Made by a program: the position numbers and the translations under genes. A model generated the notes under the pieces. That model saw only the letters and a program-made list of their open reading frames with translations, had not been told where the DNA came from and did not search any database. Shown one piece after another: positions 1-64,000 of a stretch of 64,000 nt of DNA (positions are counted from its first letter, which is position 1; every line of letters starts with the position of its first letter). The stretch comes from a virus. The DNA lies in IMG/VR virus record IMGVR_UViG_3300007513_000004, positions 124,001 through 188,000 of that record, one strand, 5' to 3'.

Positions 1-85
1 CGTTAACGGCACTATATCGGTCAACAGCCAGTGGAATCTGGGCATAACCGTCAATTGCTTTGGGATAAACACTATAATCTGACAT
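1..85 (-). CDS. Start of an unidentified protein (partial, C-terminus outside window)
   Basis: The first 28 codons of a minus-strand gene are present, beginning MSDYSVYPKAIDGY, and the frame is still open at base 1. An AAGG ribosome-binding site lies 7 bases before the ATG at 83-85, so the start is well supported. It follows the 53-residue basic protein by 16 bases, in the same direction, so the two are probably co-transcribed. Too little sequence is visible to assign a family; the style is that of a phage virion protein, but this is a guess. Confidence 0.6.
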   Translation of the reverse strand, partial: MSDYSVYPKAIDGYAQIPLAVDRYSAVN

Positions 86-101
86 TTAATACCTTCTCAT
101 T

Positions 102-263
102 TTAACTAGTCTTTTTTACCACTTTCCCAGTTGACCTTCCAGGAACAGAAATCAGCTTAGAGATCCTTCTCTTCCTAATTACACTACCAGTTTTTTTAAT
201 AGCAGATTTCTTAGCTTTTCTAGCCTTGCTTTTCGCTATTTTTCTGCCACAACCACATCCCAT
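102..263 (-). CDS. Small highly basic Cys-containing protein, 53 aa
   Basis: A short open frame starts with MGCGCGRK and is then almost entirely Lys/Arg-rich, with no acidic residue that I can see. A GGAG ribosome-binding site lies 6 bases before the ATG. Two Cys in a CGC arrangement near the N-terminus could bind metal or be modified. The charge suggests binding to DNA, RNA or an acidic partner, for example a packaged nucleoid protein, but I do not recognise a family. It is the first gene transcribed leftward from the divergent spacer at 264-368. Confidence 0.6.
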   Translation of the reverse strand: MGCGCGRKIAKSKARKAKKSAIKKTGSVIRKRRISKLISVPGRSTGKVVKKTS

Positions 264-368
264 GAAACACTCCGACTACTTCATTAGAATAATTATTATT
301 AGTATTACTTATCTAATGTTATTAATTTATATACTTATATAGGAAAGCCTCTTTCCCTTGGACTACAA
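264..368. promoter_or_regulatory. Divergent AT-rich spacer, likely holding promoters for both directions
   Basis: This 105-base gap separates the leftward 53-residue basic protein from the rightward protease and is the only divergent junction in the window. It is extremely AT-rich. TATACT-like and TATATA-like stretches occur around 329-342 on the plus strand, but I find no convincing -35 box at proper spacing on either strand. A promoter here is therefore inferred mostly from gene orientation. The protease has only a weak GGA sequence before its ATG. Confidence 0.4.
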
Positions 369-1166
369 ATGAGGAAACTTATAAGCTACATTTTTTTACT
401 TTCAGTATTGATTTCTTTGGTCTATATTACTAAAGAAGTTATAAGTTTTTCAAAAAATATCATATCTTTAAAAGAGTATCAAACAGACGCTATAATAAAA
501 CAAGAAAAGATGCTACACCCAACCGTCAGGGTAATTAGCATGGAACGAACCTATGACAGCTCTGCCTCTGCAGACTCTGGCGATGTAGAGGTTGAGATTA
601 TACTGGCTACAGCCACCGGGTTTAGCATTCAATATGATGCAATAAATGATGTTTCTTTTGTAGTCACAAATGATCACTTCTGTAACTCAATAATGCCAAG
701 CTCATCTTTGGTAGTGGAAGACTATAATAAAAATTCATTAAATATTTCAGAAAATTATATAAGTTCAAAAATCTTATACACAGATGAAGGATTAGATCTT
801 TGCCTACTAGCAGCATATGGGTTTATAAAGCCGGCAATTATTGCAGATGTTGATTACACTCCAGAATTATTTGAAAAAGTTTTTGTAATCGGAGGACCGA
901 CCGGAAACTTTCCAATTATAATAGATACCTATATTTCTGGCTCAAGCGACAGAAGAAGCATAACGGTTGGAAACTTAGATGCTTCTGGAAATGATTTTTT
1001 GCTTATTTCAGAACAAATATTCCCAGGACATAGCGGAAGCCCTATCTTTAACCAAGATGGAGAGGTTATTGGAGTAATTTTTGCAGCATTAGAAACATAT
1101 GGTGGTTTAGCGATATCTCATAGAGATATATTCATGTTATTATTCTATTATCAAAATAGTCTCTAA
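369..1166 (+). CDS. Membrane-anchored trypsin-like serine protease
   Basis: This 265-residue protein starts with a hydrophobic segment (about residues 4-22) after two basic residues. That fits an uncleaved membrane anchor or a signal peptide. The rest has the chymotrypsin/HtrA-type triad in order: His in TNDHFC (family consensus TNAH), Asp in GLDLCLL, and Ser in GHSGSPIFN. There is no PDZ domain after it, so it is shorter than DegP/HtrA. It probably acts in the periplasm or outside the membrane on host or virion proteins. It is the only plus-strand gene and ends exactly one base before the convergent neighbour, so it may be controlled separately. The triad makes peptidase fold and activity likely; the substrate is unknown. 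Confidence 0.8.
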   Translation: MRKLISYIFLLSVLISLVYITKEVISFSKNIISLKEYQTDAIIKQEKMLHPTVRVISMERTYDSSASADSGDVEVEIILATATGFSIQYDAINDVSFVVTNDHFCNSIMPSSSLVVEDYNKNSLNISENYISSKILYTDEGLDLCLLAAYGFIKPAIIADVDYTPELFEKVFVIGGPTGNFPIIIDTYISGSSDRRSITVGNLDASGNDFLLISEQIFPGHSGSPIFNQDGEVIGVIFAALETYGGLAISHRDIFMLLFYYQNSL

Positions 1167-1733
1167 TTATTTCTTATTCTTGAATTTTTTACCCATCTTC
1201 TTTACACGGCTAGAAGCCCTTCTCGCATAAAGGGTGTAAAAAGCAAGATCTACCCTTTTTCCGTCTAAAACCATCTTAAGCGCTTCGTTGGCAAAATTTG
1301 CAGACTTAATAGCCTCGGCCCCAAGAGGGTCTCGTATACCATCACTGTTTTTCTTTGTATATGTTGAACTTATTTTTTCAACCTGATTTGCGGTAACTCC
1401 ACACAAAAGCATATTTGGCTTTAACTCATCAATAACTTTATCTAACTTCTTCTTTTCTTCCAAAACTTTAAAAAAGTTTTCATTCTTATTATTGGTACAT
1501 TCCAATGGGCAGGTAAAGCAGCTCTCCTCTAGTCCCATATTCCACAAATCACAAGTATAAAACTGCTTTACATCCTTTGCTTCATTTCTTATGTTTTCTT
1601 CGCAGCCATAAAACACCTGTCCATCCACAACCTTTGCTTTACCGTTGCAAAACTCGCTCTCCCTCATGGCCGTTGTCATCTTGCAATTTTTTGTGCAATC
1701 AACAATTTTTATTTCGGCTTTTTTATCAGACAT
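1167..1733 (-). CDS. Cys-rich hypothetical protein, 188 aa
   Basis: I do not recognise a family. The N-terminal 80 residues hold about eight Cys, including a C-x2-C-x3-C group in SCFTCPLEC, which suggests a zinc- or iron-sulfur-binding domain. A helical middle section follows, and the C-terminus is strongly basic (KKMGKKFKNKK). The arrangement of metal-binding head and basic tail suggests nucleic-acid contact, but this is inference. It ends back-to-back with the plus-strand protease with no spacer. Its start overlaps the end of the 66-residue neighbour by 8 bases. Confidence 0.65.
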   Translation of the reverse strand: MSDKKAEIKIVDCTKNCKMTTAMRESEFCNGKAKVVDGQVFYGCEENIRNEAKDVKQFYTCDLWNMGLEESCFTCPLECTNNKNENFFKVLEEKKKLDKVIDELKPNMLLCGVTANQVEKISSTYTKKNSDGIRDPLGAEAIKSANFANEALKMVLDGKRVDLAFYTLYARRASSRVKKMGKKFKNKK

Positions 1734-1926
1734 TCTTTATCATTATTTTAGACATTAGAGAAATTAACTCTGATATAACCAAATCTACTTGATCTACATC
1801 AAATTCTAAAGTCGTTAAGAATATTTTACCATTTTGACCTTTAATCTTACTTGAAAAAATAACTTTTTCTTTATCTTCAGATATGTCTAGCAAAATATCA
1901 GTATTTTCATCTAATTTTATCTTCAA
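1726..1926 (-). CDS. Small acidic hypothetical protein, 66 aa
   Basis: The frame has no ATG near its beginning; the best start is a TTG at 1924-1926, which overlaps the stop codon of the upstream gene. An AAGG sequence sits just before it, closer than usual, so the start is uncertain. The product is rich in Asp, Glu and beta-branched residues and looks like a small alpha/beta domain. There is no recognisable motif. It sits in a tight run of small genes downstream of the PhoH-like gene. Confidence 0.45.
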   Translation of the reverse strand: MKIKLDENTDILLDISEDKEKVIFSSKIKGQNGKIFLTTLEFDVDQVDLVISELISLMSKIMIKNV

Positions 1927-2123
1927 AGCCTTATTTCATTATTGATTTCAAATTGTTTATCAATATTGAAATCTATCTCTGGAGAATTTTCAGTTGACTT
2001 TACAGGATTCTTTTTTATAGGATATTCTACATCAGAATATTCTTTATGAAGAGGAATTCTTTTATCCTCTTTATCTTTATCTTCTTTTTGCTTTTTTATA
2101 ATTGGGAATATAAATCCTCTCAT
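1923..2123 (-). CDS. Small charged hypothetical protein, 66 aa
   Basis: The start at ATG 2121-2123 is chosen because a GGAGGG ribosome-binding site lies 5 bases upstream. A longer version starting ten codons earlier would overlap the PhoH gene and has no such site. The product starts MRGFIFPIIKK and continues with a very Lys/Asp/Glu-rich, probably disordered stretch. No family is recognised. It begins just after the PhoH-like gene and overlaps the next small gene by a few bases, so it is probably translationally coupled. Confidence 0.5.
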   Translation of the reverse strand: MRGFIFPIIKKQKEDKDKEDKRIPLHKEYSDVEYPIKKNPVKSTENSPEIDFNIDKQFEINNEIRL

Positions 2124-2133
2124 GCTAACCCTC

Positions 2134-3429
2134 CTATAGAATTTTTGCAGCATAAGCAGCCAGTGGACTTCTCTCTCCTTTTAATAATGTAATATGAGCA
2201 GAAAGATGAAAATCCTTGAACTTCTCCGCAACGGCTCCTAAGCCAGAAGATGTAGAATCTAAATGCGGAGCATCTATTTGCTCTAAATCTCCAAGTAAAA
2301 TTAATTTTGAATTTTCGCCCATTCTAGTTATTACAGCCTTAGCCTCTCTATAAGTAATGTTTTGAGCTTCATCAAGAATAAAAATAGTATTTGGAAGACT
2401 TCGGCCTCGAACATAAGAAAGAGCTTCAATCTCTATAGTTCCCTTTTGCATCATAATATCAAAATAATGTTCTGCATTTTTAAATACACATTTAAAGTTG
2501 TCCATAATAGGCTGTATCCATGGCTCCATTTTATCAAATTTGCTTCCCGGCAAATATCCTATATCTCCACTAAGGCTTTGTACAGGTCTTGATATAATGA
2601 TCTTCTCATAATGTCCTTCATTCAACAAGTGTATTGCCGCAGCTGTTGACATAAGCGTCTTTCCGCTTCCTGCTCTACCTGTAAGGGTTGCCATGTGTAT
2701 ATCTTTATCTAATAACATTTCTAAAGCAAATGTTTGCTCTTTATTTCTTGGACAAATTCCGTGTACGTTAAATCCACTTCTGCTTGTAAAGTTAAGCTTC
2801 TTAATAAAGCCATTCTTATAAACTGCTAAAGCACTTTGTCTACCACCTTTTAATACAAGATATTCGTTTGGGTAAAGCCTTTTATCTTCATATTGAAGTT
2901 TTCCACATTCATAAAATTTTTCAATTTCATTTGGAGAAAAATGCAATACGCTAACACCGCCATAAGCCTCTTTTCTGTTTGTTACGGCCTTTTCTCTATA
3001 ATAATTTTCAGCCTTTAAACCCAAAGAGTCACATTTTACTCTTACGTTAATATCTCTAGAAATAAGCGCAACATTCTTTTCCTCTCTGGACAAGCCTAAG
3101 GCAACAGAGATTATTCTATTATCCCTAGTGTCCTCCATGCCTTCTGGCAAAATATTTAAATCTGATCTAAGAGAAACAAAGATTTTTTGACCATTTTCAA
3201 GAGTAACCCCTTCTGCTAAGTTGCCAATCTTTCTAAGATCATCCAAAAATCTATTTATATATCTGGCCGCATTTCCAACCGAATCATGTCTTTTTTTCAA
3301 TCCATCTATTTCTTCCAAAACTTCCATTGGAATTACAATGTTATTTTTTGGGAATGCATGAATTGAATCTTCATGATAAACTAGCACTGATGTGTCTAAA
3401 ACAAACGTCTTTCTATTTCTTCTTGGCAA
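2134..3429 (-). CDS. PhoH-family ATPase with N-terminal PIN domain (PhoH2 type)
   Basis: The 431-residue product joins an N-terminal PIN nuclease domain (about 1-140; acidic residues in FVLDTSVL and near EVLEEIDGL, then DNRI and ISRD) to a PhoH P-loop ATPase (about 225-431). Walker A is GRAGSGKT at 251-258 and Walker B is FILDEAQN. In cells this architecture is linked to RNA unwinding and cleavage; PhoH proteins are very common in phages, but their role there is unsettled. The start is a TTG at 3427-3429 because GGAGG lies 6 bases before it. It follows the 112-residue unknown gene and a B12-dependent reductase in the same direction. Family assignment is firm, function in infection is not. Confidence 0.9.
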   Translation of the reverse strand: MPRRNRKTFVLDTSVLVYHEDSIHAFPKNNIVIPMEVLEEIDGLKKRHDSVGNAARYINRFLDDLRKIGNLAEGVTLENGQKIFVSLRSDLNILPEGMEDTRDNRIISVALGLSREEKNVALISRDINVRVKCDSLGLKAENYYREKAVTNRKEAYGGVSVLHFSPNEIEKFYECGKLQYEDKRLYPNEYLVLKGGRQSALAVYKNGFIKKLNFTSRSGFNVHGICPRNKEQTFALEMLLDKDIHMATLTGRAGSGKTLMSTAAAIHLLNEGHYEKIIISRPVQSLSGDIGYLPGSKFDKMEPWIQPIMDNFKCVFKNAEHYFDIMMQKGTIEIEALSYVRGRSLPNTIFILDEAQNITYREAKAVITRMGENSKLILLGDLEQIDAPHLDSTSSGLGAVAEKFKDFHLSAHITLLKGERSPLAAYAAKIL

Positions 3430-3459
3430 ACTCTGCCTCCATTTTATTCATATATGTTA

Positions 3460-3798
3460 TTATGCTTCATCAATCTCTTCTTCTATTATAGACCAATGTT
3501 CAACATTGGCTTCAAAATATAAATTTTTATCTTCATCTTCTTTTAGCGTTAAAACAGGCCCAGCCCATTCTCCAATCACTTCGCCGTCATGCTTTACCTC
3601 TAAAGCATCTAGGCCAACATACTCTATTATCTCAATATCATTATAGATTAGATATTCTACAGCAACATCAGAGGGCATATCAGACAACTCGTCTGTATCC
3701 ACTCCTATGTAAAACAAAAGATCGCCCAACCATTGCTGTCTAACGTCTTTCACGTCTTTGGCAAAGTTAACACGATCTGTTAAGATTGTTGTGAACAT
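3460..3798 (-). CDS. Acidic hypothetical protein, about 112 aa
   Basis: The frame is open further upstream (to 3849), but that part overlaps the end of the ribonucleotide reductase and reads as its alternate frame. I therefore prefer the ATG at 3796-3798, just after the reductase stop, although its ribosome-binding site is weak. The product starts MFTTILTDRVNF, is acidic, and ends with a Glu-rich tail (IIEEEIDEA). No domain is recognised. Position directly after the reductase suggests co-transcription with it. Confidence 0.55.
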   Translation of the reverse strand: MFTTILTDRVNFAKDVKDVRQQWLGDLLFYIGVDTDELSDMPSDVAVEYLIYNDIEIIEYVGLDALEVKHDGEVIGEWAGPVLTLKEDEDKNLYFEANVEHWSIIEEEIDEA

Positions 3799-3808
3799 AC
3801 CACATGCG

Positions 3809-5671
3809 TTATAAGTAAGAGACGGAACACGATCCGCCGGCACATGCAAGCTCTCCGGTCAGGTTTGTATTATCTTGATATTCTGTTATATAGTCTAAAT
3901 TTACAGACTTAAGGCTTGACATCATTTTATCATAAGTCTCTTTATCGCAATCTTCAAATGGGGCCTGAATATATGTATGATCAGAGTAGGGTAAGACAGA
4001 AAGTCCATTATATACACCTCTGTTTTCCCACATCCACTCGAAGACCTCTTCCCATTCGTTATCTTTTATACTTATTGTAGCAGATACATTATGAGTATTC
4101 TGCCCGCGAACATATCCGGGCCTTACCCACTCATTCGTTATTAAACGAATTCTTTCTAATAGATTAATTGCACTTTCATCTCTCAGCATAGCTCCATCTG
4201 GAGCTTTCTGCGGGACACTTATAACGGCTGTATCGTGCGGCCGAAAATACTCATCCTCAATAAGTTCAGGATGATTTTTTTCTAAATATTGAAAAATAGC
4301 CTCATTCTTTCCAACCCTAAGCCTTCTAATGTAATACTCGTTATGCCAGGCATGAATTCCGCTTGATGTACCTAACGTTAAAGACGTTGTTCCAGCAGGC
4401 TTCACGCAAGTAGTTCTCGTCGCTTGATTTATCCCTATTATGTTAGCAACTCTTTCGTTTTCTTCCTTGATAACAGAAACAGCTTTTGGCATATTTAAAT
4501 TCACAACCTTGCCACTAGCTATGCCGGTCATACTTGCGCCAATCAAAGCATCTTTCTCTGTGCTTCTCTGCCAAATGGGCCGTAAATAGTGAAAATCAGT
4601 ATAACTAGCTTGTAACGTCCCTATAAAAGCTGCGGCTCGCGCCCTTGTCTCAAGGTCCTCCTGAGATTCAATATTGCTAACATTTATTTCAACCAAATTA
4701 CAAAATTGAAATGGTCTTAGTCCAATTTCACAACAAGGGTTTGTTCCCCAGTCCTTATCGTTAGTCAAGTAAAAGCCAGGCTCTCCAGAGCCGCTAATAC
4801 GAATTCTTTCCCATAAATTAGCAAAATATTTCTTAGTAATTCTATGCCTCATCAATACAGCTGAGTTATTTGCGCGACCTCTTTGCGGATTTGTTTCCCA
4901 CCAGTCTCCGGCCTTAGCTGCAATCATTTCGTCATCATCTGCAGAAAATAAAGAGATCAAAGCCGCACGCCTTATCCCTCCGGCCAAGACAGCATCTGCA
5001 ATATAACAGATCATATCATGAACCTCTATAGACCTAAGCTTGTCGCCGTTCTCCTTGGCGTCTAAGATGCCCTCAAGCTTAACCAGACACTCCCTTAGGG
5101 GTTGTGGGCCCGGAGCCTTTCCTCCCGAGGTTATAAGCTTTGCCCCCTTTGGTCTAATATCAGAAAAATCAAATCTTAACTTTGAAGTTCCCTTGAAATA
5201 AGATATAACCAAAGCTTTTACCGCATCTGCCCAACCCTCTATGGAGTCTGCAACAAGAAACCTTCTGGTTCTAGTATTGCTTGGCTTTCTTATCTCCGGC
5301 AAAGCCTCAACATGATGAAACTGAACAGAATACCCAACGCCAGTGCCTCCCAATAACAAAAACATTGCCTCACTGAATGCGCGAACATCATCTATTGGCA
5401 TATAAGCACAGTTAAAAATTCTATTTGGAGCTACCTCTATAGACTTTCCGCCAAACTGCATAGAACGCATTGATGGCAGAACCTTTTTATCGTGAACAAA
5501 CTCATAAACTGCATCAATTTCGCCCTCAAGAGCCGGAAACTTTTTGATATGCATATTTTTGTTTCTTGTTACTAATTCGTCCCAATTCTCTCGCCTTAAT
5601 TCATCATCAAGGTGTCTCGCGTATTTCATGTGAACAGTTATATCTGATAAAATCTGTGACGATAGCTCCAT
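3809..5671 (-). CDS. nrdJ: Adenosylcobalamin-dependent ribonucleoside-triphosphate reductase (class II)
   Basis: The enzyme reduces ribonucleotides to deoxyribonucleotides for phage DNA synthesis, using B12 to make the thiyl radical. Key cysteines are visible: C88 (FNCAY), the radical-site C313 in NPCCEI, C324 (FCNLVEIN) and the C-terminal redox pair C610/C615 in CAGGSC. This matches the monomeric class II layout. At 620 residues it is shorter than the Lactobacillus enzyme (about 739, from memory). No small subunit or activase gene is visible nearby, as expected for class II. The start has AGGAG 6 bases upstream. It lies just after a strong terminator, so it may need its own promoter or read-through. 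The host or its environment must supply cobalamin. Confidence 0.9.
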   Translation of the reverse strand: MELSSQILSDITVHMKYARHLDDELRRENWDELVTRNKNMHIKKFPALEGEIDAVYEFVHDKKVLPSMRSMQFGGKSIEVAPNRIFNCAYMPIDDVRAFSEAMFLLLGGTGVGYSVQFHHVEALPEIRKPSNTRTRRFLVADSIEGWADAVKALVISYFKGTSKLRFDFSDIRPKGAKLITSGGKAPGPQPLRECLVKLEGILDAKENGDKLRSIEVHDMICYIADAVLAGGIRRAALISLFSADDDEMIAAKAGDWWETNPQRGRANNSAVLMRHRITKKYFANLWERIRISGSGEPGFYLTNDKDWGTNPCCEIGLRPFQFCNLVEINVSNIESQEDLETRARAAAFIGTLQASYTDFHYLRPIWQRSTEKDALIGASMTGIASGKVVNLNMPKAVSVIKEENERVANIIGINQATRTTCVKPAGTTSLTLGTSSGIHAWHNEYYIRRLRVGKNEAIFQYLEKNHPELIEDEYFRPHDTAVISVPQKAPDGAMLRDESAINLLERIRLITNEWVRPGYVRGQNTHNVSATISIKDNEWEEVFEWMWENRGVYNGLSVLPYSDHTYIQAPFEDCDKETYDKMMSSLKSVNLDYITEYQDNTNLTGELACAGGSCSVSYL

Positions 5672-5700
5672 TGTTTTCTCCTGGTATCAAAAAGTTAAAT

Positions 5701-5737
5701 AAAAAAAATCTTAGAGCCCCAACATGGAGGTCCTAAG
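5701..5737 (-). terminator. Rho-independent terminator after the sigma factor gene
   Basis: Read on the minus strand, an 11-pair stem (one mismatch, two G-T pairs) runs from CTTAG at 5737 to CTAAG ending at 5710, with a short loop, followed at once by a run of eight T. The stem includes the stop codon of the sigma factor gene. Its position suggests that the sigma/diadenylate cyclase transcript ends here, before the reductase gene. Confidence 0.8.
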
Positions 5738-6308
5738 ATAATATGGTTCTAAGCTTGTTTAGGCTGCAGTTTCTGATTTGTCTTATACGTTCTGTAGAAA
5801 GGTTAAATTTCGTTGCTATTTCATTTAGTCTTTTTCCGATAACTAAGTTGTCAATAACAATGTCTTTTTCTCTGTCGGATAAAATATTATTTTCATCAAT
5901 AAACATCTTTTTAAATATTATTTTCATCTCTAACTCAACCTCTTTTTCGTTTAAAACATTACCAAAATCACAGCTGCCTAATTCCTTTTTAATACCAGAT
6001 TTTGCAATCGAAAATCGTTTAGAATTTGAATTGTAATCTCTAAGTTTTTTTGAAATATTCCATTGCGCCCATCTGAAGAAATCAAAGTTTTTTTGATAAT
6101 CATATGTTAAGATTGCTTCCCACAATCCAATATAGGCTTCCTGAAATAGGTCTTCTTGAGAAGATATATTTTTATATTTTTTCGCTCTAGACTCTGCAAA
6201 GAATTTTGTCTGCACAAAAATATCGTGCATCCAATCCTTTGTATTCTTTTCTTCGTTTACGATATATGTCATTTTTATATCAAGATTAGATAAATCGTAA
6301 TAACTCAT
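5733..6308 (-). CDS. Sigma-70-family RNA polymerase sigma factor
   Basis: The 191-residue product has sigma region 2 at about residues 50-92 (DLFQEAYIGLWEAI, then FDFFRWAQWNI) and region 4 at about 142-190, ending in a helix-turn-helix with LNEIATKFNLSTERIRQIR. Region 1.1 and a clear region 3 are missing, so it is a compact alternative factor. It would redirect host RNA polymerase to a set of phage (perhaps late) or host promoters. It begins 3 bases after the diadenylate cyclase stop with GAGGAT upstream, so the two are co-translated. The transcript ends in a terminator that overlaps its stop codon. Family is clear; the promoters it reads are unknown. Confidence 0.88.
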   Translation of the reverse strand: MSYYDLSNLDIKMTYIVNEEKNTKDWMHDIFVQTKFFAESRAKKYKNISSQEDLFQEAYIGLWEAILTYDYQKNFDFFRWAQWNISKKLRDYNSNSKRFSIAKSGIKKELGSCDFGNVLNEKEVELEMKIIFKKMFIDENNILSDREKDIVIDNLVIGKRLNEIATKFNLSTERIRQIRNCSLNKLRTILS

Positions 6309-6311
6309 TCT

Positions 6312-6872
6312 TTATTCATCCTCAGGGTTGTACTGATCCACAAACTCTCCGTCTTTCCAAGTCCTAACTATAGAGGTTTCTTCTGACAAAGTAAAGACGG
6401 CAATAACATCATCTCTGGTCGAAAAAGATGCAGCACTTATGTGTCTAGTCCCACATCCCTCTGGAACTTCTAATGCCGGATTGTCAACAAGCAGATATAC
6501 TCTACCTCCTATAATTTGACCATTTCTATTGATAACAATAGCTCCATCGGCATCTTCTCTAAACAAAGCTTCTACGCTCTTCTTAGAAGAGGTTGTTGAA
6601 ATATCTATATATTTTTGAATTGGATTAATCCCAATTTGTCGCATACCCGATACAAGATAATCTTTTGCTGTATCAAATACGCCAAACACAACCAGTATTC
6701 CTAACTTCTTTTGCCTATCTTTGTTTTCTTTAGATATTTCACACAATATATTGAATATCTTCTTTCCGACCTTCTGATGCTCTCTCGCAGCACTGAATTG
6801 GAAAGAAAAGTCAGTAGACGTAACCCTTTTGGGCGGCTCTACTGAAGTTGCCTGAATTTCTTCTTTCGACAT
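6312..6872 (-). CDS. Diadenylate cyclase (DAC / DisA_N domain), c-di-AMP synthase
   Basis: The 186-residue product carries the DAC signature: LGILVVF strand, DGA at 109-111, GTRH at 141-144 and SEE at 163-165, in the order and spacing of DisA/CdaA catalytic domains. The expected reaction is two ATP to c-di-AMP. No membrane helices (as in CdaA) or DNA-binding HhH domain (as in DisA) are present, so it is a soluble stand-alone domain. One change is notable: the family motif GTRHR is GTRHI here. The start at 6872 is chosen over an ATG seven codons upstream because GGAG lies 6 bases before it. It is preceded by its own AT-rich promoter spacer and followed by the sigma factor. Fold is convincing; activity needs testing. 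Confidence 0.85.
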   Translation of the reverse strand: MSKEEIQATSVEPPKRVTSTDFSFQFSAAREHQKVGKKIFNILCEISKENKDRQKKLGILVVFGVFDTAKDYLVSGMRQIGINPIQKYIDISTTSSKKSVEALFREDADGAIVINRNGQIIGGRVYLLVDNPALEVPEGCGTRHISAASFSTRDDVIAVFTLSEETSIVRTWKDGEFVDQYNPEDE

Positions 6873-6893
6873 GTACGACTCCATGGTTTCCAT

Positions 6894-6965
6894 ATGAGGT
6901 AAATTATACCAAGGATTTTAAATGTATAATTAAAAAAAATAAAAAAATTTAATTAAAAATAATTA
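6894..6965 (-). promoter_or_regulatory. Extended -10 promoter and AT-only spacer before the diadenylate cyclase
   Basis: On the minus strand an almost pure A/T stretch with two T-runs (7 and 8 T) follows the SpoVR-like stop and could help end that transcript. Next comes TTGG followed by TATAAT (6903-6908), a perfect extended -10 box (TGnTATAAT). No good -35 box is seen, which an extended -10 can do without. Transcription would start about 25 bases before the cyclase ATG at 6872. Confidence 0.5.
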
Positions 6966-8348
6966 TTAACTAAAGCCTAATTCATCATATGTGTAGTGAA
7001 TAATGCGGGTCTCTGAATCGACCGTTTTTAAGTTTATTGGCCCACCCCAAACATCGTGGACATATCCCATAACCATTTCTAAATGTTTGACATCCAAAGT
7101 TCCAACATCTACACTGGCATGCTCCAACTGTAAAATTCCATCTTCAACGCCAACAATACAAATGAGAGGGGCTCTATAATTATAGAGATCTTTTATTATT
7201 GTTTCTTTGATAAAATCCAACTCTGTTCCAATTACCTCAATGGCGTCAATTCCATTTGCAGCCTTTATTTGCTTAAAGGAAAAAAGCTTAAGATCTTTTG
7301 CCAAATCTTCTGTTAAATAATTTCTTATAAAAGAGATATCATCTTCATCTGCAACTATTTGATATATTTTCTGAAAACCATTAATTTCAGATTCTCCATT
7401 TTTATGCTTTTCGTCCCATTCTTCTCGTATTTTTGTAAATATTGAAAAACCTAAAAAGTAAGGGTTTATATTAAGATGATTCGATCCTGGTTGAACTACT
7501 TTTTCATGAATTTTACAAAAGTCAAGATATTCATGCTCTTCAACACAGCCTAGTTTTAACATAATCTCCGCATGAACAAAGCTTGCAAATCCTTCATTCA
7601 TTATCTTGGTCATATATTGAGGATAAAAATAATAAGACTCTTGTCTTATTATCTCTAAAATATCTTTCTGCCAAGGCTCCAAGACTCTCGAATAATTAAC
7701 CAAAAACCAAATAATATCAAACTCTTGAGACGGTGGAAAACCACTTTCTGCAGGAACCTCTTTGTATGAAAAATCATGTGTTCCAAAAACATCATCAAAT
7801 TCATCAAAACTTGTTTTTTTAAAATGTTTTTCGCCCTTTTTATACCTAGCTCTATTTGGCCCTTTATGCCAATCTATATGTTTGTCTAAAGCAAATCCGA
7901 TGTCCATAACTTTTTCAACTGTTTCAATTCCATACTTTTGTATATACTCCTCTATCCTCTGAGCCCTCTCGGCTGCATGATATACCATCTTGTTATCAGT
8001 TTGTTTGAATAAAAAATTATTTTTAAAAAAGTGAACATGACCAACGACATGCGCTGATACCATGGTGTTTGCTATGTCTGAATTTGTATCCAACAAGAAT
8101 GCATAAGATGGGTCGTTATTAAGTACAACTTCATAAATCTTTGAAAAACCCATTTCTCCTTGCATTTTTTGATATTCATATGATTGCCCATAACTCCAGT
8201 GTCTAGCACGAGTAGGGAGGCCATAACTGATTACTTCTAACATTGTTTCTTGCGGAACAACCTCATAATTTATTGGATAATAATCCAACTCCATATCATC
8301 TGCTATTTGTTCAATTTCTACAACTCTGTCTTTCAATAACTGATTCAC
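6966..8348 (-). CDS. SpoVR/YcgB-family protein
   Basis: The 460-residue product matches the SpoVR family along its length: N-terminal part with DMELDYYP and Tyr/Trp-rich RHWSYGQSYE, the His-rich SAHVVGHVHFFKNN segment, and NEGFASFVHAEIM in the middle. The family is linked to cortex formation in Bacillus spores and is present as YcgB in enterobacteria that do not sporulate; its biochemistry is not established. Length is close to the bacterial proteins. It starts with GTG at 8346-8348, with AGAGG 6 bases upstream, one base after the YhbH-like stop. It is the last gene of the PrkA-YhbH-SpoVR set, in the same order often seen in bacteria. It appears complete. Confidence 0.92.
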   Translation of the reverse strand: MNQLLKDRVVEIEQIADDMELDYYPINYEVVPQETMLEVISYGLPTRARHWSYGQSYEYQKMQGEMGFSKIYEVVLNNDPSYAFLLDTNSDIANTMVSAHVVGHVHFFKNNFLFKQTDNKMVYHAAERAQRIEEYIQKYGIETVEKVMDIGFALDKHIDWHKGPNRARYKKGEKHFKKTSFDEFDDVFGTHDFSYKEVPAESGFPPSQEFDIIWFLVNYSRVLEPWQKDILEIIRQESYYFYPQYMTKIMNEGFASFVHAEIMLKLGCVEEHEYLDFCKIHEKVVQPGSNHLNINPYFLGFSIFTKIREEWDEKHKNGESEINGFQKIYQIVADEDDISFIRNYLTEDLAKDLKLFSFKQIKAANGIDAIEVIGTELDFIKETIIKDLYNYRAPLICIVGVEDGILQLEHASVDVGTLDVKHLEMVMGYVHDVWGGPINLKTVDSETRIIHYTYDELGFS

Positions 8349-8349
8349 A

Positions 8350-9543
8350 CTACACCTCTATCTGCTCTTTTGATCTGCTGTCAATATTGAAAAATGCCTT
8401 AAGAGCATCAAATACTTCTTCTCTAGACTTTATAACTATAGATACAAACCTAGTTCTCTTTATGTTTTTACTTAAAATTGACGAAAGCCTATTTTCTTCA
8501 TTCATCCACGGGCTAAAATCTCCATTTGGAGCTATTTCCCCATACCCAATAGCTCTAACCATTGGCAATAACTTTTTAACAAACTCTAAGGCACGCAAAT
8601 TATCCTCCCCCCAATTGTCACCATCACTAAATTCAAAAACATAATTATTCCAAGATGATGGGGGATGATTTGCCTGAATATGTTCATAAGCTAACTCAAA
8701 TGCCGTACTGCAAAGAGTTCCTCCAGAATTTGATACTTTAAAAAACTCCTGCTCATTAACTATAAACGCCCTTGCGTCGTGTGCAATAAATATTAACGAA
8801 ATATTTTTATATCTTCTCTTAAGAAACTGAACCATCCAAAAGTAAAAACTCTTTGCAATATAAGTCTTCTCTTGACTCATGGATCCGCTGCGATCCATCA
8901 TCAAGTAAACTGCCGCATTTGAATGATATTCTTTATTTGTTTCCCAATTTCTATATCTTAAATCATTTTCGTTAATTCCGCCAATCTTTGCATTGCCTTT
9001 TGCTGCATTTCTTTTTAAATTTTCAAAAAGAGTTTTCTTGATATCTATATTTGGAAATATACCCTTTTTCTCTATAGAGGATAAATCTTCAGTTTCCACT
9101 TCTATAGCCGAACTTTTATCTGGCTCCATCCAAGGGAGGTTTAGCTCTTCCAGCAAAATATCAACTATCTCATCGATAGTAACTTCTGCATCGAAAACTG
9201 CCTCACCCTCTTTGTCTCCAGGCTTATCTCCTTCGGGCTTCTTCTCGCCTCTTTTTCTAAGTCGAAACTTATCCCCAGGCTTGACATCAATCCCTTGACC
9301 AGTTTTGTCTTTATTTTTTAGCTTTCCATATTTAAACTTATATCTGTCTAAAAAACGTATAGGTATTTTAATCTTTTTATCACCATCTGATGTGATGATA
9401 TTATATTCCGTTATAAGGTCTTTGCCATTTTTTCTTATGGCATCATTTATAAGCTTCTTATGCCTATCGGAATCTCGCTTGCCCCTTTGCTTGAGCTTCC
9501 AGATATCCGATAAGCTTTTTTGCGCTTTCGGTGTATTGGACAT
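8350..9543 (-). CDS. YhbH/YeaH-family protein (DUF444) with VWA-like domain
   Basis: The 397-residue product has a charged, disordered N-terminal half (rich in Lys, Glu, Gly and Pro around 85-115). It then has a von Willebrand A-like domain from about 210 with the metal site DRSGSMS and a conserved SNSGGT segment. This is the DUF444 family (YhbH in Bacillus, YeaH in E. coli), known as the partner encoded next to PrkA kinase. VWA domains usually hold protein partners through a metal ion. The start ATG is preceded by AGAGG and lies one base after the PrkA stop, so translation is coupled. It appears complete, with its metal-binding residues intact. Confidence 0.92.
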   Translation of the reverse strand: MSNTPKAQKSLSDIWKLKQRGKRDSDRHKKLINDAIRKNGKDLITEYNIITSDGDKKIKIPIRFLDRYKFKYGKLKNKDKTGQGIDVKPGDKFRLRKRGEKKPEGDKPGDKEGEAVFDAEVTIDEIVDILLEELNLPWMEPDKSSAIEVETEDLSSIEKKGIFPNIDIKKTLFENLKRNAAKGNAKIGGINENDLRYRNWETNKEYHSNAAVYLMMDRSGSMSQEKTYIAKSFYFWMVQFLKRRYKNISLIFIAHDARAFIVNEQEFFKVSNSGGTLCSTAFELAYEHIQANHPPSSWNNYVFEFSDGDNWGEDNLRALEFVKKLLPMVRAIGYGEIAPNGDFSPWMNEENRLSSILSKNIKRTRFVSIVIKSREEVFDALKAFFNIDSRSKEQIEV

Positions 9544-9544
9544 C

Positions 9545-11464
9545 TCAGCCTCTTGCCATTAACGAGCTTACATACCTTAATAATTTGTTTGCACTTGTTG
9601 CTGTATAATTATACTTTTCGCACAAAGTATTAATTACAACATTTATTCTCTTAAGCTCTTCCTCGTCTGGATTTCTTGCGCTTACAGTTAAACGGATAAC
9701 GTCTTGTCTTTCATCGAAGAGTTGTCTCTCAAGCGCTTCACGTAACTTTGGATGATTTTTATAGTTATAAGCTCCATCGCCAGATTTTGCAGATCTTAAC
9801 ATCTTTCTGTATATCTCTTGTCTAAAAGATTTCTTGCCGGACTCCGTAATTCCAACCTTCTCCTCAATGGATCTCATCAGTCTTTCGTTTGGCTCAACAT
9901 AATCTCCCCACTCATCTTCAATCGTTGTTCCATCAAGAGATGCGCCAACATGGTCCATATAATTATTAAGAAGACTTTGAACCTCTTCTTCAAAATTAAC
10001 GAAGAATGCTTTTTGAACTTCATTTCTTGCAATTTTGCTATACTCCTCTATAACTGAGGTTAATATATTTTCAAGCTTCTCTATGGCTTTGGGGTCTAAT
10101 TTTGGATTACTTGCAAATCCGTCTCTAATAGATCTTATTATATCAACTGGAGTAATGCAGTTTGCGCCATCTTCGGCCAAAGTTGATGAAATCCTATTTA
10201 TAATATATCTTGGAGATATTCCCGTCATGCCTTCTGAATCAAATTCTTTTCTAAGAAGGGGAACGTCTGATTGTGAAAAACCCTCAACCTCTTCTTCGTT
10301 GTATAAGCGCATTTTGCTCATTACGGATAAGCCTTCATGCTTTGAATCTTTAAGCCTAGAAAGTACAGCAAACATAGCTGCGCAATAAAGAGTATATGGC
10401 GCTATATGCACACCCTCAAAGGTTGCTTGGCCTATTAACTTTTCATATATCTTAACTTCTTCATTTACACTTAAATTATATGGAATCTTTATGACAATAA
10501 TTCTATCGTGCAAAGCTTCCATCTCGTCTTTGGCTAAAAATCTTTTATATTCTGTTTCATTTGTATGTGCTAGTAAAAATTCATCTGCATAAATGAAGGG
10601 ATAGCGTCCTGTTTTTATATTCTTTTCTTGAGCCAGTGTTAGTAAGACATATAAGAATTTTTGATCAACCTTTAACATCTCAACAAATTCCATAAGCCCT
10701 CTGTTGGCTATGTTCAACTCTCCATCAAACCTATACGCCCTCGGGTCTGACTCTGAACCAAATTCTCCAATTTTACTCAAGTCCATTGACCCGACAAGCT
10801 CTGAAATGTCTTGGCTTTTCTTATCCGATGGAACGAAGGTGCCTATCCCAACTCTTGACTGTTCAGAAAAACACACCCTGCTTACAGGTAGCTCTAAAAA
10901 GTCTCCATCATGATTCTCTTTCAGCATCAACTCCATATAGGGGCTTAATTGGCCATCTATTTTGATCCCATAATCACTCAAAAACTGACCTCTCAATTTA
11001 TGCGGAATCGCACAAAGAGGGTCTTCAAACATTGGAGAATCTTTTAGACAATATACTGTTCCATCGTCTGTTCTGGTAAACTCTTCAAGCCCTCTCTTTA
11101 GCAATACGGCCAATTGAGATTTTCCAGATGATGTAGGTCCATACAAAAGAAGTATTCTTCTAGAAACTTCGCTCCCTGCTGCAGCGGCTCGTAAGTATGA
11201 CATTATTTCGCCAATTGATTCATTAATTCCAAATAAATCATTTGCAAAGAAAGAATATTCTTCAATATCTCCATCCTCACCCCTTACAATTCCAGCACTC
11301 TCAATCATCCTTAAGGTTCTTGAGTGCGCATTCATATGAATCTCTGGCTTCTTAATAACAAGATTAATATAATCTCGAAGAGTGCCCTCCCACTTCAAAG
11401 ACGTTGTCTCCTCTATGTGTTCATCTAAGGACTTAAAGAGTTTTGTAGTATTCTTTTTTGGCAT
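9545..11464 (-). CDS. prkA: PrkA/YeaG-family serine protein kinase
   Basis: The 639-residue product is close to the size of bacterial PrkA. It starts with the PrkA AAA-type ATPase region: Walker A GPTSSGKS near residue 110 and ADEFLLAHTNE near 300. The C-terminal section, from about residue 440, holds the kinase-like part. In Bacillus PrkA acts in sporulation and in E. coli YeaG acts in stationary-phase and nitrogen-stress responses; kinase activity has been reported, and an ATP-dependent protease role has also been proposed. Its ATG overlaps the stop of the upstream zinc-ribbon gene (TAATG), with GGAG upstream. YhbH- and SpoVR-like genes follow without a gap. No truncation is seen. Confidence 0.93.
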   Translation of the reverse strand: MPKKNTTKLFKSLDEHIEETTSLKWEGTLRDYINLVIKKPEIHMNAHSRTLRMIESAGIVRGEDGDIEEYSFFANDLFGINESIGEIMSYLRAAAAGSEVSRRILLLYGPTSSGKSQLAVLLKRGLEEFTRTDDGTVYCLKDSPMFEDPLCAIPHKLRGQFLSDYGIKIDGQLSPYMELMLKENHDGDFLELPVSRVCFSEQSRVGIGTFVPSDKKSQDISELVGSMDLSKIGEFGSESDPRAYRFDGELNIANRGLMEFVEMLKVDQKFLYVLLTLAQEKNIKTGRYPFIYADEFLLAHTNETEYKRFLAKDEMEALHDRIIVIKIPYNLSVNEEVKIYEKLIGQATFEGVHIAPYTLYCAAMFAVLSRLKDSKHEGLSVMSKMRLYNEEEVEGFSQSDVPLLRKEFDSEGMTGISPRYIINRISSTLAEDGANCITPVDIIRSIRDGFASNPKLDPKAIEKLENILTSVIEEYSKIARNEVQKAFFVNFEEEVQSLLNNYMDHVGASLDGTTIEDEWGDYVEPNERLMRSIEEKVGITESGKKSFRQEIYRKMLRSAKSGDGAYNYKNHPKLREALERQLFDERQDVIRLTVSARNPDEEELKRINVVINTLCEKYNYTATSANKLLRYVSSLMARG

Positions 11465-11754
11465 TATAAGGTTTCTCCATATACATCTAATATAGCTTTT
11501 GTATCACCTAACTTTATTTTATTAACAATCTTTCTAGCTTCTTCTTTGGCATCAGCCAATATTTCTTCTTTACCCTTTGATATCTTACTAGATGAAGAAT
11601 TAAATATTCTAATAAATTTAGATACAGTATCACATTTTTTACATTTTTGATCATATAACACATCTTTATTCTCTAAAGATAAATAATCTGATATAGACAT
11701 AGTTATAGACTCCTCCGTATCACACTTTCCACATTTAAAATTATACTTAGCCAT
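11464..11754 (-). CDS. Zinc-ribbon protein, 96 aa
   Basis: Two CxxC knuckles (CGKC near residue 8 and CKKC near 38) at the N-terminus form a likely zinc ribbon resembling the FmdB/CxxC regulatory type. A Lys/Glu-rich helix follows. Such proteins often bind nucleic acid or act as small regulators, but the role here is unknown. The ATG has AGG 9 bases upstream and overlaps the end of the preceding small gene by 8 bases. Its stop overlaps the PrkA start, so it belongs to the transcript that makes the PrkA set. Confidence 0.65.
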   Translation of the reverse strand: MAKYNFKCGKCDTEESITMSISDYLSLENKDVLYDQKCKKCDTVSKFIRIFNSSSSKISKGKEEILADAKEEARKIVNKIKLGDTKAILDVYGETL

Positions 11755-11944
11755 CTATACTACCTGATATATTACTAGTAAAGAAAACTTCATCACCATC
11801 AAACTTTAATTGACCAGAGAGAGATAAATCTCTTAAAATCTTCTTTTTAAATTTATTATCAGTAATAAAAATGACTATCTCCATATCATTTGACTCTGAA
11901 TCATATTTTATATTTTTTATTTTTCCAACATTTTTTTCCAACAT
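11747..11944 (-). CDS. Hypothetical protein, 65 aa
   Basis: No family is recognised. The sequence alternates short hydrophobic and charged stretches (MEIVIFITDNKFKKK), suggesting a small beta-rich domain. GAGG lies about 10 bases before the ATG. It lies between the 108-residue unknown and the zinc-ribbon gene, with a 2-base gap and an 8-base overlap, so it is co-translated with them. Confidence 0.5.
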   Translation of the reverse strand: MLEKNVGKIKNIKYDSESNDMEIVIFITDNKFKKKILRDLSLSGQLKFDGDEVFFTSNISGSIDG

Positions 11945-11946
11945 TT

Positions 11947-12273
11947 CTATATACCCTCTAAAGCTTTTACAATATGAGGATTGGGTCTGTTTGCTAAAAA
12001 TAACAAATCTGATTTATCTATTTTTGTTAAATTTTCTATCATATAAAATGGTACAGACAAAACAGGCGCTTCAACCTTATCTTTGTCAGAAAAGAATTGT
12101 TCAAGAGGAAGAACGTCTATAAAGCATTGAGATTTACTAACCTGTATAACAAGATATCTCGCCTCTTGGTTCTCCCAGATTGTACTCATTGAAACAATAT
12201 CTTTCGATCTTATCTTGGCCACTTTTTCTTTATAATTCATACCTTCATCTACAAGCTTTGCATCAAATATCAT
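11947..12273 (-). CDS. Hypothetical protein, 108 aa
   Basis: The ATG at 12271-12273 is chosen because GGAG lies 6 bases upstream; it overlaps the last codons of the DnaB-like gene by 11 bases. A longer frame extends upstream but only reads through the helicase gene. The product starts MIFDAKLVDEGMNYKEK and has a strand-rich middle (YLVIQVSKSQCFIDVL). No domain is recognised. Position straight after the helicase suggests a replication-linked role, which is only inference. Confidence 0.55.
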   Translation of the reverse strand: MIFDAKLVDEGMNYKEKVAKIRSKDIVSMSTIWENQEARYLVIQVSKSQCFIDVLPLEQFFSDKDKVEAPVLSVPFYMIENLTKIDKSDLLFLANRPNPHIVKALEGI

Positions 12274-13630
12274 TCTCGTCTCCAAACTCTTCTGCCCAAT
12301 CATCTGGAAACTTCTCAATGCGAGATTTATCAAAAGCTTTCTTTAAAGACACCTTACCTTTTGCCCCGTCTCTATTCTTAACTATATGAATCTCCATATC
12401 CTCTCTCAAGTCTTCATCTTCTCTATTTCCAATTATCAAAACAATAGCAGCATTATCACCAATCATTTTGCTTCTACCAAGATCCTCCAAGCTAACATCA
12501 TCCATCCGCTTTCCGCTTGTCTTTTTTTGAGCAGCCTTTCTTTGGGCCGCCGTAACTACCGGCAAATCTTTCTTTCTGCAAAATTCATGCAATTCTTCAG
12601 AAACCTTACCGACATCCAGCCAATCTGTATTGGACCTTCCAAGGGTTGGTTTCATTAACTGCAGATAATCAATAAATATAGCATCAGGCTTAAATACTCC
12701 AAGTATAGTTTCATACTTAGCCTCGATCTCACCCATTGTTGTTCCGCGAGGCATATCAAGTATGTAAAACTTCTTATCGTGGCCTTCTTGGAACTTTAAA
12801 CACCTACCCCACCTATCCTCTTCTTCGCTGGTCAGCTGGGCTCTCACTAGGCCTCTGTGCCTAATATTAGCAATGTTTGCATCAACCCGTTGTTCCAATT
12901 GTTCTTTGCTCATTTCAAGAGAGATAAACAATATATTTTTACCATCATCATATCCGGTCACGCCATCAGACGGTATATTGCTACCAAGCCAAGCATTGAC
13001 CGCTATATTCATCATCAACAAAGACTTGCCCGATGAACTAGCTCCTCCGATAACTAACATTTCAGAATTTTTAACACCCCAGGTATAGTCGTCAAGCTCT
13101 TGATATCCCGATAGAAAGCCCATAATTTGATCAGGATTCTCAGCTGTATATTTATACTGATTAACCCTGTCCGCAACAGACTCTGTTATGTCTCCTTCTG
13201 AAAACACATCTCTTCTGTATAGCCTTTCCGTCTTTGAGATGATCTTCTTAAGCTCATCGTTAAACTCCTTTACATCTTCATCCTCTTCTTCAATTTCTGA
13301 TGCCTTTTGAGCAAGACTTTCTATTAAATATTTATTATATCGTTCCTTTATTTCATCTACATAAAATCCTATTTCATTTTTTAAACATTCTTTATTAAGA
13401 ATAAAGTCTGCAAGATCTGAATTGCCACCCTCTTTGTCTAACAAGGACTTTAAAACCTTATAAGATGGTGGGGTCTTGTGTCTAGAGTAATATGTGTGCA
13501 AAACATCTAGTATTTCTTTATATTTTGGAAAAAATATAGACCTTAAAAGATCATATTCCACTTCTCTATAAATTTCATTTATATTTATAGAGCCTTGCAT
13601 CATCCAATTGATTATTTTTGCATCAAGCAT
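12263..13630 (-). CDS. DnaB-like replicative helicase
   Basis: The 455-residue product has an N-terminal helical domain (about 1-130) and a RecA-like C-terminal domain with Walker A GGASSSGKS, the ILFISLEMS segment, FIDYLQLM (Walker B) and SLEDLGRSKMIGDNA. This is the layout of the hexameric helicase that unwinds the phage fork. The start at 13630 is used because AGGAG lies 5 bases upstream; an upstream ATG at 13657 lies within the loader gene and lacks such a site. Its start overlaps the loader gene by 8 bases, as expected for a helicase made together with its loader. Confidence 0.92.
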   Translation of the reverse strand: MLDAKIINWMMQGSININEIYREVEYDLLRSIFFPKYKEILDVLHTYYSRHKTPPSYKVLKSLLDKEGGNSDLADFILNKECLKNEIGFYVDEIKERYNKYLIESLAQKASEIEEEDEDVKEFNDELKKIISKTERLYRRDVFSEGDITESVADRVNQYKYTAENPDQIMGFLSGYQELDDYTWGVKNSEMLVIGGASSSGKSLLMMNIAVNAWLGSNIPSDGVTGYDDGKNILFISLEMSKEQLEQRVDANIANIRHRGLVRAQLTSEEEDRWGRCLKFQEGHDKKFYILDMPRGTTMGEIEAKYETILGVFKPDAIFIDYLQLMKPTLGRSNTDWLDVGKVSEELHEFCRKKDLPVVTAAQRKAAQKKTSGKRMDDVSLEDLGRSKMIGDNAAIVLIIGNREDEDLREDMEIHIVKNRDGAKGKVSLKKAFDKSRIEKFPDDWAEEFGDENDI

Positions 13631-14300
13631 TCTTTCTCCTAAAATCCTTTCCGCCAATTACGAACAACTCCACATGATGACTTCTCAAAGATTTGAATGA
13701 TTTAGCAAAAAACCCTCCAAATATTTGGTCTACATCTTCATCATTAGAACAAAGAATGGTTGGAAGTTGGTTTTGAAATCTTGTACGCAAAACATATTCT
13801 AAAGAAGAGCCAAAAATCTGCTCAGCTTTATCGGATGGAAAAATCCAATGTGAACTAAATTCATCAATTACTAAAAAATCTTTATTTAATAATTCACTAT
13901 AATACTTAGCAGTATCTAGCTCTTTAGATAGCATATTGGCAACCACATCGGCCATTGTGGTGTAAAGCCCAGAGTAACCAGATGCAACAGCTCTTTTTAA
14001 CACACAACATGCCGTATAGGTCTTTCCCGTTCCAAGGCCGCCTGTGAACATAAATGATTTTCCACTATCATATAAATTATTTATGTTTTCTATTTTTGTT
14101 TTTACAAACTTCTTAAAGTTCGGATCACCTGCAAAGTCTTTGAAGGACAATTCCCAATATTCCACAGGAATATTTGACAAAGCATATCTGTCAAGCCTGG
14201 ATGCTTTGGACGAGCATGTGCCACAGCCCATACCGTCACAAGCCTTGCAAGACTCTTTTACCTTCTGCTTTACTCTGTCAATCTTAGTCTTTGGTATCAT
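13623..14300 (-). CDS. DnaC/DnaI-like helicase loader (AAA+ ATPase)
   Basis: The 225-residue product has a small N-terminal Cys cluster (CKACDGMGCGTC, about 19-30) that may bind zinc. An AAA+ domain follows with Walker A GGLGTGKT and Walker B FLVIDEF. This combination is typical of DnaC/DnaI-type proteins that place the replicative helicase on DNA. It overlaps the Sm-like gene upstream by 17 bases and the helicase downstream by 8 bases, which supports the functional pairing. The ribosome-binding site is weak, so it probably depends on translational coupling. Confidence 0.88.
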   Translation of the reverse strand: MIPKTKIDRVKQKVKESCKACDGMGCGTCSSKASRLDRYALSNIPVEYWELSFKDFAGDPNFKKFVKTKIENINNLYDSGKSFMFTGGLGTGKTYTACCVLKRAVASGYSGLYTTMADVVANMLSKELDTAKYYSELLNKDFLVIDEFSSHWIFPSDKAEQIFGSSLEYVLRTRFQNQLPTILCSNDEDVDQIFGGFFAKSFKSLRSHHVELFVIGGKDFRRKNA

Positions 14301-14754
14301 CTTCGCTTACTTTGAAATTTATACTTGTTTTATTTAAAGGCTCAATATCAGCCCCTGATTCATCAGATGAGGGTAAGGCATTTCCACCTGCAAAAAATAC
14401 AGACAAATCATTATCTTCCTCTTCTGGTATATTGCTTAATAACGCCCCCGGTATAGACATACTGGACTCATCATAAGATATGCTATTCATGGGGAAAGTG
14501 TCAGAAACAGAGTTGCCTCGCCTGCTTTCACCTGCCCTTTCAGAAGAGGAAGAGGCCGCCGCAAGCGGCATAGTCCTAGCGCTTTCTGACAGCAACAAAC
14601 AAGCGACCTTTTCCTTAAATACCATAAACAGATTTCCATCCTGCTCAACAGTAAACCTATTATCCTCAAAAGATTTTACTTCGCCCGTTATTTGCCACCC
14701 ACCATCTAAAAATAATGTAACAGTTTTTCCGACCAAACTTTCTTTACTATTCAT
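14284..14754 (-). CDS. Protein with N-terminal Sm/Hfq-like domain
   Basis: The first 55 of 156 residues follow the Sm fold pattern: VGKTVTLFLDGGWQITGEV (strands 1-2 with the Sm-type Gly), SFEDNRFTVEQ (strands 3-4) and LFMVFKEKVACL (strand 5), much like Hfq's xLxxGxxxxGxxxxxD and YKHAI positions. The remaining 100 residues are Ser/Glu-rich and look disordered. If it forms a ring it could bind RNA or single-stranded DNA. A GGAG site precedes the ATG, which overlaps the upstream stop as ATGA. The replication context favours a nucleic-acid role, but the assignment rests on pattern only. Confidence 0.55.
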   Translation of the reverse strand: MNSKESLVGKTVTLFLDGGWQITGEVKSFEDNRFTVEQDGNLFMVFKEKVACLLLSESARTMPLAAASSSSERAGESRRGNSVSDTFPMNSISYDESSMSIPGALLSNIPEEEDNDLSVFFAGGNALPSSDESGADIEPLNKTSINFKVSEDDTKD

Positions 14755-15350
14755 ATTAACTCCAATTCCTTAGCTTTATCTAAAAATAAAAATTCTGTAG
14801 AACTATTAGATAAATTATAAAACTCATAATACTTCTTGACCATCTTAATATCCTCTACTTCCTCAACCTGATGAAGATCAAATATCTTGGGAACATTATC
14901 TTTAGACCAATTCAAAAGAGTATTCATCTTTGTCTTGTTGAGATTCTTCGAAAGATAAGAACTATACATTCTTTCAAACTCATTTATCATTGATGGCATT
15001 AAAAATATTTGAGTACCAGTTACAGATCTTTCCCCTCTTCTGAACTTATAATCAAACATCCAATTTATATAATTATAAATTTTTACAATTATCTCTTCTT
15101 TACTCTTCTTTTTTTCATCAGACGAAAGGTTGTCATACCCTTCTGGCGCAAGCACTTTAAATAATCTTGCAAAATCACGACTCTCCTTTCCCTTTCCCGG
15201 ATCACTCTTCCATCTAACAAGTCGAAATTTGACATCATTAGCTTTTTCATACTTATGACAGAAATATGCCATAAGGGTTATGTGATTCCATCGACTTTTA
15301 TCTTGGGAAATCCAATCTGAAATTTTTTGATAAAATTCATCCTGAGTCAT
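14751..15350 (-). CDS. Hypothetical protein in the replication block, 199 aa
   Basis: No family is recognised. The product is mainly helical and rich in Lys, Tyr and Trp (for example IYNYINWMFDYKFRRGE), which would suit a nucleic-acid or protein-binding role. A strong GGAGG site lies 9 bases before the ATG. It is the first gene after the 68-base gap behind the SF2 helicase. It is coupled by an ATGA overlap to the Sm-like gene and, through it, to the helicase loader. Confidence 0.6.
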   Translation of the reverse strand: MTQDEFYQKISDWISQDKSRWNHITLMAYFCHKYEKANDVKFRLVRWKSDPGKGKESRDFARLFKVLAPEGYDNLSSDEKKKSKEEIIVKIYNYINWMFDYKFRRGERSVTGTQIFLMPSMINEFERMYSSYLSKNLNKTKMNTLLNWSKDNVPKIFDLHQVEEVEDIKMVKKYYEFYNLSNSSTEFLFLDKAKELELI

Positions 15351-15418
15351 GATAAATCGCCTCCATGTAAATGGTACCTCTGCTATACAAACTTAACTAT
15401 TCAAATAAAAATATTATA

Positions 15419-16939
15419 TCAAGCCCAATCAATAGGCTTTCTTTTTGGATACGAATGCAAAACTTTATTCTTTGGCATCTTTATGTTAAACCCCGGCTCG
15501 CTCCTATAAACCTTAATTCGAGCCTCAGAATGATCTCTTAAATATTTACAATTATCAAAAAACTCAACAACTATTGCTTTCTTTTTTCCAGGAGCCTTTC
15601 TTATAACTCGACCGATTCTTTGCAACGCTCTTCCGCTTGATTTGCCAGAACCGGCCAAAATTAAGGCATCAAGCTCTGGTATATCAATTCCTTGATCAAA
15701 TATCTTTGAAGCAATCAAAACTTGAATTTTACCATCCCGCACTTCCTGTATTCCTTCAAGCCTATTTTTTGAGCTTTTTGCTCCATCCAAAAATTTAACA
15801 GAATATTCATCCCCTATCATTTTCTGCAAATCCTTTCCATGCTGCACTCTTACTACTAAGATTAATACCTTCTTTCCAGCATCTACCAGTTTTTTAGTGG
15901 CCTTTAAAATTAAATTATTTCTATCTTCATTCTCAACTATATAATTCTTATAAACTTCGTGATAATTTTTTCCAACGTTCCTCATCACAGGAACGTTTAT
16001 AAAATGAATATCAGGAGGCACCAAGTAATCCAAAGATATTAACTTTGTTGCATTAACATCGCAAAATTTTGGACCAGAAACGGCCTCTATCAGAATATCA
16101 TCACCCGTATCCCTCCATGGCGTTCCAGAAAGCAAAAACCTATGTCTCGCAGATACACTTGCCCGGTGAATAAACTGAAGAGTTTCAGATGCAGCATACT
16201 GACATTCATCAAAAATGAATAATTGAGCATTTTGAACCTTTTCTCTCACAATTCTTTTATTTAATATCTTTATTTGTGAAGAAGAATCTTGGGTTGTATC
16301 GTTATCTGCAATTTTCGCCTTTTTATTAAAAGCTGCTGCAGCAGACCAAATCGTCATAATAGTTACAGGCTTCGATATATCACACTCTCCCCCACCTACT
16401 ATGCCGCACTCTATTCCATATGCCTCTTCTAATGTTTTCTTCATTTGATGAAGTAATTCAATTCCAATAACATATATTACAGTTGGAATATTATACTTTG
16501 CAGCAATAGATGCTATTATTAGGCTTTTTCCGCCGCCTGTAGCAACCTTTATTATTCCGCTACCAGCTTCTCTGGCAGATTTGACGACACTCTTTTGATA
16601 AGGTCGTAACTTAAACTCTTTATTCTTAAGAGGAAGCTCTTTGCCATACTCAATAGATGGCCGAGCATCTATAACTTCATATGCAATATTGTTGACTTTA
16701 AGCAAATCTTCAGCAATACTTAACAAGCCAATTGGAAAACGCATGGTCTTAGATAGCAACCTGATCTTGCCGTCCCAACCTCCGTATTTTCCATGAAGAC
16801 CATAGCCGCCCTTTCCTCCCTTCATAAACATATATCCGGGATGATCATAGCTCATAAGCTTATCAAGTTTTGATAAAACCTTAGGATCTAATGGTCCATC
16901 TATTTTACAATTTACATTATCTATAATAATTCTAATCAT
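15419..16939 (-). CDS. Superfamily 2 DNA helicase, UvsW-like
   Basis: The 506-residue product has the SF2 motifs in order: RPYQKSVV (Q-like), Walker A ATGGGKS, DECQ box in IFDECQYAAS, LSGTPWR (motif III), ASKIFDQGIDIPELDA (motif V) and QRIGRVIRK (motif VI). An N-terminal domain of about 110 residues precedes the core, as in T4 UvsW, which remodels forks and recombination intermediates. The ATG at 16937-16939 is preferred; a TTG four codons upstream is possible, and neither has a strong ribosome-binding site. A sigma-70-type promoter lies about 40 bases upstream. The gene heads the replication transcript. Confidence 0.9.
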   Translation of the reverse strand: MIRIIIDNVNCKIDGPLDPKVLSKLDKLMSYDHPGYMFMKGGKGGYGLHGKYGGWDGKIRLLSKTMRFPIGLLSIAEDLLKVNNIAYEVIDARPSIEYGKELPLKNKEFKLRPYQKSVVKSAREAGSGIIKVATGGGKSLIIASIAAKYNIPTVIYVIGIELLHQMKKTLEEAYGIECGIVGGGECDISKPVTIMTIWSAAAAFNKKAKIADNDTTQDSSSQIKILNKRIVREKVQNAQLFIFDECQYAASETLQFIHRASVSARHRFLLSGTPWRDTGDDILIEAVSGPKFCDVNATKLISLDYLVPPDIHFINVPVMRNVGKNYHEVYKNYIVENEDRNNLILKATKKLVDAGKKVLILVVRVQHGKDLQKMIGDEYSVKFLDGAKSSKNRLEGIQEVRDGKIQVLIASKIFDQGIDIPELDALILAGSGKSSGRALQRIGRVIRKAPGKKKAIVVEFFDNCKYLRDHSEARIKVYRSEPGFNIKMPKNKVLHSYPKRKPIDWA

Positions 16940-16979
16940 AATTTCCCGCAAAAGGAGATTCCGTAGGAGTCCTCAAAAT

Positions 16980-17008
16980 ATTATACGCCCTTAACCATAA
17001 GAGGGCAA
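16980..17008 (-). promoter_or_regulatory. Sigma-70-type promoter before the SF2 helicase
   Basis: On the minus strand TTGCCC (17003-17008) is followed, after exactly 17 bases, by a perfect TATAAT (16980-16985). The spacer contains a short imperfect hairpin (GCCC with TAAGGGC) that might also end the endolysin transcript. The site lies in a 74-base gap just before the helicase, so it likely starts the replication/PrkA transcript with host polymerase. Confidence 0.65.
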
Positions 17009-17025
17009 CAAACTGATAACTAACT

Positions 17026-17964
17026 TTACTTATCGCTACAGAATAAACTTTGACTGACTTCGCCAAGAAGCCCTGGCATGTCCATCCCTGCACAATCTAT
17101 CTTTGTTCTTACAAAGTTATAATGATTAGAGAAGCCTTCAAAACTGCCATCTTCGCAGCCGCTATGCACAGTGGTGCATAATGTGCCATCAGAATTTTGC
17201 GGATATTCTAATGGAATTCCAAGCCCTAAATGAACAGCTTTCCACAAAGCTTTTAGGGCTTCAATTTGGACAGGATAAAACCACATAAAAGGTTTTTGTG
17301 TTTTTCCATGCACCTGTCCATTCTCTTGCAATGGTCTTTCACCAAACCCATTTTCAACGTACCAGTCCTGGTACTTTGGATAATAAGCATTGCTTATCTC
17401 TATGCCAATACTTTTTTTATTTCCATGGTATTTGCTGCAATGCCACGCCCCATGTTGCGTATCTAATAGTTGATATATTGTTCCATCATTGTCTAAACAA
17501 AAATGGACTGATATTCCCCTTCTATTCAATATATTTGCACATGTTTCTGCAGACAAACATACATCCCAATGATTAACAAACATAGAAGGCTCTCTATCTG
17601 GCTTTCCGGAGTTATCATAATACTTTCCAGGGGTTATAGCCAAACCATCCGGCTCGTCCCATAAAACCACCTGGGGCCAATCAATTGGCAAAAACTTACC
17701 ATTATGGACAATAAAATTACTTTCATTATTTAATGTAGATCTTTTCTTTGGTTTATAATTTGATATCTCGACTTGCCTTTCGGTCCATATCCTCCTATAG
17801 GTCATTGGACCGACAAGCCCATCTGCCGTTACCTTGTGGGCTCTTTGCCACTTTTTAACTTTGTTTACCAAATCTTCATCAAAATGTTCAGCGCCAAACC
17901 AACTAGGGCTCCACCCCAACTTTAATGAGCTAGATTCATTATAGAAGTCTTTGTCCACAGCCAC
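17026..17964 (-). CDS. Endolysin: N-acetylmuramoyl-L-alanine amidase with peptidoglycan-binding domain
   Basis: The 312-residue product starts with a peptidoglycan-binding domain of the PG_binding_1 type (about 12-62; VKKWQRAHKVTADGLVGPMTY). An Amidase_2 domain follows (about 120-305). Likely zinc ligands are His in VNHWDV, His in FSNHYNF and Cys in TKIDCAG, as in T7 lysozyme. It would cut the bond between muramic acid and the stem peptide to release progeny. It starts with GTG, overlapping the stop of the GTPase gene by one base, with GGAGG before it. No holin is recognisable beside it. There is no signal peptide, so it would need a holin or similar. Confidence 0.92.
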   Translation of the reverse strand: MAVDKDFYNESSSLKLGWSPSWFGAEHFDEDLVNKVKKWQRAHKVTADGLVGPMTYRRIWTERQVEISNYKPKKRSTLNNESNFIVHNGKFLPIDWPQVVLWDEPDGLAITPGKYYDNSGKPDREPSMFVNHWDVCLSAETCANILNRRGISVHFCLDNDGTIYQLLDTQHGAWHCSKYHGNKKSIGIEISNAYYPKYQDWYVENGFGERPLQENGQVHGKTQKPFMWFYPVQIEALKALWKAVHLGLGIPLEYPQNSDGTLCTTVHSGCEDGSFEGFSNHYNFVRTKIDCAGMDMPGLLGEVSQSLFCSDK

Positions 17965-20438
17965 TACTTCCTCCTTCTCCTATCTATTATAGAAGCCCTA
18001 CCACTTTTTGACCCCTTTTGAAGTCTATTAAAGCCAGACTTTTTCTTTCTGATCTTTCTATTAACTTCTTCAGAAACGGCATTAACCTTATCCTCTCCCA
18101 AGTCTAAAGTCATAGCAACATCTCTATTCTTTTCTTTTTGAGAAGCTATTACCGCTTGTTGCTGACTTTCCTTCTTTAAATTATCAATCCTATCCCTAGG
18201 AAGCCCAAGGCCGGCGAACCAACTATATATCTTAATTGAATCCGAATCAGAATCTACATTGTAAACGCCCTGATAAATAGGAGCTCCGTTTGTTTGCTCT
18301 GAAATCATATGAAAACAATAATTTATGTTTATAGCAGGCAGCTTCTCCAGCACTTCTTTGGATCCGGCAACTATAACTCCGCCAGCTCTTGTTTGCGTTA
18401 AGTCAAAACCAGAAGCAAGCATGTTGGAGTTTAGGCTGTCAATCACAGCCTCTGCTAGTGCCGTTTCTTCCATATAATCTTCAACCTCCATAACCCCATA
18501 TATAGAACAATCTCCACAAGAAATAATCTTACCAAAGTCGCTTGGGTCTAAAGCTGTAAACCTGGAGGGCTTAGCCGTAAGGGTGTTGAAAATATGAAGA
18601 GGCTCTACAATTGCATTATTTGCAGCCTCCCAAAACTTAGATTGACTAAGGTTTGCATAAATCTGCTCAATTCTTGCATTATCAACAACAATTAAATTTG
18701 AAACAATATTATCTGCGGTAAGCCTTGCCAGCCTAGAGAGAGTCTCTATAGAATTCTTCTTAGATTGAGCATCCTCTGTAGCTTTCGGCAAAACATATAT
18801 AACCCCGACCGGAGTGCCCGTTTCAAATAACATTGGAATCAATGTATCAACAGAGCTTGATCCAGTACCTCCGCCACCAGAGACGGCCAAATATACCATA
18901 TGATTTCCTTCAATTACTCGATCAAACAAGGGCTGCATCAAATCAACACTTTCTGCAAAAATTTCACGACCTAAGTCCAAGTCCTTACCAGTGCCTCCAA
19001 GGCTTCCTTCTAACAAAAGCTTTTGGCTGCCTGGAACATCAATAAATTCAAGATCTTGAGCCGAAGTGTTAACCACAGCTACATCATATCCTTTTTGGTG
19101 AAATACCTCTGCCAGCCTAGACCCTGCTTGTCCAACGCCTATAATGGCCAGCTCTATACTGACACCTCTTGTGTTTACAACCACAGGCATATCTTCCTCC
19201 TTCTTCTTTTGCATTTTTTCACGCAACCTTTCAAGAACATCTTCTTCCTGTCCATCATCTTTGGCCTCAAGAAGGGGTTCTGTTAAATCCTCCAAAACTT
19301 GGTCCGCTTCACCCGCTCCAAAAGCAGCCATCAGCGCCTCATTGTCTTGGTCAATATTTTTTTGAGATTTTTCTTTTCGTTTAATCTCAATTTCTTTTAC
19401 TTCATTTTTACTCATTATAAAATCCTCATAATATCTATTAAGTTGCTCTAATATCTTTTTTCTATTTGTAGTCGCAAACGGAACATGTGTTTCATTTTTA
19501 TTATACGAAATTACTTCACAAAGGTATTCGGAATGTTTATTCATAGGGTCTGCATCAACTGTGATTATGTCACAGTTCATAGCTTTTGCCTCATAAAAGC
19601 TTAACCCAAGCCCCTCCCTGGTAGAGGGGGCGATAACACAGTGTGATTTATCATATAATTTTACTATATCCTCTCTCTTCAAAACATCATTTATTAGTAT
19701 TATATTCTTACACTTTTTTGCTATATTAGACTCGTCCTCAGTTAATCTCCCGCTAACCAACAATGTGGCATCTGATTTGGACATTCTGGAAAAATCTGAA
19801 AACGCTTCTAACGTTTGAATTGTATTTTTCTGATTAAAACCTGAATTTACAGGCCCAGGATGATAAAATGATAATTTTTCTAGATCACCCTTATTTGCCT
19901 TAGGGACAAATAAAGCTCTGTCTACATAATCCCAAGATACTTGTTTTTTATTTTTATATTTTCTAAATATATTATAAGAAGTTTCCGTAAGACACCAAAC
20001 TTGATCAAAAATACTATATGAATTACTTTGAACAAACCTTTTATTTATCCACTCAGGCATTGGTACGTCAATAATCTTTATTCCAGTTTTTGCCTTAATA
20101 TTCGAAACCCACTGCCCCTTCATCATAAAAGTTTCAAAAGAAATAATTATATCAATATCATTATCCCTCACAAGCCTTAAAAGCTGCTTCTCTACAGTTT
20201 TTTCCTTTGATAGAACATGAAAAGAAACATCAGATAATAAACTTTCATCATATGGTTCAGGATAATGACGCCTAAATGTGCCGCCAAGGGCCTCTTTCTT
20301 ATATTTTGCTTTTGAAACATAAGAAACTTCATTATTCTCACTAAGAATATCCCCAAGAGACTTTGCCAAATACCAGAGTCCAGATTCAGAAAGATATGTT
20401 TTTATCAAAATCTTTTTATTCTTTATTTTATTTATCAT
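17964..20438 (-). CDS. Fusion ORF: glycosyltransferase (GT-B) plus FtsZ/tubulin-like GTPase
   Basis: A single 824-codon frame holds two unrelated proteins. Residues 1-341 are a GT4-like glycosyltransferase (STREGLGLSFYEAKAMNC, the E-x7-E nucleotide-sugar site). Residues from about 430 are a tubulin/FtsZ-family GTPase: GVGQAG (T1 loop), the signature GGGGTGSSS at 521-529 (T4 loop), and ALDPSDFG, which keeps the catalytic D-x2-D of the T7 loop. The 342-417 stretch is charged and probably coiled or disordered; the C-terminal tail is very basic (DRRRRK). PhuZ-like filaments position DNA in jumbo phages, so a similar role is plausible. A good ribosome-binding site before Met342 suggests that a free GTPase is also made. 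Domain identities are firm; the fused product is uncertain. Confidence 0.85.
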   Translation of the reverse strand: MINKIKNKKILIKTYLSESGLWYLAKSLGDILSENNEVSYVSKAKYKKEALGGTFRRHYPEPYDESLLSDVSFHVLSKEKTVEKQLLRLVRDNDIDIIISFETFMMKGQWVSNIKAKTGIKIIDVPMPEWINKRFVQSNSYSIFDQVWCLTETSYNIFRKYKNKKQVSWDYVDRALFVPKANKGDLEKLSFYHPGPVNSGFNQKNTIQTLEAFSDFSRMSKSDATLLVSGRLTEDESNIAKKCKNIILINDVLKREDIVKLYDKSHCVIAPSTREGLGLSFYEAKAMNCDIITVDADPMNKHSEYLCEVISYNKNETHVPFATTNRKKILEQLNRYYEDFIMSKNEVKEIEIKRKEKSQKNIDQDNEALMAAFGAGEADQVLEDLTEPLLEAKDDGQEEDVLERLREKMQKKKEEDMPVVVNTRGVSIELAIIGVGQAGSRLAEVFHQKGYDVAVVNTSAQDLEFIDVPGSQKLLLEGSLGGTGKDLDLGREIFAESVDLMQPLFDRVIEGNHMVYLAVSGGGGTGSSSVDTLIPMLFETGTPVGVIYVLPKATEDAQSKKNSIETLSRLARLTADNIVSNLIVVDNARIEQIYANLSQSKFWEAANNAIVEPLHIFNTLTAKPSRFTALDPSDFGKIISCGDCSIYGVMEVEDYMEETALAEAVIDSLNSNMLASGFDLTQTRAGGVIVAGSKEVLEKLPAININYCFHMISEQTNGAPIYQGVYNVDSDSDSIKIYSWFAGLGLPRDRIDNLKKESQQQAVIASQKEKNRDVAMTLDLGEDKVNAVSEEVNRKIRKKKSGFNRLQKGSKSGRASIIDRRRRK
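19413..19427 (-). promoter_or_regulatory. Internal ribosome-binding site and ATG for the FtsZ/tubulin-like part
   Basis: GAGGAT (19422-19427) stands 6 bases before an in-frame ATG (19413-19415), which is codon 342 of the fusion ORF. The ATG falls exactly between the end of the glycosyltransferase domain and the start of the charged linker. This would give a separate GTPase of 483 residues from the same message. Confidence 0.7.
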
Positions 20439-21144
20439 ATACTAGTTTGCCACCAAGCCTTTCTTTTGAGGCCTTTTTTATATCTTCTATATTTTGTTCG
20501 AGCTCCTTCTTTCGATCCTTCTGCTGAGTCAAAGAGCCTCCTCTTGGAATTACAGAATAATAATACAAAATTTGATGAATATATTCTATAGGATATTGCT
20601 CAGAAATCCTCAGCCACATGTCGTAGTCTTCTGCAATCCAAAGATCTTCATTAAAAAGACCAACGTCATTTAAAACAGCTCTCTTAATTGTGGTAGATCC
20701 TGATGCTACAAAATTTTGAGTCATAAGAGCAGAATGGTCTATCCTTATAGGTCTTTTATAAAAAGGCTTTTTAAGACGAACTCTATTTAATAAAATTTGA
20801 TAATTTCCACAAGTCATGCCTATATCTGGCCTTTCTTTAAACGCATCTATAGATAATTTTAACTTGTGCCTATTCATTATATCATCTGCATCCAAAAGAC
20901 TGACAAGATCTCCGCTTGTTGCTCTAATGCCAACATTTCTTGACGCTCCAGGCCCAATGTTCTTTTCATTTCTTATATATTTAACAGTAGGAAATCTCCT
21001 CAATAACTTTTTAACATCCTCTGTTGAATTATCATCAACAACTGTAACTGTATACTTTTTATATTCCTGAGAAAAGCAGCTTCTAATTGCTTGCGTAAGA
21101 AATTTTCCAGGATTATAGGCTGGAATGATAATGTCAACCAACAT
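20428..21144 (-). CDS. Family 2 glycosyltransferase (GT-A)
   Basis: The 238-residue product has the standard GT2 start VDIIIPAYNPG, then VVDDNSTED and the DxD metal site in LLDADD near residue 86, followed by EDYDMWLRI near the acceptor side. It transfers a sugar from a nucleotide-sugar donor to a growing glycan or protein. It overlaps both neighbours by 11 bases, so it belongs to the glycan cluster transcript that continues into the glycosyltransferase-GTPase fusion. Donor and acceptor cannot be read from sequence. Confidence 0.88.
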   Translation of the reverse strand: MLVDIIIPAYNPGKFLTQAIRSCFSQEYKKYTVTVVDDNSTEDVKKLLRRFPTVKYIRNEKNIGPGASRNVGIRATSGDLVSLLDADDIMNRHKLKLSIDAFKERPDIGMTCGNYQILLNRVRLKKPFYKRPIRIDHSALMTQNFVASGSTTIKRAVLNDVGLFNEDLWIAEDYDMWLRISEQYPIEYIHQILYYYSVIPRGGSLTQQKDRKKELEQNIEDIKKASKERLGGKLVYDK

Positions 21145-22090
21145 CTTTCAAAATCCTTAAATACTGCTCTACAATCAACCTAGGATTAAAACTTTCAAGC
21201 ATATACTGTCTAGCTCCTAAAGATAAATCTTTTCTTAATTCAGAATTTTCCATTATTTCCGATATTGCTTCACAATATGAGTCTACGTCTCTACTTATAA
21301 TAATCCCTGTTCTATAATTCTCTCCATGCAGATAAACTTGTGGATGAGTAACAGAGGGGACTCCGGCAGACCACTGTTCCATAAGGGCGGTTCCTTTGGT
21401 CTCGCTCAAAGAAGTGCAAATATAAAGATAGGCCTTCTTCGCCTCTTCAATATGAGTTTTGTAGTTATATGGTCTACCATCTCCCAAAAATAAGAACTCA
21501 TATTGTTTTAAATTATTTTTTATTTTTTTAGCAAACTCAATATCTTTAACCATATGCCGCGAATTTCCTTTCCACAAAATGTACTTGCCATACCTATCTG
21601 GCGGAGACCACAAATCAACATCTGGGCCAACCATAAAGCTCTCAAGCTTGTCTATCGGCAGTGCGTGCTTATTGGATATAAGATATCTTAACCTATCATT
21701 AACAGTTAATATCTTTTGATATTCTATTTTCTTCAAAAAAGCCTTCTCTTGCTTATACTCTACTGTATCAAGCAAGTTTGGACCTAAAATAACTGGCTTT
21801 TTATAAGTATTTGCAAGCTGAATTATTGTTAAAAACGTATTTACCAAGCCACTCCAGCAGTGGAATGCCTTGCACTCTCTTATATCATTTAATAAATCTG
21901 TTGCATGTCTTGTTGTTTTTAGTTGAACATTTGGAATGTCCGAAAAAGACTCCAAATGTGTATAAATAGACAATTGTACTTTTGGCAAATATTTAGAAAC
22001 AAATTTTGCAAAATTAAGCAAGTCCATACCAGGACCATTTACAATGCCATTAGATATACCTATATTGAATGCTAGTATAACAACTTTCAT
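21134..22090 (-). CDS. Family 4 glycosyltransferase (GT-B)
   Basis: The 318-residue product has GT-B features: the N-terminal domain with KVVILAFNIG and GIVNGPGMD, and a C-terminal nucleotide-sugar site with SLSETKGTALMEQWSAGVPSV, where the E-x7-E pattern is partly kept. AAGGA lies 6 bases before the ATG. A 55-base AT-rich gap separates it from the LysM/HExxH gene upstream. It would add one sugar in the cluster's glycan. The donor is unknown. Confidence 0.82.
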   Translation of the reverse strand: MKVVILAFNIGISNGIVNGPGMDLLNFAKFVSKYLPKVQLSIYTHLESFSDIPNVQLKTTRHATDLLNDIRECKAFHCWSGLVNTFLTIIQLANTYKKPVILGPNLLDTVEYKQEKAFLKKIEYQKILTVNDRLRYLISNKHALPIDKLESFMVGPDVDLWSPPDRYGKYILWKGNSRHMVKDIEFAKKIKNNLKQYEFLFLGDGRPYNYKTHIEEAKKAYLYICTSLSETKGTALMEQWSAGVPSVTHPQVYLHGENYRTGIIISRDVDSYCEAISEIMENSELRKDLSLGARQYMLESFNPRLIVEQYLRILKDVG

Positions 22091-22145
22091 AAGCTTCCTT
22101 GTGACATTTTACTGCCAAAATTGCTTAAAATTTTATATTTTTTGA

Positions 22146-23630
22146 TTATACTTGTTCGTGCGGTGATACGGCTTCTTCTTCGATATTCTCTGCCGGTTCA
22201 GCCGCCGTCTTGGACCCCTTTATGTTTGTATCCCAATGGTAATACATCCTGCTCAAAAACTTCTTATATCTCTCTTGTTTTAGTCTTTCTAAAGTTTTTC
22301 CATAAATAGGTGTTTTTATAATCTTATCTACCGGCCTTACTTCTAATTGAGCCTTATAGTCGCCAGCCAAAAATGACATACTCAACATTTCATCAAAACT
22401 TATATTCGAAATATCTTCTGGACTCATGTCCTTTGTAGCTTCTTCTATTTGAAAAATAATCTGCTCATAATGCGCCTTGCCCTCTTCTCTCGTTAGCAAG
22501 TAAAACCCTCTATCGTACGAATACATTTCGTTATAACTTGGTATTAATTTTACTTCACTTTCCGGATCAAGCTCCATATTTATAAAAGAACTTTTAGCAT
22601 ACTGTGGAATATCATATATCTGCTGATAAGTTGGTGCAGGACCAGTGCCTGTTAATTCTGAAAATAAATTATTATAATTAACCACAAGCAGTCTCTCAAC
22701 ATCTACATTTTCTCTTTTCGCTATAGACTTTAACGTATCTCCCTCTCTAGACAGAGATTGAGAATCTGCTCTGTTTGGAATCATAAGCTCAAGACCTTGG
22801 GGCAAAACTTTTGTTTTAATAGATCTATAAAGTGATTCAATAGCAGAGGTGTCTCCAGACAAAAGGCCGCTTAATGCATTCATAAATCTCTCCGGAGAAA
22901 CACCCACGGATGGCTCTTGAATTATTGTATCCATATTTTGAGCAAGAAAACTTCGCGAATCAACCTGAAGCTTTCTGGCAATATCTTCAATAGATTCTCC
23001 GTTTGGATTAAGCACCTCATATCTTTCACCAACTCTGGCCGGCATTTTCATAACATCTTTGACGTGAACCTCTTCATGTCTTAAGGTTTCTATAAAATAA
23101 GCTTTTACTGCCCTTGTAAATAATCCAAACTCCTTATTAAAATCTCCCATTATCTCAGGAAGCTTTGACATATTATTGCCTATCTCTCTCATTGCCGCTT
23201 CTTGCAAACTAATATTTGGATTAAAACCAAGCACCACCACCTTTTCAGACTTATCTTTGTCCCAACCAGTTTGGCCTGGAGGAAGCCCGGGATTGTCTGA
23301 AAATAATATCATATATATTCCGGTTATATCCTTTCCGCTAACGTCCTGTCTTTGCCTAACTGTTTTTGCAGCCAAAGCATTTGCCACATCCTGCCCTACC
23401 GAAACCCTTCCAGTTATAATCCCAAGAACATCCAAGGGTGCAATTCCATGAGCCAACATTTTTGCCCCAATTTCTCCCAAAAGCTCTTCGACTATATCAA
23501 CAATCTCTGCCCGATTAACCGGCAGAGGTCTGGACATGGCTAACTTTAGATTTTCAGCAACAAGTATGGACTCAACCAGAAAGCCTTTGTTGGACAACCA
23601 CTTTTGTAATTTTTCTATTTTGTTTATCAT
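22146..23630 (-). CDS. Large protein with HExxH motif and two LysM-like segments
   Basis: The 494-residue product combines a metalloprotease-type zinc motif (HEEVH at 185-189, within a predicted helix) with two LysM-like segments, about 203-232 (GESIEDIARKLQVD) and 283-312 (GDTLKSIAKRENVD). LysM binds peptidoglycan or chitin-like glycans; HExxH often marks zincin proteases. A third zinc ligand cannot be assigned by eye, so activity is unproven. There is no signal peptide. It lies between glycosyltransferase and cupin genes in the sugar cluster, but its domains point more to the virion or the cell wall. It could be a virion-associated wall or scaffold-processing protein. Confidence 0.5.
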   Translation of the reverse strand: MINKIEKLQKWLSNKGFLVESILVAENLKLAMSRPLPVNRAEIVDIVEELLGEIGAKMLAHGIAPLDVLGIITGRVSVGQDVANALAAKTVRQRQDVSGKDITGIYMILFSDNPGLPPGQTGWDKDKSEKVVVLGFNPNISLQEAAMREIGNNMSKLPEIMGDFNKEFGLFTRAVKAYFIETLRHEEVHVKDVMKMPARVGERYEVLNPNGESIEDIARKLQVDSRSFLAQNMDTIIQEPSVGVSPERFMNALSGLLSGDTSAIESLYRSIKTKVLPQGLELMIPNRADSQSLSREGDTLKSIAKRENVDVERLLVVNYNNLFSELTGTGPAPTYQQIYDIPQYAKSSFINMELDPESEVKLIPSYNEMYSYDRGFYLLTREEGKAHYEQIIFQIEEATKDMSPEDISNISFDEMLSMSFLAGDYKAQLEVRPVDKIIKTPIYGKTLERLKQERYKKFLSRMYYHWDTNIKGSKTAAEPAENIEEEAVSPHEQV

Positions 23631-23668
23631 GACTATAATTACTCATATTGGACAAAATTAATAATAGA

Positions 23669-24043
23669 TCAGCGCCCATAGTCATCCTCTATCCTTATAA
23701 CATCATCCAGCTGCTTTGTGCTTACCTCAAACAACTCAACATCTTCATCTTTTGCTATAAACCTATGAGTATAAAATGGTGGAATATGAAATGTCATTCC
23801 TTCCTTTAATATAATCGTTCGCCTAGAACCATCAAACCCCTCTGCGGCATGTCCTCCTGTTTCTAGGTATAGAATTCCAGATTTAACAAAAATAGTCTCC
23901 TCTTTTTCTTCATGATATTGAAAAGACAACCTGTGGCCTGCTTTGATAAACAATATTTTGCCCACATAGCCATTTTCGCAAGAAGACTTTGCCCAAATTA
24001 TCTCATGGCCCCAAGGCTTTTCTATTTTTTTACAATATTCCAT
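23669..24043 (-). CDS. Cupin, mannose-6-phosphate isomerase type II-like
   Basis: The 124-residue single cupin starts with KPWGHE, the usual signature of the type II phosphomannose isomerase domain. Metal-binding residues follow in FQYHEEKEE and in FYTHRFIAKD. The full bacterial enzymes are fused to a GDP-mannose pyrophosphorylase; this one is a stand-alone cupin. It may supply or modify a mannose- or hexose-phosphate for the GDP-mannose 4,6-dehydratase encoded downstream in window coordinates (25685-26665). The start lacks a clear ribosome-binding site, 7 bases after the sulfotransferase stop. Confidence 0.8.
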   Translation of the reverse strand: MEYCKKIEKPWGHEIIWAKSSCENGYVGKILFIKAGHRLSFQYHEEKEETIFVKSGILYLETGGHAAEGFDGSRRTIILKEGMTFHIPPFYTHRFIAKDEDVELFEVSTKQLDDVIRIEDDYGR

Positions 24044-24050
24044 TATATGT

Positions 24051-24914
24051 TTACAGGCCTAACTCTTTAATAACTTTTTTTGTTAATTCTGGATATATTT
24101 CTGATGATAAATCAAGCATTTCTTTATTCTTGAAAATATCTTTAAATTGTTTTGCACACATAAACCACATCCATCTATTTAGAACATTCATCTCTTGGGC
24201 TTTACCATCTTTTGTCATAACATCAAAACTGCTTCCATACCCATTGCCAGGAACCTTGTTTAGCCCTCTGTCTGAAAACTTTAATCCTAAATTATTTATT
24301 ATATTTTTACGATATTTTTTATCTTTAAACCATAAATTATAATTAATCAAAACTTTATCATTGCCTAAATAATTAGTTTTTCCAAGATACTCTTTGGCAT
24401 ATTCACTCCATCTTTTTACAGCACCTTTGTCGAACCATGAAATATCACTATTTTCATTAGTTTTATGTGAAAAAGAAAGATTTTTTTTACCAACCTCTTT
24501 TCTCAAAGTATTAGACCTATGAAAAAACCTAAGTCTGCTTGAAAACAAATTAAATGGATCTCTTAATATTAAAATTGTGTTTTCTTTTCTCGGAGGAACA
24601 ATATACAATGTTTTTTTATATTTTGCTTTTATATTTTTTATATTTTCTATAGAAATATCTTCCATATTATATATATACCAAGGAAAAATCTCAATCGGCT
24701 TTTTACCCTTTGCGTTATGCCATTCTCCCCTATCTTCAAAAGCCTTTTTTCCGCTAAAACATAATATATCATTATGAAAATAGACAGGCTCTTCAACCTG
24801 TTGTATAATCCAATTAATTATACCATGCTGCCCAGAACGCATCATTGCGCAAATTTCAAGTTGATTATTGATTATTTTGCATTTCTTTTTATAGTTGTTA
24901 ACCTTTGTAGCCAT
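24051..24914 (-). CDS. Sulfotransferase-like protein
   Basis: The 287-residue product has a PAPS-binding loop near residue 26 (AMMRSGQHGIINW) and a second PAPS site (LRDPFNLFSSRL). This is the pair that marks sulfotransferases. It would move sulfate from PAPS to a sugar or other hydroxyl. The ATG at 24912-24914 is used: it follows the upstream stop by one base, whereas a TTG start would overlap that gene. It is one of three sulfotransferase genes within 3.3 kb. No PAPS synthesis gene is visible in the window, so the host must supply PAPS. Confidence 0.75.
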   Translation of the reverse strand: MATKVNNYKKKCKIINNQLEICAMMRSGQHGIINWIIQQVEEPVYFHNDILCFSGKKAFEDRGEWHNAKGKKPIEIFPWYIYNMEDISIENIKNIKAKYKKTLYIVPPRKENTILILRDPFNLFSSRLRFFHRSNTLRKEVGKKNLSFSHKTNENSDISWFDKGAVKRWSEYAKEYLGKTNYLGNDKVLINYNLWFKDKKYRKNIINNLGLKFSDRGLNKVPGNGYGSSFDVMTKDGKAQEMNVLNRWMWFMCAKQFKDIFKNKEMLDLSSEIYPELTKKVIKELGL

Positions 24915-24915
24915 A

Positions 24916-25722
24916 TTACATTCTTTTGTAACCAAAATAATCTAACTCTTTTTGATATTTAGATAAAATATTATTTATACGTCTAATATCATTTGTTCCT
25001 AAATTTTTAATTTGATCTGGATTTAGATTCTTTATTGGCATTTCCTTTTTTCCATGCAAAGAGTGATGACCAGAAAGCTTGCCTTCAAAGGAAAAGTCAT
25101 TTAACTCTGGCAACAAAGTTGTTATCTTTGTTTTTACCATCTCTTGATTATCGCATAAATCTGAATATTTAACCCATATAACATTATCTAAAATTTTTAA
25201 ATTTCTCATTTGAAACTTCATTGATTCGCCCCAATGAGTTGCACAACGCTCGATTTTATAGCCCTGCCTTCGTCTGAGACCTTCAGATAGGGCATATGGA
25301 TTCCTTACCATAACGATAAAATATGAATTTAGAAAATACTTTTGCAGCAACTCTGCTCTAATTACATTTGGAGGTGATTTCTCCAATAAAATCATATTTT
25401 TTAAAGGCCTTCCGGCTGACCGCTCCCACGCTTTAAACCATTTTTGTTTAATTATTTTCCAATTATAATTTTTATCGTTACTAATCAAATTAGGCTTTTC
25501 CGTCCAAAGCCCTAATACGCCGTAGTTTCTCGGATGAGGTATGGCCTTTCCGGCATGATTATGCCCCTCGGAAGAAGTGGCGTGCTTATTTGTCTTTGGC
25601 AGCGGCACTACTGATTTGCAGTTACTTAAATAATGATGCAATAACGTAGATCCGCCATTATTCATACAAACAACAAAAAGATGCTTACAATCTTTCTTGC
25701 AATTCTCGTAAGTCATTTTCAT
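24916..25722 (-). CDS. Sulfotransferase-family protein
   Basis: The 268-residue product has a PAPS-type loop in CMNNGGSTLLHHYL and a second site in VRNPYALSEGLRRR, which is the usual pattern of P-loop sulfotransferases. Its overall resemblance to the neighbouring sulfotransferases is low, so they likely have different acceptors. AAGGA lies 6 bases before the ATG, which lies inside the end of the GDP-mannose dehydratase gene (38-base overlap). The large overlap suggests translational coupling. Confidence 0.72.
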   Translation of the reverse strand: MKMTYENCKKDCKHLFVVCMNNGGSTLLHHYLSNCKSVVPLPKTNKHATSSEGHNHAGKAIPHPRNYGVLGLWTEKPNLISNDKNYNWKIIKQKWFKAWERSAGRPLKNMILLEKSPPNVIRAELLQKYFLNSYFIVMVRNPYALSEGLRRRQGYKIERCATHWGESMKFQMRNLKILDNVIWVKYSDLCDNQEMVKTKITTLLPELNDFSFEGKLSGHHSLHGKKEMPIKNLNPDQIKNLGTNDIRRINNILSKYQKELDYFGYKRM

Positions 25723-26665
25723 ACATTTCCTTTAAAAGCATTTTCCAACTATACTCAGGCTTCCACCCAAGATCTCTCATAATCTTAGAAGGATTTCCCA
25801 ATAAGAATGGAACTTCAGATGGTCTCATAAATCTTTCATCAACTTCATAAACATCTTCAAAATTCAATTCAGCAAGAGAGCAAGCGTATCTGAACATCTC
25901 CTCTATTGTCGCTCCTGTTCCGGTCGCTACAACATAATCACTTGGAAACTCTTGCTGCAGCATTAAATACATTGCTTTACAATAGTCCTTCGAATGCCCC
26001 TCATCTCTAAACGGAGACAAATTCCCCATTTGCAAAGAATCTTGCAGACCAAGCTTAACGGAGGCTACACCTCTAGTGATTTTTCTTGTTGCAAAATCAA
26101 CGCCCCTCCTAGGACTGCTGTGATTATGTAAAATTCCATTGCAGGCAAATAGATTATATGCTGTACGATAATTTCTAACTGCCCAATATGCAGCTAACTT
26201 AGCAATGGCATATGGAGATCTAGGATTGAATGTAGAACTTTCATCATATCCCTCCTTTGGACAACCTACTCCGCCAAAAAGCTCAGACGTTGACGCCTGA
26301 TAAAACCTTGTATATGGCGAAATCTGTCTAATTGATTCAAGCTGACCTATAACCGCTCTTGCGTCAATATCAAATGTCGAAAGAGGCTCCTTAAAGGACT
26401 GGCCCACATGAGACATTGCCGCCAAATTATACCACTCATGCGGCCTATAGGAGTGAAGAACTCTGGACACAAGGGTTGTATCACATATATCTCCTTCAAT
26501 TAATTTAAAATTTTCTAAATCAATCAAATGACTTATGTTTCCATATTTCCTATTGGCGCTAAGCCTTCTGGTTATTCCAACTACAGAGTATTCTTTGTTT
26601 AATAATAACTCTGCTAAATATGAACCATCCTGGCCGGCAACGCCTGTTATAACAGCTGTTAACAT
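25685..26665 (-). CDS. gmd: GDP-mannose 4,6-dehydratase
   Basis: The 326-residue product has the Rossmann motif GVAGQDGSYLAE at its start, ASTSELFG, and the short-chain dehydrogenase YxxxK in PYAIAK, all typical of GDP-mannose 4,6-dehydratase. It turns GDP-mannose into GDP-4-keto-6-deoxymannose, precursor of fucose, rhamnose or perosamine. The start at 26665 has AGGAG 5 bases upstream; an upstream start would add 15 residues without a homologous part. No GDP-fucose synthase is adjacent. It lies among sulfotransferases in the glycan cluster. Confidence 0.9.
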   Translation of the reverse strand: MLTAVITGVAGQDGSYLAELLLNKEYSVVGITRRLSANRKYGNISHLIDLENFKLIEGDICDTTLVSRVLHSYRPHEWYNLAAMSHVGQSFKEPLSTFDIDARAVIGQLESIRQISPYTRFYQASTSELFGGVGCPKEGYDESSTFNPRSPYAIAKLAAYWAVRNYRTAYNLFACNGILHNHSSPRRGVDFATRKITRGVASVKLGLQDSLQMGNLSPFRDEGHSKDYCKAMYLMLQQEFPSDYVVATGTGATIEEMFRYACSLAELNFEDVYEVDERFMRPSEVPFLLGNPSKIMRDLGWKPEYSWKMLLKEMYENDLRELQERL

Positions 26666-26719
26666 AATATCTCCTAACCATATTTTACTTATATAGTATA
26701 CTTTTTCCAATTTGCATAA

Positions 26720-27349
26720 TTATTTCTTAACTATATTTTCACCAAACTTATATCCAAAATAATCTATATCTTTTTTATACCTTCTAGCAACAATCCTCCT
26801 AAGATCATCATCATAATAAAAAGTATAATCTTTTCTTTCTTTTAAATACGAATGTTCTTCAAGCCTATGATTCCAATCATTTTCAAGAACAGTATTTGCA
26901 CCCAACATGTTTGCAACATCTTTCCATTGCTCATTCAATGTTTCATATCTAATTATATAATCCATAACTATTTTATTATTTATACTTATAGCATTTAATT
27001 GCGGAACAGCATTTGCTTTCACAGAGTTCCTCCATACCGGGTTTTCCCTCCATCTTGTCAGCCAGGTCTTAAAGTCAACAGTCTTTCCATCCTTATGAAA
27101 CCAGGGAAAAAAATAATTTGAAACGACAAGGTCCCATGGATTTCTGACAATTGAAAATTTTAAATATTCATCCCAACGTTCTTTTCCAAACTTTTCTTTG
27201 GCCTCTTTTGCCACAATATGCTTCGGACCGATAGCCGAACTCCACTTAATCTTTTCATTCAGGCCGTAGTCAAGAAGCGCTTTCTCTACTGACGTACCCC
27301 CTGTTCGCTCAATATGAATAAAAATACACTTATATTTATCAGAAATCAT
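26720..27349 (-). CDS. Sulfotransferase, Sulfotransfer_2 type
   Basis: The 209-residue product carries the PAPS loop in IHIERTGGTSVEKAL and the second site in SIVRNPWDLVVSNYFF. This is the pattern of carbohydrate sulfotransferases (Sulfotransfer_2). It probably sulfates the glycan assembled by the surrounding genes. It overlaps the upstream epimerase by 4 bases (ATGA). A 54-base gap with a good ribosome-binding site separates it from the GDP-mannose dehydratase. It is the clearest of the three sulfotransferases. Confidence 0.82.
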   Translation of the reverse strand: MISDKYKCIFIHIERTGGTSVEKALLDYGLNEKIKWSSAIGPKHIVAKEAKEKFGKERWDEYLKFSIVRNPWDLVVSNYFFPWFHKDGKTVDFKTWLTRWRENPVWRNSVKANAVPQLNAISINNKIVMDYIIRYETLNEQWKDVANMLGANTVLENDWNHRLEEHSYLKERKDYTFYYDDDLRRIVARRYKKDIDYFGYKFGENIVKK

Positions 27350-28284
27350 TTATCTTCTTTCAAATGCCATCGAACCGTATTTTCGAGACCCTCTTCAAAA
27401 GGGGTTTTTATGCTATAATCTAAAATATTTTTTATCTTCGTTATATCTGCTTGAGACTTATCAACGTCTCCCTGTCTTTTGTCTTCATATCTTGGCGGCA
27501 ATGTGCCTACTATCTTGGCAAGATTATTTATTGCAATCTTCTGCCCGCACCCAACATTAAAAGATTCTCCATTTAATTTCTTATTATAATTTGCAGCCAA
27601 AATATTTGCAGAAACAACATTTTCAACAAAGCAAAAATCTCTGGTTTGCTCCCCATCACCGTATATGGTAGGGGCTGTGTTGTTTTTCAGATTATCACAA
27701 AAGGCCGAGATAACCGCCGCATAAGCAGAATCTGCACGCTGTCTTGGTCCAAAAACATTAAAATATCTTAAACAAACCGTGTCGAGATCATAAGCCTCGG
27801 AAAACATCTTGCAATATTCTTCTCCAATTTTTTTCTGCAGAGCGTAAGGCGACCTTGGGTTAAGAAGCACGCTCTCTGGGGTCGGCAAAATATCAGATCC
27901 TCCATATACAGAAGAAGATGAGGAAAAAATAACTCTTTTACATTTATACTTTTGAGCAATATTTAATATATTTACTGTACCATTAACATTTATATCATTT
28001 GATATAACAGGCTCTTTTATAGACGGAACAACGCCAGAGATTGCCGCCAGATGAAACACTGCGTCGGGTCTATGCTCGCGAAAAACCGTATCAATCTTTT
28101 CTGACCTTATATCATAATATTTTGGAATAAAATTATCATAAGAAATATGCAAATCCATTGTAGATTGCAAGCCTGAGCGCATATTGTCAATGCCAACAAC
28201 TTTGCAGCCCTCTTTTAAAAGACCCTCTGTTAAGTGCCCTCCTATAAAGCCTGCAGACCCTGTGACAATTGCCGTCTTTATCAT
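27346..28284 (-). CDS. NAD-dependent nucleotide-sugar epimerase/dehydratase
   Basis: The 312-residue short-chain dehydrogenase has GSAGFIGGHL (NAD site), SSSSVYGG and YALQK (catalytic YxxxK), with ARLRYFN-like CLRYFNVFGPRQR. It most resembles UDP-glucose/GlcNAc 4-epimerases (GalE/WbpP group), which turn glucose or GlcNAc forms into galacto forms; a uronate epimerase is also possible. It overlaps both neighbours by 4 bases (ATGA), placing it in one transcript with a UDP-sugar dehydrogenase and a sulfotransferase. The substrate is inferred only. Confidence 0.87.
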   Translation of the reverse strand: MIKTAIVTGSAGFIGGHLTEGLLKEGCKVVGIDNMRSGLQSTMDLHISYDNFIPKYYDIRSEKIDTVFREHRPDAVFHLAAISGVVPSIKEPVISNDINVNGTVNILNIAQKYKCKRVIFSSSSSVYGGSDILPTPESVLLNPRSPYALQKKIGEEYCKMFSEAYDLDTVCLRYFNVFGPRQRADSAYAAVISAFCDNLKNNTAPTIYGDGEQTRDFCFVENVVSANILAANYNKKLNGESFNVGCGQKIAINNLAKIVGTLPPRYEDKRQGDVDKSQADITKIKNILDYSIKTPFEEGLENTVRWHLKEDK

Positions 28285-29069
28285 TCTTCGTCCCTAATCT
28301 TGTTTCTCTCAAGAATAGATGCGTTTAAAACCGCATTAAGAGAATTGCTTTTTTTCATCATATTATTTAATGCATTTGTATCTTTTGGAAAACATGCTCC
28401 GCCATAAGCCAACCTGCCATCAGGGCCTGGCACGGCTACGTGATGAGGGGCAATCCAACCATTTTTTAACATTAACGCTTTAATATTCTCAAAACTTAAT
28501 CCGTTTGATTCACATAACAAATAAAACTCATTAAATATCATAACTTTTTGAGCATAAAAAGAATTTGCAAACAACTTCATAGCTTCAGATTCATCAGATG
28601 TGCAAATAGATATTAATGCATCCGGATAAAGCCTTTTGTACAATAAAACCAAAGAGTCAAAAGCCGAAGAGTCTTCCGTCTTTCCAAGAACTATGTGTTT
28701 TTGATTATGAAAGTCCCGAAAAGCTGTGCGCTCTGTCAAAAATTCTGGATTATGAGCAATGTTAAGATTATACTTTTCAGCGAATCTTTTTGTCACCCCA
28801 GGCTCAACCGTGGACTTGATAACGCATAATCCATTATAATTTAATTCGCTTAACTTTTCAAGACTCTCACTTATAGCGCTCAAATCAAAACCAGAACTAT
28901 CTACATAAGGAGTTGGAAGGCATAAAAAAACAATACCAGAGTCTAAAACGTCTTTGATATTACCTATTTTTTGAAACTTATCGTAAACAATGGTCTCTAT
29001 TCCTTTTTCTTTAAAGGATCTATGTAACGCCCTTCCAACGAACCCTTTTCCTATCTGAGATATGCGCAT
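28281..29069 (-). CDS. Short UDP-glucose/GDP-mannose dehydrogenase-like protein
   Basis: The 262-residue product has an NAD-binding N-terminal (GKGFVGRALH), NPEFLTE and the catalytic Cys in GGACFPKD (C226) of the UDP-glucose/GDP-mannose dehydrogenase family, which makes uronic acids. It lacks the C-terminal third (UDP-binding domain) of the usual 380-450-residue enzyme. The end is not broken: the stop overlaps the next start as ATGA, so the short form seems real. It may still act, perhaps on a different substrate, or need a partner. The neighbouring epimerase fits a uronic-acid step. Confidence 0.82.
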   Translation of the reverse strand: MRISQIGKGFVGRALHRSFKEKGIETIVYDKFQKIGNIKDVLDSGIVFLCLPTPYVDSSGFDLSAISESLEKLSELNYNGLCVIKSTVEPGVTKRFAEKYNLNIAHNPEFLTERTAFRDFHNQKHIVLGKTEDSSAFDSLVLLYKRLYPDALISICTSDESEAMKLFANSFYAQKVMIFNEFYLLCESNGLSFENIKALMLKNGWIAPHHVAVPGPDGRLAYGGACFPKDTNALNNMMKKSNSLNAVLNASILERNKIRDEE

Positions 29070-29085
29070 AACCTTCTAAGCATCC

Positions 29086-30261
29086 TTATATTAAATCAAA
29101 ATTTTTCAACATTTCAACCTCAGAAACAGACATGGGAGAAACATTCTTTTCTATATTCTCTAATATTTTATTTTTAAATCTTTTTGGCAAATTCATCTCT
29201 TCCTCATAAGCTTGAGAATAATATCCGTATTCAAAAGAAACATCAACATTAGGATACATATTTGTTACAGTAGAAATTTTACGCTTTTGCGCTATAGCCA
29301 CCATCGAAGCTCCCATTTTTAACGGCTTTTTATTAATGATTTTTTTAACAATCGGAGAAACTGTAATTCTTCCACCATGATAAGCATTTTTTCTAAAGCA
29401 CTTATAACACATACCGCAAGAACCCTTTTCTCGCCTCAAACAAGATTCGGCCGGAATAGAGTTATTCTTACAAATAATTGTTGTAACTACCTCCGAACAT
29501 GCGCCGACCGCCCAAAACATAGGCAATCCGGCGGCTTTAAACAGCCTCTTGTGATAATTATAATACCAAGAATTGGCAAAATCACGATACTTGTGTCCTT
29601 TCCACAAATATGTACTATCTAAAATTTGGCCAGTTGTTACATGTGAAAGCCCTAAATGGTCGGCTAACAAAATGGCTGGCAAACATACAACATAATCAGT
29701 TAAAAACCCAGACATTAAAGGCTTCCCGTCTTTCTTTAGTTTTGATCTTAATAATTCAATATTAGTTTCTATAGAAAATCCTTTATAGCCACGCTCTTTA
29801 AACCACTCTAAGCATCTAAGCTGATTTCCATGCTTTAACTTAGTCTTAAATCCATCTCTTTTCAAATAACATAATACAACATCATCTTTTTGCATCAATA
29901 TTGCTGCCGCAGCAGAATCAACACCTCCAGAAAAAGCTAATCCCACCTTACCATCCTCAATAGGCTTTCGTTCTATCCAGTTTATTGCCTTAAACAATTC
30001 ATCTCCACTTTCTGTGATAAATGGAAGAAAAATTAAACTTTCAGCCAAACGCAATAAACTATCCGAAACCTCATCAAGCCTCCAGTCTTTTGGCATCTTA
30101 AAATAATATGTACCATAAAAAGAGGTCAAATAAAGATGACGACCCTTTTGCGACCATTGTATGTTTAAATCATTAAATTTCATTTTTTTATTATCCAATT
30201 CTGTTTTAAAATAATATGTTGCATAATCTTGGTGAATTATAGATTTGGTTTCTTCTTTCAT
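29086..30261 (-). CDS. PP-loop ATPase with QueC-like Cys cluster
   Basis: The 391-residue product has the PP-loop SGGVDSAAA (111-119) of N-type ATP pyrophosphatases. These enzymes activate a carboxyl or similar group with ATP and then add sulfur or nitrogen. A C-x7-C-x2-C-x2-C cluster at 274-288 (ending CGMCYKC) matches the zinc site of QueC, which makes 7-cyano-7-deazaguanine. The first 100 residues are not QueC-like. It could modify a sugar (amidation) or a nucleobase. It overlaps the upstream glycosyltransferase by 4 bases (ATGA), which favours a glycan role. Family level is firm, reaction is unknown. Confidence 0.75.
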   Translation of the reverse strand: MKEETKSIIHQDYATYYFKTELDNKKMKFNDLNIQWSQKGRHLYLTSFYGTYYFKMPKDWRLDEVSDSLLRLAESLIFLPFITESGDELFKAINWIERKPIEDGKVGLAFSGGVDSAAAAILMQKDDVVLCYLKRDGFKTKLKHGNQLRCLEWFKERGYKGFSIETNIELLRSKLKKDGKPLMSGFLTDYVVCLPAILLADHLGLSHVTTGQILDSTYLWKGHKYRDFANSWYYNYHKRLFKAAGLPMFWAVGACSEVVTTIICKNNSIPAESCLRREKGSCGMCYKCFRKNAYHGGRITVSPIVKKIINKKPLKMGASMVAIAQKRKISTVTNMYPNVDVSFEYGYYSQAYEEEMNLPKRFKNKILENIEKNVSPMSVSEVEMLKNFDLI

Positions 30262-31211
30262 TTTACCTCTATAAAACTTTTTTTATTAAACCCTTTTACC
30301 ATAATTTTGCCATTCAAACCAAATGGCATCCTCATAGTTCTGTAATCAAAAAATAAATTTTTTGATTTTTTATGATATTTTCTAAAAGAATTTGCATACT
30401 CGTTCCTCGCAACGCTTCCCCCTCCAAGGTCGGAGCTTCTGGTGAGTGAATTTTTTACATATAAGGCCCTATAGGTTGCATGGCAAAAAACCCCAATATT
30501 ATTTGAACCATAATATTTTGCCATACGGTGTCTAAACTCTGTATCTGCACCGCATCTAACCATATGATAATACCCTATATCATTTAAAGTCTTTTTTCTA
30601 TCAAAAAACATAGATGCCTCACAAATCTTTGGCCCAGAAGCCTTCCTGCCAGATGTTGCATATCGATTATGCAAAGACAACACAGCGGAAAGATTTTTTG
30701 CTTTATAACAAGATATCAATGCTAAAATATGATCTTTATGAATTATATCATCAGCGTCTAAAAAAGTAGCATACTTTCCTTTTGCAATATCTAATGCATA
30801 ATTTCTACATGCATATGGTCCATAATTTTTTTTATTTAAAATAATTCTAACTCTATTATCAATTATTTGCTTTAATATTTTTTCCACATTATCGCTTGAT
30901 TTATCGTCAATTACTATAATTTCTATATTTTTATATGACTGCCCCAAAGCAGATCGAACAGCTCTTGCAAGCAATTTGTTTTTATTATAATTTGTAATAA
31001 TTATAGTAACCATATCATTTAAAGCATTTGCACCAATATTTGGCACAGAAGTAAATATGGTATATTTATTTATAGTTTTTAAAATCTTTTTTTTATTTGC
31101 ATTACCTTTAATTATTAAAAAACCTTTTTCCATAGAAACAGAAATAGGTTTTTTAATATTTTTATTCGAAACCCTGTATCCCTTCGGCCTTGTTCTTCTA
31201 AATCTGGACAT
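30258..31211 (-). CDS. Family 2 glycosyltransferase with N-terminal extension
   Basis: The 317-residue product has a Lys-rich N-terminal extension of about 65 residues, then a GT2 domain: MVTIIITNYNKN, IDDKSSDN and DADDIIHKDH (metal site), with the acceptor-side GGGSVARNEY near the end. A 59-base, almost pure A/T gap separates it from the gene upstream; it has a TATAAT but no clear -35, so a promoter there is possible but unproven. Donor and acceptor are unknown. It is coupled to the PP-loop ATPase by ATGA. Confidence 0.82.
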   Translation of the reverse strand: MSRFRRTRPKGYRVSNKNIKKPISVSMEKGFLIIKGNANKKKILKTINKYTIFTSVPNIGANALNDMVTIIITNYNKNKLLARAVRSALGQSYKNIEIIVIDDKSSDNVEKILKQIIDNRVRIILNKKNYGPYACRNYALDIAKGKYATFLDADDIIHKDHILALISCYKAKNLSAVLSLHNRYATSGRKASGPKICEASMFFDRKKTLNDIGYYHMVRCGADTEFRHRMAKYYGSNNIGVFCHATYRALYVKNSLTRSSDLGGGSVARNEYANSFRKYHKKSKNLFFDYRTMRMPFGLNGKIMVKGFNKKSFIEVK

Positions 31212-31270
31212 ATTTTAATATTTTTTATTGCTCTTATTCTAAATTATATTTATTAAATAATATAAAGAAC

Positions 31271-31948
31271 TCATGACTTACTTCTGTCTATAAGATCTTT
31301 TTTCAAGCCAAGAGTGCTGCCATCATAAGCTTTTTTGTTAATTTGAGTTTTTTTCTTTAAATATTTTTTTCTAAGATATTCATTAAATCTTTTTGCAGAC
31401 TTATCATTAGAAAACTTTCTTAATTTCTGAGTATATTCAAAATACTTTTTAAACGCCACCCCTGGGCTTGGGGCTGAATCATGATCTCCCAAAACCTTTT
31501 TTATTTCTATATTTTTATAACCCAATTTAGCAGCTCGCTTTGCATAATCACGATCTCCTCCCAAAACGTCTCTAAATTCTAACTTTTGCAGCGGCTCTAC
31601 ACTCCATAGCTTTAAGGATCCAATTTTGCTTTTTAAAAATAAATCATACAAAAGAGATGAAGCATTTAATATTTTTATCCTCTGTCTTTTTTTATTATTT
31701 GCAAACTTTAATAACTCATCTAAAGCGTTTGGATAAAGATACATATCCTCATCTATTTGAAAGCACCACTTGTAACCAGCGGAGGCTAACCTCATCTCGT
31801 TTAACCACTCTGATTGAGGCTTCTTGTCTCTAATGACCACAACGCTATCTACACGCCGATCTTTTTCTGCAATTTTATCAACAAGCTTTTTACACTTCGG
31901 AAAAGTTGAAGATCCAATTGTTCCTATACATATAATAACATTATTCAC
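31271..31948 (-). CDS. Glycosyltransferase-like protein (GT-A)
   Basis: The 225-residue product resembles GT-A enzymes: VVIRDKKPQSEWLNEM, then FQIDEDMYLYPNAL with a DxD-like metal site, and a GDRDYAKRA segment. It is shorter than typical and its C-terminus is very basic (KKYLKKKTQINKK). Assignment is weaker than for its neighbours. It overlaps the next glycosyltransferase by 8 bases and belongs to the same run of genes. Confidence 0.6.
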   Translation of the reverse strand: MNNVIICIGTIGSSTFPKCKKLVDKIAEKDRRVDSVVVIRDKKPQSEWLNEMRLASAGYKWCFQIDEDMYLYPNALDELLKFANNKKRQRIKILNASSLLYDLFLKSKIGSLKLWSVEPLQKLEFRDVLGGDRDYAKRAAKLGYKNIEIKKVLGDHDSAPSPGVAFKKYFEYTQKLRKFSNDKSAKRFNEYLRKKYLKKKTQINKKAYDGSTLGLKKDLIDRSKS

Positions 31949-32885
31949 TTCTAAGGCCTTTAGTTATAAATTTTTCATATAAAGACTTTGCTCTTGAATT
32001 TGCAAAATGATTTTCATTTGCATATTTTAATATTTTATTATAATTTGCGCTTTGTTGACTCATTGCCCTCGCCTTTGCTACCATCTCCCTCTTTCCTAAA
32101 AATACTTTTCCTAAAAATGGATTCTCTCTAACCAATTTTGCCTCAGGGACTGTAGCCTCTACCAAAACTGGGATGCCGCATCCTATATATTCAAAAAACT
32201 TAGATGAACTTTCTATTTGAATTTTTTTGCTGTCCAAACTATAAACAGAGGGTGCAAATCCAATTTTATAACCCTTTCTGTTTAAAAGCCTATATAAGCC
32301 ATTGTGATCAACTGGCTCTACAATATTTGCTAAATTAAATCTTCTTTGTAAAAATTTAAGATTCTCTCTAGACTTCTTATCTTTATTATGAAATCTTAAA
32401 ATATCGCCTTTATACCAATATTTTATTGGCAAAATATCTACGTTTATATTCTTAGATAAAATAATAAGCTTTTTCTCTATTTGTCCCGTAACTCTGCCTA
32501 AAAAAATCAATCCCTTTCTGTCTTTATTCAATTCTGCTTCAGATAATTTAATACCCTGGCAATAATTCAGCATTCTAAATTGATTTTTATGTTTTATTTT
32601 ATCTGACAAAGTTGTTGAGCAATAATCTGTAGCCCATGATACAACAGGTTTTGCTTCAGAAAAATTAAGAATACGATTAGCATTAATCTTTCTTTTTGGG
32701 ACAAACCTATCACATATTGCAAAATCATATTTTATATTATAATTATTTACTTCATATTTAAAATCAATAAAATTATTTAACTCATCTAAAATTTTAAATA
32801 TCTTACAAGGAGAGTTGTGAATACAGCTAAATCTATCTTTTTCTTCTTTATATTTTGTAAAAATACCTATACTGTAAACCCTCAT
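31941..32885 (-). CDS. Glycosyltransferase-like protein (GT-B)
   Basis: The 314-residue product has GT-B features in the C-terminal half: KGLIFLGRVTGQ, and SSSKFFEYIGCGIPVLVEA, a nucleotide-sugar site with the first Glu of the E-x7-E pattern altered. The N-terminal half is divergent. It overlaps the downstream gene by 8 bases and the upstream one by 4 (ATGA). Donor unknown. It may be a low-similarity member of family 4. Confidence 0.7.
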   Translation of the reverse strand: MRVYSIGIFTKYKEEKDRFSCIHNSPCKIFKILDELNNFIDFKYEVNNYNIKYDFAICDRFVPKRKINANRILNFSEAKPVVSWATDYCSTTLSDKIKHKNQFRMLNYCQGIKLSEAELNKDRKGLIFLGRVTGQIEKKLIILSKNINVDILPIKYWYKGDILRFHNKDKKSRENLKFLQRRFNLANIVEPVDHNGLYRLLNRKGYKIGFAPSVYSLDSKKIQIESSSKFFEYIGCGIPVLVEATVPEAKLVRENPFLGKVFLGKREMVAKARAMSQQSANYNKILKYANENHFANSRAKSLYEKFITKGLRSE

Positions 32886-33814
32886 CGCTTAACGCCCTCG
32901 AACACTCTTTCCCACCTTTCTAAGTAATCTTTTATATGAAAATATTTTTTTGCCTGTTCTCTTCCGGCGAGCCCCATCTCTTCTTGTAATGATTTAGATT
33001 CTAATATTTTATTACAATATTTCAACATATCTGTTTTATTGTTTGCAAAAAAACAATTTATACCATGTTTTAAATATTTATCTATTCCATAATTATTGGT
33101 CGTAACCACAGGAGTCCCACACATAAGGGCCTCGGCCCTTGTTCTGGGCATAGCGCTTTTTGTTGTTGTATTGAGAAAAGCACTATATTTATTATAATGC
33201 CGAACCAAGCCCTCTAGGCCAAAATTACCAATAGATTCTCTTAAACTTTTATTGCCATGACCGATAAGATCGCACTTCTCCAATTGATTGGAGACCCATC
33301 TCCACTCATCAAACCCTAATAATGCGCCTCTTCTTTTAAAAACATTACCTGCGCTAAGAATCCTGCCATTTCTTTTAAGGTTTAATAAACCAAACTCATT
33401 TGGATCAAAGCCATGAGGTATATAAAAATGTTTTTTACCGGACAATTCTCTTCTAAAGTTATCCATAGAAACTTTAGAATTCCAAACGCAACACTTCACC
33501 CATCTTGGAACATTGAATGGAGTATGTGTCTGCATAACCGCTATTCCCGGCAACCTTCTAGATCTTCCATGCCTAAAGATGTCATATATCTTTGGATTCA
33601 CGCCCACCCTGACTATGATTACATCAAACCTTTTTCTTCTAACATCTTTTTCCCTAATATAATTTACATTCTTATTCGCTGGCCTATTGAGATCCTCAGG
33701 AGTTGGCGCTGTTCCGTTTAAATTTGTACAATAAAAATCATGACCTGTTTTGAAAAACTCATACTGATGTCCGCCGTGTACCAGCCAATCCATAATTTTT
33801 AATTTTTTTAACAT
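32882..33814 (-). CDS. Glycosyltransferase-like protein (GT-B)
   Basis: The 310-residue product has LSAGNVFKRRGALLGFDEW and ALMCGTPVVTTNNYG near the end, which resemble the donor-binding part of GT4-type enzymes; SAMPRTRAEA is a divergent form of the E-x7-E site. The N-terminal domain carries MDWLVHGGHQYEFFK. It is coupled to both neighbours (ATGA and one-base overlaps). The substrate is unknown. Confidence 0.75.
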   Translation of the reverse strand: MLKKLKIMDWLVHGGHQYEFFKTGHDFYCTNLNGTAPTPEDLNRPANKNVNYIREKDVRRKRFDVIIVRVGVNPKIYDIFRHGRSRRLPGIAVMQTHTPFNVPRWVKCCVWNSKVSMDNFRRELSGKKHFYIPHGFDPNEFGLLNLKRNGRILSAGNVFKRRGALLGFDEWRWVSNQLEKCDLIGHGNKSLRESIGNFGLEGLVRHYNKYSAFLNTTTKSAMPRTRAEALMCGTPVVTTNNYGIDKYLKHGINCFFANNKTDMLKYCNKILESKSLQEEMGLAGREQAKKYFHIKDYLERWERVFEGVKR

Positions 33815-34935
33815 TATAAAAACCTTTTAAATCTATTTTTTGATAAAATTTGTTCAATCCTTAAGGCACAAGAATTTACATCCAAAGAGGCCGCTAGCTT
33901 CTTTGCGTTTTCCAACTTATATAAATCACTATTTTTATTCTCAAAAACCGTCCTCATCAACGATCTAAGGTGTGTAACGCTGGGGTTCGCCCACATTTGA
34001 TATGATCCATACCAAGGATTCCAATCCATCCTTTTTACCGGCCCGAGCTTATGTTTTATGATACTAGCATTATCATCATTTAGAAGCTCTGTTATGCCGC
34101 CAAATTTTGTAGTTATTACCTTGCTGTCACACAGCATAGCATCATGTATCGGCATCCCCCAGCCCTCTCCGTGATGCGGCAAAACAAAGGCATCACACAG
34201 CTTGTGAAGACCCATCAGATGCTCTCTGCTAATATGCTTCATCATTAAAAATATTTTTGGCAAATCTTTTTTATTTGCCATTCTTTTTGCTTTTAATATA
34301 TCAAACTTAATCTTTGAAAGGCCATGCCTTTCTATATTTATTGGATTTACTTTTAATATCAATATTACATTATCATTTTCACCAAACTCTTCATAATACG
34401 CCCTTAAAAGCTCTCTATATCCCTTTCTTTCATTCCATTGAAATACAGAATAAAATTTAAAAGTTTCTTCGGATAAAACTAACTCCCTTGTTACAGGAGA
34501 AGGTATTTGAACATTATGATAATCAATATTTATATCACAAGGTGTATGCAAAATCTCAACAGGACCTTTGAATCCAGCTTTAAGACAAGCTTTTCTAGTA
34601 AGCTCACACGGTGCCCATATCTCATCAAGATTATTTCTAATATCTTTCGCCCACGATTTCGGAAGAACATTTGCTTCCCAATAAAAATATCCAATTTTAT
34701 AATTTTTAGATATATGTTTACCAAATGGTGGCGTATGTATATAGAAATCAACACTTGTTTCACCGGCATGATTATTTAAGCTATTTTTCATACCTTTATT
34801 TTTTCCACTTATCTCAAACCTGGTTAAAACATTTGATTTTGAAAACGCTAAACACATATTTGTTGTTGCATTTCCATACCCACTTGTCCAATAAGGCTTT
34901 CCAAAAAATCTAACTGCTGGCAAATTATTTTTCAC
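33814..34935 (-). CDS. Family 4 glycosyltransferase
   Basis: The 373-residue product has the N-terminal GKPYWTSGYGNATTNM and the C-terminal HHGEGWGMPIHDAMLCDS, a clear E-x7-E-like donor site, plus FYSVFQWNERKGYRELL, a segment common in this group. It is a retaining GT-B enzyme by family. It shares one-base overlaps with both neighbours. It resembles the 389-residue enzyme at 36455 in domain order, suggesting an ancient duplication in the cluster. Confidence 0.85.
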   Translation of the reverse strand: MKNNLPAVRFFGKPYWTSGYGNATTNMCLAFSKSNVLTRFEISGKNKGMKNSLNNHAGETSVDFYIHTPPFGKHISKNYKIGYFYWEANVLPKSWAKDIRNNLDEIWAPCELTRKACLKAGFKGPVEILHTPCDINIDYHNVQIPSPVTRELVLSEETFKFYSVFQWNERKGYRELLRAYYEEFGENDNVILILKVNPINIERHGLSKIKFDILKAKRMANKKDLPKIFLMMKHISREHLMGLHKLCDAFVLPHHGEGWGMPIHDAMLCDSKVITTKFGGITELLNDDNASIIKHKLGPVKRMDWNPWYGSYQMWANPSVTHLRSLMRTVFENKNSDLYKLENAKKLAASLDVNSCALRIEQILSKNRFKRFL

Positions 34936-36458
34936 TATATATACTCTCCAACCATCAATTCTGCATCGCTATCTCTTTCTTCAAAATTAGGTAAATTATT
35001 AATTATTTTTTCAAAAAATTTATTAGATATAGTTTCAATATTATGATTATCTATAACATATTCTCTTAAATTTTGACAATAATTTGACATATTAACCTGG
35101 GCCCCGACAAGCTCTCTATCGCCCTCTAAAGAGCCGCTTAATATGTTGAAATTATCTAAACTAGCAAAATTATTTGCTATTTGTCCTACGCCCGTTGAAT
35201 AAATCGGCAAACAGCAAGACATTGCCTCCAGAATAGATATTGGAGTTCCTTCCATTTTTGACGTTAACAAAAAAGCATCAAAGATATTGTAAAAATCACT
35301 AACATTATTCTTTTGACCTAAAAACAAAACATTATCAATATTATGCTCCTTTGCAAACGCTTTTAGTTTGCCCTCTTGGGGCCCAGAACCAACAATTAGC
35401 AGGCGAATATCTTCCAGACCCTTAACGAGTCTTAATGCATATTCAATGTTCTTTTCCGGAGAAAGCCTGGCGACCATCCCAAATGCCGTTTCTCCTCTAA
35501 TTCCCAACTCTTTTCTTAACTCTCTGTTTTCTCTTCTTATAAAAACACTGGTATCAATTCCAACTGGCATTAAGATCTTATTTTTATCTAAAACACCAAC
35601 AATATCCTTCGTCAATTCTTCGCTTACTTTGAAAATATTATCAACACCTGATCTGCTTCTTGTGTTTGCAACAGCATCACCCCAAATAAAATCACTATGG
35701 TATATCTCAACAACTTTTGCTGTTATTTTCTTGCTTTCTTTTAACTTCGAAATAACATCATATATCTTTTTGCTATTATAAAAAATAACTGTATCATAAT
35801 TATGAGATATAAGAGTTGCTGATAAACGATCTAATGTTCTAATGAGCTTATGCTTTATATTTGGATTTGATAATTCAAATTCTAATTTATTTTTTGATAA
35901 ATACAAAAAATCTATATGAAACATATCTTTAGTTTTAGAGAAAATATTTTTAATATAGACTTCTCCGCCGCCATATATGCCATAGGGTATAATAACTGCA
36001 ATTTTCTTATTAAAAGATATATTTTGCATATAAAGCTCCATCTGCCTAACTTCGTCCAACCGTTTCTCTTTTGGTTTTTTTATTATAGGCTTAATAATTC
36101 TATCATCACTTACGACAACTCTTCCCAATTCTATTCTTCCAAATGAATTTTTTGATCTTGATATTTCAATTATACAATTATCAATATTTTCTTTACATTC
36201 AAAAGAATATTCGGACCAAGAACTTTTTGTAAACTTTATTTCTTTTTGAAAAAATATCTCTCCACTTTTCTTTTTAATATATAACTTTAATATCCCATTT
36301 CCTGAAATCTTTTTACCAATTATTTTTATTTTTGCATTTTTAAAACTTAAAATATCTGTAGACAAACTTGACTTTGCAGACATTACAATGTTTTTATCTA
36401 CAAAGCTAACTCCAGAAGACTTCCATTTAATATTATTATATGAATCTAATATTTTCAT
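34935..36458 (-). CDS. Family 4 glycosyltransferase with N-terminal beta-sandwich extension
   Basis: The 507-residue product has a GT-B core from about residue 150 (IPYGIYGGGEVYIKNIF, ILLVGSGPQEGK-like LLIVGSGPQEGK, and SKMEGTPISILEAMSC, the E-x7-E site). Before it stand about 125 strand-rich residues resembling a carbohydrate-binding or jelly-roll domain. That head may hold the acceptor glycan. The end overlaps the next gene by one base; the start has an ATGA overlap with the 389-residue enzyme. The core assignment is firm; the head domain is inferred from pattern only. Confidence 0.83.
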   Translation of the reverse strand: MKILDSYNNIKWKSSGVSFVDKNIVMSAKSSLSTDILSFKNAKIKIIGKKISGNGILKLYIKKKSGEIFFQKEIKFTKSSWSEYSFECKENIDNCIIEISRSKNSFGRIELGRVVVSDDRIIKPIIKKPKEKRLDEVRQMELYMQNISFNKKIAVIIPYGIYGGGEVYIKNIFSKTKDMFHIDFLYLSKNKLEFELSNPNIKHKLIRTLDRLSATLISHNYDTVIFYNSKKIYDVISKLKESKKITAKVVEIYHSDFIWGDAVANTRSRSGVDNIFKVSEELTKDIVGVLDKNKILMPVGIDTSVFIRRENRELRKELGIRGETAFGMVARLSPEKNIEYALRLVKGLEDIRLLIVGSGPQEGKLKAFAKEHNIDNVLFLGQKNNVSDFYNIFDAFLLTSKMEGTPISILEAMSCCLPIYSTGVGQIANNFASLDNFNILSGSLEGDRELVGAQVNMSNYCQNLREYVIDNHNIETISNKFFEKIINNLPNFEERDSDAELMVGEYI

Positions 36459-37624
36459 AAAATATCCAAGATCTGTTTGGCCGCCCTCTCCCAGGTAAAC
36501 AGCTTCACTGTTTTGTTAGACTCCTTTTTTAAACTCTTCTTTATATCTTTATAGTTCTCATATGCTTTTGTCATGGTTTCAGACAATGCATCTATATCTG
36601 GAATATAAGTTTTGGCCCCAGGAGATGGTCTCCAATATTGATATTTGTCTGTGGCATCAATTTCTTTTACATCAACTAATAATGAATTTTTATCATTTAA
36701 AAAATCTAACTGACCAGTACACCTTGGCGCTATAACGATCATGCCTGCGGCCAAACCCTCCAGCAATGGTAGTCCAAACCCTTCAGAAGAAGAGGCGCTA
36801 ACAAGACATTCGCAAGAATTATATAACGGAACCATGCTTTCGTATCGATGCTGAACAACCTCCACCTGAGGCAGCCTTCTGCCTTTATGCTTTTTCTGTA
36901 TTTTAAGAATTTCTTTAACAACATCACATTCAAACCTATATTTTGGCTCATTCAACTTTACTTTCAGCAAAAGACATACATCATCATCGTCTGTAAATGC
37001 ACTATAATATGCATCAACAAGCAAATCTATATTCTTTCTATAATGAGGTATAGAGACGTTTAAAAACTTAAATTTTCTCTTTGTCTTAAGATTATCAACT
37101 TTTGCTTTATTCTTAAAATCCTGAGGATTAATACCATGAGGTACAACTATACATTTTTCTTCTGGCCATCCGGCATTTACAAAAATCTCTTTTGAAAAAT
37201 TACTGGAAGGTAAAGCATAATCTACATGTTGAATTTCTTTTGACCAAACTTTTGGCAAAATACTTGTTTCATAATTGTAAATTGCTAATTTTAATTTAGA
37301 ATTTTTATTAAATCTATATTTAAAATTTCTAGGCAATGTATAAGTGAGATCAATATCCGCATTTATACCCTCCCTGCAAAGCTCCATCCAATCTTTTGGA
37401 AACAAATTATATTTATTTGTACTATTTAAAAACAAATCATGGCCCATTAAGTGAAATTCTCTTAATAAGCTGCGCATAGTGACCGCCCAACTATGGGAAG
37501 TGCCAAGCATCGATTCTGCTCTAATTCTTAATGTGTCCATGGTATGAGAATTATACCAAATAATGCTTTGTTTTTTTATAAAACTATGGCAAATGGAAGT
37601 AGCATGGGAACGGTCCTTCGACAA
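36455..37624 (-). CDS. Family 4 glycosyltransferase (uncertain start)
   Basis: The product (up to 389 residues) has RKNIDLLVDAY and SSSEGFGLPLLEGLAAG, a clean E-x7-E donor site. The start is unclear. The frame opens with TTG at 37622-37624, inside the end of the large tail gene, with no ribosome-binding site. An ATG at 37538-37540 would lose a likely first beta-strand (IIWYNS). That ATG is preceded by TTTGG followed by TATAAT, an extended -10-like sequence that would give an almost leaderless message. It is the first glycosyltransferase after the tail genes in the direction of transcription. Confidence 0.82.
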   Translation of the reverse strand: MSKDRSHATSICHSFIKKQSIIWYNSHTMDTLRIRAESMLGTSHSWAVTMRSLLREFHLMGHDLFLNSTNKYNLFPKDWMELCREGINADIDLTYTLPRNFKYRFNKNSKLKLAIYNYETSILPKVWSKEIQHVDYALPSSNFSKEIFVNAGWPEEKCIVVPHGINPQDFKNKAKVDNLKTKRKFKFLNVSIPHYRKNIDLLVDAYYSAFTDDDDVCLLLKVKLNEPKYRFECDVVKEILKIQKKHKGRRLPQVEVVQHRYESMVPLYNSCECLVSASSSEGFGLPLLEGLAAGMIVIAPRCTGQLDFLNDKNSLLVDVKEIDATDKYQYWRPSPGAKTYIPDIDALSETMTKAYENYKDIKKSLKKESNKTVKLFTWERAAKQILDIL

Positions 37625-40600
37625 AGGTTCCGGTTGCTGTACTGCCCGCTATGAAGAAGCACAGATCATCATCTTCAAAGTCTGTTTCTTCAACACACAC
37701 TCCTATGCCTATTCTGCTGAGATCCTTTACACCAACCATTATATCTTCATTTCTGAATCCAGATTTCTTAAGGTGTACTCCAAATTGCAAAACCGTTCTA
37801 TTTGAATCATTCAATGTATCATATAATATATTTTTGGTTTGCAATGTAGCAATTCCGGTTGTTGCGTCCAAACTGACACCAACCTTGAATATAACCCCGG
37901 TTGTTACCTCTTCATATTCTATCTCAAAAGACATCTCTGGAGATATAGACATAGCAGTCTCCGCAGAGCCGCTAGGTTCTATAATTAAAGCTTTATAAAA
38001 ACCAGGCAGATGTCCAGCTTGTGATAAAAAGTACAATGCCAAGGTAGTGATGTCAACATCTATGGTGCCGCCAGAGACTAACTCTCCAGGCTGAAAAGTA
38101 ACAACGAAAGAATCATTGTCTTCTAACGGATAATCTATTACCGTACCTAAGTTGTCTGCATTTAATATGTTATATGGAATTATATTATAATCCTCTGCAC
38201 CGTCTGCAGCCGAAACAGACTCTGTCGTAGTTATAGATAATGTTGCCCCTATAACATTAGTCCTCTGTGTTAACATCAGAGGGAAGGCGACAGTGGCTCT
38301 GTTTATCAAAGAGTCAGAGTCTCTACTTATATCTATAGATGCCTCTTCCAAGTCTGACGAAGAAGAATATCCGTGTCTCATAACCAAACTATGCAATGTG
38401 CCGGTGAACTGAACTGGATAAGTTGGATATGCATATTGTGCAAGCTCAAAAGATACGCTGGCATCTCCGGCTCCGGGCTGAACGTCTGGAGTTTCTCCTA
38501 TTCTTATAAACTGACCTGTTATATTGTCTGTTGAATCTATCAAAGTATCATCATAATACATTGCAAAAACAGCCTCATCAATTCTTCTTAATCTAAATAT
38601 TATTTCATCATTTAAATCATCCGCAGCATCTATAGAAAAGTCGAAATCACTTACAACATCGCCATCGGCATCGCCAAGCGTTATAACTCCATTATAAAAC
38701 ATCTCTGTAGCACCACTTCCCGACAATCTCCATCCGAACTTAAGGACGGATGTTGTTTCGGCATTGGTAATAGTTATTGTCGTAAAAAATGCAATCTTTC
38801 CATGGACAAGAGTACTGTCATCCCAAACTGTTCGCGACATTACAAAATCAATAATAAAATCACCCGATAATTCGCTGTCGATTATAGTTGGGACCGAAGG
38901 ATAATCTAGTTTTGCATATCTCTCATCAGCATTAATTGTCGATAATACAAAAACCGCTGGCTCATTTGGTCCAGAAAGTGCAGTTACAAAGGCGTCTGAC
39001 GATGGACTGTCAGAGGCATCTTGCCACTGATTAAAACCATTATCATCAGGATATGTAAAGTCTGTAAAAGACTCTGATATAACCTCTTCAGAGTCAGCGG
39101 CCTCTGTTTCGTCGGCATATCCGTCTACAGCATATCCGTCTACAAAGGCATCTACGTAAAGGCTGGAAATACACTGACTAAACTTTATTCTGCCTTTTGT
39201 CAAATCAGTTTCTGAACCAGAATCTTCGCACCCAACATATGTTCCGTCCGAAAACTTCATAGCAGGATATCCCGATTCTGTTTCGCAGGTTCCAGATTCA
39301 GCTTTTATAAAATTTGTATATAAATCAATTTGGCAGTCATCAACAGTCCCTGGAGGAAGCGGAATAGTTATCGTAGAAAACTCTATATCTCCATGATATG
39401 GAACTCCAGGTTCCTTGTATATTTCGCCATTCGGTATAAACAAATCATTTGCCAAAACCTTTTGGTTTTTATAGATAGGAGCGCAATCGCCCTCCTCCAT
39501 ACAGACTTCCTCGTCACAAACACATGATTCTTCATACTCTTCTGTAAAGTTTGTTTCCGAATATCTTCTTAGATCACATATATCAAGAAAGGTATCATCA
39601 TGCGGTGCTCCAATATATGTTATTGACCAATTTTTTTCTTCAAATGGTACATTTAAAAGCTTCATATTATCGGAATAGGTATTTACCCTGGTCCCGCTTA
39701 CAATAACAACGTCCCCTAAATCACTAGAGCCAACAAAGGCTACTGCCTCTCCGTCTGTATCTGTAACGGACAACTCCACACTTACTCCGTCTGTATCTAC
39801 TGTCTTGGAATATATAACATATGTGCCAGCAGACGATCCGGAAGATATTGTTATCTGATCCCCAACCCTCAGGGACAAAGCTTCATTTTCCGTCTCTACC
39901 GCAAAACTAACAGTGTCCTCTCCATCGGCTGTGGCCGGAGTGCTTAAAACGCCCCAATCGGAAAATTCTGCAGAATCAAATAGCGTTGGAAAGTCATCTT
40001 CTTCTAAAACATTTTCCAACTTTAATCTTAATACATTAAATGATTCATCTAAGGTGAAATTTACATATCCATCTATTGCATCTTCTATAAGCTCTATATC
40101 AGAACCATCTACCGTATCATCTTCGTTCAAATCAGCCTGAATAAATGTAACCAAGTCAAGCTCTCCGCCTAGAATCTTGCGCTCTGTGGTTTCTGTGTTT
40201 ATTGTGTTACCAACCACATTGAGTAACTCCATTATATCATTAGAAGTTAACTCTTTATCATTATCTAAGTCTCCAGCATACATTTTGTCGCATATGACAC
40301 TAACAATTCTATATCTAGAATTACATTCGCAATCTAAATCTGGAATAATAACTCTATTTATTAGATTTGAAGTTAACAGCTCAGAACTTGGCTCTATAAA
40401 TACGATTTCATCATTGCCAATATAACCCGGCTTGTCGAAAACTCCCGTTATATCCTGTGCTTCTCTTACATTTTTATCCTTTACTCTGGCCAATAAAACG
40501 GGTGGATAATCTTCATCGACCTCTGCCCACTCGTCTGCAGTCATTACTGCTACAGATGGAGCATCTTGAATTCTTGTATTAACAAAGTTTCCAGTTCTAG

Positions 40601-42185
40601 GGTGTGTTGCGGGAGTCTCAAAGTTATCTTGCCGCTGCAATACAAGCAGGTTTTCAGTTCCTTCCGAAACGTCACTCAATGATATATTTCTCAAAAAATA
40701 AGACACTTCGGTACTTCCAACGTAATCAACAGTTTTTGGAAGAATTACTGGAAAACCATCTTCGGTATATGCTATACCGTCTGTAACCTCTACTGTGTCA
40801 GAGTGAACTGCAAACCAAAGTGACGAATCTGAATCATCGACATATACTAAATTATTTGGATCATATTCAAAAAATCTAGTTGTTTGCTTGTCAAAGCTTT
40901 CGAGGACGTTCAGCGTTTGACCATTATCAGTCTTTCTTGAGGGTCTGTCGTAACCTTTCTGCATCACAACCGTACCGGTCCTGTTGTCTCCCCGCCTGCT
41001 GATAAGTACCGCATAATATTCATCAACATCTAATGATGGTTCAATATTTGGATCAGCGATTAGCGTGCCAGAGAAGTCAAAGCTTACAACCCGAGGTGTA
41101 TCATCAAGCTTGACCCCCAATGCTGCAAGATCTGCTTGAGAATATGACATCTCAATAATAGGAGAAGGGTCAGGGTCAAAGTCTATCAAGTTGTCAGGGG
41201 CTGGATCAGTTATGCAACTTATATCGGTTGATAACTTGTGAATTGAAATAACTATATCGCCTGAAAAATCATACTCAAGCCCAGAACTTGCATCCTCATC
41301 TTCCGAAACAGAAAGTAGTAAATCAATTTTTTGAATATTATTTGCTTTTGCTAAAAACTTCTGTCCATAAGTAGTGGTTTGGTCTCCATCTACTTCAAAA
41401 TAAATCTCCTCTTCCGACTCTAATTCGAAATACAAATCATTAAAATTATATATAGAACCAAGACCTGTTTTTATTTCATCCTCAATAGACAAATCTGCAC
41501 TAGAGGTTATAAAGTTTGCAAGATCCATATTTGGAGAATCTGTTTGAAAGGCAGTCTTCGTTCTCGCAAAGACCTTAAAGGGCTCTGCCTCTCTAAAAAC
41601 AATTTTTCCACTATCAGAAAGAGTATTTAAGCTTTCCTTTTCTAAACTATGCTCTGTCTTTCCGGTTCCTCCGGAAAAATTATTAAAAAGTACCGCTATA
41701 ACGCGTGTATAGTAATGCTCTGTAATCTTTGATATATTTTGCTTAAAGCTTATAACCTCTGAAACAAGTTCTCCAGAGTCGCTCAGGCTGCTGTATACAG
41801 TTCCAAGGATCAAAACCTTAGCTTCGATTCTACCACCAACATCAAGGCCAGAGGCCTCGACCTCTATTCTGTTTCCATAAATAATATCACTGGGCTGCCT
41901 ATCTAAATAGATAGCCCTTCCATCATACTCGCCGGAATCTATAACAAATTCTGATTCATTCTCATCATCACTGCTGTCCAAATTACCCGCAGGATCGCTC
42001 GTATCTAATAAAACACGGCTTTCAAACAAGCGATCTCTTATGATTCCGCTTCCATGAAAATCCTTTGTTAAATTAGAAACTAAACCCCTATGGTGAATTT
42101 GTTCAGCATCTAAATCAGCCTCTGTTATTCTTTGGCCGTCAAAGAAATTTACTCTGGGAAGTTTTTCTCTATTAGCCTTTGCCAT
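37584..42185 (-). CDS. Large tail-associated protein with dockerin-like calcium repeats
   Basis: The 1533-residue product begins with FFDGQRITEADLDAEQ, which I recall from N-termini of tail or injection-machine proteins. Long strand-rich, Asp/Ser/Thr-rich stretches follow. At 639-650 and 685-696 two 12-residue EF-type loops (Asp at 639, 641, 643 and 650; 685, 689, 693 and 696, with Asn687) sit in a dockerin I-like pair. Cys pairs occur around 890-920 (CVCDEEVC). GGAG lies 7 bases before the ATG. It lies next to the 3319-residue protein and is probably a tail or baseplate-attached fibre or hub part. The dockerin part is a strong local match; the rest is unassigned. Confidence 0.7.
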   Translation of the reverse strand: MAKANREKLPRVNFFDGQRITEADLDAEQIHHRGLVSNLTKDFHGSGIIRDRLFESRVLLDTSDPAGNLDSSDDENESEFVIDSGEYDGRAIYLDRQPSDIIYGNRIEVEASGLDVGGRIEAKVLILGTVYSSLSDSGELVSEVISFKQNISKITEHYYTRVIAVLFNNFSGGTGKTEHSLEKESLNTLSDSGKIVFREAEPFKVFARTKTAFQTDSPNMDLANFITSSADLSIEDEIKTGLGSIYNFNDLYFELESEEEIYFEVDGDQTTTYGQKFLAKANNIQKIDLLLSVSEDEDASSGLEYDFSGDIVISIHKLSTDISCITDPAPDNLIDFDPDPSPIIEMSYSQADLAALGVKLDDTPRVVSFDFSGTLIADPNIEPSLDVDEYYAVLISRRGDNRTGTVVMQKGYDRPSRKTDNGQTLNVLESFDKQTTRFFEYDPNNLVYVDDSDSSLWFAVHSDTVEVTDGIAYTEDGFPVILPKTVDYVGSTEVSYFLRNISLSDVSEGTENLLVLQRQDNFETPATHPRTGNFVNTRIQDAPSVAVMTADEWAEVDEDYPPVLLARVKDKNVREAQDITGVFDKPGYIGNDEIVFIEPSSELLTSNLINRVIIPDLDCECNSRYRIVSVICDKMYAGDLDNDKELTSNDIMELLNVVGNTINTETTERKILGGELDLVTFIQADLNEDDTVDGSDIELIEDAIDGYVNFTLDESFNVLRLKLENVLEEDDFPTLFDSAEFSDWGVLSTPATADGEDTVSFAVETENEALSLRVGDQITISSGSSAGTYVIYSKTVDTDGVSVELSVTDTDGEAVAFVGSSDLGDVVIVSGTRVNTYSDNMKLLNVPFEEKNWSITYIGAPHDDTFLDICDLRRYSETNFTEEYEESCVCDEEVCMEEGDCAPIYKNQKVLANDLFIPNGEIYKEPGVPYHGDIEFSTITIPLPPGTVDDCQIDLYTNFIKAESGTCETESGYPAMKFSDGTYVGCEDSGSETDLTKGRIKFSQCISSLYVDAFVDGYAVDGYADETEAADSEEVISESFTDFTYPDDNGFNQWQDASDSPSSDAFVTALSGPNEPAVFVLSTINADERYAKLDYPSVPTIIDSELSGDFIIDFVMSRTVWDDSTLVHGKIAFFTTITITNAETTSVLKFGWRLSGSGATEMFYNGVITLGDADGDVVSDFDFSIDAADDLNDEIIFRLRRIDEAVFAMYYDDTLIDSTDNITGQFIRIGETPDVQPGAGDASVSFELAQYAYPTYPVQFTGTLHSLVMRHGYSSSSDLEEASIDISRDSDSLINRATVAFPLMLTQRTNVIGATLSITTTESVSAADGAEDYNIIPYNILNADNLGTVIDYPLEDNDSFVVTFQPGELVSGGTIDVDITTLALYFLSQAGHLPGFYKALIIEPSGSAETAMSISPEMSFEIEYEEVTTGVIFKVGVSLDATTGIATLQTKNILYDTLNDSNRTVLQFGVHLKKSGFRNEDIMVGVKDLSRIGIGVCVEETDFEDDDLCFFIAGSTATGTFVEGPFPCYFHLP

Positions 42186-42242
42186 TAAACATCTCCTACC
42201 TTTAACCTATATCGATACATCCAAGATTATTAATAGAGCTTA

Positions 42243-45200
42243 TTAGCATGGTTCTCTTGGGAATTTTATCAATGCATTCGAATGTGCAGGCTTTAATCTA
42301 TCGACAAGTTCGACTATCAAATCCTCAACTTCATCACTGTTAATCTTACCAAAATTATCCGCTACTTCTATATCAAAATTAAAGATACCTTTTGAGGGGT
42401 CAACAACCGTTGCATAAAAGTCCTCTTCACTTTCTTGTTCAAAATTCAACATAAGAGTTGTTGCATCGTCTTTAACCACAGGCATGACGGTATCTGTATT
42501 AGATGAATAATTTGGATCAATATAATCTCCTGCAGGATCTTTAAATGTGCTTCTCATCGTTCTGCTAAATCTTATATTATCCATTCTAGATAATGCCGAC
42601 TTTCTTTCAAAAGCATCAGACCCAACGCATACTAGTCTAAAATCATCTCCAAGCTTTATATTATAATCTATTTGTCTAGAGGCACCTTCTTGTTGTGTGG
42701 TTTGCCCATAAACAAACCCTGTACCATATATTACGCCTTCTTGACCATATGTTATGAACCCACTTTCAACCCCATCTACAAACAGCCTCATCGTATCTGA
42801 TGCCGAATTTGTCCTATATGTACACATGACTCTATGCCAAGTGTTTCTATTCCAATCTATATCTTTACATATTATATTTGTACTACCATTTGCAATTATT
42901 GAGAAAACAATCTGACTTCTCTCGTTTTTATAAACAGACACCCTGTCTCCGGATAAGCTGCGCGGAATATACGAAACAAGCACATCAACCTTCGATCCTG
43001 GCAAAGCATCTGTCAAAAAGAGTCTTTTTCCGTCTGCGGAAAGCTTGCTTCCTATCGAAAAGTCCTTTTCAATTCCCGTCCCGCCTGTAAGCCGACCTGT
43101 TGTTTCGCTTCTATAGATTTCATCAAATAATATTTTATCTATTTCATCCTGAGAATAAAACTCTGAAAATTCTTGAGAATCTTGCAAAAGCTGCACACTA
43201 ACAACTTCCTTTGCCGGAGTTGGCAAATCAATTATCGTTGGAGAAAAAGATGTAACTCGCTTTCTGGTTACCGAATAAATATCAACATAATATCTTTCAA
43301 CCTCATCTCCGATTGTATCTAAGACTGGACTTATCCAAAACTCAATCGTTCCTTCTTTTCTTCTAAAATAAGAAAGCCTATTATTTATAACTAAAGGCTG
43401 TGTATTAAAGAATCTTGCTGATAATCCAAAATTATCATTAACGCTGTTTTCGCTAACCAACATATCATCGCTTCTAATCAGCTTCGTCTCATTAAATAGC
43501 GGCCCATCTTGTGCATAATGACATTCAATATAAGCCTCTATAGCCGTATCTTTATCAAAGCCCATACGAACCATTGTTGATACAAACATATCTTCATCAT
43601 TAATATACTTTAAAAGCTTCTCTCTGTCTTCCAAATCAAGTTTAAATTTAAAATTACTCTCTGTATTTAAAAACTCTTTTTGCCTTAATCTTCTTGACTG
43701 AAGAGCTATTGGGTCATCAAAATGAATCAATGCAAGAGTCTGATCGTCTGGACAGTGTGGATTCGGATTCAGAAAATCCTCTGTAACACTTCTCGTTCCA
43801 TCTGTATCACTTTGTGTAGGCCGTGTATCGCTAGACATCTCCGTTATGATTCTAAACTCATCTATGGTTCCGCCAAATTGGCCCGCTTCATTCCTATCAC
43901 ACCCTATATAAAGATGATCCCCAACCTTTGGTAGTTTTATATTTAAAAATGCAGGATAATTCAGATAATAATCACCAGGATGTAATTCAAACGGATAAAA
44001 CCCATTGGATCCAGCTGCAGTCAAAATAAGGCTTCCATTTGAATATTCAAATACCTCTGCATATTCTCCGCCATTATCTGAAACTGTAATTGGATTCGTC
44101 TCAATAAGCTCTACAACATACGGCTCATAATCTGGATCTGCCAAATAAATCTCTCCAACCATTTTTGATACAGATTTAAATAACTTCTTACCCTTTATTG
44201 TTCCGTTTCCTCTTATGGAAAAGACCTCCTCATCCGTTCCGTCTATAGTCTCTCCATATACTGTAATCTTATTTGTATAGATATCATCCATGTAACCTTC
44301 GGGATATCCTTCTATATCTTTTTCGCAAAAAGCTGTATTGTCTGAATCAAATTTGATCGATAAATATCTGCCCAAATTTTTCTTATAAACCTGAACTGGT
44401 TGACAAATAAGCAGATGATGACCATCATCACCCTCTAGGTCTATTTCAAAAATTGACCGATGCAAAAAGTCTTCCTCCTCCACAATGCTGTCTAAAGTAG
44501 GAATTGTTCGCGGCAAAACAATCCTTCTTACCGTAACATCTTCCAACGATACTGGCTCTGCAGCGTGGGCCAAAATAACACTCTTACCGCTCTTTACATC
44601 ATACGGCTTCTCATCAAGCCTATAATATGAAGAACTAGATAAACTTATTATATCATTACAATTTGCATAAACCAAACCAAAGGTTTCTATGTGAATATTT
44701 AGATCAGAAAAATCAATCGTACTATTAAAGTTGCAATCAGCATCCTTTCCGACAAACTCTACCACCTTTGTGGCTATATTAACCCTATATTGTGGATTTA
44801 TAACATTTTCACCGCTCACAATACTTATTGATCCACCATCTACGGTGTATAATATCCCGCCCAACTCTGTTTCGTTACCTTCGCAATCTGTTCTAAATAT
44901 TGCAAAAGAACTATTTCTAAAATCGGTCGCTATATCTTCTTTGATTCCTGCGGTTGGGGGAAACATAAACTTTATATCAGAAGCAGAAGCGTCAAACGTA
45001 ACCGTATCCAAGCTTAACCCGCTAACAAAAGTGACATCATCCCCGTCAACGCTGTTTATAATAAACTCCTGACCAACATATGATGCGGCCACAGTTGACT
45101 CCAGGAAGATTATAGACCTTCCTACCATCTCTTGAGAGAAGCCGGCCTTACTTGACGTAAAAGAAGATGAATCAGCCAAAATTGTTCCATCTGTAAAAAT

Positions 45201-48200
45201 ATCACAAAACTCTATATTATCAACAAGGAAGTCTTGAAGCATTTCTTTGCTAACATCTGAAAATTTATCATTTATCCTAACCGGGACTGGTCCGCCAAAC
45301 TTATAAATATTTGGAGCTTCAAGGCCATCTACGAATAAATGCATTTCATCTTTTTCATAAAGAGTATTTAGCCTCCAACTTGCAGATATATGATGAAGAT
45401 CTCCTGGCTCAAAGTCTTTTATGTTTGTCGCAATATTATACATATTCACATCACCTCTTGAAGTCTGTGAATTATCATAAATTCTGAAATTCATAAATCC
45501 TTTGCCATCTTTAAATATTGATATTCTATTTTCAGAATCACTTTCGCCGCTATCAAACAAGTATCTTAATTTATCCGATGTAAAATAAACTTCGTCTACA
45601 TCATATTCTGATTCTGATGCATATCCATAAGCATCAGCATATCCATCTTCATCACAATCCATATACCCATCGGCATAAGCATCAGCATATCCATCTGCCT
45701 CTCCAATTACGGATAAAGAAAATTCAATTTTAGAATCAGTACTTATAAAGATATCTCCATCCTCTAAAGTTGTAACCCCATCTTCGTGTCGTCCACTAAA
45801 CTCTATAAGGCCTATATCTATAAGGTTTCCAGAGTAATTATCATGAAAATTATTTGCATCAACCAAGGATCCATCAAGCAGGTGTATTCCCAAGAAAGGC
45901 TCATTTAATATTTCGCATTCATCTATATCTTTTGATGAAAAATCATCAAAAGTAAGCCTGCTCAAGACAAATGTATCAGATTCTATTGTTATTATCTCGT
46001 TTTCATAATCTTTTGACAGAATAAGACTATCAAACAATCCTACATCCCAATTCATATAGGCTATATCCACTATATCGTTGGTATGGCCGTCTAGAACCAA
46101 AACCAGCGGCTGCCCTGCATCACTTATTGCTAACGCAACCTTTATATTTAAAGCATCATCATAAACATGTATTGGAACAATACCCGTCATAACTCCAGAT
46201 ACCGCCCCTTCAAATCTATCCGATGAAGAGGTTAAAATATCATAATCTAATTCTGACACCTTAAACGAAACCGTTACAGAATAATCTCCACCATGACATG
46301 GGAGTCTTGTGTATACAAAGTTACCATCTGATTCGGCATGATTACAGCTTTCCACATCATAAACTGATGGCCCCATCCGATAGACTCCGCCACTCTGAAT
46401 AGTATCAAAGCCTCCATGCTTCATCCAGAGAGATGACTCAGTTTCTGTGCCTCCAAGCAATATGTTTATTAAATCCGAACTTGTTTCGTCAAGCTTTCTC
46501 CACCCGCGCCCTGGCTCTTTTCCGTCCAAAACTCCATCGCCGCAATATCTATACTCCGCAGAGCAAACAAGGCCCGTTGGGCATCCCGACCCATCCTCAT
46601 TCCTGTGCGCTCTTACTACAGATGAAAATTCACCATCTGTATTTATAGTTCCTGAAAAAGTATGATCTATTGGAACATCCGAATAGACAAACTCATAATC
46701 TCCGCCCGAGCCTCCGGACGCCTCGCAAACCCCTATTGGAACATTTACCGAGTTTCCAGCCCTGGTCCTAAAGACCCATTGACCAGCGTCTTCTGCTAGC
46801 GGAGATAAGCACAATTCGTCAAACCCTATAAAAACACCCTCTGAAGAATCTGAGTTGTACGGCAATCCAACCGACGTATCCGGGAAATCATACTTGTTTA
46901 CCTCAAACGGTACACCTTTAGGGCTTCTTGCTGCAGCGCCAATATAAATATCATTTTCATTAAACCTATTATATATTGAATACTTCAACCTTCCTATATC
47001 CACTATAGACTTTGCAGACCTATCTAGCGTTCCTGCTGCAATCTTGCCTGATAAAGCACTAGAATTATGAACAGAGCTTATGCCATCAGCTGTATTAAAC
47101 CATTTGTCAATATTAAAGGCTTCATAAATAACATCCTCTTTATCAACCCCGATAAGATCAGTATAAAATAGCTTTATAGTCTTTTTCTTAGGCCCAACAG
47201 CGCTATTTACAACAATCTCTACCAAATTATTCAAAGGATCCCTTGTAAACTTTAGATCAACAAAATCTGACATCCAATCTAATATGTAGCTTTTTGCTTC
47301 ATATCCTAAATACTTTGTAGATTCTGGATTAGCATTTGTAAGAATGGATGCAGTCTGATAAAGCACTGTTATTTCGCCAGTTGGCAGCAGTGTATTTATT
47401 GCGGCCGAACCTTGTGCTGTCACATATTGTTGATTATCTGGAATTCTATTTATTATGAATCCAGACACAGAATCTGGAATTCTGCCTTCTACTGTATTTC
47501 CATCTTCATCTAGAAACGCATATACTTCATATATCGCACCGCGAGTATCTAAAATTCTAAAAGCAGATGGACGATCATCAAACGCGACATCTACATCGCT
47601 TATATATGAAAATGGTATACTAAAGTCTAAATCAATCGTAATAGACTGGAAATTCTTATCTCTAAATTTAGACAGCTCCTCAAGAGTGTCGTTGACTTTG
47701 CAGCTACAATTTCTTGTAGTATGCAGCCTATCATAAGTTGGTATTTCATTACTCTCTATATGCTCATACCCAACTCTAAATGTATATATTCTTCCACTTT
47801 CCGGATTGCATAATGGTCTTAATGAAAACAGCATAAACAGCAATTTATTCGTATCTCCCATAGATATAAACGCTGGGCTGCTAAACCTAAGAAGGTCTAA
47901 TTCGCTACCCTCTGCCAAGAGGCCTCTAGAGGAGTCAGACATGGATCTTCCGAGTCCAAGGATACCCAAGGATGCCTTATTAAACGCAATGTCCTCAGAG
48001 GGCTTTCTGCGTGGAGGGTTTATTACTTCTGGGGCAGAAAAATTAGACACCTTTAATGATATGTCCATCTCTGTTTTTACAATCCTACTGATAGAATCTT
48101 CTTGTTTGACCAAGACAAAAGCACCAATGCTTTCTTCCTCTTCCCCTCCTCGCTCATCAACCCAAGAGCTTGTATAGTTATGCAGAGTTATGCTTGGAAG

Positions 48201-51200
48201 CGAATTGTCCACCCCTCCTATGACATGATCTGAAGCCAAAACCCCAAAATTATTATCATAATTAAATGGATTGGTTCCAAGTTTGTAAACATAATTTTTG
48301 GTACCAATATTGTCTATATCTATAGTTAAAGTTGCATCATTATCAATTCCGGCCCACTCCGGGCAAATCCATGCCGAAAGCGTTCCTTCGCTCAAATTAA
48401 TATTCGAAAGAGAAGGGGTCTGTATAACGATATCGTCATTTATCATAACCCCCTCATTAAACTTGCAGGATTTAAACTCCAAAATTCCATCTGCACTCAA
48501 TGTTCCGGGGTGTAAATAATCTCTGCCCAAAATCCAGCTTCCAAATACAGACTCTGTAATCTCAGGGGTTATGTCTGTAAAAGATTTTATCAAAGACTTA
48601 AAAGAAGGTGTGGTTGGCCCGTTTGTAAAGGCTTGCATCGTTCCCGCTAAAGCATTTCTATAAAGCTCTCTATCTGCAGTTATTGGAAATCTTTGAAAAA
48701 ACGGAATCTTAGTTAATATTCCAAAATTTTTCTTCAAAGCATCTCTCAATGCTCCAAATTTGTATGTAACAAAATATGTTTCACCCTCTGATATTGCACT
48801 TCCTATGGACCAATCTACTTCATTATCTCCATACTCATATGAAATATAGATATCGTCATATGAATATACATAGCCAAGGAAAAGCCTGCCAGCCCTGAAG
48901 TCAACACCAACTTCGGTTCCTATCTTCGGAACAAAGGTGGTCTTGTATATAACCTCAACTGGATCACCAGAATTAACATATGAGTCGGCCGGAATAGTGA
49001 TTGTGATTCCAGAATCAGCTTTGTCCGTCTGAGCCTTAACGATAACCTGGGCGCTGCCCAAGTCTGGCGAATCTGCCTCAACATTATTCTCTGCTGGAAC
49101 AGAAACTGTTATATTGGATAATTCTGCATCAAAACCTGTTATCGCAAATCGACTGCCTCCTTCGTCTAGTAAGAAATCTCCATCAAAATCTATGTCGTCC
49201 AGAATGGGGCCTGACTTTATTTCTACAACAACTTCATCGCCCGATTCTTCTGCAAAAACTATCTCTAAATCATCTATTTTAACAACATTTAATTTATCAT
49301 TAAAAATTTCAGAACCTGTTGGCGTATGTATTATTTTATAAATTTCGTCAAATTCAGAATCATTTATTGTAATCAAATAATCATCACCACTACTAAGTAA
49401 CCTTGTGCTATAACTCTTTTTTAAGTCTATAACATTATCTTCAAAAGACATAAATGTAGTATCAAAGATATTTCCGCCACCGTCTTTTACGAGCTCCTTT
49501 ACAACGTCTGACCCCAAGTCTTCAAGCCTACTAGCCTCTGCTTCGTAGGTTAACCTTGACCCCTCTAAGAGCCCCGTTGAGTACACCCCGTTTACCTCAG
49601 AGACTTTCATGGGCAAGACCACTGTAAAGTCATCCAAAACAACACAAACATCTTGAAGGTTTCCATTAAAATCTATGGCCGTAGTTTCTCCGTCCGGAAG
49701 CAAAACAGTATTTTCTAAATCAAGTAAAGAAATAGTGCTGCTAGTATTTGATGGCTCATCATAAATTTTTGTAGCATCTTCCAAAGTATCTGAAGAAACT
49801 AACTTCTTCGAAGCCTCTACAATACTTATTATATTGGTATTGAAAGGCGTAATTGAATTATAATTATAGTTAATATAACCTAATTCATAATCTTGATCAT
49901 AAGATGTTGCCAAATAAACCTGGCCATGCCTATAGTCTACACAGTAATCTCCAACTTTGCGCAAACGAGATAGGTTTTCAAAAAAGCCTTCTCCTTTTGA
50001 CGATAATATTTCAGAAGTCAAACTATCATCCGAAGCTCTGCTCACTCCTGGGTTTGAATTAATATCCCCAAAGTACTTCTCTCTTGCAAAAAGATCTGTT
50101 TTTGTAAATTCAATTGATGTATTTATATACGATCCAATTGCATCTCCTGAGCCATTTATAATATAATTATTATCCAAGCTAAAGGCCAACCCCTTTGGAC
50201 CTATAGTTACATCTTCATTCAAACTTGGCGCTGTAGCTGTAGAGTTTATAGACACTGAGCTGATCAGGTTGTCAGAATCTGGCGTTCCAAAAAACTTAAT
50301 TTGTAAATCTTCAATATCATCAGAGCCGTCTAACCCCGTACTTCTTATGAAATAATCTTGAGAATTTTGATCAATTAATTCAGCAGGAATTCCCGGTGAG
50401 AATTGAATACTGCTATTAGACGCATTTGCTGTTATGGTTATAGAAAATGTTGGACAAACAAATTCTCCAATTGGCTCTAATCTTTCCAACTCTATTAAAT
50501 CAAACTTTGCTAACTCATTCTCTTCTGTCCTGAACTCTGGAGAACGAGAGCCTGTAAAGTAAATCTCATCCCTTGTATTATATAGAGGCAGATAAACCTC
50601 TCCAGTTGTTTGGTTAAAAACTCTAAATACATTTGTTACTGGCGTATTTTGTGGACTTATGATAAATGAAGATACAAAATTATTTTCTACATGCTCGTTA
50701 AATACCTCTGTATGGCAAGGAGCTCTGTAATCAACATCCTCGACATAGACCTTATCGTAATTAAAGTCTATATTTACACCTTCTCCAACTAAGCTTCTGT
50801 TGCTTGCGGCAACAAACTCATTATCTTTTATATAAAAATCTAGATTTCTAGAAAATGAATTTCTATATAAATATTCTGCAACATTATTATTAGACCCAGT
50901 GCCATCCCCGATCTCTTCGGCTCCGACCACTATAACCTCTCCTGTTGCATAATTTACTGCAAACTCACCAACTCTAGAAGGTAACTTTGAAGCATTGAAA
51001 ACAAGCTCTAACTGAAACTCATCTGGAATTTCTGATAAATTCTCTCCTGCCTTAAAAGCTATACCGCCCGTCTCTGGTATTTCATTTTCATAATTTACTA
51101 TTGGAGCGTTTTCTAAGAAAAATCTTGTAATATTGGTAGGAATAGACTCTGTTTCGGCTTCTTTAAGATTATATACTTCTATTGAATTTTCATTAACGTC

Positions 51201-52202
51201 TATCCCTGTATCTCTATAAAGATACGATACCAAAATAGTATCCCCTACAGTTGGTTCGTCTATATTTCCAAATTCTGATAACAAAACCCCATCTGTATCA
51301 AGATCACTGTTGCTAAAAGCATATATTGGATCATATCGATTGTCAGATATTGAATACTTATAAAGTGAAATACCATACTCTGTGCCTATTTCTCCATCAC
51401 AGTCTTCTTCGTCTGTAGACTTTATATGCTTTAGACCCACTATCTTTATTACATTTTTATTAACCAAGGATAGAAGAAAGCCTTTAAACCAATTGCCTTC
51501 GGATGAAATAGATATCTCTTCTTCTTCTACATATATTTCTTGCAAAGAAATGGGATGATCCGGAATAGAATCGTGCATATCTATATCAGAATCTTCACTA
51601 TATTCTAACGATTTGAAGGTCAAGTTTCCAGCTGTTCTGCTTGAGGAAATACGATCTATTTCATATACCCCCTCATTTGCCAGCCGATCTGTTGCTCCAG
51701 AGCTTCTCGTTCTACGCTCGTCCTTAACACTTGTTGAGATATAATTATCGCTTAATACTTCTCCAATATGCTTTTGAGCCTGAAACAGCTCTTCTGATTG
51801 AGCGTTAATTAAATTATTTATATTTGTATTTTCAAGATCATAAAGCTTTGGAATATTCAAGACCATGCGGTCTCTAATTGGATTATGATTCTTAAGACCT
51901 ACAAAGTACAGCTCCCTGCTTACATCGTCATTTATTAACGGAGTACCGGAAGATGCGGCAAAAGGAATCTCATCTGTGTCTAATAACTTTAATATATAAA
52001 AGTTGCCTGCAACCTGTGGCTTTGTTCTTACAATTACAGACTTCTCTTCCACAGTAACTTGCGTTACTTCTAAATTATCTACATTACCACTAACCGACTC
52101 AACCAAGAAGTGATCTTGGTTCAGCAGCTCTGTTAACTCTTTATTAAAAGTTACTTTTAGTTCAGTACTCGATGGTATTGAAAAAGAAACTGGTCTAAGC
52201 AT
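42243..52202 (-). CDS. Giant tail/adhesin-like virion protein, 3319 aa, with LamG-type domains
   Basis: The frame codes for 3319 residues. The N-terminus reads as a small Ig-like domain, then a long strand-rich region. LamG/ConA-like sandwich signatures appear near 1270 (EGTLSAWICPEWAG), near 2270-2300 (ISASWRLN and MHLFVDGLE) and near 2945-3080 (EGTIEFWIS and MRLFVDGVE). A single EF-type loop lies at 2489-2500 (D-x-N-x-N pattern) and a repeat region rich in Asp, Gly and Tyr at about 2170-2200. These are features of surface-binding proteins, so it is likely a long tail fibre or adhesin. AAGG lies before the ATG; the gene follows the baseplate J-like gene by 8 bases. Domains are inferred by eye. 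Confidence 0.72.
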   Translation of the reverse strand: MLRPVSFSIPSSTELKVTFNKELTELLNQDHFLVESVSGNVDNLEVTQVTVEEKSVIVRTKPQVAGNFYILKLLDTDEIPFAASSGTPLINDDVSRELYFVGLKNHNPIRDRMVLNIPKLYDLENTNINNLINAQSEELFQAQKHIGEVLSDNYISTSVKDERRTRSSGATDRLANEGVYEIDRISSSRTAGNLTFKSLEYSEDSDIDMHDSIPDHPISLQEIYVEEEEISISSEGNWFKGFLLSLVNKNVIKIVGLKHIKSTDEEDCDGEIGTEYGISLYKYSISDNRYDPIYAFSNSDLDTDGVLLSEFGNIDEPTVGDTILVSYLYRDTGIDVNENSIEVYNLKEAETESIPTNITRFFLENAPIVNYENEIPETGGIAFKAGENLSEIPDEFQLELVFNASKLPSRVGEFAVNYATGEVIVVGAEEIGDGTGSNNNVAEYLYRNSFSRNLDFYIKDNEFVAASNRSLVGEGVNIDFNYDKVYVEDVDYRAPCHTEVFNEHVENNFVSSFIISPQNTPVTNVFRVFNQTTGEVYLPLYNTRDEIYFTGSRSPEFRTEENELAKFDLIELERLEPIGEFVCPTFSITITANASNSSIQFSPGIPAELIDQNSQDYFIRSTGLDGSDDIEDLQIKFFGTPDSDNLISSVSINSTATAPSLNEDVTIGPKGLAFSLDNNYIINGSGDAIGSYINTSIEFTKTDLFAREKYFGDINSNPGVSRASDDSLTSEILSSKGEGFFENLSRLRKVGDYCVDYRHGQVYLATSYDQDYELGYINYNYNSITPFNTNIISIVEASKKLVSSDTLEDATKIYDEPSNTSSTISLLDLENTVLLPDGETTAIDFNGNLQDVCVVLDDFTVVLPMKVSEVNGVYSTGLLEGSRLTYEAEASRLEDLGSDVVKELVKDGGGNIFDTTFMSFEDNVIDLKKSYSTRLLSSGDDYLITINDSEFDEIYKIIHTPTGSEIFNDKLNVVKIDDLEIVFAEESGDEVVVEIKSGPILDDIDFDGDFLLDEGGSRFAITGFDAELSNITVSVPAENNVEADSPDLGSAQVIVKAQTDKADSGITITIPADSYVNSGDPVEVIYKTTFVPKIGTEVGVDFRAGRLFLGYVYSYDDIYISYEYGDNEVDWSIGSAISEGETYFVTYKFGALRDALKKNFGILTKIPFFQRFPITADRELYRNALAGTMQAFTNGPTTPSFKSLIKSFTDITPEITESVFGSWILGRDYLHPGTLSADGILEFKSCKFNEGVMINDDIVIQTPSLSNINLSEGTLSAWICPEWAGIDNDATLTIDIDNIGTKNYVYKLGTNPFNYDNNFGVLASDHVIGGVDNSLPSITLHNYTSSWVDERGGEEEESIGAFVLVKQEDSISRIVKTEMDISLKVSNFSAPEVINPPRRKPSEDIAFNKASLGILGLGRSMSDSSRGLLAEGSELDLLRFSSPAFISMGDTNKLLFMLFSLRPLCNPESGRIYTFRVGYEHIESNEIPTYDRLHTTRNCSCKVNDTLEELSKFRDKNFQSITIDLDFSIPFSYISDVDVAFDDRPSAFRILDTRGAIYEVYAFLDEDGNTVEGRIPDSVSGFIINRIPDNQQYVTAQGSAAINTLLPTGEITVLYQTASILTNANPESTKYLGYEAKSYILDWMSDFVDLKFTRDPLNNLVEIVVNSAVGPKKKTIKLFYTDLIGVDKEDVIYEAFNIDKWFNTADGISSVHNSSALSGKIAAGTLDRSAKSIVDIGRLKYSIYNRFNENDIYIGAAARSPKGVPFEVNKYDFPDTSVGLPYNSDSSEGVFIGFDELCLSPLAEDAGQWVFRTRAGNSVNVPIGVCEASGGSGGDYEFVYSDVPIDHTFSGTINTDGEFSSVVRAHRNEDGSGCPTGLVCSAEYRYCGDGVLDGKEPGRGWRKLDETSSDLINILLGGTETESSLWMKHGGFDTIQSGGVYRMGPSVYDVESCNHAESDGNFVYTRLPCHGGDYSVTVSFKVSELDYDILTSSSDRFEGAVSGVMTGIVPIHVYDDALNIKVALAISDAGQPLVLVLDGHTNDIVDIAYMNWDVGLFDSLILSKDYENEIITIESDTFVLSRLTFDDFSSKDIDECEILNEPFLGIHLLDGSLVDANNFHDNYSGNLIDIGLIEFSGRHEDGVTTLEDGDIFISTDSKIEFSLSVIGEADGYADAYADGYMDCDEDGYADAYGYASESEYDVDEVYFTSDKLRYLFDSGESDSENRISIFKDGKGFMNFRIYDNSQTSRGDVNMYNIATNIKDFEPGDLHHISASWRLNTLYEKDEMHLFVDGLEAPNIYKFGGPVPVRINDKFSDVSKEMLQDFLVDNIEFCDIFTDGTILADSSSFTSSKAGFSQEMVGRSIIFLESTVAASYVGQEFIINSVDGDDVTFVSGLSLDTVTFDASASDIKFMFPPTAGIKEDIATDFRNSSFAIFRTDCEGNETELGGILYTVDGGSISIVSGENVINPQYRVNIATKVVEFVGKDADCNFNSTIDFSDLNIHIETFGLVYANCNDIISLSSSSYYRLDEKPYDVKSGKSVILAHAAEPVSLEDVTVRRIVLPRTIPTLDSIVEEEDFLHRSIFEIDLEGDDGHHLLICQPVQVYKKNLGRYLSIKFDSDNTAFCEKDIEGYPEGYMDDIYTNKITVYGETIDGTDEEVFSIRGNGTIKGKKLFKSVSKMVGEIYLADPDYEPYVVELIETNPITVSDNGGEYAEVFEYSNGSLILTAAGSNGFYPFELHPGDYYLNYPAFLNIKLPKVGDHLYIGCDRNEAGQFGGTIDEFRIITEMSSDTRPTQSDTDGTRSVTEDFLNPNPHCPDDQTLALIHFDDPIALQSRRLRQKEFLNTESNFKFKLDLEDREKLLKYINDEDMFVSTMVRMGFDKDTAIEAYIECHYAQDGPLFNETKLIRSDDMLVSENSVNDNFGLSARFFNTQPLVINNRLSYFRRKEGTIEFWISPVLDTIGDEVERYYVDIYSVTRKRVTSFSPTIIDLPTPAKEVVSVQLLQDSQEFSEFYSQDEIDKILFDEIYRSETTGRLTGGTGIEKDFSIGSKLSADGKRLFLTDALPGSKVDVLVSYIPRSLSGDRVSVYKNERSQIVFSIIANGSTNIICKDIDWNRNTWHRVMCTYRTNSASDTMRLFVDGVESGFITYGQEGVIYGTGFVYGQTTQQEGASRQIDYNIKLGDDFRLVCVGSDAFERKSALSRMDNIRFSRTMRSTFKDPAGDYIDPNYSSNTDTVMPVVKDDATTLMLNFEQESEEDFYATVVDPSKGIFNFDIEVADNFGKINSDEVEDLIVELVDRLKPAHSNALIKFPREPC
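45626..45695 (-). repeat. Two 22-base direct repeats coding DGYADAY in the giant tail protein
   Basis: The 22-base unit starting GATGGATATGCTGATGC on the minus strand occurs at 45674-45695 and again, identical, at 45626-45647, a period of 48 bases. Both copies are in frame and code for DGYADAY within a longer Asp/Gly/Tyr-rich run. The related stretch VDGYAVDGYAD occurs in the 1533-residue tail protein near 39110-39145. Confidence 0.75.
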
Positions 52203-52210
52203 ACCCTTAC

Positions 52211-55200
52211 CTAATTAATTCTAAATTTGTTTCTAGATACAGCCTCAAAAACAATAGTGCCAGGAGATATAGTTTGATTATCTAGCGCTCTAATAAAAGC
52301 CTTCCTTCCTGTTTTATCAGACTCATTAAATAATGAAATATTAACTGAGTCAACACCATTTTCTGCAGCAACAACGGCAATTATATCAGAATAATCAACA
52401 ACCGTTCCAAGTTTTGATGTGTTTAAAAGGTTTGAAACAGAATTTGTAGCATTTTCAACAATTTTTCCAGCCTCTCCAAGAGCGTTATCATTTATCAAAA
52501 TTGTTCCTTCAACGTCTATTGTCAATTCCTCTGCCTCTTTAATAAGAATGTCTGCAGTGACAGGCCTAACCCTCTCAATCTCTATAGTAGAGCTTGTTAT
52601 TAGCTTATTAACATTATATGATATTGAAATTCTCTCACCTTCTTTTGGAGCCAAAAAATCATAATCAACATAATATGTATTTCCATTTCCAGGCTGACTT
52701 ATCGGATTAACCTCAATGCTTCCCACCAAGTTTCCTGCAATAGATCTAAATCCAGATGATACAGATATCATGTCTATACGGCCAAATTGATTATCGGTAA
52801 TTCTATGTCCAGAATCCGTAAAATATAATTCTTCATAAGCTTCGCTATTGTATACCAAAATAACTACCCTTACTACGTCTGAAGAGCTTAGCGAAATAGA
52901 GTTATTATTAGATGTTGACGGCAATGTAACCTCGTAATTTTCCAAATCTGAGTCTACCTGACCTGTGCCAATATCATATGTTATATCGTTTAGATAATAT
53001 CCTAGCAAGTCAAACTCTTCATCCATCTCTCCGTCCGAATCCAACGTATATACGTGATCAACCCTTGCTATGCCTACATTGCCGGGTATAGAAGTAAGGC
53101 CCAAAGCTGTTTTTAACTCAGACTCTATATCTAAAGTTAACCCGCTCATAGATACTCCGGCCGCAATATCTATTTCGTACCTATTCATGGTTACCCCAGA
53201 AATCTTTACCTTTCCTGGTTTTGAAATTCCAGATATTCCAACATCAATTTTTGTTGGGCCAAATCTGGCTATAGAAACTTCATCAGAACTTGTATCATAA
53301 TTGAAAAATATAGGCTGATTTGTGCCAGAAGTCTCTGCCTGCCCCAGTCCTGATAATTCGTTTGAAGCTCCGCCACCCGTTATTGGAAGGTTTCCCAGGG
53401 TGGTTTTTGGATAAATAGAGTTTATATCTGCAACATAACTTACATAAATTGAATCACCAGATAAATACAGATCTTCTACTGTATCTAAAACCTCTTCTGT
53501 ATCTAAAATACTATCTGAAGGCAATGTTATTATATTGTTATAAAATGACCCATCGGTTCTGTCTACATCAAACACCTCTACTTTGTTATAGTGTATAATA
53601 ATCTCATCGTCTATCGCTCCTGGAGAATCTGATGGAAGATAAATAATTCTTGCAACAAATGATCCATCTGCCTCCTTTGTATTATAAAGCTCTAGACCAT
53701 CACTTTCTCTTCTTATTGATATTACATTTTCTATAGCGTCCTCTTCAGAGTCGATCTCTATCCCTACAACATCTGTAACCCCTACTGTATCAACTACGCT
53801 TATAGATCCTGATAATTCTATTTTCTGATAAGCAGAAATAACCTTATTAATATTATATCCAAGCTCTACCTCATAAACCAATTCATCATCTGACTTGGTT
53901 ATGACAGACTCTTCTTCAAAGATGCCCCCCGATGGAGTCCAGTCTATAGAGTCTGATGCAGATGGATCTTGAAACTGCGAAAGACTATCTGATCCACCAT
54001 AGTCAACATATTTATCATAAACTTGTCTCCATGTATAATTTACACTTAAAACATCCGCAGGAGTTGGAAGGGATCGTCCAGAAATCTCTATAACGCCCTC
54101 ATTATTTAGCCCGTCTGAGTCTAAATTTTGATCAACTACAGAATATAGCTCTCCAGTTGTTTTGTTTTGAACCTTGCTAACTCTAACGGCAGGGGTGTGC
54201 ATTAATCGTACAAACTCTTTTCCTGCAGAACTAACTTCTGAATTTTCTCCGACCTCATTTATATCCCTATACACTTGTATTATATTATCTATATCTGTAA
54301 AGGAAAGAGGGTCAATACTAAAGGATCCAGCCTTAGTGATTCCTTCTCCTGATACAATCTTTGTATTAGATACAAAGTGAATTTTATCAAACCCAAAAGG
54401 ACTTCCTCCAGTTTCTGGATTTAAATCTTTTTCTAATTCAAAATTTCCATGAGTTATTCCATCACTATCAACGAATGCCTCTACCAGTGTCCCAGAAGAG
54501 CTACCGACTACCGATATTATAGAGTCAATCGGCTGAGCAGGCAATGTTCCGTTTTTAAAAGCTAAGACCCTCCTCTCTTCAGAGGTTCTCGTTGGATCCT
54601 GTCCTGTTTGGCCAAGTATATGATCATTTCTTTCATCAATAATATTTCCAGAGCCAGATAGGTCTGTAAAAATAAATGATTCAGAAATTGCCTCTACTTT
54701 TCTTCCTAGGATATAGGCATCTACTTTGCCTCCAGTTCCAGAGCTTATGATTCTGTCCGTCCCATCCCCTGTCTCTAGAGTTTCGGTTCCATCTCTCAGC
54801 ATCAATGTATCACCGGGCTCTACTATTAGAGCATCTAAAACCCCATTGACGCCCAAGAGGGAGTTTCTATATCCTGCCGAAGTTCCTACATTTGCTCCGC
54901 TAAAAACTGCTAAGATTCTAGACCTAAAAGAATCATCCGTTTCTCTATTTGTTCCACCAGTCATTGATGTTAGATTTGTAACAGATACGGCAAATGGAAG
55001 ATTGGTTGAAACAATCTGAAGAGACGCAACATTGCCTCCGGTTCCTTGCCTAACCGCTTGTACGGGAACTTCTAAAACATACGAACTATTAAGTCCGGCT
55101 ATTCTTAATCCCTTTTTCATCCTACTGGCATTGGCTGCCAATCTATTCTTATCTGTTGCAGACATTACAAAATTACCGATTGTTCTAAACTTTATTCCGT

Positions 55201-55537
55201 TTCTTGCAGTTACAAGAGTACCGGTTGGTATCGATATGTCTCCAACCAATGTATTTGTACAAAATATAACAATCCCATTAGCTGCCGAGCCGGTGTTTCT
55301 TCCTGCTCCAAAATTTGCAGCAAGCCTTTCCAGGTCTCTTCCGGAAGTTGTTGCCAAAGACTGCTTCTCTGCAACAACACCTACTGCTGAATATAATTTT
55401 GCAATCTGATCTGCTGGCAAGTCTACAAACAAATCTCTAGAAACAGTTCCAGGCTTTGTATCAAGATTTGGCTGAGTAAAGCCTAACCTCTGTATCATCG
55501 TAGACACAATTTCACTAAAAGATCTAAACGTAGCCAT
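52211..55537 (-). CDS. Baseplate J-like protein (gp47/J family), enlarged
   Basis: The 1108-residue product starts with the conserved baseplate J N-terminal part, with GRDLERLAANFGAGR and GGTNRETDDSFRSRIL at about 190-210. Its end (about 940-1108) matches the family's C-terminal domain, with VRPVTADILIKEA. This is the baseplate wedge component of contractile tails. The usual protein has 350-500 residues, so about 600 strand-rich residues are inserted between the two conserved ends. It follows the gp25-like gene by 8 bases in the same transcript, as usual in myophages. The assignment is firm. Confidence 0.9.
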   Translation of the reverse strand: MATFRSFSEIVSTMIQRLGFTQPNLDTKPGTVSRDLFVDLPADQIAKLYSAVGVVAEKQSLATTSGRDLERLAANFGAGRNTGSAANGIVIFCTNTLVGDISIPTGTLVTARNGIKFRTIGNFVMSATDKNRLAANASRMKKGLRIAGLNSSYVLEVPVQAVRQGTGGNVASLQIVSTNLPFAVSVTNLTSMTGGTNRETDDSFRSRILAVFSGANVGTSAGYRNSLLGVNGVLDALIVEPGDTLMLRDGTETLETGDGTDRIISSGTGGKVDAYILGRKVEAISESFIFTDLSGSGNIIDERNDHILGQTGQDPTRTSEERRVLAFKNGTLPAQPIDSIISVVGSSSGTLVEAFVDSDGITHGNFELEKDLNPETGGSPFGFDKIHFVSNTKIVSGEGITKAGSFSIDPLSFTDIDNIIQVYRDINEVGENSEVSSAGKEFVRLMHTPAVRVSKVQNKTTGELYSVVDQNLDSDGLNNEGVIEISGRSLPTPADVLSVNYTWRQVYDKYVDYGGSDSLSQFQDPSASDSIDWTPSGGIFEEESVITKSDDELVYEVELGYNINKVISAYQKIELSGSISVVDTVGVTDVVGIEIDSEEDAIENVISIRRESDGLELYNTKEADGSFVARIIYLPSDSPGAIDDEIIIHYNKVEVFDVDRTDGSFYNNIITLPSDSILDTEEVLDTVEDLYLSGDSIYVSYVADINSIYPKTTLGNLPITGGGASNELSGLGQAETSGTNQPIFFNYDTSSDEVSIARFGPTKIDVGISGISKPGKVKISGVTMNRYEIDIAAGVSMSGLTLDIESELKTALGLTSIPGNVGIARVDHVYTLDSDGEMDEEFDLLGYYLNDITYDIGTGQVDSDLENYEVTLPSTSNNNSISLSSSDVVRVVILVYNSEAYEELYFTDSGHRITDNQFGRIDMISVSSGFRSIAGNLVGSIEVNPISQPGNGNTYYVDYDFLAPKEGERISISYNVNKLITSSTIEIERVRPVTADILIKEAEELTIDVEGTILINDNALGEAGKIVENATNSVSNLLNTSKLGTVVDYSDIIAVVAAENGVDSVNISLFNESDKTGRKAFIRALDNQTISPGTIVFEAVSRNKFRIN

Positions 55538-55545
55538 TATTACCC

Positions 55546-55977
55546 CTAAGCAATCCTTACCGTAATATTATCCCTTACCTCTGTAAGTTCTTGTGTTAAT
55601 ACGGAAACAAATATATTATAAAGCCTTGGATCAACATCATCTCTTGCTACCGATATCTTGACTATATCCATAATAAGTTCTCCAGGAGACATATTCTGCC
55701 TTCTGGCCTGAGACCTCTGAAGAGACATAAGGTTTCTAACAGCAGTTCTTGCTGAAGACTCAAGATCTAGAGAAACTAATTTGTTATCTGCATGATGCCC
55801 TATTCGCAAAGCCCCTATATAACTTCCATATTTTGGATGAAACTTATTATCACCAAGCTCTGTTAATAGTATTTTAATAATATCTTGACGCAGCTTTGCA
55901 TTGCCATTTACTGTTTTTACAGAGCCACTAACTCCTATTTTAATATCCCCTCTTTCAAGGGCTAAATCAAAAGACAT
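55546..55977 (-). CDS. gp25-like baseplate wedge protein
   Basis: The 143-residue product carries the GPW/gp25 pattern: DIKIGVSGSVKTVNGNAKLRQ at the start, then LLTELGDNKFHPKYGSYIG, and a C-terminal strand-helix part. The gp25 family forms part of the baseplate wedge of contractile tails and resembles lysozyme-like T6SS protein TssE in fold. The usual length is 110-150 residues. An AGGA site precedes the ATG. It pairs with the baseplate J-like gene immediately downstream, which confirms the assignment. Confidence 0.9.
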   Translation of the reverse strand: MSFDLALERGDIKIGVSGSVKTVNGNAKLRQDIIKILLTELGDNKFHPKYGSYIGALRIGHHADNKLVSLDLESSARTAVRNLMSLQRSQARRQNMSPGELIMDIVKISVARDDVDPRLYNIFVSVLTQELTEVRDNITVRIA

Positions 55978-56038
55978 ATTATTGTTTCCTAAACTCTGTT
56001 TTTTACGTTAAAAATAATAGAAATATTTTTATATAACT

Positions 56039-56061
56039 CTTGAATTTTAACCCAATTCAAG
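56039..56061 (-). terminator. Hairpin in the gap before the gp25-like gene
   Basis: CTTGAATT and AATTCAAG form a perfect 8-pair stem around a 7-base loop in the 90-base gap between the 692-residue protein and the gp25-like gene. The bases after it on the minus strand are AT-rich but not a clean T-run, so it could be a weak terminator or an RNA processing site. Confidence 0.4.
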
Positions 56062-56067
56062 AATCAA

Positions 56068-58146
56068 TCAGCCAGTTTCTACAGGATGAACAAAGGTTGC
56101 AATCTCAGTCATAACTGCATATCTAAATAATTGATAAGCATCATAGGCCCTGAGGGCTATATCATTTGTAGCCTGAGCTATCGTGTCTCTTCTTTCTAGC
56201 TCATCAAAAAAGCCGCTTGGAAACTCTTCCTCAAGATCTGCAAACTGCTCCTCTGTCAATAAGCATAATAAAGTTTCTTCTTTTGCTGTGAAAAAGGCAA
56301 TAAGAAATGCCAATAAGTCTACAGCCCCGACGCCCTTTGATATACCTATCTTCGTTGCTATTTGAGCCTGAGTTTCGTCCTGAGCTTTTTCTGCTCGTCG
56401 CCTTTCATCTTCATCCTTCTTCTCCAACTGAGTTGTAACCCACCTTCTTGGAACATCCATTACAGATAAAACCGCGCTCATCATATGTGCATTTTTTACA
56501 CCACCACTTCTAGCGACACCCTCCTGCAATTCCAATACTTCAGGAACCTGACTGTCTCCCAAGATCAACAAAAGAGATTCTTCAATCATCTGCATAGTCT
56601 CTAACTGACACCGGCTTCCATGCGCCAATGCATCATCCTCTTTACAATAATCCTTTCTTTCAACAGCTGTTCTTGCATTATCATTTGTAACTTCAGAGCC
56701 AGAAGGTGGCGCATAACCACTTTGGTGTTGCATAGTCTGCAGATCTGTTATCTTGCCTCTGACATCAACTGCAAATCCGTGAAGCGCAGAAAATAACCTC
56801 GTTATCATCAATGATTCTATTAGCCCCATAGAGTTTGCAACATCACTGTAAGAAATTGGGACATCAGATATTCCAACGGTCACCGGAGGAGGTGTGTCTG
56901 ATCCAGAAAGATCTGGAGCATTAACTGTAGTTCCGCTAATAATATCAAGCCTTATTCTTATTACAGCTTCTAAAAGTGTAGATCTTAATTTATGCCTATT
57001 AACAGTCCTGAGGGTGCTTGGGGCAAATGGAGCAGCCACCATTTTCTTTGGCTCATTAATACACTTCGCTATTCTTCCATCTTGAATGGGGGGGAATAGT
57101 AAATAAGAAAATTTCCAAAAATTCTTTCCTCCCACGAAGCCCTGAAGAGATGGATCCGGCTCTTCCTTGACTTCTCTATTCCACAAAGAATTTAATAAAT
57201 CAGTAGAATATTTATTAACCAACGCCGGCTCCATTAATATCAAGGCTTCCGTTACCAGCCAATACAGGTCGTTCTGGGAACTTCCCAAGGCCCAGGCCGG
57301 GGACAAGGCTGAATCTGCTACATAATTTGGATCAAAGCCCATCAAGCTATCTTCCAAACTTGCCAACTTATCATCCAATGAACCTTCCGGATCAACGTTC
57401 GACACGGCCGGGGCGCTGAGGATTATACCCATTATTTTATTTGCCGCAGCTAAAGTTGTTTCATTTGCTGTATCTGCTTCTAACAGTTCTTTCACTATAT
57501 CGACAAGCTCCTGAAGCTCTGGAACATATACAAAGCCTGCCTTTTCTAACCTTGAAAAGGCACTGACAGATGCTGAAAGAAAATCATATATAGCATTTGT
57601 TGGAGCCCCGGGCCGAGAGGTGACGGATAGCTGTCTGGTGTCTAAAATACTCATATAAGAATAACTTCCATCTTGCGTAAGGTTTTCCTGTTCACTAATC
57701 AAGTTTCCCGTTTCACTTACAGCAATCAATGCCTCATCAGCGTTTAAATCTGCCGAAGAAGGCATTCCTAACATTCTGAAAAACGCATTCTCATATGACT
57801 CCATTACAGCCTCTGCATCCACAACTTCTTCAAGAGTTTTCTCCTCCCCTGTTACAGTTGGAATTTCCTGAGCCAATTCAAATGGTAAATACGAAGACCT
57901 CATTCCGCTAAGTTCAGCAAAAAGTGAAGAAAAATTTTCCGCTACTTCTCCAAACATTTTCGCATAAGCCTCGCCTTGGCCTCCTGGTGGTACAAAATCA
58001 TTGTTTACACCGAACTGATCTGCCAAAGAGGCTAGGGCGGTTCCGAGGGCGGCGCTTAATTCGTTTGTGGTCATACCAGAAGCGTCTACATTTGATTCTG
58101 CTTTTGCTATAAGATCTTGAATACCACCCGAGCTTGCAACTGTCAT
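56068..58146 (-). CDS. Hypothetical virion-associated protein, 692 aa
   Basis: No family is recognised. The product is mainly helical and Ala/Leu/Glu-rich, with a possible coiled region near 560-600 (KKDEDERRRAEKAQDETQAQIA). Cys at about 505-515 occur near KDYCKEDD and SRCQLE. GGAG lies 9 bases before the ATG, and it starts 3 bases after the stop of the largest neighbouring virion gene. The position between that gene and the baseplate genes suggests a tail or baseplate part. A hub or tail completion role is a guess. Confidence 0.6.
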   Translation of the reverse strand: MTVASSGGIQDLIAKAESNVDASGMTTNELSAALGTALASLADQFGVNNDFVPPGGQGEAYAKMFGEVAENFSSLFAELSGMRSSYLPFELAQEIPTVTGEEKTLEEVVDAEAVMESYENAFFRMLGMPSSADLNADEALIAVSETGNLISEQENLTQDGSYSYMSILDTRQLSVTSRPGAPTNAIYDFLSASVSAFSRLEKAGFVYVPELQELVDIVKELLEADTANETTLAAANKIMGIILSAPAVSNVDPEGSLDDKLASLEDSLMGFDPNYVADSALSPAWALGSSQNDLYWLVTEALILMEPALVNKYSTDLLNSLWNREVKEEPDPSLQGFVGGKNFWKFSYLLFPPIQDGRIAKCINEPKKMVAAPFAPSTLRTVNRHKLRSTLLEAVIRIRLDIISGTTVNAPDLSGSDTPPPVTVGISDVPISYSDVANSMGLIESLMITRLFSALHGFAVDVRGKITDLQTMQHQSGYAPPSGSEVTNDNARTAVERKDYCKEDDALAHGSRCQLETMQMIEESLLLILGDSQVPEVLELQEGVARSGGVKNAHMMSAVLSVMDVPRRWVTTQLEKKDEDERRRAEKAQDETQAQIATKIGISKGVGAVDLLAFLIAFFTAKEETLLCLLTEEQFADLEEEFPSGFFDELERRDTIAQATNDIALRAYDAYQLFRYAVMTEIATFVHPVETG

Positions 58147-58149
58147 ACT

Positions 58150-61100
58150 TTAATTCTCCAATTTCGTTCCGAAGGTTTGAGGTCCTGGCTTGGCAGACTT
58201 GGCGCTTTCATCTCTATCGTCATCTCCATACTTGCCGGAAGCTCCTCCGCCACCGGAGTCGGACCCGCTCTTAGGTACGAATAAAATAGTAAGTGTTCTA
58301 TCTACCTTCATTAATTCACCTGGAGCAAAAAGCAACGAATCTGCTTCTGCATCGCCTGTGCTTTCCGCATCTTCTATGCAATCTACATCGGAAGAGGCCG
58401 AAGCATCCTCAGACTCTCCTCTTGTATCAATTATGCCTGACTCTGTAACAGCCTGTATGATAACCGAACAAACGGTCCCTCTCATAACAACCTTGCCCGG
58501 AGAATCCGCCGTTACAGCCAATGTATATGTTGATTCGTCCTTATCTACCAAATCTTCTTCTCCGGCGATAACCTCGATCCGTCTTGCCGAACCTGTGTCG
58601 TCCGTCAAAAAGTCTATTTTGATGCTATCGCTTAAATCAAGAGCTTGAGATATTTCTTCATCATAACAATCTCTTGGTATAAGTTCAATAAGAACCTTTG
58701 ATTCGGCCTCTGCAACGATCATATCTCCAACTCCAGAAGCATATTCCATAGCTCCCGTAATAGACGGGAAGCCTTCCATTTCATCAAAGTCTAATTCGTC
58801 AACAATATCGCTCTTAATCAAGGTTGCAAGATCTTTTTGCTCTGGATTTATATATTCCGTAAGCGGTGTTTCATCGTCATCTCCAAGCAGCTTAAACGTT
58901 GTATTCAATGGGTTAATAACAAACCTGCAAGTATCATCTATAGAATTCTCAACGCATGCCTTAAGAGCGTCATACTTCGTTATAATGAGCGGCATCGGAA
59001 CGGGATTGAGGGCCAGCTTAAGCTCCCCTGTATCTTCATCCTCAACGGCTCCGATGGCAAGTTCGTGTCTTAACTTTGGAATAATCCCAAGAGGCACGCC
59101 ATCGTCATCTAACTCTTCGCTCTTAAAGTGCTGAAGGAATTCCTGCAAACAATCTAATGTGGGGGTTATTGCTATGTCTCCCAAGTCTTCTTCGAAGCCT
59201 GGAAGGTCCAAGAGAAGCTCCATCGGCCCCGAGGCACCGCAAGCTGATGCGATATCATCGGCAACCTGTCTAACGTCAACAATGTAAAGCCTTGGGAAGT
59301 CAAACACCTTGATTGAATCAAGAGAATTTCCAAGATCCTTTTGTTCTTTTCTGTGACCGCCGCCAAAATCATATGCCCATCCAAGCTCTGGAAATGGCAT
59401 TTTATGTGCATCTTCCCAAGAGACTTCAAGAGTGTCGTCTGCTACAGTCTCCATAACAAGGAAGGAGGAGGCTGTGGAGGTGGCTGCATCTCCGCTATTT
59501 GTCCAACTTATCTCATACCCTTCCACAAAGCCCTCCCCCGCATCTGTATCAGGCTCTCCAGATATCTCAAAGGCTGTCCACGCAGCCTCTAAGGCCGCCC
59601 CCTGTTTTGTCTTTGGCAAATATTCAGTACCAGATGGTGCCAAACCAGACAAGAAGCTTGCATTGGCTTGAGCTTTAATAACAAGCTCTCCATCAACGGG
59701 GTATTCTGCTACGCCGGAAGCAGTCGCAGCAGCTCCTGGGTCGCCGGATAATATAGTACTTTTTGGATCAATATTTCTATAAACCTCTTGATCTTCCTTT
59801 CCAAATCTTTTCTTTGGAGCACTTGGATGATTAATCATCTTTGCGTTTATTGATTCAATCTCCCCACTCTCAGTCACAATAATTCCACCGCCTGTATCTG
59901 TTTCTTCGACAAAATATACATTAAACTCATCATCAACAAGGGCAATCATTGGAATGTTTCCAAAAGTTTTAGTAACTGTAACTGGATTAAACTCAGCCAC
60001 CATAGTCTCCTCATTAACACTAGCCTCTTGAAGTTCAATCTCTACAGTTAACGGCTTTGGCTGATAGCCGTCTCCAGACTTTGTTAAGAAAATACCCGTC
60101 TTTCCATCTATTGGGCTAATAAAATCAAAATCACTTCCATCCTCTCCCTCGCCGGAGCTACCGCCACAAACATGTAATGAATCATCCGTACTTCTCAAAA
60201 ACATCGGTGGAGAATCAAGAGTCTGTAACTCGCTTATAGTTTTCTTTCTAAAAAATAATGGGAACAATAAGAAGAATGGCCACCACGAAACTATACTTGT
60301 TTTGCCCCTATCGTTGAATTGAAACTCCACAATTCTTGGATCTGGACCTGTAAATATTGCAAACTTTTTAACGCTTCTTGTAAAAGACAAGCCAAATGTT
60401 GCATTGAAATCACTGTCATCAAACTTCAAACCTGGATAATCAATATTGGGCATTTCCCCAGAGCCTTCGGAATCTCCTTCAAAGAACCCTCCTTCTATTA
60501 CGAGCAAATTATCACCTGTAGCACTGTCTGTAAGGCCAGGCAACTCATTACCCGCATAACCACTGTTGCTAGATACAACAGCCGTACCTAGTTCATCAGA
60601 TGAATCTATTAAAATATCACTAGGACATATACCGGCGGGATCATCACACCAGTCATCTCCATCGACATCTCCATCGAGCAGATCCGGCGGCGTATTTCCC
60701 CAAGTTTTCACATTATCTACCGGCAAAGTTGTATAGGTCTGAGCCAATGGCAGTAGCGCATCGGGCTCAATTCTTCCTCTTGGAGCAACCTTGCCAAGTA
60801 TCAATCCGGCAAGCTGCGATGGATCAATACAAGCCTCTTCGTCGTCATCCGCACCAATTTGACAAGGGAAGGAGAATACAAGCATCAACAGCTCCAAGAA
60901 TAGCTTTAGAATCGTTATAATTGGCTCTAGAACCGATAGGTCAGCCTCAAGGCTGAACAGGTGCTCATTTATGGCCTCCTCCAGCGCTACAATCGCCGGA
61001 TAGTTCTTCTGCTCAATTGCGTTTACAAGAGCTGTTATGATTTCGTTTATAGCGTTGATGATGCTTAAGATCTTCAGAATCACGCAGAGCAGCAACTCCA

Positions 61101-64000
61101 GAAGGTGCAGTAATAATGCCAAGAACATAGCAGGAACAGAAAGCTGCGGCAATAACAATATAAGATCAAATAAGCACAAGAATAATCTAATTATTGCAAA
61201 CACCAATCTTATCGGATGCAGTAAAGCACATATAACATCAATAATGCAGAAGATAACCTTGATTGGAATCAAAAGAACTTTAAAGTTTCTAAGCTGAAGC
61301 GATAACTCTGCAGTCAAGTGGAAGGAGAGATCACAGAAACTTTGCAAAAACTCTTTTGCGATATTTGCCTTATCTAGCGTTACAGATGTAAACTTGAGGA
61401 AAAACATCTCAAGCTCTTCTTGCAGCTTGCCCGCAGGACCCGTCTTGTTTCTGTTTCCACCAAAAATTTGGTCTGGCCATTTATCATCTAGATTTAAAGC
61501 AATATCATTGCCCATCTGACGCTTGAGCCTCATTCTATTTTCTTGAGAATTTGTAAGAGAAATGCTCATACATTCACTCATTCCAAATACTGCAAAACTG
61601 CTCATATCCGGAATTGTGATTATCCAATTCATATAAATTCCGTCTGTAAACGGAGTTCCTTTTTTGGCCTTTACTCTCTTTCCAGCAACTTCAAATTTAG
61701 TATCCTTCTTTGTTCCAATTGTTCTTAAGTAAATATTGTCATCAGAATTGACAATCATTGTTGAAAATATTTTTTTACCATATGATTTATATGGAAGCTT
61801 TTCATTCGGATCATTAATCCGAGCTTCTACAATTTCTGGAACATTAAACTTAATTGCAGCAACCTGCTCAAACCTAAAGGATAAAACCAATTTAAACTCA
61901 TTCTCAAACTTATCTATTCCCGAAGATTGAATTGCCGCATCTTTATCTATAAAGACTTGATTAATATTTACCTTTGTAAAATCATTTGGCCTTGGCCCCA
62001 TTGACGAAGCCCTCTGCTCCACACCTTCTGCTATTTGATTAAGCATTTGGCCAGCACTTGATAATTGATCTGAAAGCGTATTTAAAGCAGCAACCCCTGA
62101 CGCTATTGCGTCAAGAACAGATTGGGCTCCGTCCATAACATCATCTACTGCACCTTGCGCAGTATCAAGAGCATTTGTAATGTCATCACCTATTGACGAA
62201 GAGTCAAGCCCTCCAGCCGCATCTGCTGCTGCACGAGCCTCCTCCAGAGCCTGCTCCTCAGCCTCTGCCGCGCTTAAGGCCTCATCTCCCAAAGATTCTT
62301 GTGCCGCTTCTTCTTTTGCAGCATACTCTGCTGCAGCTGTATCATAGTCTAATTGTAGCTCCTCGAAGGCGTCACCAGCTTCATCCATGGTTTCCTTGGC
62401 AGCATCAAGCTGCGCCTTCATCCCCTCCAGGGTTGCTGCAGCCTCTTCCTTTATCCTTTCATACATTGCGGCCATTTCAGATAAGCTTAAGGCAACCGTA
62501 GTTTGGCCATTCGTATCTATCGCAATAATCTCAACACCAGGCTTCCCCTCTTCATTTACTGGCGAATCAGACAAAGACATGCCATATATGTCTCCACCAT
62601 CTTCGGCTCCAAAAACCATATCTACACTTGGATATATTTTAATTGGATTAGCAAATTCATAATAAGCATTTTCATTTGTAGATGGTTTGGTCCCAACCTC
62701 TTCGCCGCCCGGTCGCAAGGGATAACTTTCATTGGCAATTAATGGAAGTGGAGTTAAGCCTGCATTGCCTCCTGGGAAAATTATTGAAGACATACTCTCT
62801 TCGCCACTTGAGTCGGTAAACCTGCTAAGAGTTCCGGACAACATTGTTGTTGGTCGATCCTGACCTCTGGCCAAGACCGTTATATCCCCATCGTCCTTTA
62901 CGGGGCTGCTGTCTACAACATCATCACTTATTCCACCATACCTTTCGTTAGAAAATGTAACAGTCGTTCTGTTATATAAAGTTGAATCATATGTTACATT
63001 GAAATATCTATCCTTTTTGCTTATGACTACATCTGTCCATCCCTCATCTTTAATGTTTCTTATATTTCTATAATTTGCGACAAGATATGAATTTTCAGCA
63101 TACTTTATCCTTCCGGCTCTCGATGGCTTTAGTCTTTTTGACCCAATATATCCTTTATACATTTTGGACATTCTGGCCTGCTTTGGACCGGTAAAGACTA
63201 CAGACAAGCGGTCTAAACCATCTGATGTAATAATTGAAAATGGAGATATTCCAGAGCTATGACCACCTTGCGTTAGTTCGCTTAAATTATTATTTTTTAT
63301 TTTTTTATTAAGCGTATTTGAATCACTATTGAGAATATCGAGAGGTATATTAGACTCAATTCTTGGCTTTCCACCTAAGGCTGATGGCAAAGTTGCAACA
63401 AACCCCAAGATATGTGGCGGAGTAATAAAGGGTCTAAGCTCAGATCCTGGCTTACTATCTTTGGCTCCCAGCGGAATAATCCCATAACTTTGATCAGAAC
63501 TCGACAAAGCCTGAGGGCCGCCTGGCTCGTTGAGAGGCTCGTTAGTTATAAGAATATATGCTGGATATTCCTTTTCTGATCCAACCAATTCAGTAAATCT
63601 GCTATAATTTAAAGATGCAGCCGCCGAGCCTGGAAAGTTTAAAATAGCTTTTCTTTTACTTATATATTCAAAGTCTGAAGAACCAATTTCGTATCCAAAT
63701 TTCATAGGAACATGAAAACTAGCTCCATTCGGACTTGCAACGGTAGCCATTTCTATCTCCGAAATAGTACCCCCGCTTCCCGTCCAGCCTATATCTTCTT
63801 CTAAAATATCAAGATTTTTACCACCAGTGTCATTCAAAATTGCTATATAAGCATAAAAGGTTCCTCCAAAAATTGGCTTTTTGGATTTAATTTTAATTTC
63901 TGCATTTTGACCATCCATAAGAAGTGGAATGGAATGAACAGCGTTTGTCTCACTTCTAAACTTTGGAACAAAAAATCCATCTCTATCTGGGATTGGCGTA
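58150..64000 (-). CDS. Very large virion protein with Ala/Glu coiled coil and long hydrophobic region (N-terminus outside window)
   Basis: The frame stays open to the right edge. The ATG at 63918 lacks a ribosome-binding site and at least 27 more codons (FVPKFRSETNAVH) precede it, so the real start is beyond 64000. At least 1949 residues are encoded. Numbering from that ATG, an Ala/Glu-rich coiled coil lies at about 473-575, and a hydrophobic helical region rich in Leu, Ile and Cys at about 860-1020, with PQLSVPAMFLALLLHLLE. A shorter aromatic hydrophobic segment (WWPFFLLFPLFF) lies near 1210. Between and after these are strand-rich, acidic stretches. Tail location and membrane action are plausible: it could help DNA delivery. 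No named family is recognised. Confidence 0.65.
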   Translation of the reverse strand, partial: TPIPDRDGFFVPKFRSETNAVHSIPLLMDGQNAEIKIKSKKPIFGGTFYAYIAILNDTGGKNLDILEEDIGWTGSGGTISEIEMATVASPNGASFHVPMKFGYEIGSSDFEYISKRKAILNFPGSAAASLNYSRFTELVGSEKEYPAYILITNEPLNEPGGPQALSSSDQSYGIIPLGAKDSKPGSELRPFITPPHILGFVATLPSALGGKPRIESNIPLDILNSDSNTLNKKIKNNNLSELTQGGHSSGISPFSIITSDGLDRLSVVFTGPKQARMSKMYKGYIGSKRLKPSRAGRIKYAENSYLVANYRNIRNIKDEGWTDVVISKKDRYFNVTYDSTLYNRTTVTFSNERYGGISDDVVDSSPVKDDGDITVLARGQDRPTTMLSGTLSRFTDSSGEESMSSIIFPGGNAGLTPLPLIANESYPLRPGGEEVGTKPSTNENAYYEFANPIKIYPSVDMVFGAEDGGDIYGMSLSDSPVNEEGKPGVEIIAIDTNGQTTVALSLSEMAAMYERIKEEAAATLEGMKAQLDAAKETMDEAGDAFEELQLDYDTAAAEYAAKEEAAQESLGDEALSAAEAEEQALEEARAAADAAGGLDSSSIGDDITNALDTAQGAVDDVMDGAQSVLDAIASGVAALNTLSDQLSSAGQMLNQIAEGVEQRASSMGPRPNDFTKVNINQVFIDKDAAIQSSGIDKFENEFKLVLSFRFEQVAAIKFNVPEIVEARINDPNEKLPYKSYGKKIFSTMIVNSDDNIYLRTIGTKKDTKFEVAGKRVKAKKGTPFTDGIYMNWIITIPDMSSFAVFGMSECMSISLTNSQENRMRLKRQMGNDIALNLDDKWPDQIFGGNRNKTGPAGKLQEELEMFFLKFTSVTLDKANIAKEFLQSFCDLSFHLTAELSLQLRNFKVLLIPIKVIFCIIDVICALLHPIRLVFAIIRLFLCLFDLILLLPQLSVPAMFLALLLHLLELLLCVILKILSIINAINEIITALVNAIEQKNYPAIVALEEAINEHLFSLEADLSVLEPIITILKLFLELLMLVFSFPCQIGADDDEEACIDPSQLAGLILGKVAPRGRIEPDALLPLAQTYTTLPVDNVKTWGNTPPDLLDGDVDGDDWCDDPAGICPSDILIDSSDELGTAVVSSNSGYAGNELPGLTDSATGDNLLVIEGGFFEGDSEGSGEMPNIDYPGLKFDDSDFNATFGLSFTRSVKKFAIFTGPDPRIVEFQFNDRGKTSIVSWWPFFLLFPLFFRKKTISELQTLDSPPMFLRSTDDSLHVCGGSSGEGEDGSDFDFISPIDGKTGIFLTKSGDGYQPKPLTVEIELQEASVNEETMVAEFNPVTVTKTFGNIPMIALVDDEFNVYFVEETDTGGGIIVTESGEIESINAKMINHPSAPKKRFGKEDQEVYRNIDPKSTILSGDPGAAATASGVAEYPVDGELVIKAQANASFLSGLAPSGTEYLPKTKQGAALEAAWTAFEISGEPDTDAGEGFVEGYEISWTNSGDAATSTASSFLVMETVADDTLEVSWEDAHKMPFPELGWAYDFGGGHRKEQKDLGNSLDSIKVFDFPRLYIVDVRQVADDIASACGASGPMELLLDLPGFEEDLGDIAITPTLDCLQEFLQHFKSEELDDDGVPLGIIPKLRHELAIGAVEDEDTGELKLALNPVPMPLIITKYDALKACVENSIDDTCRFVINPLNTTFKLLGDDDETPLTEYINPEQKDLATLIKSDIVDELDFDEMEGFPSITGAMEYASGVGDMIVAEAESKVLIELIPRDCYDEEISQALDLSDSIKIDFLTDDTGSARRIEVIAGEEDLVDKDESTYTLAVTADSPGKVVMRGTVCSVIIQAVTESGIIDTRGESEDASASSDVDCIEDAESTGDAEADSLLFAPGELMKVDRTLTILFVPKSGSDSGGGGASGKYGDDDRDESAKSAKPGPQTFGTKLEN

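Follow-up and report, generated by a model that had tools for sequence, protein, structure and literature searches.

The window analysed here, a 64,000-nucleotide stretch of a 223,402-base virus record, carries on its minus strand a gene for a stand-alone diadenylate cyclase (DAC) domain protein, preceded by genes for SpoVR, YeaH and PrkA-type proteins and followed by a sigma-70 family gene (Table 1). A baseplate wedge protein, a DnaB-like helicase, a DNA helicase, RNR and PhoH are encoded on the same record, and its relatives measure 317-395 kb; the source genome is a tailed jumbo phage, represented by a 223 kb fragment. The sigma-70 protein encoded next to DAC suggests a bacterial host.

Table 1 Features of the window and their positions
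Position	Strand	Feature	Basis
369..1166	+	trypsin-like serine protease	
5733..6308	-	sigma-70 family protein, 3 nt past DAC stop	Pfam Sigma70_r2/r4
6312..6872	-	stand-alone DAC domain protein, 186 aa	Pfam PF02457; PDB DACs by sequence and fold
6378..6386	-	SEE motif, S163-E165	alignment
6438..6452	-	GTRHI motif, G141-I145, instead of canonical GTRHR	RHI in 12/12 phage homologues
6495..6497	-	Y126	aligned to adenine-stacking Y192 of S. aureus DacA; in 12/12 homologues
6540..6548	-	DGA motif, D109-A111; contacts ribose in solved DACs	aligned to D176/G177, S. aureus DacA
6879..6882	-	GGAG ribosome-binding site, 6 nt before ATG 6872	sequence
6903..6912	-	extended -10-like element TTGGTATAAT, between SpoVR and DAC (93-nt gap)	exact pattern match
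6966..8348	-	SpoVR family protein, immediately upstream of DAC	Pfam PF04293, 363 bits
8350..9543	-	YeaH/YhbH (DUF444, VWA-type) protein	Pfam PF04285, 293 bits
9545..11464	-	PrkA-type AAA+ serine protein kinase	Pfam PF08298, 376 bits; PF06798, 236 bits
17964..20438	-	824-aa glycosyltransferase-tubulin/FtsZ fusion	
20428..37624	-	block of glycosyltransferase genes	
42243..52202	-	single 3319-aa ORF	

The DAC gene and its conserved neighbourhood

The protein matched the Pfam DAC family with 51.2 bits (E = 1.1e-13) against a gathering cut-off of 27 bits and is thus no chance match; six divergent phage relatives scored 44-50 bits, also above the cut-off. The longest ORF at the locus spans 6312-6893 on the minus strand. 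We prefer the ATG at 6872, because GGAG lies 6 nt upstream, because relatives begin at the equivalent position and because the ATG of the 6893 start would be only ~10 nt past the -10 element. The earlier note on this DNA, which named no strand, had already placed the ORF and this start, and the good ribosome-binding site it described is the GGAG at 6882-6879. Among phage homologues dN was 0.10-0.45, while dS either could not be computed or was 1.7 or more, so that synonymous sites are close to saturated or past it; these values indicate that the gene is under purifying selection.

The order PrkA, YeaH, SpoVR, DAC was common to the window and its relatives. The 14 loci examined from a PrkA-based scan, independent of the DAC, all had the PrkA-YeaH-SpoVR triad; once duplicates were collapsed, with L030 standing in for the truncated L086, 13 distinct lineages remained. 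DAC came directly after SpoVR in 12 of these 13; the other lineage, L084, has the triad without DAC and a cupin-like gene (L084:13476-13844) directly after SpoVR instead. This conserved order, missed by the earlier note, is the most informative context of the gene. The best NCBIfam model for the YeaH gene was YhbH, at 381 bits and under its cut-off of 468. Sigma-70 homologues were detected after DAC in L002, L025, L030, L083 and L092 and none was detected in L003, L006 and L012, so that the sigma factor was rejected as a fixed partner of DAC; because it is found in only some relatives, the linkage of DAC to SpoVR is the stronger one.

The extended -10-like element TTGGTATAAT occurs twice in the window by pattern count, and the copy at 6912-6903 is the sole intergenic one. 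A consensus scan detected no good -35 partner for it, and promoter-like matches overall were at chance level in that scan. The gap between SpoVR and DAC is at most 21 nt, or an overlap, in 8/12 homologues and 54-93 nt in the remaining four. Of the claim that the gene has its own extended -10 promoter, the exact and intergenic match therefore stands, but not a complete promoter with a good -35, nor one general among homologues; an own promoter is plausible in the window, and the conserved arrangement is read-through from SpoVR into DAC.

Several relatives have inserted sequence within SpoVR or next to it, and it leaves the gene order unbroken. SpoVR ORFs reach 828-884 aa in L003, L006, L012 and L030 through long in-frame insertions, and the RNR region of L084 likewise contains long insertions within the reading frame; in both cases homing-endonuclease-like ORFs lie nearby, which suggests inteins or mobile elements. 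Elsewhere in the window, the trypsin-like protease gene lies on the strand opposite nearly everything else; it is conserved in L002 (42% identity) and has weak PADLOC similarity to RT-protease systems. The 824-aa ORF is an unusual fusion of a group-1 glycosyltransferase (residues ~201-339) and a tubulin/FtsZ GTPase domain (430-594). The adjoining block holds several glycosyltransferases and a nucleotide-sugar epimerase, which suggests a surface- or DNA-glycosylation cluster, and the 3319-aa ORF adjoins further ORFs of great length close to the baseplate gene.

We considered whether the DAC could be of host origin, on a contig that is bacterial or misassembled, as PrkA, YeaH and SpoVR belong to gene families of cellular organisms and phage databases do contain some contaminating contigs with CdaA. 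However, the same order recurs on numerous independent viral contigs, where genes for phage helicase, PhoH and RNR flank it, and a baseplate protein is encoded on the same record. A scan of the cellular genome collection with the phage alignment returned no DAC relative, and a scan with a core alignment returned only CdaA-type loci of 29-40% identity. The repeated phage context already refutes this explanation, and we give it practically no credence. In agreement with the earlier description of the gene as phage-encoded, which the baseplate wedge protein, the DnaB-like helicase and PhoH/RNR also uphold, homologues were found on IMG/VR viral contigs of up to 335 kb when searched through DAC and up to 395 kb when searched through PrkA.

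No family for the phage DAC was found in PHROGs, and no match to it was found by tblastn in INPHARED. In INPHARED 23 records match CdaA; the three examined (L093, L094 and L095; MT835502, OR846611 and OR846790) are phage-labelled, yet are pieces of bacterial chromosomes that carry CdaA-CdaR, joined by GlmM in L094. These 'UNVERIFIED' contigs have the chromosomal arrangement and were rejected as further phage DACs. In the open-licence literature searched, no relevant report of a phage-encoded diadenylate cyclase was found, which is no proof of absence; there seems to be no earlier description of a virus-encoded c-di-AMP synthase. The DAC family found here is carried by very large phages known from metagenomes alone.

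Fold, ligand site and the RHI motif

The top PDB matches to the phage DAC by sequence were diadenylate cyclases. A first AlphaFold2 model built from six phage sequences was weak (pLDDT 61), and its 50 best PDB matches were still all DACs. Adding CdaA-type sequences to the alignment (25 sequences in total) raised the mean pLDDT from 61 to 72, with 84-90 in the core and residues 75-87 poorly predicted; this second model thus leans on the homology later confirmed with it. With it, Foldseek returned DACs for 50/50 best PDB matches, led by S. aureus DacA with ApCpp (6gyx, E 6.6e-8), and with moderate TM-scores of 0.55-0.58 by query length and 0.55-0.70 for CdaA-type domains. No match below E 1e-3 was found in the BFVD viral structure library. 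The DAC domain that the earlier note had proposed is therefore backed by Pfam, by PDB sequence matches and by Foldseek, and the structure prediction it had suggested as a check gave a model that matches the DAC fold.

The phage DAC is ~20-30% identical to characterised DACs, and the DGA, GTRH and SEE motifs reported for it are all present. In S. aureus DacA bound to ApCpp, D176 and G177 contact the ribose, T207 the phosphates, and Y192 stacks on the adenine (PMC6368335); the aligned residues of the phage DAC, D109, G110, T142 and Y126, are all identical. DGA is found in the window protein and in 11/12 homologues, with DGS in L079; SEE is changed to SEQ in one homologue, L081. The GTRH core (6441-6452, minus strand) is invariant among the phage homologues.

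All 12 distinct phage homologues keep the RH of the RHR motif and carry Ile at its third position; CdaA-type loci have RHR in 31/31 cases. The invariant RHI is a real departure from the canonical motif, overlooked by the earlier note. RHR is not a strict defining feature of the DAC family, as archaeal members vary at its third position: a Haladaptatus DacZ has RHH, and stand-alone haloarchaeal DACs have RHM in 2/3 and KHL in the third. The DacZ family appears to tolerate change at this position, the residue of the H. volcanii enzyme being taken from the Haladaptatus member.

The altered motif is compatible with a degenerate DAC that binds ATP or c-di-AMP without cyclising it and acts as a sensor or sponge, regulating PrkA-YeaH-SpoVR or blunting host signalling. 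The Ile found in every phage homologue, the DGS and SEQ variants and the loss of activity of M. tuberculosis DacA upon replacement of RHR by AAA, in which all three residues were replaced (PMC3328451), would fit this explanation. Every reported ligand contact is kept, however, and the GTRH core does not vary, as it would be expected to under relaxed catalysis. DacZ-type cyclases have RHH and a characterised member is active, H. volcanii DacZ making c-di-AMP in vitro in a Mn-dependent manner (PMC6741144). We therefore consider a degenerate DAC unlikely. Even less probable is an active cyclase with another product or substrate preference, such as another cyclic or linear dinucleotide. Membership of a divergent subfamily, the low identity to characterised DACs and the altered motif position would leave room for it, but the adenine-stacking Tyr and the ribose and phosphate contacts are as in adenylate-specific DACs, and the known cyclases of the DAC fold that the searched resources name make c-di-AMP.

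Collectively, these data place the phage protein almost certainly in the c-di-AMP-making fold family, and its fold and ligand-site residues indicate that it probably makes c-di-AMP. That it does so and is also co-expressed with the PrkA-YeaH-SpoVR cassette is likely as well.

A proposed role for c-di-AMP in the infected cell

In the proposed mechanism, the gene product would be a compact soluble diadenylate cyclase, of which two or more protomers would bring a pair of DAC sites opposite each other to convert two ATP, with a divalent metal, to c-di-AMP inside the infected cell. Face-to-face protomers that condense two ATP are known for the DAC family (PMC8573169), and the oligomeric state and the product of the phage enzyme are predicted accordingly. 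Its gene would be the fourth in a cassette from which phage PrkA, YeaH and SpoVR are made together with the enzyme, and c-di-AMP would thus appear whenever this stress/sporulation-type module is expressed.

Depending on how much of it is present, c-di-AMP is essential to many microbes or toxic to them. Overexpression of DacZ is lethal in H. volcanii (PMC6741144). The most likely role of the phage enzyme would be to set the c-di-AMP level of the infected cell to the phage's own advantage, tuning the balance of K+ and osmolytes and the homeostasis of the envelope while the large phage grows; c-di-AMP would act through host receptors or else signal to the PrkA-YeaH-SpoVR module. We propose only tentatively that this advantage comes from K+, osmotic or envelope control, an idea drawn from general c-di-AMP biology. 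The earlier note had also invoked potassium and osmotic control; neither a TrkA_C protein nor a c-di-AMP riboswitch (RF00379) was found in nine phage records, and Rfam gave no match within the window. Any c-di-AMP receptor would therefore have to come from the host or be a phage protein that escaped recognition.

A DHH phosphoesterase in the three largest relatives was considered as a dedicated c-di-AMP phosphodiesterase and rejected as evidence for a module, since the same family is present in 126 INPHARED phages and the gene lies far from DAC. In the large relatives L070, L071 and L072, a PurA/PurZ-like adenylosuccinate synthetase adjoins the DHH phosphoesterase; it is closer to PurA (197 bits) than to PurZ (51 bits) in NCBIfam, and these phages may have a modified-base (2-aminoadenine) genome.

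Some bacterial antiphage systems signal via cyclic dinucleotides, and the enzyme or its product could block such a nucleotide-signalled (CBASS-like) system rather than tune physiology. The absence of DAC from the triad-bearing Thermus phages and from L084 is as expected of an accessory gene. Its neighbours, on the other hand, are PrkA, YeaH, SpoVR, RNR and PhoH, with no counter-defence genes among them, and we know of no mechanism by which synthesis of an agonist inhibits a sensor. PADLOC gave no match for DAC, which gives no backing to the antiphage signalling raised previously and led us to reject DAC as a member of a defence system. We regard counter-defence as quite improbable.

The broader form of the proposed role, in which PrkA, YeaH, SpoVR and DAC form one second-messenger unit and phage c-di-AMP regulates the PrkA-SpoVR pathway together with the osmotic and envelope state, is speculative and, in our estimate, rather doubtful. 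If true, it would link c-di-AMP to a widespread and mechanistically obscure bacterial stress operon. The fixed place of DAC behind PrkA-YeaH-SpoVR would be a genetic hint to what these stress genes are wired to, and an enzyme of this kind, conserved in phages, would be a case of viruses taking direct hold of the c-di-AMP messenger.

Comparison with known phages and diadenylate cyclases

Thermus phages (phiYS40, TMA, phiLo, MN1 and Lalka) resemble the window in carrying PrkA with SpoVR and/or vWA-type neighbours; their PrkA proteins differ, being just 32-36% identical, and DAC was not found in the Thermus phage records tested. The Ralstonia jumbo phage RsoM2USA also has PrkA and SpoVR (PMC8504454).

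Among NCBIfam models the phage DAC ranked DacZ first (E 7.7e-16, residues 24-185), followed by CdaS, CdaA and DisA, and fell far below the cut-offs of all four. DisA has the DAC domain fold and the DGA, GTRH and SEE motifs in common with the phage DAC, but adds a linker and helix-hairpin-helix DNA-binding domains, whereas the phage protein is a bare DAC domain of 186 aa that scored 18.5 bits against the DisA cut-off of 201 (NF010009). CdaA/DacA and CdaM, which include the best solved-structure matches, have the DAC fold, DGA, GTRH, SEE and the adenine-stacking Tyr in common with it. CdaA differs in its N-terminal membrane helices, its CdaR/GlmM operon and its RHR; the phage DAC is predicted to be soluble, has RHI and no N-terminal extension, neighbours SpoVR and a sigma factor, and reached 19 bits against the CdaA cut-off of 188.8 (TIGR00159).

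The stand-alone haloarchaeal DACs L064 and L066 are similar to the phage DAC in size (185 aa), have no extra domain, carry RHM, STR and LSEE motifs and are 42% identical to it over 79 core residues; their N-terminal half could not be aligned to it by BLASTP. Unlike the phage gene, they are cellular megaplasmid genes linked to ion antiporters and not to PrkA-YeaH-SpoVR. L064, L065 and L066 are all bare DACs on haloarchaeal megaplasmids beside cation:proton antiporters, one of them with TrkA neighbours, and these neighbourhoods are a cellular link between bare DACs and ion transport.

Similarly to the phage DAC, archaeal DacZ has a residue other than His before DGA and one other than Arg at the third RHR position. 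The two are 26% identical, the full-length DacZ model (NF041371) gave the phage protein 58.2 bits against a cut-off of 430, and the phage gene adjoins a bacterial-type sigma factor. DacZ also has an N-terminal DACZ_N domain (PF19294), which is found in the L063 DacZ and absent from the phage DAC. DacZ being nearest but DACZ_N absent, the phage protein is therefore assigned to a separate DAC subfamily, which by score appears nearest to the archaeal DACs.

Follow-up and report, generated by a model that had tools for sequence, protein, structure and literature searches.

A four-gene PrkA-DUF444-SpoVR-DAC locus in a lineage of jumbo phages

PrkA, YhbH and SpoVR are common in bacteria, and their biochemical role is still unsettled. 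E. coli has the same three families in yeaG-yeaH with ycgB, and in this non-sporulating bacterium yeaG and yeaH cooperate under starvation (PMC4664914). The PrkA of B. anthracis, when fully purified, is a clade III AAA+ ATPase in which neither kinase nor protease activity could be detected; it is needed for sporulation and for ionic-osmotic tolerance (PMC13001217); kinase activity in vitro was earlier reported for E. coli YeaG, as cited in PMC4664914. The triad is already on record in huge phages and, for a long time, in the Thermus phages phiYS40, TMA, phiLo, MN1 and Lalka. In the Ralstonia jumbo phage RsoM2USA at least two of the genes, those for SpoVR and PrkA, lie close together and have proteobacterial best matches (PMC8504454), and spoVR has been recorded in viromes of marine oxygen-minimum zones (PMC8940887). 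Other jumbo phages carry pairs of a MoxR AAA+ protein and a vWA(-metallopeptidase) protein (PMC7824862).

The window analysed here, a stretch of 64,000 nucleotides (IMGVR_UViG_3300007513_000004:124001-188000), carries full-length domains of the three families in the gene order of the nearest bacterial prkA-yhbH-spoVR loci. Unlike those loci, it continues downstream with genes for a DAC-domain protein and a sigma factor (Table 1), and its PrkA belongs to a separate clade. It differs from RsoM2USA in its best matches, and from the Thermus phages in that the latter have the order DUF444-SpoVR-PrkA and a separate PrkA branch. A preliminary description of the window had reported an intact triad joined by 1-base gaps. 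Coordinates, order and strand proved correct: the Pfam matches of all three proteins are nearly full length and far beyond chance, the core motifs were verified by alignment, and the spacers, at 9544 and 8349, are 1 nt each. The GTG start of the SpoVR gene is preceded by an AGAGG-like ribosome site, and the zinc-ribbon gene upstream, a neighbour conserved in the clade by synteny, overlaps the start of prkA by 1 nt. What had been missed is that the conserved unit extends downstream of SpoVR into the DAC-domain gene.

Table 1. Coordinates of the features discussed; intein sites follow the residue numbering of the window's proteins
Feature	Record	Coordinates	Strand	Length	Matches or site
Trypsin-like protease	Window	369-1166	+
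Small sigma-70-like factor, regions 2 and 4	Window	5733-6308	-	191 aa	Pfam Sigma70_r2, r4
DAC-domain protein	Window	6312-6893	-	193 aa	Pfam DAC 1.1e-13
SpoVR family	Window	6966-8348	-	460 aa	Pfam SpoVR 1.6e-108
DUF444/YhbH, VWA domain	Window	8350-9543	-	397 aa	Pfam DUF444 4.5e-87
PrkA-family AAA+ protein	Window	9545-11464	-	639 aa	Pfam AAA_PrkA 2.4e-112, PrkA_C 9.9e-70
Small zinc-ribbon protein	Window	11464-11754	-		weak Pfam Zn_ribbon_8, PHROG 385
Glycosyltransferase-tubulin/FtsZ fusion	Window	17964-20438	-	824 aa	GTPase domain 430-594
Several glycosyltransferase genes	Window	20428-22090, 32882-37624	-
Intein-bearing ORF	L003	14893-17502			SpoVR 255/256
Intein-bearing ORF	L006				SpoVR 255/256
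Intein-bearing ORF	L011				SpoVR 255/256
Intein-bearing ORF	L041	13032-15737			SpoVR 255/256
Intein-bearing ORF	L171 (Myxococcales contig)	13173-15995			SpoVR 255/256
Intein-bearing ORF	L008	13904-16477			SpoVR 100/101
Intein-bearing ORFs	L015	8039-11068, 12258-14744			in this record, SpoVR 104/105 and PrkA 300/301
Intein-bearing ORF	L053 (second phage group)	12426-15041			DUF444 272/273
DHH-DHHA1 phosphoesterase	L201	833-1687

The PrkA protein has Walker A and, over its full length, both family domains (PF08298 and PF06798), and is a relative of the solved structure 9xip (E 1.4e-126). Walker A, GPTSSGKS, occupies residues 109-116, with G109, K115 and S116 invariant in the alignment of relatives, and there is a sensor-like motif, H300-x-N302-x-x-E305. 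The MIDAS of the DUF444 protein is complete and likewise invariant among relatives (D217-x-S219-x-S221, T276 and D307); the NCBIfam YhbH model gives 8e-114, which is under that model's cut-off. SpoVR matches PF04293 over its full length and keeps the HxxxH and NEGxA motifs, its C-terminal domain PF24755 scoring under cut-off (22.9 vs 27.6 bits). H100-x3-H104 and E252, invariant across 43 aligned sequences, form a putative metal site. The AlphaFold2 model of SpoVR, built from an alignment that left out sequences from the phage collection, reached a pLDDT of 88.7 and had no significant match among PDB folds; scattered hits to zinc peptidases were all non-significant and are not counted as evidence. 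The set resembles the MoxR/vWA pairs in having an AAA+ motor, a VWA partner and a possible metal-dependent part. The analogy is one of parts only: the AAA+ protein is of the PrkA type and lies outside MoxR, the VWA protein is DUF444, and SpoVR, a protein on its own, lacks an HExxH motif.

The record from which the window comes is 223,402 bp long and encodes a contractile tail (tail sheath, baseplate and tail fibres). The same DNA is found in IMGVR_UViG_3300008954_003475 (221,878 bases): the stretch compared, at about 120.3-145.5 kb of the window's record and with the triad locus in it, shows 100% identity, and one more gene sits where colinearity predicts. If the two records stay colinear throughout, the virus has at least about 341 kb; its largest relatives have 316-395 kb, and it is a jumbo phage. 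Elsewhere in the window, a gene for a trypsin-like protease with a hydrophobic N-terminus runs in the direction opposed to that of almost every other gene. An ORF combining an N-terminal group 1 glycosyltransferase with a tubulin/FtsZ GTPase domain is matched over almost its full length in several relatives, and the glycosyltransferase genes of the window suggest a surface-sugar or DNA-glycosylation module.

Scans of IMG/VR yielded 12 further distinct viruses with a PrkA 65-77% identical to that of the window, and all 12 keep the order PrkA-DUF444-SpoVR wherever the contig extends far enough; no bacterial PrkA found comes closer than 57% identity. In a tree of 86 PrkA sequences, made by a quick search with SH-aLRT support only, the group forms a single clade (support 99, or 100 when L041 and L049, two outgroup phages, are included). 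Its sisters come from three MAG contigs on which the neighbouring genes are those of an ordinary chromosome. The Thermus phages, one huge phage and a second large IMG/VR group are placed on other branches, so phages have acquired the triad several times. Exact positions in this tree are unsure owing to long branches (L024, L026, L027 and L029). The dN of PrkA and DUF444 is about that of DnaB in the same phages, PrkA being slightly lower (0.075-0.19, against 0.09-0.225 for DnaB; dS mostly saturated). The earlier expectations that the triad is under selection, and that it recurs in related large phages as a clade of its own, thus agree with the dN values and conserved order and with the relatives and tree.

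Several relatives of the window's genes have oversized SpoVR, PrkA or DUF444 ORFs, which are continuous frames containing inteins, as called from terminal splicing motifs in NCBIfam: TIGR01443 was matched in all three proteins, and TIGR01445 in SpoVR and, under cut-off, in DUF444. All five insertion sites lie no more than 3 residues from an invariant residue. Inteins typically sit at conserved sites of functionally important proteins, and because of this preference H100, H104, NEGxA, the PrkA sensor motif and the MIDAS threonine can be regarded as core residues. We found no open-access paper that mentions SpoVR together with inteins, and by eye none is apparent in the SpoVR of phiLo (617 aa). 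Insertions are also present in the ribonucleotide reductase and UvsW genes of relatives.

The same DNA in a second record and the gene order kept in related phages show that the locus did not arise by misassembly. A chimeric contig, which the preliminary description had raised as a mixture of bacterial and phage contigs, was rejected on the identity of the triad in the two records; its other reservation, that homologues in further phages might always be broken, fails on the related phages, where order and constraint are kept and the oversized ORFs are inteins rather than disruptions. That the locus is a recent capture, a set of decayed genes or a chimera has next to no likelihood: its sole point is that the nearest sisters of the phage PrkA clade are bacterial, and against it stand the second record, a 13-phage clade with conserved order, purifying selection, and reading frames that continue through the inteins.

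Of the 13 distinct phages that make up the clade, 12 have the DAC-domain gene next to the triad, as does L049 from the outgroup; L040, the sole clade member that lacks it, is a contig fragment. The sigma-70-like gene starts 3 nt after the DAC gene, and a relative of this gene follows DAC in L009, L012, L013, L017 and L049. The DAC protein consists of a low-confidence N-terminus, a helix (residues 29-59) and the DAC domain. Its AlphaFold2 model (pLDDT 74) has the DAC fold: Foldseek matches it to CdaA/DacA with probability 1.0 and TM 0.67 by target, with E 1e-7 for CdaA 6hvm. It scores below every curated NCBIfam cut-off, including that of DacZ (6.6e-16). No homologues were found in isolated phages, none was confirmed in 84,980 bacterial and archaeal genomes searched with a conserved peptide pattern, and none was found in eight records of other triad phages; the three Thermus phage genomes tested have no DAC. 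Eighty bacterial prkA loci, some on short contigs, had no DGA..GTRH motif. Since the family was not found outside triad-bearing phages, DAC looks like an addition to the triad.

The DAC fold and the DGA, TRH and SEE motifs are common to the phage protein and to DacZ, CdaS, CdaA and DisA. In the alignment D116 and G117 are invariant and A118 is nearly so, and the second motif reads G148-T149-R150-H151-I152. The phage protein differs from these enzymes in its length, in having its own N-terminus, and in RHI for RHR, a change seen in 11 of 11 clade members aligned (outgroup L049 has RHK). RHR is required for c-di-AMP synthesis by DisA- and CdaS-type enzymes, and neither DacA of M. tuberculosis nor CdaS of B. 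thuringiensis makes it once the motif is changed to AAA (PMC3328451, PMC4568413). The comparison set from haloarchaeal plasmids (L196-L200) includes two proteins annotated as DacZ with RHH and three annotated short DACs with RHM or KHL, so that loss of RHR alone is not disqualifying. The short haloarchaeal proteins are the most like the phage protein in the core, and two of three checked adjoin cation:proton antiporters; in the L196-L200 set as a whole, the neighbours of the short DAC genes are cation:proton antiporter or universal stress protein genes. The phage protein may either make c-di-AMP or, with the third residue of RHR gone, sense or bind an adenine nucleotide.

An altered RHI with DGA, TRH and SEE retained would also fit binding without catalysis, and the protein might then be the point of the cassette, a decoy or sponge for cyclic nucleotides with which the host signals against phages, while the triad next to it would be a separate matter. 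We regard this as very improbable: L040, L041 and every further triad phage tested have the triad but no DAC, and the RHH, RHM and KHL forms exist in annotated archaeal DACs. Large relatives (L201 to L205) encode a DHH-DHHA1 phosphoesterase followed by a conserved gene without assigned function; the similarity of the DHH-DHHA1 proteins to NrnA is only weak, and we do not claim them as c-di-AMP phosphodiesterases.

The preliminary description proposed that a viral triad would alter host protein phosphorylation or dormancy. Bacterial PrkA does affect sporulation, YeaG/YeaH act in starvation physiology (PMC13001217, PMC4664914), and viral spoVR has been read as promoting sporulation (PMC8940887). 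A specific role in phosphorylation is not sustained, given the lack of detectable kinase activity in purified B. anthracis PrkA (PMC13001217), and a common function in sporulation is unlikely, because E. coli, in which PrkA/YeaG acts, does not sporulate (PMC4664914). Moreover, the module is present in many phyla without known endospores, and both replication-gene neighbours here and a packaging-module site elsewhere are atypical for a sporulation switch. It is therefore improbable that these are auxiliary genes whose products phosphorylate host proteins and so drive the cell to sporulate or become dormant.

Pairs of an AAA+ protein and a VWA partner are known as remodelling machines, and the triad is best read as a working AAA+/vWA/SpoVR remodelling module rather than a sporulation kinase. 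The locus would then encode a functional form of the bacterial module that these phages inherit vertically, in which PrkA, to judge mostly from the protein families, would be an ATP-driven AAA+ ring, DUF444 may act through its VWA/MIDAS as the substrate-binding co-chaperone, by analogy with MoxR/RavA-VWA pairs, and SpoVR, with its His/His/Glu site, could be an effector or client controlled by the ring. In this lineage the DAC protein would supply c-di-AMP or nucleotide sensing to the triad, and the four proteins would most likely keep the infected cell stress-tolerant and under ionic and osmotic control through a long infection. The nearly full-length matches, the presence of all core motifs, the four-gene order in 12 phages, the PrkA clade, the dN values close to those of DnaB and inteins beside invariant residues support this explanation, as do the ionic-osmotic sensitivity of the prkA mutant and the antiporter-adjacent haloarchaeal DACs. 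Osmotic regulation is governed by c-di-AMP (PMC8573169), and CdaS offers a precedent in a soluble sporulation DAC (PMC4568413). RHI in place of RHR counts against it, as does a search of seven genomes for the TrkA_C (RCK_C) domain, a known type of c-di-AMP receptor, which found none.

The position of the triad in other phages also counts against it. In a second IMG/VR group (L050-L102; PrkA about 40% identical), SpoVR is followed on its own strand by TerL in 39 of the 43 contigs with enough sequence, the median gap being 108 nt and TerL being the very next gene in most contigs, and a portal or head protease gene lies upstream in 15 of the 18 having 9 kb there. The 43 do not represent independent events, since they are related by descent and in part almost duplicates of each other. 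In Thermus phage Lalka8 (L025) the order is portal, minor head protein, DUF444, SpoVR, PrkA, two small genes and TerL, and in phiYS40 the triad is 1-2 kb from TerL. The TerL proteins of these two phages and the Lalka8 portal gave no phmmer match at 1e-5 to the L050-L102 group. The placement between portal or head protease and terminase in two unrelated lineages suggests a role in head assembly or packaging. PrkA, a VWA co-chaperone and SpoVR might accordingly form a virion-assembly machine, acting on head proteins by remodelling or processing or assisting in the setting-up of the motor for packaging, host-stress effects being a side issue; an AAA+/vWA pair with a metallopeptidase domain has already been proposed to serve virion assembly in jumbo phages (PMC7824862). 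However, bacteria employ the same module without virions, the contigs of a single group are not independent, and in the window's lineage the triad lies amid DnaB, DnaC, UvsW, sigma, RNR and PhoH genes. A home-made profile found no TerL in the window's own record; the best candidate, a weak Pfam match in the overlapping record, is about 115 kb from the triad, and the best candidates in G001 and G004 are distant too. We consider virion assembly possible yet rather unlikely. For the window's lineage we favour, on account of the DAC partner and the gene neighbourhood, control of the ionic and stress state of the infected cell by the four-gene module, tentatively and as something just short of an even prospect.

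The preliminary description knew of no described phage role. The novelty that this implies is too strong for the triad itself, whose presence in phages is known. The DAC-linked four-gene unit is apparently new. That unit, the inteins of the triad and the packaging-module site were absent from the literature searched, which was mostly open-access with few subscription papers; the PrkA-DUF444-SpoVR-DAC set and the packaging-module sites in other phages thus appear new as far as we searched. We advance with considerable doubt the wider view that a jumbo lineage joins the remodelling machine to a DAC-family enzyme or sensor, a c-di-AMP-type control undescribed in phages as far as searched, and that unrelated phages house the same machine in the head-packaging module. 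If it is true, the long-unexplained PrkA-YhbH-SpoVR system could be approached as a phage assembly or infection machine. Phages that keep the triad under strong selection are small, tractable test systems, and the Thermus phages are culturable. A phage DAC-family protein would widen cyclic-dinucleotide biology to phage counter-signalling or takeover.
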